In this document: positions 1 through 23,177 of the stretch, piece by piece
Layout of the letters: each line of letters starts with the position of its first letter
Position numbering within the stretch: the stretch's first letter is position 1
DNA from: a virus
Reading direction: 5' to 3' (one strand)
IMG/VR virus record: IMGVR_UViG_3300010885_018080
Coordinates: 1 to 23,177 of that record
Length of the DNA stretch: 23,177 nt
Position numbers and translations under genes: made by a program
The notes under the pieces: model-generated
The model's input: only the letters and a program-made list of their open reading frames with translations
Databases searched by the model: none
What the model was told of the DNA's origin: nothing

Positions 1-421
1 CAAAGCAGGAACCAGTTTGGCGTTGAGTAGTACGTTGGGCAGTTGGGGTGCAGGTGCCACACTGAGTCTATCTGGCGGACTTATATTCCTCAACGGCGGT
101 CCTACCTTGCCAGTTGATGCTCCTACAGGTATAACCAATTACATACAACCGGATGTACAGTTCAATGCTACCACCGGATGGACTGTGAATCCGTCAGGTC
201 TCAGCAGTGCAGTCACCAGAGCTCCTACCCATGAACCTTATCCCTATCACAATCAAGGTGTACAAGCCAGCGTAAATATTGGAACTGCACAATCAACTCC
301 ACCGCCTAGTGCACCAACATTACCGGCCAATGTTAGCATCACCGCTGTCAATGCTGTGTCATCAGCTGCCACTGATGCTATCAATCAGTTCGAAACAGAT
401 TCCGGAACAAACTTTCCATAA
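1..421 (+). CDS. Virion protein, 3' end only (probable baseplate hub/spike component)
   Basis: The frame is open from the first complete codon at base 2 to TAA at 419-421, so the gene starts upstream of the window and only its last 139 residues are seen. A TTG at 17 could act as a start but has no Shine-Dalgarno sequence, and the frame continues upstream of it. The visible part is rich in Gly, Ser, Thr, Pro and Ala: a GATLSLSGGLIFLNGGP stretch, then TRAPTHEPYPYHNQGV (about bases 218-262), then a Pro/Ala-rich tail. From memory, the THEPYPYHNQGV type of motif occurs near the C-terminus of gp5-like hub proteins in T4-like phages of aquatic bacteria; this could not be tested here. The stop overlaps the next start (TAATG), which suggests translational coupling. 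Position just before the gp25 and gp6 genes supports a hub or spike role. Another structural protein, such as a PAAR-tip partner, remains possible. Confidence 0.6.
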   Translation, partial: KAGTSLALSSTLGSWGAGATLSLSGGLIFLNGGPTLPVDAPTGITNYIQPDVQFNATTGWTVNPSGLSSAVTRAPTHEPYPYHNQGVQASVNIGTAQSTPPPSAPTLPANVSITAVNAVSSAATDAINQFETDSGTNFP

Positions 422-3165
422 TGTCCATATTCAAATATACATTAGCATCCGGAGATCGTTTTACTCTCAGAGCCCCTACCGGTACTACACAAGGTCAAGC
501 TGATGCCATATTTTATTCGCAAGTAGCAGCCGGTAGTCTAGTAGGTTATATACCAGGGCAAACTCTGTCTAGTTCGCTAACTAATATAACAAAATTTCAG
601 TTGAGTCGACTGGATCGTGGCACCGCCGGTGTAGATGAGATTGCAGTGCTAGCATCGGTTGCAGGATTTCCATCTATATCAACAGCATCAACGTTGGCGT
701 TATCATCAATTAATACTGGATTATCAAATCCAGTAAACGCCGGAAATGTACTAGGTATTACCACAGACGGAACTGGATATAATAATGGTAGCAATCTAAA
801 CGCTCCAGCAATCGGACCGTTGAGTCCTGCACAGGTGCAAGCAGTTCAAGCACAAATCATAAATTTTGTTAATCAGCCTTCTAATTCAATAATAACACCA
901 GGTACATTTAATACGTACACCAATATAACAGGCACTGGTCTCGGTACAGGAATAGTAAACAATTCAGCCAATGTAGTTGGTAATAATGTTATAGGATCTA
1001 GAAATTTAGGTGGACTTGGCCAGTACGGGCTTACTGCTACACACCTTGAACAGGCCGGGTATCTTAAACCAGGAACAAGTTATTCTATAACAGACGGCAA
1101 CGAAAGTATAACAGGGCCAACTACTTTTCCTGTAAACTATGACACATTATATTATTATGTAACCGGAGTGCCAGGCACAACATTTAGTTGGCAATCAGCA
1201 GGCGGATGGTACAAAGCACCCACTGATCCAACTTGGTGTGCTTTTATGGATAGCTACGCAGTATGGGTAGGTAATCCACAAGAGATCACAACCAATGTGT
1301 ATTCGACTAATATAAATTTTCCCGTTACCGGCACATATACATTTAATATATCTACAGACAATAGTGGTAGTATCAGTGTAGATGGAGTAGGTACATTTTC
1401 TTGGGCAGATTTCCATACCGTAGGAACACAAACTGCTACAGTGACTGCAGGCATACATCTTGTAACGTTGTCTATTACCAATTACGGTGGCCCTGCAGGC
1501 ATTGCTGCGCAGATAATCAAACCAGACGCCAGTGAATTGTGGAACACATTAAGTATAATAAGTGACAGTATAAACCCCAATGGATTCACACGTGGCGGCC
1601 CGTTTACCTTTGACGGAGAAGGCACTATACCACCTATACCCTCATCTTATGATATACCCGGAACATATTTTTACGATGCGTTTTTCTCTACAGGACACAC
1701 ATTTACTTGGACAAATTTTATTACCTATGATGGACCAGTTGGTCCTAATTATATAGAAAGAACTCCTGGAAATTTTGTGCAAGTTCTTGGCGCTCCGGGT
1801 GTTTGGACAGGCAAGGATGGGATCAATTCATTGAATGACATGTTAGCCAGTCCACTGATTCAAAATATTGCACAAACAACATTAATGCAAAATGCCTATG
1901 ATAATTTAACTTCAACCGGAGTTATAATACCACCGGTGACACAACCGTCAATATCACAAGGCCAAGTATACACACAAGGTGGACTACAACAATTATCAAC
2001 AGTGAGTTTAGCAATTAATGCCGCGTTTAGTGTACCTGGATCAGTGCAATCTGGATTGTCAAACTCACCAATAATTGCGTTAACATCCACTCCAACAAAC
2101 GTAACCTCCACACTGGTAAATGGTGCAATCAATGATTTTAACCGTGGCGCATATGCTTTGGTAACAGATAATTCTAGTGCAGTAAACCGGGCAGTCACCG
2201 GAACTGCAGCATCGTTAATAGCAACTACCAGTAAATTTGGAACCGTGGCAGTAAATAACTGGATAACCGGCGCGGCTCAGTCGGTCGGGTTATCTCCGAC
2301 TGTGTCAAATTACGTTAATTCAACTATAAACAGAACTATAAATCAAGTCACTAACCAAGTTATAAACAGTGCTACTTCTACTGTAAAAGGATTATTGAAC
2401 GGTACTATATCTACCGATCAAATTTCTTCCTTGGCCAAATCGTCTGACTTTGCAGCCATAAGTTCAGATCCGTCGGCTGCTTTTGATAATTTAACTAGCA
2501 AAATAGGCGATAATCTTTCAACTTCTGTGGATTCTCTTATATCAAAAGGTAATAATATACTTGACAATATAACTTCTGGAAATTTTAGTTTAGATCCAAC
2601 AAGTTTTTTATCTGGTCCTGGACTAGGACTTGCAGAAAAAGCATTGGGTATCAAAGGCAACGATGCAAGAAATCTCAACACTGCTATACAAATTGGTACT
2701 GCTATTGGTACTAGTCTTCTTACTAATTCTAGTGTGTTAAACGGTATTTCTAGTATATTTGGTGGCAGTGGAACAGGTGCATTAACGTCATTGACTAATG
2801 TGCCTGGGTTAGGCAGTGTAGTTGGAGCATTCATGGGCGGCGGCGGCCTGGCCGGACAAACTAAAATTGCAGCAGGATTTAGCAATACTGTAAATCGTTC
2901 TACGTTAGATGCAGCGGTAGTAAAAATTCTTGGTAGTAATAAGATTCCCAATCCAATATATGTACTACCGACTGCTCGATCACAAGCTGCTGCAACCAAC
3001 GTAGCTCAAGCACAAAGCTTCTTGTCAAATTCACCTGGCGGAGGATCTGCAGTTGATATTTCAGCAGGGTTAGCCAGTGGGCAACTAAATCCAGCTCAAG
3101 TTAGAGATGCAGTGTTAGCACAACGAGCTGCACAAAACCCTCCAAGCAACTATAACGATAGCTAA
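421..3165 (+). CDS. Large baseplate hub-like structural protein with inserted PA14-like domain
   Basis: Protein of 914 residues starting at the ATG of a TAATG overlap; no strong Shine-Dalgarno is seen, so translation is probably coupled to the upstream gene. The N-terminus (residues 1-50, FTLRAPTGTTQGQADAIFYS) resembles phage virion proteins I have seen but cannot name. A motif pair typical of phage structural proteins, YGLTATHLEQAGYLKPGT (about 201-218) and APGVWTGKDGINSLNDML (about 456-473), is separated by roughly 230 residues. That insert contains a PA14/lectin-like beta domain at about 292-385, with FPVTGTYTFNISTDNSG, a SISVDG turn and an AGIHLVTLSI strand. The middle (about 520-720) is Ser/Thr/Asn-rich. 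Residues about 734-813 are Gly/Ala-rich and weakly hydrophobic. There is no signal peptide. Lying directly before gp25, it is probably a baseplate or tail-hub component. Whether it has enzyme activity cannot be told: no catalytic motif was identified. Confidence 0.6.
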   Translation: MSIFKYTLASGDRFTLRAPTGTTQGQADAIFYSQVAAGSLVGYIPGQTLSSSLTNITKFQLSRLDRGTAGVDEIAVLASVAGFPSISTASTLALSSINTGLSNPVNAGNVLGITTDGTGYNNGSNLNAPAIGPLSPAQVQAVQAQIINFVNQPSNSIITPGTFNTYTNITGTGLGTGIVNNSANVVGNNVIGSRNLGGLGQYGLTATHLEQAGYLKPGTSYSITDGNESITGPTTFPVNYDTLYYYVTGVPGTTFSWQSAGGWYKAPTDPTWCAFMDSYAVWVGNPQEITTNVYSTNINFPVTGTYTFNISTDNSGSISVDGVGTFSWADFHTVGTQTATVTAGIHLVTLSITNYGGPAGIAAQIIKPDASELWNTLSIISDSINPNGFTRGGPFTFDGEGTIPPIPSSYDIPGTYFYDAFFSTGHTFTWTNFITYDGPVGPNYIERTPGNFVQVLGAPGVWTGKDGINSLNDMLASPLIQNIAQTTLMQNAYDNLTSTGVIIPPVTQPSISQGQVYTQGGLQQLSTVSLAINAAFSVPGSVQSGLSNSPIIALTSTPTNVTSTLVNGAINDFNRGAYALVTDNSSAVNRAVTGTAASLIATTSKFGTVAVNNWITGAAQSVGLSPTVSNYVNSTINRTINQVTNQVINSATSTVKGLLNGTISTDQISSLAKSSDFAAISSDPSAAFDNLTSKIGDNLSTSVDSLISKGNNILDNITSGNFSLDPTSFLSGPGLGLAEKALGIKGNDARNLNTAIQIGTAIGTSLLTNSSVLNGISSIFGGSGTGALTSLTNVPGLGSVVGAFMGGGGLAGQTKIAAGFSNTVNRSTLDAAVVKILGSNKIPNPIYVLPTARSQAAATNVAQAQSFLSNSPGGGSAVDISAGLASGQLNPAQVRDAVLAQRAAQNPPSNYNDS
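1292..1575 (+). other. PA14-like beta domain inside the 914-residue protein
   Basis: Residues about 292-385 of the protein at 421-3165 follow the PA14 pattern: a TGTYTF strand, a D-N-S-G stretch, an IDG-like SVDG turn, a tryptophan, then an AG-IH-V-LSI strand and a GGPAGIAAQI ending. PA14 domains are beta-barrels often used for carbohydrate binding. The calcium-site residues of binding PA14 domains are not clearly present, so sugar binding is only a possibility. The domain splits a motif pair that I would expect to lie close together. Confidence 0.5.
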
Positions 3166-3181
3166 CCACTGAATTTCTCCC

Positions 3182-3189
3182 GGTAAATA
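3182..3189 (+). promoter_or_regulatory. Late-promoter-like TAAATA motif before gp25
   Basis: GGTAAATA matches the T4-type late promoter core TATAAATA at six of eight positions, within the 28-base gap between the 914-residue protein and gp25. It ends four bases before the ATG at 3194, too close for an ordinary leader, so either the transcript would be leaderless or the motif is really part of the translation start region. No good Shine-Dalgarno precedes this gene. Confidence 0.35.
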
Positions 3190-3193
3190 CAAC

Positions 3194-3568
3194 ATGGCCA
3201 CATTCATTGGATTTAACACTATCAATCAGTATAAAAAATTTACTGCGGTTGATTTTAATTTGATTAAAATTGATCTCTTAAATGCTTTTAATATTCGTCA
3301 AGGACAGTTGGTAGGACGGCCTGGATACGGTACTACTTTATGGAATAATGTATTTGAAAATCAAACACAAGAAACACTGGCCAGTGTTTACAACGAAATA
3401 CAACGTGTCTGTAGTCAAGACCCCAGAGTTTATGTTAGTTCTTTACAGGTATTTCCACAACAAAACGGTCTATTAATACAACTCGCATTAACAACTGTTG
3501 CTGGACAAGATGCTAAATTATTAAGTATATTTTTTGATCAAGGTGTTGGTGTTGCCGCATACGTTTAA
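3194..3568 (+). CDS. gp25: Baseplate wedge subunit, gp25-like
   Basis: Protein of 124 residues, close to T4 gp25 (132). It has the layout of the gp25/GpW-gp25/TssE family: a short N-terminal segment, a helix (residues about 20-33), then the conserved loop GRPGYGTTLWNNVFE (41-55), a helix ETLASVYNEIQRV, the DPRV strand start and two long beta-strands to the C-terminus. In T4, gp25 nucleates the baseplate wedge core with gp6 and gp53 and primes sheath assembly. The family was once mislabelled as lysozyme; no catalytic residues are expected. The gene directly before gp6 fits this role. The start is the only ATG near the family N-terminus; its Shine-Dalgarno is weak and a TAAATA motif lies four bases upstream. 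Confidence 0.9.
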   Translation: MATFIGFNTINQYKKFTAVDFNLIKIDLLNAFNIRQGQLVGRPGYGTTLWNNVFENQTQETLASVYNEIQRVCSQDPRVYVSSLQVFPQQNGLLIQLALTTVAGQDAKLLSIFFDQGVGVAAYV

Positions 3569-3587
3569 CGGCTCAGTTTATTTTTCC

Positions 3588-3595
3588 CATAAATA
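3588..3595 (+). promoter_or_regulatory. T4-type late promoter candidate before gp6
   Basis: CATAAATA matches the T4 late promoter core TATAAATA at seven of eight positions, in the 45-base gap between gp25 and gp6 and 18 bases before the ATG at 3614. A start site five to seven bases downstream would leave a short leader holding the AGGAAGAG ribosome site. The motif lies in the loop of a weak A/T-only dyad (TATTTTT at 3579-3585, AAAAATA at 3598-3604), which could be chance. Confidence 0.5.
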
Positions 3596-3603
3596 ATAAA
3601 AAT

Positions 3604-3611
3604 AGGAAGAG
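3604..3611 (+). promoter_or_regulatory. Ribosome binding site of gp6
   Basis: AGGAAGAG ends two bases before the ATG at 3614, so its GGAAG core is at a close but workable spacing. This is one of the stronger Shine-Dalgarno matches here and fixes the gp6 start. Confidence 0.6.
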
Positions 3612-3613
3612 AC

Positions 3614-6600
3614 ATGGCAACAACTACGAGACAGACAGCAATTTTTGGCGTCGAAGATTGGAAAAGAATCTATCAGACCTATAGAGAAGCTGACTTTCAA
3701 AGCTATGATTTTGAGACACTACGCAAGAGTTTTGTAGATTACTTGCGTTTGTACTATCCTGAAACATTCAATGATTATATTGAATCATCTGAGTTTATTG
3801 CTTTACTTGATGTTATGGCATTTATGGGCCAAAGTCTTGCATTCAGATCTGATTTAAATACCCGCGAAAACTATTTAGATACTGCCGAAAGACGTGATAG
3901 CGTAGTTAAATTAGCTAATTTGGTTAGTTATACTCCACTACGTAATACCGAAGCTTCGGGGTATCTTAAAGTATTCAGCGTGAAAACCACTGAAAATGTA
4001 CAAGATTACAACGGAATTAATTTAGCAAATATCACAGTTAATTGGGCAGATCCCAGTAATCTCAATTGGCAAGAACAATTTACTAGTATCATTAATGCAG
4101 CATTAGTTAATACACAACGTTTTGGAAAACCCGGTAATGACCAAGTTATATTGGGGGTAGATACTCAAGAGTACACTATAAATTTAGTTCCGGGTTATCT
4201 TCCCATTATACCATACACCGCAACCATTGATGGTATTAATATGCCATTTGAAGCAGTCAATGCTACCAGTTCTGGCAAAACCTACATTTACGAGCCGCCG
4301 CCTTTGCCCAATGGGCAGTTTAATGTATTATTCAGAAATGATCAATTAGGATTTTCTAGTTCTAACACAGGATTTTTCTTTTACTTTAAACAAGGAGTAT
4401 TACAAAATCAAGATTTTAACTTGCCAGAACGTATTAGTAATCGACAAGTTAATATCAATATCGAAGGTATAAACAACACTGATGTTTGGTTGTATCAACT
4501 TGATAATGTAGGTAATATAACAAGCTATTGGCAAATTGTACAAAGCGTGTATGCTGCTGCTATCGAGCAACTTGCACCCGGTACACGAAATATCTATAGT
4601 ATAACAAGTACAACCAATGATCAAATTATACTAAACTTTGGTGACGGAATATTCAGTACTATTCCAGTGGGCACTTTCCGTACCTATGTACGTGCATCAA
4701 ACGGGTTAACTTACATTGTTAATCCAGAAGAAATGCAAAGTGTTAGTATACCAATCAGCTATGTTAGTCGCACAAATCAAATTGAGACTATAACATTTAC
4801 GTGTGGAATCACTACACCTGTTACAAATGCACAAGCTCGTGAGACTTTGCAACAAATTAAACAACGAGCTCCGGCACAATACTACACACAAAATCGCATG
4901 GTCAATGGTGAAGATTATAATAATTTTCCTTTCACTCAATACAACAGTATTTTAAAAAGCAAAGCACTAAATCGTGCAAGCATTGGCACTAGTCGTTACC
5001 TTGATCTAGTAGACGGCACAGGAAAATATTCCAGCACCAACACATTTTCTTCTGATGGTGCATTATACGAATCTAATAGCTTACCAGCATTCCAATTTTC
5101 GTGGCTAACAATACCAGACATTTCTGATGTAGTTTATAATCAAATTAATCCTTTGTTGATTAAATCAGGATTGCAACAATTTTATTATGCTAATTTTACC
5201 CGACCTGATTTATCAGTGTTAAATTACACATGGCATCAAAGCACAGTGATTACAAATGAAACCACTGGCTATTTTCAAAATTCGTTAGGCAATCCTGTAT
5301 CCATTGGTGCGTATGCTAGTAATAATGCCAAATATATAACTGAAGGCAGTCTTGTTAAATTCATTCCCCCTACAGGATATTTTTTCAACGCAGACAATCA
5401 ACTGGTAGTAGGCACACCTGGGTTGCCTGGTGACAAATTAGTTTTATGGGCAAGCCCTACTGCAATTTATCAAGCAGGCACTGGTAACGGACTAGGCAAT
5501 TTACCCTCAGGAGTTGGTCCAGTGGTGTTGAATAATTTTATTCCAACTGGGGCCATTCCTACCCAAGTTATTCCAGTGTTTGCCACTACTATTCCAGTTA
5601 GCGTACAACAAAGTATTGTGAATCAAATTTACTTGAATCAAAATTTTGGCATTGGTTACAATAATATAACAGCCACATGGTATATTATAGCATCAAATAA
5701 TCTTGCAGTTAATGCTCCATTTAGTTTAGCTAATCAACAAAGCACTGATGGCACTAACAGTGATGCTTCGTGGCTGATCCAATGTACTACTAGTGCACCT
5801 GGGCTAGCAAATTTTACTGTTGTGTCACGAAGTTTAGATTATTACTTTGGCAGCGTACTAGATACACGATTTTTCTTTTACACAAATCAACCAATCTATG
5901 ATGCACGTACTGGGACTGTGATCAAAGATTTTGTTAATGTATTAAAAATCAATAGCAAACCTGATAGTAATGCTCCATTGCCTGGCGACAATATATTAAC
6001 TATTATAGATCAACCAATACTAAGCGACGGATTGGTTGACGATTTTCAGGTGTTGGTTAGTTTTATTACAACTCCTGGCGATTTAATACCTATTAATCCA
6101 GATTTTTTCAACGATATTGTAGCACCAGAGGTTAATGCTAATCACAAGTTGGTATTTTTACAACAAACAGTTGACTTTAATAATTTGCAAAGATATTTGT
6201 TAGTTGCAAGTGGCACAGTAAACAGCGACTATGCTACTAAAAATGCAATTTTATTAGTGCTTGCAGAATATAATATTGGGCAAGTATTTTACGCTTATCA
6301 AGAACAAGTATTTTATAAACTTGCGGTTAATTCTGCTGGCAACAATATATTGAACGTAGACTCAACTTACATTGCCTACACTGGTCGTCAAGATTTATAT
6401 TTTCAATATAGACATAATTCTCCATTGACCAGCAGAATAGATCCAGGATCAACAAATATTATTGATGTGTACATTGTGACCAACGCCTATTATACCGCTT
6501 ATACAAATTGGTTGCATGATAGTACTGGCACAGTGCAGTTACCTGTTTCGCCCACAATCAATGATTTAACAACTGCTTATGTTGGCCTTCAAGATTATAA

Positions 6601-7027
6601 AATGATATCAGACAATATGATTTTAAATTCAGTGCAGTTCCAGCCATTGTTTGGCAGCAAGGCCGATCCTGCATTAAGAGCAACTGTTAAAGTCATACAA
6701 AACTCTCAAAGCACTGCAAGCACCAGTGAAATTAAAAACCTGGTTATGGCCAACATGAATGCATATTTTGACATAGCCGTGTGGGATTTTGGACAAACAT
6801 TTTATTTCAGTGAATTATCGGCTTATATACATCAGCAAATTGGTGATATTGTTAGTTCTGTAGTGTTGGTTCCATTGAACCCACAAAAGAGCTTTGGTGA
6901 CTTATATGAAATTAGATGTGCCCCTAATCAAATTTTTGTCAATGGTGCCACTGTTAACGATATACAGGTCATAACAGCATTGACCAGTACAAACTTACAA
7001 ACTGCTCCTGGCAGTGGAGTAATTTAA
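3614..7027 (+). CDS. gp6: Baseplate wedge subunit, gp6-like (long form)
   Basis: Protein of 1137 residues. Its N-terminal part carries the gp6/baseplate-J pattern: the helical segment DYLRLYYPETFNDYIESSEF (about 43-62), then a long helix with FRSDLNTRENYLDTAERR, the FGDGIFSTIPVGT motif (342-354) and QRAPAQYYTQNRMVNGEDY (417-435), a strong signature of T4-like gp6. The C-terminal part (about 900-1100) has the helical segment with AYFDIAVWDFGQTFYFSELS. In T4, gp6 forms the intertwined dimers that make the baseplate inner ring with gp25 and gp53. T4 gp6 has 660 residues, so this one is much longer; the extra length appears to lie mainly between about 480 and 900 and is beta-rich with many Asn and Gln. 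The start has a good ribosome site. The TAA overlaps the next ATG by one base (TAATG), coupling it to the giant gene. Confidence 0.88.
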   Translation: MATTTRQTAIFGVEDWKRIYQTYREADFQSYDFETLRKSFVDYLRLYYPETFNDYIESSEFIALLDVMAFMGQSLAFRSDLNTRENYLDTAERRDSVVKLANLVSYTPLRNTEASGYLKVFSVKTTENVQDYNGINLANITVNWADPSNLNWQEQFTSIINAALVNTQRFGKPGNDQVILGVDTQEYTINLVPGYLPIIPYTATIDGINMPFEAVNATSSGKTYIYEPPPLPNGQFNVLFRNDQLGFSSSNTGFFFYFKQGVLQNQDFNLPERISNRQVNINIEGINNTDVWLYQLDNVGNITSYWQIVQSVYAAAIEQLAPGTRNIYSITSTTNDQIILNFGDGIFSTIPVGTFRTYVRASNGLTYIVNPEEMQSVSIPISYVSRTNQIETITFTCGITTPVTNAQARETLQQIKQRAPAQYYTQNRMVNGEDYNNFPFTQYNSILKSKALNRASIGTSRYLDLVDGTGKYSSTNTFSSDGALYESNSLPAFQFSWLTIPDISDVVYNQINPLLIKSGLQQFYYANFTRPDLSVLNYTWHQSTVITNETTGYFQNSLGNPVSIGAYASNNAKYITEGSLVKFIPPTGYFFNADNQLVVGTPGLPGDKLVLWASPTAIYQAGTGNGLGNLPSGVGPVVLNNFIPTGAIPTQVIPVFATTIPVSVQQSIVNQIYLNQNFGIGYNNITATWYIIASNNLAVNAPFSLANQQSTDGTNSDASWLIQCTTSAPGLANFTVVSRSLDYYFGSVLDTRFFFYTNQPIYDARTGTVIKDFVNVLKINSKPDSNAPLPGDNILTIIDQPILSDGLVDDFQVLVSFITTPGDLIPINPDFFNDIVAPEVNANHKLVFLQQTVDFNNLQRYLLVASGTVNSDYATKNAILLVLAEYNIGQVFYAYQEQVFYKLAVNSAGNNILNVDSTYIAYTGRQDLYFQYRHNSPLTSRIDPGSTNIIDVYIVTNAYYTAYTNWLHDSTGTVQLPVSPTINDLTTAYVGLQDYKMISDNMILNSVQFQPLFGSKADPALRATVKVIQNSQSTASTSEIKNLVMANMNAYFDIAVWDFGQTFYFSELSAYIHQQIGDIVSSVVLVPLNPQKSFGDLYEIRCAPNQIFVNGATVNDIQVITALTSTNLQTAPGSGVI
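7016..7019 (+). promoter_or_regulatory. Ribosome binding site of the giant gene, inside gp6
   Basis: GGAG, within the octamer GGAGTAAT at 7016-7023, lies seven bases before the ATG at 7027 and inside the last codons of gp6. The same octamer precedes the fibre gene at 22310-22317. It supports the ATG at 7027 as the start of the giant protein. Confidence 0.6.
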
Positions 7028-10000
7028 TGGCTACAGTTCGCACCGTTGATTTTTTACCCGATATATTCCGGACTCCAGTTAACAAACAGTTTTTATCTGC
7101 CACACTGGATCAATTGGTTCAAGAGCCCAAGTTTAAAAAATCACAAGGGTTTATAGGTCGGCGAGTTGGCCCTGGAGTCAATGCCAATGATCATTACGTC
7201 TTAGAACCCACTAAGTCTCGCAACGATTATCAATTAGAGCCGGGGGTTATTCAAATTGATCCAACGGATGCAACTAAAATTGTAGATGCAATAACATATC
7301 CTGGACTGACTGATGCATTACAAGTCCAAGGCGGAATCACAAATAACTCCAATTATCTTTACACCAGTGAATATTATTCTTGGGATCCGTTTGTTGATTT
7401 TGACAAATTTGTAAACTATGCACAATATTTCTGGCTGCCAGGCGGCCCATTGGCGGTCGATGTTTCAGCCACCGGAGTGCCAGCGACTGATAATTTCACC
7501 GTCACACGTGCCAATGGAGTATACACATTTAGTGGACAGTCAGGAAGCAACCCAACGCTGACACTGGTCAAAGGTGGCAACTATACATTCAATGTTGCAC
7601 AAAATACTACAGAGTCCATTGAGTATCGTGTGACTAACAATGGTACAAGTGCATACGTTATTAATTTTGAAAACAATCCTTCGTTAACATTGGTTCGTGG
7701 TAACACATATGTGTTTAATCTTTCTTTGACAGACACGTTGCCTTTTTTTATTAAAACCATTGCTAGTTTAGGATTGGTAAACATTTATTCCAACGGCGTT
7801 ATTAATAACGGTGCAAGCGATGGATTAATAACATTTATAGTGCCGCAAGATGCGCCAGATATTTTATATTATTGTAATCCTGTAGAATTTAATTTGCGCG
7901 GACAACTTAACATTGTTGATGCCACTGCAGGCACAGGAAATAATTTTTGGATTCAAACAGATCCGGGGGTTAACGGTCGCATTCCTGCCACACCAAACAT
8001 CGGCAGTCGAGATGTGCTTGGTGTTATCAATAATGGTATTGATCTTGGCACCATAACATTTAATGTACCACTCAGTGATGCGCAAAGTTTTTATTACAAT
8101 TTAAATGTGTTACCATTGAATAATGGCACCGTGGATTTGCTAACAACTTTACAGTTTGATCAAGTCAATAATGTGCCTGTTGCTGAATTTATTGCAACCT
8201 ATGGCGGGATCGACGGGATCACGAATCTCAACGGAAGATCATTGATATTTACAAATCAGACTGATGCAGGATGGGACTTTAATAATCTGCCTACTGGATT
8301 TGATTCTGATCCATATTCATATGCAGATCCAATTACAGATCCTGCTTTAAGATACAGTGTTTGGTTTATACAATACAATCTAGTTGATGATGTAGAATAC
8401 ATACAACTGACCAGCATACAACAAATAGCAGATTTAACCAAGTTCACTATACTATTTGGTAGTCAATGGGCAAGTACACAATGGTATAAAGATGCATCTG
8501 GGTATTTTGAAGCAATACCGTTGCTGACTGCAGCAAGAAATCTATTATGGTATCAAGATGGCACCGACCCAAATATTTTTGGGCAAATTCGTTTAATTGA
8601 TCAAACAGCTGCATCAGTATTAGATATTGCTACTATCATTGGTCAAAAAAATTATACCAGTCCCAATGGTGTGGTATTTACTAATGGAATGAAAGTATTA
8701 TTCCGAGGGAATGTTGTTCCTGCTGCCTATCAAAACAATGAATATTATGTAGAAGGAGTTGGCACTGCGATTAAACTTTTGCCAACTACAAATTTTGTTA
8801 CACCTGAATTATACATCACCGATGAGTATACTGCAATTGAAAGTGATTCAACTTTAAATGGCCCATTGGTACCAGATTATATTACAATAAATCGCGCCAG
8901 CTTAGATTTAAATCCGTGGACTCGTAGCAATCGCTGGTTCCATATTGATATTATAAATGCTGCCGCATCTTATAATAATACAATTCCTGTACTAGATAAC
9001 AATCTCAGAGCTCGCCGTCCTGTATTAGAATTTCGTGCAGGAACACGATTATATAATTTTGGAACTGAAGGTAAACAACCAGTTAATATCATTGATTTTA
9101 CTCAAACTGATGCGCTCAGAACAGTAAATGGCAGTATTGGATTTGGCACAGATGGGTATACCTTAATTGAAGGCAGCAGAATTATTTTTGCTGCCGATGT
9201 AGACCCAGTGGTTAGACGCACAATTTATGAAGTTGTGTTTATAACTCCTGACACAGTTCCTCCACTGATACCAGAACCAATTATTAGTTTGATCCCAACA
9301 ACCGATAGTCCTACCTTAGTTGATCAAAGCGTGTTGTGTTTAAATGGTAATACTTTGCAAGGTCAAAGTTTTAAGTATGACGGAATTAACTGGACACAAG
9401 AACAGCAAAAACTTAATGTTAATCAGCCCCCGCAGTTTGACATCTATGATACTGACGGTATAAGTTTTGGCGATCATGCAAAATATCCCAGTACAAATTT
9501 TACTGGTAGTTCTTTATTCAGTTATGCCGTAGGATCTGGTCCTAAAGACTTATACTTGGGATTTCCTTTAACTTATTTGAGTTTAACAAATATCGGCGAC
9601 ATAGTATTTGATAATAATCTTTATGCTGATTCATTTAACTACACTATAAACAATGCTGGTCAAACTGTGCTACTAAGTTCTGGAGTAGTGAGGCAATACA
9701 GCACTAGACTGTTGTTTGATAAAGAAATTGGATGGCAAACAGGTATTACAAAAAGTCAAATCAGACAACAGTTTCAATTTGTTTATGATGGCACTCCAAT
9801 TCTACTAGATGTTGCGGTTAATGCAAATACCGCAATTCCAGCGGTTCAAATATTCATTAATGCTACATTTCAAGAATCTTATAACTATAGAATTACCACT
9901 ACAGATAACACCACTAGAATAACTTGGCTAACTGCTTACGTTCCAGGAGATTTAATTGAAATTGATGTGTTAAGTGATCAAGTCAGCAACAATGGATTTT

Positions 10001-13000
10001 TCCAAGTTCCTATAAATTTAGAAAACAATCCATTAAACAATAATAGTAAACAATTTACATTAGGAACTGTTCGCAATCATTACAGCACTATAGCTCAAAA
10101 TTTAATTCCGTTACAAGGGCCAGTTATTGGTGCAAATAATACTAGAGATTTAGGTAACTTGATTCCCTATGGGTTGCAAATACTGCAACAAAGTTCGCCT
10201 TTGACCCTTGCCGGATACTTTATGCGTGATCCTAACTACAATATTTTTGCAAGTTTGGATTTTAACAGTAGAGAGTATATTAAATTTAAATCTTTGTTAT
10301 TAAACACTGTAATTAATAATGATTACGGAACCATGACTATTCCGGAAATATTAGATTCTGCGATCGCACAAATTACAGTGGGAAAAACTAATCTAAGTCC
10401 TTTCTATTGGAGTGACATGTTGCCCACTGGCACCACGTTTGTTTCGAATTCTACAACCGTTAGCGCAATAACCACTCCGACTTTTAATACTGTACAAACT
10501 TATAGTTTCACTGAGTCCAATTATTTAGGATTGTTAGTATATGTCAACAATATATTATTGGTACGTAATTATGATTATACTGTATCCGCCGATAGTCCAG
10601 TATTAACTATAACAGTTCCATTGAACGTTGGGGATATTGTCACCATCAATGAATATAGTAATACTGTTGGAAGCTTTGTTCCTAACACACCAACAAAGTT
10701 AGGACTGTACCCTAAATTCAAACCAGAAATTTTTTATGATCCAAATTATCTAAACCCAAATCTTGTGATACAAGGGCATGATGGTAGTATAACACTGAGC
10801 TTTGGAGATTTTAGAGATGAGATTCTATTAGAGTTTGAAAAACGTATCTACGATAATCTCAAGAATGACGGAAATCCTGTACCATTGGTATCCGAAGAAG
10901 TAATCCCGGGATTTTTTAGAACCACAGATTATACACAAGCCCAGATTACACAAATTCTTGGAGAAAGTTTTTTAACCTGGGTTGGGCAAAATAAACTGGA
11001 TTACAAAACACAAAATTATATTGCGTCAAATCCGTTTACTTACAACTACAGTGTTTCTGGAAACAAACTGAATGAAGAGCCTATGCTTGGTGCCTGGCGC
11101 GGCATTTATCGTTATTTTTACGACACCACAAGTCCTAATTTAACACCGTGGGAAATGCTAGGATTTTCGGAACAACCAGTCTGGTGGGCCACACGTTATG
11201 GTCCTGTTCCGTATACCAGTGATAACTTGGTGTTATGGGGAGATTTAGAAGCTGGCTATGTGGCTGATCCAGTGGCTCCGTATATTAATCCTCGATATGC
11301 TCGTCCAGGACTAACCACAGTTATTCCAGTTGATTCTCAAGGCGTGTTGCTAAGTCCATTGGAAAGCATAGTTGGACAGTATAATCCTAATGCTTGGCGC
11401 AAAAGTTGGGTTGTCGGTGATGGTGGACCAACAGAAGCTTCGTGGTGGTCTAGTTCAAGTTATCCATTTGCAGTCATGCGTTTGCTGGCATTAACTCGGC
11501 CAGCTGAATTTTTTAGTTTGTTTGTAGATAGAGATTTGTACAAATACAATACAGAATTCAATCAGTATTTGTACAATGGTCGTTACAGAATCAACGCCAA
11601 CGAAATTCAAGTGTATGGCAATGGTGTTAGTAAAGCAAGCTATATCAATTGGATAATTGATTACAATCAACAACTTGGCATTAATTCTTCTACTGCGCTA
11701 ACACAAGATTTAGCAAATCTTGATGTAAGACTTTGCTATAGAATGGCTGCATTTACTGACAAAAAATATGCCAACATATATTTGGAAAAATCCAGCCCAG
11801 AGAGTCAAAACGCAAGTTTATTATTGCCACCAGAAAGTTGGAACCTGCTGCTGTATGCTAATCAACCTTTTAATCAAGTTGTTTATAGTTCATTAATCAT
11901 TGAGCAATTAGAGTCTGGGTTCAGTGTATATGGATACAGTAACGTACAGCCATACTTTCCAATTGTGGTTAGTACAATAAACGGAATTACTCAGACAGTT
12001 AGCGCCGGAGGAATCAGTGTAGTTGTTCCTGCACAATATACCAGTAATATAGTCAATATTCCTTACGGATACAATTTTTCTAATAGTACAATTGTTGTAG
12101 ATTTTATTCTTAGTTATGGAGTATATTTAAACAAAAGCGGTCTGATTTTTGATGCTGTCCAAAACGGATACACATTAAACTGGAGTCAAATGGCTCAAGA
12201 ATTCTTGTATTGGAGCCAACAAGGTTGGGCACCTGGTACAATTATTAATTTAAATCCTGGTGCTACAAAAATTACCGCTTATCGTCCTGGGGCAGTAGTT
12301 GCAGCAATTACAAGCATAACTCCTGAAAACATGCTTACAGATCAAAATAAGCAAAGTATTAAATCACGTGATTTAATCATACAACGATATGGAGACTCAT
12401 TTGTAATATCATCCGCCACTAATCAAACTATTTCTTATTTGGATTTAAAATTTACCAATTATGAAAATATGGCAGTATTAGATAATGTTAGTATTTTCAA
12501 TGATCTGATCTACGACACTACAACGGCCGAACGGCAAAATCGAATCGAATGGAAGGCCAGCATCAGCAGTGAATGGGACGGTACGTTAAACGCACAAGGA
12601 TTTATATTAAATCAAAATAATGTTATCCAATGGCAACCTAATGTAAAATATACCAAAGGTGAAATAGTAATTTACAAAAACAATTACTGGAGCGCATTAA
12701 ACATCGTACAACCGAGCACTACTTTTGAGTATGCTAGTTGGGTGAAAAGTAATTATGCAATGATAGATCCGGGCCTATTACCTAATATTGCAAACAAAGC
12801 TGATCAGCAGGCAAATAGTTACAACATATATGATGCTAATTTGGCGAGAGATAACGATTTATTAGCATACGGACTTATTGGATTCAGACCACGCCAATAC
12901 ATGGTAGATCTTAATCTTGATGATGTTAGTCAGATACAAATTTATCAAGATTTTATTGCAAGTAAAGGCACTCGACTCAGTGCTGAATTGTTTACTCGAG

Positions 13001-16000
13001 CTAATCTCAATAAAGAAACTGGTCAATATAACATATATGAAAATTGGGGAGTATTAGTAGGAACATATGGTGCTAATGCTAATCGTAGTTGGTTTGAAAT
13101 AAGTCTAAATCAATCACTATTAAGTGGTAATCCTAGCACAATACAAATTATTCAGCCAGGCGAATCGAGTCAAGCAAATCAAACAATTTATTTGAGCAAC
13201 TTGTGGAGCGAAAGTTATGCAATACCTACAACAAATATTTTACCAACTACATACGGTGTAAATCTTGACACTGCACTACCTTCAGCAGGTTATGTCAATT
13301 TAAATGATGTAGATATAACTGTTTTTAATCTCAATGATCCAACTAATATTGATGCTAACATAGGTACTTTAGGTGCCGGTACTGTTATATGGGTAGCACA
13401 AATTAACAGTTATGATTGGGGCATTTACAAATGCGTTCAAGTTTCTGGGCGCATGACTATATTAACCAATAATTTAAATGCTACCAGTGTGGTTCAGTTT
13501 ACAAGTACTCACGGCCGAGCAGTCGGCGATATTATTATTATAAAATATTTTAACGATGCAGTAAACGGCGTATATCGAGTTTTGAGCGTACCTTCGCCGT
13601 CTACCCTGGTTATTGCATTTAACTTTACTAATACTGCTCAAACTCAACTCATTGGAGATGGATTGGTATTTTATCTACAGAGTATGCGAGTGAGCCAGGC
13701 CAGCGATGTTGTTAATTTGCCATACGCAACATCACTTGTGCCAGGCGCAACTGCCTGGGTTGATAACGATGGATCAGGCCACTGGGAAGTTTTACAAAAA
13801 ACTGCTCCATTCACAATCACTGACATATTACAACCTTACGCATTATATAACAACTCATTGTTTGGTACCAGTATTAGTCAAACCACTGATCATTATAGTG
13901 TAATAGTAGGCAGTCCAGGAGCCGAATCTGGAGCTGGTGCAATTTATACATATCGTAGAGCAGAATTGGTGCCTTACATAACCAACGTGTTGTTGACACT
14001 TAACGCCACCGGTACTGCAGGATACGGTAATAGCGTTATGTTTGGAAATTTAAATTGGGCAATTGCAGGTGCAAGCGCAAGCAACTCAAATGCTGGGTAT
14101 GCAACCACGTTGTATCAAGTTCCTGGCACCAATAGTTATGTACAAACACAATTATTAGTGGCCCCAGATCAAAATTTTGGTTCAACACAGTTTGGATTTG
14201 CAACTGCCATAAGTTTGGATGAGCGTTGGATGTATATAAGTGCTCCAGGTGCAAATGCAGTGTATGCGTACGGCAGAGTTGATATACCAGCGCAAACAGT
14301 GACCTATCTAACCAATGGAACAACAACTGCGTTTAATTGGGCTGATTCAATAATGATTGATCCTGCCTATCCAAATCAACTGGTTGTTATTGTTAACAAT
14401 TTAGTAGCAGTATATGGCATTGATTATTATATCAATTCAAATTCAGTGCAATTTTATAGTGCTCCTGCAACTGGACAATCATTGATAATCACACGTAAAC
14501 AAGTTGCACAAATTGATCATGCAATTTATTATAATGTTGAACAAAATACAACAAGTGGAATTGGTACGGGTGCAATCTTTACTGTGGCAAACACTCGAGG
14601 ATCATACAATCCTACACTGATCAATGGCGGAACTGATTATGCAATTAGTGATACATTGACCATATCTTATACACAAATTTGTCCCAATGGAAATAGTTCC
14701 AACGATCTAGTGATCACAGTGACTGCAGTTACTGACGGAGTTATCTCTGCATTTACATTTGCTGGCAGCGGAATCAGCACAAACAATGGATTTGCATTGG
14801 TTGATTATTTGTACACAGTGTCAGACATATACTCTTTTACAGTTAGAGTCAATGGAATATTACAAAGACCACATATTGACTATGATTTTAACAGTGATAG
14901 TTCTATAGATTCTGGACTGCTTGAATTCAACACCATTCCGCCGGCAGGTGCAGATATTGAAGTAGTTGCCGACACATATTGGCAATATATTAATTCAATC
15001 TCGGTCAATGGACTGGCTGCAGATGCACTGTTTGGTGCCAGTATTGCTACATCAACAGACGGGCGTCAATTAATAGTTGGAGCACCCAATGATCTTGCAG
15101 CAGACATACAACATGCAGGCTCTGTCTATGTATACGATCGTAGTGTAGTCAGCTATCAGATAACTAATACCGCTCAGACCACATATATAATACCTGGTGA
15201 ATATGCTGATCCTGTTGCCGTACTATTAAACAACGTGTATCTAACTAATACCGCTCAATACATCAATGGGCAATTTACTATCAGCGGAAGTAATATTGTA
15301 CTAAGTTCCGATGTGACATTGTCAATTGGTGATATTTTAACAATTGAAACCAATCAATTCCAACAGATTGAAAAACTTGTTGGAAAAATCCCAGAACAAG
15401 CAGCATTGTTTGGATATGCAACCACCATATGTTCAAATAGTTGTAGCATATATATTGGCGCTCCGTTTTCTAATAAATCTGGAACGCCACAGTCCGGCCT
15501 GGTTGAAAGACAAGTTAATCAAAGCAGAATATATGGAGTTACAACATCAACTGTTGCTAATCCAGTGTTAACTGCTGGAGACACTATCAGAGTTAACAAT
15601 ATTGAAATAGTAGTACCACCAGGTCCTAATAATAACATAGCAGGAGTAGTGGCAGCAATTAACAATGCCAACGTGCCAAATGCCGTTGCAGCTTTGCTAC
15701 CAGATGTTAAATTTGTAGGTAATGGTACTACTAAAATATATGACATAGGATCCATTTATTCAGCCGCCGACTCGTACACCACGGTAGTTTATGTAGATTC
15801 AGTTTTGCAAACCAATGGGGTTGACTATACCTATAATAATGCCACACAGCAAATATTGTTTGTAAGTGCACCAGCTGCAAAATCTGCAATTACTATAGCA
15901 TCGGGCAGAATGACAGTGTCGGTGATAAATGCAAAATCTGCTTTACCGTTCAATAAACTTAGTGTGCTTCCGGGTCTAGCAAGTTCTGCATTTGACGCAA

Positions 16001-19000
16001 TTGGATTTAATACTTATATTTGGGTGCAAGACATTTTAAGCCCAAACCCAACCGATTATGGGCATTTTGGATCTAGCATTAGTGTTAATACAGGTGCAGT
16101 AAATCTAGTAGTTGGTGCACCAAAGGGTAATGTGTACGAACAAGAAATATTCGACGGTGGCGAAACTTATTTTGACGAACGCAGCACAACATTTTTCAAT
16201 CCTATTATCAACAGTGGTGTAGTATACACATATGATTATTTGCCTAGTGCAACTACATCTGCTTCAAATCCAGGGTACTTTGTGTTTGGGCAACAAGTTT
16301 ATAATAATAAGTTGATAAACGGAGACCAATTTGGTACCGCAGTAAATTATGTTAGTGGTAGATTAATAGTAGGTGCGCCGGGCAGTGATACTGAAACTAT
16401 AATAAATTATGGTGAATCATATATATTTGACAACCCGACTAATTTACCAGCCTGGCAAGTACAATATTATCAGCAACCAGTGGTTGATACAAACCTTCTT
16501 ACAACTGTTTACAGCTATGACAAATTATTAAATAGCACACAAACATACTATGATTTTATTGATCCTTTGCAAGGAAAAATATTAGGTGCTGCTCGACAAA
16601 ATATAAACTATATTGGCGCAGTAGACCCAGCAACTTACAATCAAGGATCCATACACAATGTTGGAACAAGTTGGGGGTCGGCGCATGTGGGCGAGATTTG
16701 GTGGGATACCAATCGAGTCAGATTTATAGATCCTAATCAAGATGACATTGTTTACGCTAGCAAACGTTGGGGACAAGTATTCCCTGGAAGTAATGTTGAC
16801 ATTTATCAATGGATAGAGAGCTCATCAGTACCTGCAAGCTATACAGGTGTTGGCACTCCTTTGAGCACTATCAGTTATACAGTTGAAACTACAGTTAATA
16901 AAAATGGCATTTTTGTCACAAATTATTATTTCTGGGTTAGGGGAATATCAATAATAAACACCGCAGTAGGTAAAACTTTAAGTACAACTGGTATTGCTAA
17001 TTATATTTTAAATCCAATAGGTAGCGGAATTCCTTATATAGCAGGGTTAAATTCCAGCACCATTGCAATCTACAATGCTGGTAGTTTGCTATCAGCGCAA
17101 GATACTATTTTACATGTTGGATACGACCGTCAAGCTACTACTGCTGACGTTCATGTCGAATATGAGTTTATACCCGATGGCCGCCCCGATGGATTTTTGA
17201 ATGCTAATTTATATAGAAAATTTCTAGACAGTTTTTGCGGCACAACTTTAACAGGTAGCCCGGTCCCAGACCCTATGCTAAGTCCAGGACAACAGTACGG
17301 TGTACAATTTAGTCCACAACAAAGTATGTTTGCCAATCGCTTTATGGCATTGCAAAACTATTTGACACGAGCTAACACAGTATTAGCACAATATCCTATT
17401 AGTGAAACACGTAGTTTTAATTTACTAAACAGTTCGGAACCAAAACCAGCACCAAATACAGGCGCTTGGAATTTTGAAGTACCTAATCTTGAAGTATTGG
17501 GCTACCAAAATCTTGCACAAGTTCCGTTGGGATATTTGTATTTGGTTGATTCGGACTCTAGTCAACACGGATTATGGACAATCTACGTAGTAGCACAAGG
17601 CAATCCTGGTCAGCGAGTATTAGATCTTGTACGTATACAAAATTACGATACTCCTATGTATTGGACATATATTAACTGGTATAGACCTGGATACAATAGT
17701 TCAACTCAGATTGTGGCCACTGTGACCAATTATGCTGGTCTGAGTACATTAAGTTTAGTCTCTACGCCAGTGGGTAGTAGTGTAAAAGTATCCACTAATA
17801 GTCAAGGAAAATTTGAAATTTACCTAAGAACTGCAACTGGATGGGATCGTGTAGGATTACAAGATGGCACTGTAGAATTTAGTGCAACTTTGTGGAACTA
17901 TGCGTTGGGGCCATATGGGTTCGACGCAGAAGTGTTTGATGCTCAATATTTTGACCAAGAACCTGTTATTGAAACTCGTCAAATTATTCGTGCACTAAAT
18001 GAAGAACTTTACATCAATGAATTGTTGATAGAACGAAATCAGTCATTGGTGTTGATGTTTAATTTTATCTACAGTGAATTTACTGCTCCTAACTGGTTAA
18101 TGAAAACTAGTTATGTTGACGTAGATCATACTTTACGAGCATTACTACCTTATCAACTTTATCAGTCTGACAATCAAACTTTTGTAGAAAATTATATTCA
18201 AGAAGTAAAACCTTATCATACGCAGATACTTAATTTTAATCTTATCTATGATGGCATGGATACCTATGCAGGTATGCTAACTGATTATGATGTGCCTGCG
18301 TACTATAAAACTGATATAGATTTTCCACAATTTGTTAGCCCAATATTAACACCATACACAAGTTCAAATAGTGTTGCTGAAAGTTTTGTTAGTGATGCTG
18401 CGTCTAATGCAGCAATATGGATGAAATTTCCTTGGAATCAATGGTTCAGTAATTACCTCTTGGAAATACAAGATGTGATTGTAGTCACTGGTGGTACTGG
18501 ATACAGTTATACTAATCCGCCTACTGTGACAGTCAGTGGTACATGTGTAACACAAGCTACAATGACTGCAACTGTCAATAGTTTGGGACAGGTCACTTCT
18601 ATAAATATTATTGACCCCGGAGCAGGGTATAGCACTACTGCACAAATTACACTAACATCTGATACTGGATCTGGTGCAATCATTGTTGCACAAATGGGAA
18701 ACGGGCTAGTTCGATCATTCCGCACAGTTATTAAATACGATAGATATCAATATCAAACATCCATAGTAGAATGGCAACCCAATATTATATATACTGAAGG
18801 TACACAAGTACGTTATGCAAATGTAGTATGGAGCGCAATTGGTACACAATCTTCTACAACATTTATACCGTCTGAATGGACAAAGGTAGATGCTGCTTCG
18901 CTCAGTGGTGTTAATCGTACTATGGGATTTTATACCCCGGGCCCAAACCAACCTGGGCTAAGTTTACCATTATTGATTAACGGAGTTGAATACCCGGGAG

Positions 19001-21501
19001 TTCAAGTACTTGGGTTGAATTATAATCAAAATACTGGTTTTGACATTGGTAATTTTGATATTAACCCTTTTGATAATTTCTTTATAGGACCAGAAGGATT
19101 GCCTACGTATGACCCAGCAATACTTGATACATTATATGGCAGTTCTTATCTTGATTTATATCTCGGCACAAGGCCAACTGACATCAATGTGTCGGGCGAT
19201 GCGTATATTAGTCCTTACAGCAGTCATGCACCAGAAGAGCTTGTACCGGGTGCAGAATTTGATACATTAGATTTCAGAGTATACACTACCCCCGGCGCAG
19301 ATTGGCGCGGAGTAGGGCATGGATTCCCGTTTGTTGGGAAACGGTATACTTACAATCCTGCAAATCCAGTGGAGTATTTTGGAGATTTATTACCATTTCC
19401 AATGGTTGTATTAGCCTGGAACATAACAACTGGATTAGGTGTCGAACCAAGTGCGTATGATTGGGTTAACTACAACTTTACACTAACACAAGGTGCCAGT
19501 GCCGGTGATATTATACAAATTGCTGTTGTAGCCACCGGAGGTGGAAATCAATTAATGAGCGATACTTATATTGGTTCCGATATAGGTAATACAATAATTA
19601 TACCATTTAACTACAGTGCAATCAGTGAATTTGTCATATACAACGGTGAATTTGGACCATTGGTGCAAAATGTTGATTATACGTATTCAGTTTATAATCA
19701 AAATAATACTGTAATAACATTTACACAAACATACGGCTCGTCAGATAGAATTAATTTAACTTGTCTTGGCTATGCTGGTACTGGGCCAACTTATAGTTGG
19801 AGCCTTCCTATATTCCAGTCATTTTTTATAGAAAATTCAACTATATTATCTTACACATTGACCAACAGTTTGCAAGGTACTAATCCAGTTAATATTGTAG
19901 TGACTCGAAATGGTGTACGGGCCAGACCATCTAACAGCGTGAGATATATTACCAATGGACTGCAAACAATATATGATTTGCCAATCACTGACGGTGTCAA
20001 CCAGGAACTTATTACCGACAATGATGTCTCAGTATATTTAGATAATCAAGTCTTGATTCAAAACGTTGATTATGTAGTTGATCCTTTTGATATTTCGTCT
20101 TTACGCACCATAACTTTGGCCGTTCCAGCGCCTTATGGAAATACATTGTTAGTAGCAGTTAGGACTGCTGCACAATATTGGGTAGTCGGAGATCAACTAA
20201 TTTTCCAACCTAGTGCTGGATTAAGTCCACAAGTCGGCGATTTTATAGAAGTCATAACATGGAATGACACATCAGAACAAAGATTATTAACGCAAGTATG
20301 GGTTGGTCCTACCACCGAAGGAGTTTATGTTGGTGAAGGATTTGATACTACTAACTACGATCCGTTGTTTATACCACAAGCCATGTTTACAAGTAATCCT
20401 CCTGTGCCGTTGACTGCAACAACGTTGCAAGCTGATCACGAATATCAAATTAATGCGCCAGGCACTACTGATTTTACATTGATTGGTGCTCCTGACAATA
20501 ATACAGGTACAATTTTCTTAGCTACCGGCCCCGGGACAGGTACAGGTAATGCTTTTGAAATAGTATATACTCGAGATCCTAACACAAGCACATATAATAA
20601 CATGCCTGGAGCATACGATTACAGTGCAACGGTACCAGTTTTGACCAATAAATTTGATATAGGCACTATTATTTTAAATCCGGAAAGATTGTTAGTGACA
20701 TTGAATGGTAATTGGTTATTCAATGGCGAAGGGTACACAACTGATGGATCAAATATAATTATAAATGGACCTCCTATATCAGCATCTTCAGTAGTAGCGG
20801 TTACTAGTTTTGCGCAAATCAGTGTGCCTGCGGCAATGGCATTCCGAATTTTCCAAGACATGAGAGGTGTGCAAGCCACGTATAGAATAACATCAACTAC
20901 TACAACTACTTTGGTACAACCGGTGTCTATAACCGACGACATCATTTATGTCAACGATGCTGCCGCACTGATTGAACCAAATCTAGTAGACAATGTGTGG
21001 GGTGCATTGACCATCGACGGCGAGAGAATTATGTATCGTGTTAGAAATATTAACAATAATACTGTCAGTAGTTTACTAAGAGGCACTGCCGGAACTGCTG
21101 CCGCCTCACATACATCCGGAGCTATCGTATACAATATAGGGCCAGGAAATTTATTACCAGCAGAATATCAAGATTATATTGTTGCTAATAAAACATTAGG
21201 CGATGGAACAACTACTACATTTGTGGCTGATAATATTGATGTTGGTAGTTTAGATAGTACCACTATGGAAGAAGCAGTACAGGTATATATCGGCGGAACA
21301 TTGCAAACTTCTGGATATATTATAACTGCAGACAACCCTGTGATAGTAGAATTTGATACTGCTCCGCCGGCTAATGTAGAAGTAGATATTTTAATTCGTA
21401 GAGGCGTGACTTGGTACGCACCTGGAATTAACTCTGCTAGCAATGGTAGACCTTTACAAGAAACCAATACCAAAGCTGCAAGATTCCTACGTGGACTTTA
21501 A
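7027..21501 (+). CDS. Giant modular virion protein, 4824 residues (probable baseplate/tail-fibre protein)
   Basis: One frame with no stop for 14,475 bases. In gene order it replaces T4 gp7 and gp8, but it does not look like either. Modules in order, by residue: conserved N-terminus with DFLPDIFRTPVNKQFLSATL (about 7-26); two degenerate cupredoxin-like repeats (about 170-375); a region with YTSPNGVVFTNGMKV and NNEYYVEGVGTAIKLLP (about 540-585); GAWRGIYRYFYDTTSPN and TPWEMLGFSEQPVWW (about 1350-1390); a CBM5/12-like motif (1868-1907); seven FG-GAP repeats (2279-3138); GEIWWDTNRVRFI (about 3222-3234); a GTGY-PPTVTVSG beta module (3817-3890); a second CBM5/12-like motif (3915-3955); SHAPEELVPG (about 4078-4087); then fibre modules to a conserved-looking ARFLRGL end. 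No signal peptide or membrane segment is seen. From memory, related giant structural proteins exist in aquatic T4-like phages. Host-surface contact is inferred from the adhesin-like modules. Confidence 0.82.
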   Translation: MATVRTVDFLPDIFRTPVNKQFLSATLDQLVQEPKFKKSQGFIGRRVGPGVNANDHYVLEPTKSRNDYQLEPGVIQIDPTDATKIVDAITYPGLTDALQVQGGITNNSNYLYTSEYYSWDPFVDFDKFVNYAQYFWLPGGPLAVDVSATGVPATDNFTVTRANGVYTFSGQSGSNPTLTLVKGGNYTFNVAQNTTESIEYRVTNNGTSAYVINFENNPSLTLVRGNTYVFNLSLTDTLPFFIKTIASLGLVNIYSNGVINNGASDGLITFIVPQDAPDILYYCNPVEFNLRGQLNIVDATAGTGNNFWIQTDPGVNGRIPATPNIGSRDVLGVINNGIDLGTITFNVPLSDAQSFYYNLNVLPLNNGTVDLLTTLQFDQVNNVPVAEFIATYGGIDGITNLNGRSLIFTNQTDAGWDFNNLPTGFDSDPYSYADPITDPALRYSVWFIQYNLVDDVEYIQLTSIQQIADLTKFTILFGSQWASTQWYKDASGYFEAIPLLTAARNLLWYQDGTDPNIFGQIRLIDQTAASVLDIATIIGQKNYTSPNGVVFTNGMKVLFRGNVVPAAYQNNEYYVEGVGTAIKLLPTTNFVTPELYITDEYTAIESDSTLNGPLVPDYITINRASLDLNPWTRSNRWFHIDIINAAASYNNTIPVLDNNLRARRPVLEFRAGTRLYNFGTEGKQPVNIIDFTQTDALRTVNGSIGFGTDGYTLIEGSRIIFAADVDPVVRRTIYEVVFITPDTVPPLIPEPIISLIPTTDSPTLVDQSVLCLNGNTLQGQSFKYDGINWTQEQQKLNVNQPPQFDIYDTDGISFGDHAKYPSTNFTGSSLFSYAVGSGPKDLYLGFPLTYLSLTNIGDIVFDNNLYADSFNYTINNAGQTVLLSSGVVRQYSTRLLFDKEIGWQTGITKSQIRQQFQFVYDGTPILLDVAVNANTAIPAVQIFINATFQESYNYRITTTDNTTRITWLTAYVPGDLIEIDVLSDQVSNNGFFQVPINLENNPLNNNSKQFTLGTVRNHYSTIAQNLIPLQGPVIGANNTRDLGNLIPYGLQILQQSSPLTLAGYFMRDPNYNIFASLDFNSREYIKFKSLLLNTVINNDYGTMTIPEILDSAIAQITVGKTNLSPFYWSDMLPTGTTFVSNSTTVSAITTPTFNTVQTYSFTESNYLGLLVYVNNILLVRNYDYTVSADSPVLTITVPLNVGDIVTINEYSNTVGSFVPNTPTKLGLYPKFKPEIFYDPNYLNPNLVIQGHDGSITLSFGDFRDEILLEFEKRIYDNLKNDGNPVPLVSEEVIPGFFRTTDYTQAQITQILGESFLTWVGQNKLDYKTQNYIASNPFTYNYSVSGNKLNEEPMLGAWRGIYRYFYDTTSPNLTPWEMLGFSEQPVWWATRYGPVPYTSDNLVLWGDLEAGYVADPVAPYINPRYARPGLTTVIPVDSQGVLLSPLESIVGQYNPNAWRKSWVVGDGGPTEASWWSSSSYPFAVMRLLALTRPAEFFSLFVDRDLYKYNTEFNQYLYNGRYRINANEIQVYGNGVSKASYINWIIDYNQQLGINSSTALTQDLANLDVRLCYRMAAFTDKKYANIYLEKSSPESQNASLLLPPESWNLLLYANQPFNQVVYSSLIIEQLESGFSVYGYSNVQPYFPIVVSTINGITQTVSAGGISVVVPAQYTSNIVNIPYGYNFSNSTIVVDFILSYGVYLNKSGLIFDAVQNGYTLNWSQMAQEFLYWSQQGWAPGTIINLNPGATKITAYRPGAVVAAITSITPENMLTDQNKQSIKSRDLIIQRYGDSFVISSATNQTISYLDLKFTNYENMAVLDNVSIFNDLIYDTTTAERQNRIEWKASISSEWDGTLNAQGFILNQNNVIQWQPNVKYTKGEIVIYKNNYWSALNIVQPSTTFEYASWVKSNYAMIDPGLLPNIANKADQQANSYNIYDANLARDNDLLAYGLIGFRPRQYMVDLNLDDVSQIQIYQDFIASKGTRLSAELFTRANLNKETGQYNIYENWGVLVGTYGANANRSWFEISLNQSLLSGNPSTIQIIQPGESSQANQTIYLSNLWSESYAIPTTNILPTTYGVNLDTALPSAGYVNLNDVDITVFNLNDPTNIDANIGTLGAGTVIWVAQINSYDWGIYKCVQVSGRMTILTNNLNATSVVQFTSTHGRAVGDIIIIKYFNDAVNGVYRVLSVPSPSTLVIAFNFTNTAQTQLIGDGLVFYLQSMRVSQASDVVNLPYATSLVPGATAWVDNDGSGHWEVLQKTAPFTITDILQPYALYNNSLFGTSISQTTDHYSVIVGSPGAESGAGAIYTYRRAELVPYITNVLLTLNATGTAGYGNSVMFGNLNWAIAGASASNSNAGYATTLYQVPGTNSYVQTQLLVAPDQNFGSTQFGFATAISLDERWMYISAPGANAVYAYGRVDIPAQTVTYLTNGTTTAFNWADSIMIDPAYPNQLVVIVNNLVAVYGIDYYINSNSVQFYSAPATGQSLIITRKQVAQIDHAIYYNVEQNTTSGIGTGAIFTVANTRGSYNPTLINGGTDYAISDTLTISYTQICPNGNSSNDLVITVTAVTDGVISAFTFAGSGISTNNGFALVDYLYTVSDIYSFTVRVNGILQRPHIDYDFNSDSSIDSGLLEFNTIPPAGADIEVVADTYWQYINSISVNGLAADALFGASIATSTDGRQLIVGAPNDLAADIQHAGSVYVYDRSVVSYQITNTAQTTYIIPGEYADPVAVLLNNVYLTNTAQYINGQFTISGSNIVLSSDVTLSIGDILTIETNQFQQIEKLVGKIPEQAALFGYATTICSNSCSIYIGAPFSNKSGTPQSGLVERQVNQSRIYGVTTSTVANPVLTAGDTIRVNNIEIVVPPGPNNNIAGVVAAINNANVPNAVAALLPDVKFVGNGTTKIYDIGSIYSAADSYTTVVYVDSVLQTNGVDYTYNNATQQILFVSAPAAKSAITIASGRMTVSVINAKSALPFNKLSVLPGLASSAFDAIGFNTYIWVQDILSPNPTDYGHFGSSISVNTGAVNLVVGAPKGNVYEQEIFDGGETYFDERSTTFFNPIINSGVVYTYDYLPSATTSASNPGYFVFGQQVYNNKLINGDQFGTAVNYVSGRLIVGAPGSDTETIINYGESYIFDNPTNLPAWQVQYYQQPVVDTNLLTTVYSYDKLLNSTQTYYDFIDPLQGKILGAARQNINYIGAVDPATYNQGSIHNVGTSWGSAHVGEIWWDTNRVRFIDPNQDDIVYASKRWGQVFPGSNVDIYQWIESSSVPASYTGVGTPLSTISYTVETTVNKNGIFVTNYYFWVRGISIINTAVGKTLSTTGIANYILNPIGSGIPYIAGLNSSTIAIYNAGSLLSAQDTILHVGYDRQATTADVHVEYEFIPDGRPDGFLNANLYRKFLDSFCGTTLTGSPVPDPMLSPGQQYGVQFSPQQSMFANRFMALQNYLTRANTVLAQYPISETRSFNLLNSSEPKPAPNTGAWNFEVPNLEVLGYQNLAQVPLGYLYLVDSDSSQHGLWTIYVVAQGNPGQRVLDLVRIQNYDTPMYWTYINWYRPGYNSSTQIVATVTNYAGLSTLSLVSTPVGSSVKVSTNSQGKFEIYLRTATGWDRVGLQDGTVEFSATLWNYALGPYGFDAEVFDAQYFDQEPVIETRQIIRALNEELYINELLIERNQSLVLMFNFIYSEFTAPNWLMKTSYVDVDHTLRALLPYQLYQSDNQTFVENYIQEVKPYHTQILNFNLIYDGMDTYAGMLTDYDVPAYYKTDIDFPQFVSPILTPYTSSNSVAESFVSDAASNAAIWMKFPWNQWFSNYLLEIQDVIVVTGGTGYSYTNPPTVTVSGTCVTQATMTATVNSLGQVTSINIIDPGAGYSTTAQITLTSDTGSGAIIVAQMGNGLVRSFRTVIKYDRYQYQTSIVEWQPNIIYTEGTQVRYANVVWSAIGTQSSTTFIPSEWTKVDAASLSGVNRTMGFYTPGPNQPGLSLPLLINGVEYPGVQVLGLNYNQNTGFDIGNFDINPFDNFFIGPEGLPTYDPAILDTLYGSSYLDLYLGTRPTDINVSGDAYISPYSSHAPEELVPGAEFDTLDFRVYTTPGADWRGVGHGFPFVGKRYTYNPANPVEYFGDLLPFPMVVLAWNITTGLGVEPSAYDWVNYNFTLTQGASAGDIIQIAVVATGGGNQLMSDTYIGSDIGNTIIIPFNYSAISEFVIYNGEFGPLVQNVDYTYSVYNQNNTVITFTQTYGSSDRINLTCLGYAGTGPTYSWSLPIFQSFFIENSTILSYTLTNSLQGTNPVNIVVTRNGVRARPSNSVRYITNGLQTIYDLPITDGVNQELITDNDVSVYLDNQVLIQNVDYVVDPFDISSLRTITLAVPAPYGNTLLVAVRTAAQYWVVGDQLIFQPSAGLSPQVGDFIEVITWNDTSEQRLLTQVWVGPTTEGVYVGEGFDTTNYDPLFIPQAMFTSNPPVPLTATTLQADHEYQINAPGTTDFTLIGAPDNNTGTIFLATGPGTGTGNAFEIVYTRDPNTSTYNNMPGAYDYSATVPVLTNKFDIGTIILNPERLLVTLNGNWLFNGEGYTTDGSNIIINGPPISASSVVAVTSFAQISVPAAMAFRIFQDMRGVQATYRITSTTTTTLVQPVSITDDIIYVNDAAALIEPNLVDNVWGALTIDGERIMYRVRNINNNTVSSLLRGTAGTAAASHTSGAIVYNIGPGNLLPAEYQDYIVANKTLGDGTTTTFVADNIDVGSLDSTTMEEAVQVYIGGTLQTSGYIITADNPVIVEFDTAPPANVEVDILIRRGVTWYAPGINSASNGRPLQETNTKAARFLRGL
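7548..8150 (+). repeat. Two tandem degenerate cupredoxin-like repeats in the giant protein
   Basis: The first repeat (residues about 174-297) has the pattern NPTLTLVKGGNYTFNV, LPFFIKT, GVINNG, GLITFIVPQDAPDILYYC and RGQLNIV. The second (about 306-375) repeats NFWIQT, GVINNG, LGTITFNVP and QSFYYNL; the shared GVINNG lies at 257 and again at 332. Cupredoxin-like domains of phage structural proteins often read HPFWIKT and C-x-x-H-x-x-M. Here the His is Leu238, the site after Cys283 reads NPVEFNLRG without His or Met, and the second repeat lacks Cys as well. Copper binding is therefore unlikely and the fold is probably structural. Confidence 0.55.
12628..12747 (+). other. CBM5/12-like motif 1 in the giant protein
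   Basis: Residues 1868-1907 read QWQPNVKYTKGEIVIYKNNY followed by W-S-A and a closing S-W-V-K. The spacing W, Y-x-x-G-x-x-V-x-Y, W-x-A, W matches chitin-binding-type CBM5/12 modules. A paralogous copy lies at 18769-18891. Binding to a polysaccharide is inferred only. Confidence 0.45.
13861..16440 (+). repeat. Seven FG-GAP repeats: predicted integrin-like beta-propeller with inserts
   Basis: FG-GAP repeats begin at residues 2279 (FGTSIS...VIVGSPG), 2332 (GYGNSV...AIAGAS), 2389 (FGFATAIS...MYISAPG), 2669 (FGASIATSTDGRQLIVGAP), 2795 (FGYATT...IYIGAP), 3014 (FGSSIS...LVVGAP) and 3102 (FGTAVN...LIVGAP). Several end in an A-x-Y-x-Y or VYVY strand. Seven is the number in integrin-alpha propellers. 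Gaps between repeats are uneven (53, 57, 280, 126, 219 and 88 residues) because fibre-type beta modules are inserted between blades 3/4, 4/5 and 5/6. The classic calcium motif DxDxDG is not clearly present. Such propellers usually serve protein or sugar contacts. Confidence 0.65.
15161..15257 (+). repeat. 16-bp direct repeat, 81 bases apart, in frame
   Basis: TAACTAATACCGCTCA occurs at 15161-15176 and again at 15242-15257. The spacing is exactly 27 codons, so both copies encode T-N-T-A-Q in the same frame, between propeller blades 4 and 5. A third T-N-T-A-Q is encoded near 13630 with different bases. It may be a trace of a short in-frame duplication. Confidence 0.6.
18474..18695 (+). other. 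Gly-Tyr/PPTV beta module in the giant protein
   Basis: Residues about 3817-3890 contain GGTGYSYTNPPTVTVSG, then a V-N-S-L-G-Q-V-T-S-I strand and DPGAGYSTTAQITLT. This GxGY-PPTV repeat type is common in phage tail and fibre proteins. It is followed at once by the second CBM5/12-like motif. Confidence 0.5.
18769..18891 (+). other. CBM5/12-like motif 2 in the giant protein
   Basis: Residues about 3915-3955 read EWQPNIIYTEGTQVRYANVV followed by W-S-A and S-E-W-T-K. It aligns along its length with motif 1 near residue 1868, including the WQPN-x-x-Y-T-x-G core, so the two are paralogous. Confidence 0.45.
20437..20560 (+). other. TTDFT-IGA / GTGTG fibre module in the giant protein
   Basis: Residues about 4138-4178 read HEYQINAPGTTDFTLIGAPD, then NTGTIFLATGPGTGTGNAF. 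This GTTDFTxIGA...TGxGTGTG pattern is a common small module in phage tail and fibre proteins of otherwise different sequence. Its role is not established here. Confidence 0.55.
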
Positions 21502-21505
21502 TCAA

Positions 21506-21513
21506 GGTAAATA
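21506..21513 (+). promoter_or_regulatory. Late-promoter-like TAAATA overlapping the ribosome site of the 49-residue gene
   Basis: GGTAAATA, the same octamer as before gp25, lies in the 16-base gap after the giant gene and ends four bases before the ATG at 21518. The AAGG at 21504-21507 could be a Shine-Dalgarno at ten-base spacing, so this may be a translation signal, a promoter, or both. Confidence 0.35.
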
Positions 21514-21517
21514 TATC

Positions 21518-21667
21518 ATGACTGAAAATAAAACGCCAACCCCGCCCGTACAAGAAGTTACGCCCACGGCCAAACGGCCCAATGAAACAGGAAGTATTTC
21601 GGTTGAAGGATTTGTGAGAATTTTTGATCCAAACACAAAAGAAAAATTTGTGGAGAAACGAGCATGA
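21518..21667 (+). CDS. Small protein, 49 residues, sharing a motif with the next gene product
   Basis: ATG at 21518 with AAGG ten bases upstream; stop TGA at 21665-21667 overlaps the next start (ATGA). An in-frame ATG at 21443 would begin inside the giant gene and has no clear ribosome site, so the shorter form is preferred. The N-terminal half is rich in Pro and Thr (TPTPPVQEVTPTAKRP) and probably unstructured. The C-terminal half, VEGFVRIFDPNTKEKF plus VEKRA (29-49), matches residues 10-29 of the following protein at 10 of 20 positions. I do not recognise a named family. The tight packing and shared motif suggest that it works with, or derives from, the downstream virion protein, perhaps as an assembly partner or a competitor for the same site. 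That is inference. Confidence 0.65.
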   Translation: MTENKTPTPPVQEVTPTAKRPNETGSISVEGFVRIFDPNTKEKFVEKRA

Positions 21668-22272
21668 TTATTCAACCAGGCCTAGCCAAAATAGAAGGAT
21701 TTGTTAAAATCCACGATCCCAAAACAGGTGAAATTTTACTTGATAAAAAAAATGCCATACACTACGAAAACATCAGTATTTGTATGGCCAATATGTTAGC
21801 CGATAAAAATCTCGGATACATTTATCAAATGGCATTTGGCAATGGGGGTAGTGCAGTTGATCCCACTGGAGTTATCACTTACTTACCCCCAAATACCACT
21901 GGACAAAATGCAAATTTATACAACGAAACTTATTATAAAGTAGTTGATAATAATTCAGCCGGGGATACTAATCCGGCTAATAATTACATAACGGTATTGC
22001 ACACATCTGGCAATGTATATACTGATATAGTTGTCACTTGTTTATTAGATTATGGCGAACCTGCCGGTCAACAGGCATTTGATAACAGTACTAATTTCAA
22101 TGGCGAATACGTGTTTGATGAATTAGGACTAAAATGTTGGTTTGGTAGTTCTACCAATTTACTGTTAATAACTCATGTTATATTTCATCCAGTACAAAAG
22201 AGTTTAAATCGTCAAATACAAATTGACTATACTTTACGTATTCAAACATTAACCAATTTGAGCACAGCATAA
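21664..22272 (+). CDS. Virion structural protein, 202 residues
   Basis: Starts at the ATG of an ATGA overlap, with GGAG (about 21653-21658 region) at suitable distance. The sequence is beta-rich and soluble. It shows IEGFVKIHDPKTGEILLDKK (10-29), then NAIHYENISICMANMLAD (30-47), FGNGGSAVDPTGVITYLPPN (about 58-77), a Y-T-D-I-V-V-T-C strand, LLDYGEPAGQQAFDN and YVFDELGLKCW (about 149-159). From memory, proteins of this pattern lie in the baseplate/fibre cluster of aquatic T4-like phages and are annotated only as structural; no T4 gene was assigned with confidence. Between a giant baseplate-linked protein and a fibre, a connector or baseplate-periphery role is plausible. The TAA stop at 22270-22272 is embedded in a TAAATA motif and a dyad. 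Confidence 0.75.
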   Translation: MIIQPGLAKIEGFVKIHDPKTGEILLDKKNAIHYENISICMANMLADKNLGYIYQMAFGNGGSAVDPTGVITYLPPNTTGQNANLYNETYYKVVDNNSAGDTNPANNYITVLHTSGNVYTDIVVTCLLDYGEPAGQQAFDNSTNFNGEYVFDELGLKCWFGSSTNLLLITHVIFHPVQKSLNRQIQIDYTLRIQTLTNLSTA

Positions 22273-22292
22273 ATATGTATATATTACTATGC
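22267..22292 (+). other. Imperfect inverted repeat across the stop of the 202-residue gene
   Basis: GCATA-AATAT (22267-22276) pairs with ATATT (22281-22285) and TATGC (22288-22292): ten pairs, a GTAT loop and a two-base AC bulge. It contains the stop codon and the CATAAATA motif. It is A/T-rich with no following T-run, so it is not a classical terminator; it could be an RNA stem, an operator-like dyad, or chance. Confidence 0.4.
22268..22275 (+). promoter_or_regulatory. T4-type late promoter candidate before the fibre gene
   Basis: CATAAATA, identical to the motif before gp6, overlaps the stop codon of the 202-residue gene and lies 49 bases before the fibre ATG. This distance allows a normal leader containing the ribosome site. 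Confidence 0.5.
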
Positions 22293-22293
22293 A

Positions 22294-22300
22294 CTAAATA
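22294..22300 (+). promoter_or_regulatory. Second late-promoter-like motif before the fibre gene
   Basis: CTAAATA lies 24 bases before the ATG at 22325, a spacing close to that before gp6. With CATAAATA just upstream it forms a pair in the 52-base gap; which of the two is used cannot be told. Confidence 0.4.
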
Positions 22301-22309
22301 CACAATGAC

Positions 22310-22313
22310 GGAG
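22310..22313 (+). promoter_or_regulatory. Ribosome binding site of the fibre gene
   Basis: GGAG within GGAGTAAT (22310-22317) lies 11 bases before the ATG at 22325. It repeats the octamer before the giant gene and supports this start. Confidence 0.55.
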
Positions 22314-22324
22314 TAATCAAAAAG

Positions 22325-23177
22325 ATGTCGTATACAATAACGTTAACCGATGGTGCAGTATTTGCTACTGTAGCAGATGGCACTATAAACACTTCCAGTT
22401 CCATGACCTTGGTAGGTAAAAATTATGCTGGATATGGCCAATTCTTAAATGACGATATTATACGTTTATTAGAATGCGGATCAAATTCTACTCCACCTGG
22501 TGCACCATTAACAGGGCAACTTTGGTTTGATTCTGGAGCTGGATTGCTCAAAATTTATAACGGTAGTGTGTTTAAAACTATTTCGGCTGCAACCGCTAGT
22601 GACTCTGCGCCCACTAGTAACAGCACCGGCGATTTATGGTATAACACAACTACACAACAACTTAATGTATGGACTGGTACAACATGGCTATTGATCGGTC
22701 CGCAGTTCACTGCTGGACAAGGTATAACCGGAGCAATTCCGGCAACAATAGTAGATAATGGATCGTTCAGTCATCAATGTATTGAATTGTATTGTGGTAA
22801 TAATATAATAGGTATTGTTAGTCAAGACGCGGCATTCACACCTGCAACTCCTATTCCAAATTTTACTACAGTACGCCCTGGTATTACTCTTGCAGCATAC
22901 GGAACCGGTGCCAATGTTCCGTTGTTTCAAGGCACTGCCACAAATTCTCAAGCACTCAGCGGACTGGCAAGCACACAATTCATGCGAAATGATGCCAATG
23001 CAACTACTTCTGGCACTGTGGGCATATTAAACAATGGCGGATTATCAGTGGGTCTCAATAGTGATTTAAGAGTCACTGTTGCCGGCACCGCAGTTACTGT
23101 GGCCAATCAAACTTCAAATGGCAACATTAATTTTAGTGTAAACAAAGCTGGGGTTCCTACCACAGTCATGACAATCA
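22325..23177 (+). CDS. Tail-fibre protein, N-terminal part (gene runs off the window)
   Basis: The frame is open from ATG at 22325 to the last base, giving 284 residues of a longer protein. It starts MSYTITLTDGAVFATVADGT, an N-terminus I associate with tail-fibre proteins of T4-like aquatic phages. Two tandem repeats follow: LTGQLWF...LKIYNGSVFKTIS (from residue 62) and STGDLWY...LNVWTGTTWLLIG (from residue 100), 38 residues apart. A G-PQFTAGQG linker leads to a beta-rich part, and residues about 200-240 carry the common fibre module TATNSQALSGLASTQFMRND followed by TTSGT. The N-terminus would attach to the baseplate or to a neighbouring fibre and the missing C-terminus would contact the host; both points come from the usual arrangement of such fibres. 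Late-promoter-like motifs and a GGAG ribosome site precede it. Confidence 0.8.
   Translation, partial: MSYTITLTDGAVFATVADGTINTSSSMTLVGKNYAGYGQFLNDDIIRLLECGSNSTPPGAPLTGQLWFDSGAGLLKIYNGSVFKTISAATASDSAPTSNSTGDLWYNTTTQQLNVWTGTTWLLIGPQFTAGQGITGAIPATIVDNGSFSHQCIELYCGNNIIGIVSQDAAFTPATPIPNFTTVRPGITLAAYGTGANVPLFQGTATNSQALSGLASTQFMRNDANATTSGTVGILNNGGLSVGLNSDLRVTVAGTAVTVANQTSNGNINFSVNKAGVPTTVMTI

Follow-up and report, generated by a model that had tools for sequence, protein, structure and literature searches.

A predicted seven-bladed integrin-type propeller with modular loop inserts in a giant phage protein encoded beside baseplate wedge genes

The window analysed here is a 23-kb virus record (23,177 nucleotides at full length) from an incomplete genome; all features described below lie on its plus strand. 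A gp25-like baseplate wedge gene at 3194-3568 (Pfam GPW_gp25, 27.7 bits; cut-off 27.2) is located 5' of a gp6-like baseplate wedge gene at 3614-7027 (phrog_10646, E 1e-272), which lies directly upstream of a giant gene. The latter, at 7027-21501, is a single open reading frame encoding 4824 amino acids and was assigned by its synteny and by the profile match of its N-terminal half, a member of phrog_10938 (E 1.4e-288). Sequence comparison revealed a conserved core at aa 974-1866 (9946-12624) common to all jumbo-phage homologues, and tblastn searches matched this core in 97 records. Homologues of the giant protein are found in cultured jumbo phages, including the PA5oct group, Salicola phage SCTP-2, Sinorhizobium phage Phosso, Agrobacterium phage Atu_ph07, Vibrio phage 2.275.O, 121Q, RaK2, Munch and others. 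The order gp25, gp6, giant gene is the same in relatives wherever gene order is annotated. The phrog_10938 giant proteins of phAPEC6 (gp245), 121Q (gp582), PA5oct and Atu_ph07 share with the window the homologous core, the anchors flanking the propeller and this gene order.

The giant gene occupies the position of T4 gene 7, which likewise directly follows gene 6. No sequence or profile similarity to T4 gp7 was found (hhalign probability <1%), and homology to T4 gp6-gp11 was rejected, as hhalign detected none and only the position of the gp7 gene agrees. Mass spectrometry of phAPEC6 virions detected the homologue gp245 (381.88 kDa), which has no propeller, through 17 unique peptides (PMC7247149). 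By homology with gp245, the propeller-bearing giant protein would also be present in the virion. Given the wedge-gene neighbourhood together with the phAPEC6 proteomics, the giant protein likely acts in the virion, in the baseplate region.

Downstream of the core, the protein contains a predicted propeller domain that, inserts included, spans aa 2262-3149 (13810-16473). It is preceded by an entry hairpin, AWVDNDGSGHWEVLQK (aa 2243-2258; 13753-13800), which in some relatives bears a calcium-type DxNxxG motif, and is followed by a conserved anchor at aa 3151-3320 (16477-16986). The blades were delimited by motif, model and alignment. Blades 1 (aa 2279-2323; 13861-13995) and 2 (aa 2333-2377; 14023-14157) are compact. 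Blade 3 is divided into strands A-C (aa 2389-2418; 14191-14280) and strand D (aa 2651-2658; 14977-15000) by a C-D loop insert at aa 2419-2650 (14281-14976). Blade 4 has strands A-C at aa 2669-2711 (15031-15159), a C-D loop insert of one beta module at aa 2712-2769 (15160-15333) and strand D at aa 2770-2784 (15334-15378). In blade 5, strands A-C (aa 2795-2831; 15409-15519) are separated from strand D (aa 2997-3003; 16015-16035) by a C-D loop insert at aa 2832-2996 (15520-16014). Blade 6 (aa 3014-3091; 16066-16299) has a B-C loop extension of about 32 residues at 16120-16215, and blade 7 (aa 3102-3149; 16330-16473) closes the series.

The initial annotation of this DNA had described seven FG-GAP repeats in order between residues 2279 and 3138. 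The seven FG/YG...GAP-type motifs were indeed found, starting at residues 2279, 2333, 2389, 2669, 2795, 3014 and 3102. The spacings from FG to FG are 54, 56, 280, 126, 219 and 88 residues, which corresponds to net inserts of about 225, 71, 164 and 33 residues beyond a blade of about 55. The earlier range of 88 to 250 residues for the inserts mixed spacing with insert length. Evidence from the single sequence is moderate. The Pfam FG-GAP_2 profile gives 47.4 bits in total over three stretches (cut-off 23), and the only single blades above the cut-off are blades 4 (27.3 bits) and 7 (23.9 bits). Leave-one-out HMMs recovered six of the seven blades, the exception in this one sequence being blade 2, and only blades 1, 4 and 7 scored above all 200 shuffles. 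Searching the PDB by sequence, whether with the region, with the whole protein or with the alignment, returned nothing significant. The initial annotation had counted fewer than five FG-GAP repeats in profile searches as a refutation; Pfam gives three, so by that rule the claim would fail, and the propeller rests on structure prediction and comparison.

The comparative evidence is decisive and confirms the seven motifs. In an alignment of 126 relatives, an aromatic-G (or LG) motif is present at all seven columns in the large majority of rows, FG is found at the blade 6 column in 126 of 126, and a GAP-like triplet likewise follows each motif in most rows. In many relatives, among them most complete members, the per-sequence HMM matches occupy these same seven positions, and all seven are kept while the spacing between them varies. 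In a divergent clade, about 28% identical to the window, FG-GAP_2 matches 63 of 67 members, and six members match a Pfam family of seven-bladed lactonases.

The region aa 2090-3270 was modelled with AlphaFold2 from a 69-sequence alignment, giving a confident model with a mean pLDDT of 89.9 and a pTM of 0.84. In a Foldseek comparison with the PDB, integrin alpha chains filled most of the top ranks with a probability of 1.00 (TM-score by target at most 0.59); the first row was Elp123, a different propeller protein, with a low TM-score. A second AlphaFold2 model, based on a separate alignment of 67 sequences, was built for one member of the divergent clade, a protein 28-31% identical to the window. 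This protein has fewer inserts and none in blade 3, and its model (pLDDT 87.5, pTM 0.88) had integrin alpha chains at ranks 1-16 (TM-score by target at most 0.60), with an rmsd of 6-11 Å across the whole propeller. The TM-scores reach only 0.56-0.60 by target length because the inserts hold them down. Both models show an additional strand before blade 1 and one more after blade 7, either of which could close the ring. The earlier expectation of seven blades with inserts leaving from loops agrees with the confident integrin-like models; that the blades close into one ring is suggested by the order of the strands, by the superposition in Foldseek and by the general topology of propellers.

The propellers of integrin alpha chains such as alpha5 and alphaV also have seven blades with FG-GAP motifs and four strands per blade, and their sequence identity to the phage propeller is about 10%. 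In integrin alpha chains the A-B hairpins carry calcium loops of the DxDxDG type, whereas the window has none and its A-B loops are 7-10 residues long. Since these calcium loops are absent, the phage domain is better described as an FG-GAP_2-like propeller than as an integrin proper. Unlike the integrin alpha chain, a cell adhesion receptor, the phage propeller has inserts in its C-D loops and resides within a virion protein. The FG-GAP_2 proteins of bacteria and giant viruses (Pfam PF14312) belong to the same repeat family by profile, and a Foldseek search of BFVD matched FG-GAP proteins of giant viruses with TM-scores by target of up to 0.75. The FG-GAP_2 repeat proteins shown there are separate proteins, whereas the phage repeats form one domain of about 870 residues inside a protein of 4824.

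The positions of the inserts were established by mapping the predicted strands onto the alignment of 126 relatives. The A-to-B distance, from mid-strand to mid-strand, is 7-10 residues and nearly invariant in every blade, and the D-to-A links in the window are constant at about 17-22 residues. The C-to-D distances in blades 1-7 of the window are 13, 13, 240, 73, 172, 19 and 14 residues. As only the C-to-D distance changes strongly, the modules lie inside blades 3, 4 and 5. The inserts had been placed between blades by the initial annotation; they are in fact within these blades, in the C-D loops, and blade 6 has its extension in the B-C loop. Its outline was otherwise right, so that it is partly supported. 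The divergent clade has no insert at blade 3, where strand C leads straight into the same strand D. As a main pattern, length changes of whole modules are confined to the C-D loops of blades 3-5 among the 126 relatives; extra modules were found elsewhere in a few, in the B-C loop of blade 1 (four relatives) or in the D-A link joining blade 2 to blade 3 (two relatives). In a propeller, every blade has its C-D loop on the same face. By this topology the inserts of the window should leave from one face of the domain, which is also consistent with the Foldseek superposition and the strand order.

The inserts contain a repeated beta module of the protein's own, as had been proposed. Module profiles showed that this module, with the pattern VxVNxxLQ...DYT, is common to four of the inserts. 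The blade 3 insert region holds two copies, at residues 2421-2492 and 2588-2655, and a third, optional module at residues 2500-2585 that is present in 79 of the 126 relatives. The blade 5 insert is composed of a flagellin-IN-like module, matched by Pfam Flagellin_IN in one relative, and an optional beta module (residues 2905-2962) found in 60 of the 126.

The question raised earlier, whether inserts come and go among related phages, is answered by spacing, alignment and tree: they do. The FG3-FG4 spacing clusters near 52, 105, 190, 280, 355 and 409 residues. On a tree of the core protein, it changed at least 16 times and the FG5-FG6 spacing at least 14 times (FastTree; approximate counts). Horizontal exchange of modules beyond that of the flanks is not claimed, as only a mild excess appeared in a few pairs. 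The seven blades, the integrin-type fold, the insertion into a conserved protein, the loop positions and the gain and loss of modules are either shown or strongly predicted.

The relatives were taken from scans of viral contigs, in which the best 80 of at least 597 relatives were used for the core, the best 80 of at least 577 for the propeller region and the best 80 of at least 375 for the divergent clade. Several contigs exceed 300 kb, so the phages with the propeller protein are jumbo phages. A tblastn search of 50,697 phage records found no match to the propeller in cultured phages, and the search of bacterial and archaeal genomes gave one short, unrelated-looking match. The gene psbA, sought as a sign of cyanobacterial hosts, was absent from eight long relatives. 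The finding puts a predicted integrin-type propeller into the contractile tail of an uncultured group that is very abundant, with at least 577 and at least 375 viral contigs matched.

The sequences flanking the propeller are present on both sides in all tested jumbo-phage homologues, those with no propeller included. The slot between these anchors is about 50 residues long in 121Q, 128 in Vibrio phage 2.275.O, 326 in a PA5oct relative and 424 in SCTP-2. In Phosso and Atu_ph07 it reaches about 1530 residues of a different, repeat-rich sequence, in which nothing scored above the Pfam cut-off. FG-GAP repeats are absent from all six cultured-phage homologues examined. As the anchors are kept and the contents of the slot differ, the propeller is an added domain at a site that other phages use differently; the conserved giant protein has a slot filled differently by different jumbo phages. 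The propeller also seems to be customisable. More tentatively, and with slightly less than even confidence, the integrin-type propeller might be an expandable socket with modules slotted into the loops of one face, and the slot a place where jumbo phages in general customise the base of the tail.

We consider it moderately probable that the giant protein belongs to the baseplate wedge region and that its closed propeller serves as a fixed platform from which exchangeable beta modules are displayed close to the baseplate. The giant protein would then be a virion component in the wedge region of a jumbo myovirus, and one internal slot, short or otherwise filled in other jumbo phages, would hold a closed seven-bladed integrin-type propeller. 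This propeller would act as a rigid disc in which the A-B and D-A connections stay constant; on what would be a single face, beta modules from the giant protein's own pool have lengthened the C-D loops in blades 3, 4 and 5. Such a platform would most likely sit at the rim of the baseplate and hold its modules outwards, where they could contact the cell envelope or the virion's other fibres. Should the propeller indeed display modules, it would offer a direct route to studying tail-base customisation in large phages.

The propeller could instead be a receptor-binding domain whose ligand face binds a host glycan or protein and sets the host range, as integrin and lectin propellers do. Propellers often serve as binding folds, the fibres of injection systems derived from phage tails include beta-propeller lectins (PMC12923769), and the giant protein itself has two CBM_5_12-like stretches (25.5 bits, slightly below the Pfam cut-off). 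Hypervariable propeller loops, sought by column identity as a sign of receptor binding, were not found: mean identity is 0.39-0.48 in loops, 0.43 in inserts, 0.47-0.64 in strands and 0.52-0.66 in flanks, so that loops on both faces are slightly more variable than strands and conserved about as the inserts. The exit of the inserts through the C-D loops in blades 3-5 also speaks against this reading. As neither loops nor inserts are hypervariable and the integrin calcium loops are missing, a display platform is preferred to a strain-specific receptor binder; the latter is unlikely, and the earlier term 'binding domain' is not upheld. Less likely again, and third in our order of preference, is a virion-internal hub, in which the propeller would join wedges, or the gp6-like and giant proteins, and the inserts would fill contacts within the virion. 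Its conservation is near that of the structural flanks and it sits in a wedge-region protein, yet 121Q and Vibrio phage 2.275.O form virions without it, and module number varies freely, which would be unusual in a buried contact. A chance occurrence of FG-GAP-like strings in a beta-rich, low-GC protein with no propeller would fit the shuffle-level scores of blades 2, 3, 5 and 6 in single-sequence profiles and the three stretches seen by Pfam, but is highly improbable, being contradicted by the conservation of the seven sites in 126 relatives, by two confident models with integrin alpha chains high or first in Foldseek, and by the FG-GAP_2 and seven-bladed-family matches in the second clade.

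No paper in the literature searched links FG-GAP repeats to phage baseplates. Each part is of a known kind; the way they are combined, the slot and the changeable inserts on one side are new with respect to that literature.

In the platform reading the beta modules would be the variable element, and they recur outside the propeller. Weak copies were found in the giant protein at aa 1145-1205 (10459-10641; at most 12.8 bits), aa 4301-4367 (19927-20127; 17.6 bits), aa 4514-4589 (20566-20793; 13.1 bits) and aa 4722-4788 (21190-21390; 15.0 bits). The 'fibre modules' of the initial annotation are real as repeated modules; 'fibre' was a guess, and these modules are present elsewhere in the same protein too. 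Another phage protein, about 1100 residues long, also contains the flagellin-IN-like stretch of the blade 5 insert.

The two borders of the propeller in the giant protein of the window (aa 2243-2258 and 3142-3152) carry W-x-V strand motifs that resemble each other, GHWEVLQK and AWQVQYYQQPVVD. Such motifs also occur on the two sides of the domain in the second clade of propeller-bearing relatives (WAVYRKS and DWSVYRSS). A relative of the cultured jumbo phage PA5oct has a single W-x-V strand motif, which precedes VVD. The motif on either side of the propeller may be a mark of how the domain was inserted. In the giant proteins of the rhizobial jumbo phages L004 and L007, the propeller slot (about aa 1680-3200) is occupied by approximately 1530 aa rich in GxGYxxxPxVxVxG repeats, for which no Pfam family scored above the cut-off.

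The hairpin directly preceding blade 1, at the position of window aa 2243-2258, contains a calcium-type motif, DxNxDGxWE, in about 10 relatives, including L012, L028, L030, L047 and L090; in these relatives the motif is absent from the blades themselves. The A-B hairpin of blade 5 bears a CxxxC pair (aa 2802 and 2806; nucleotides 15430 and 15442) that belongs to the consensus of the relatives and may form a disulphide or bind a metal. The flagellin-IN-like stretch from the insert of blade 5 was found again in the phages of the relatives L010, L042, L054 and L039, where it also lies in a second, separate protein about 1100-1150 residues long (G001:118863-119075; G002:1778-2074; G004:102994-103269; G005:99221-99517).

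Outside the propeller, the giant protein has two CBM_5_12-like (chitin-binding type 3) stretches with WQPNVxYxxG (aa 1869-1878, 12631-12660; aa 3916-3925, 18772-18801), the pair scoring 25.5 bits combined, slightly below the Pfam cut-off. Stretches of this kind are also present in the PA5oct and SCTP-2 (another cultured jumbo phage) homologues. The giant gene is followed on its 3' side by a conserved 202-aa ORF and then by a tail-fibre-like ORF (22325-23176), which continues past the window end.
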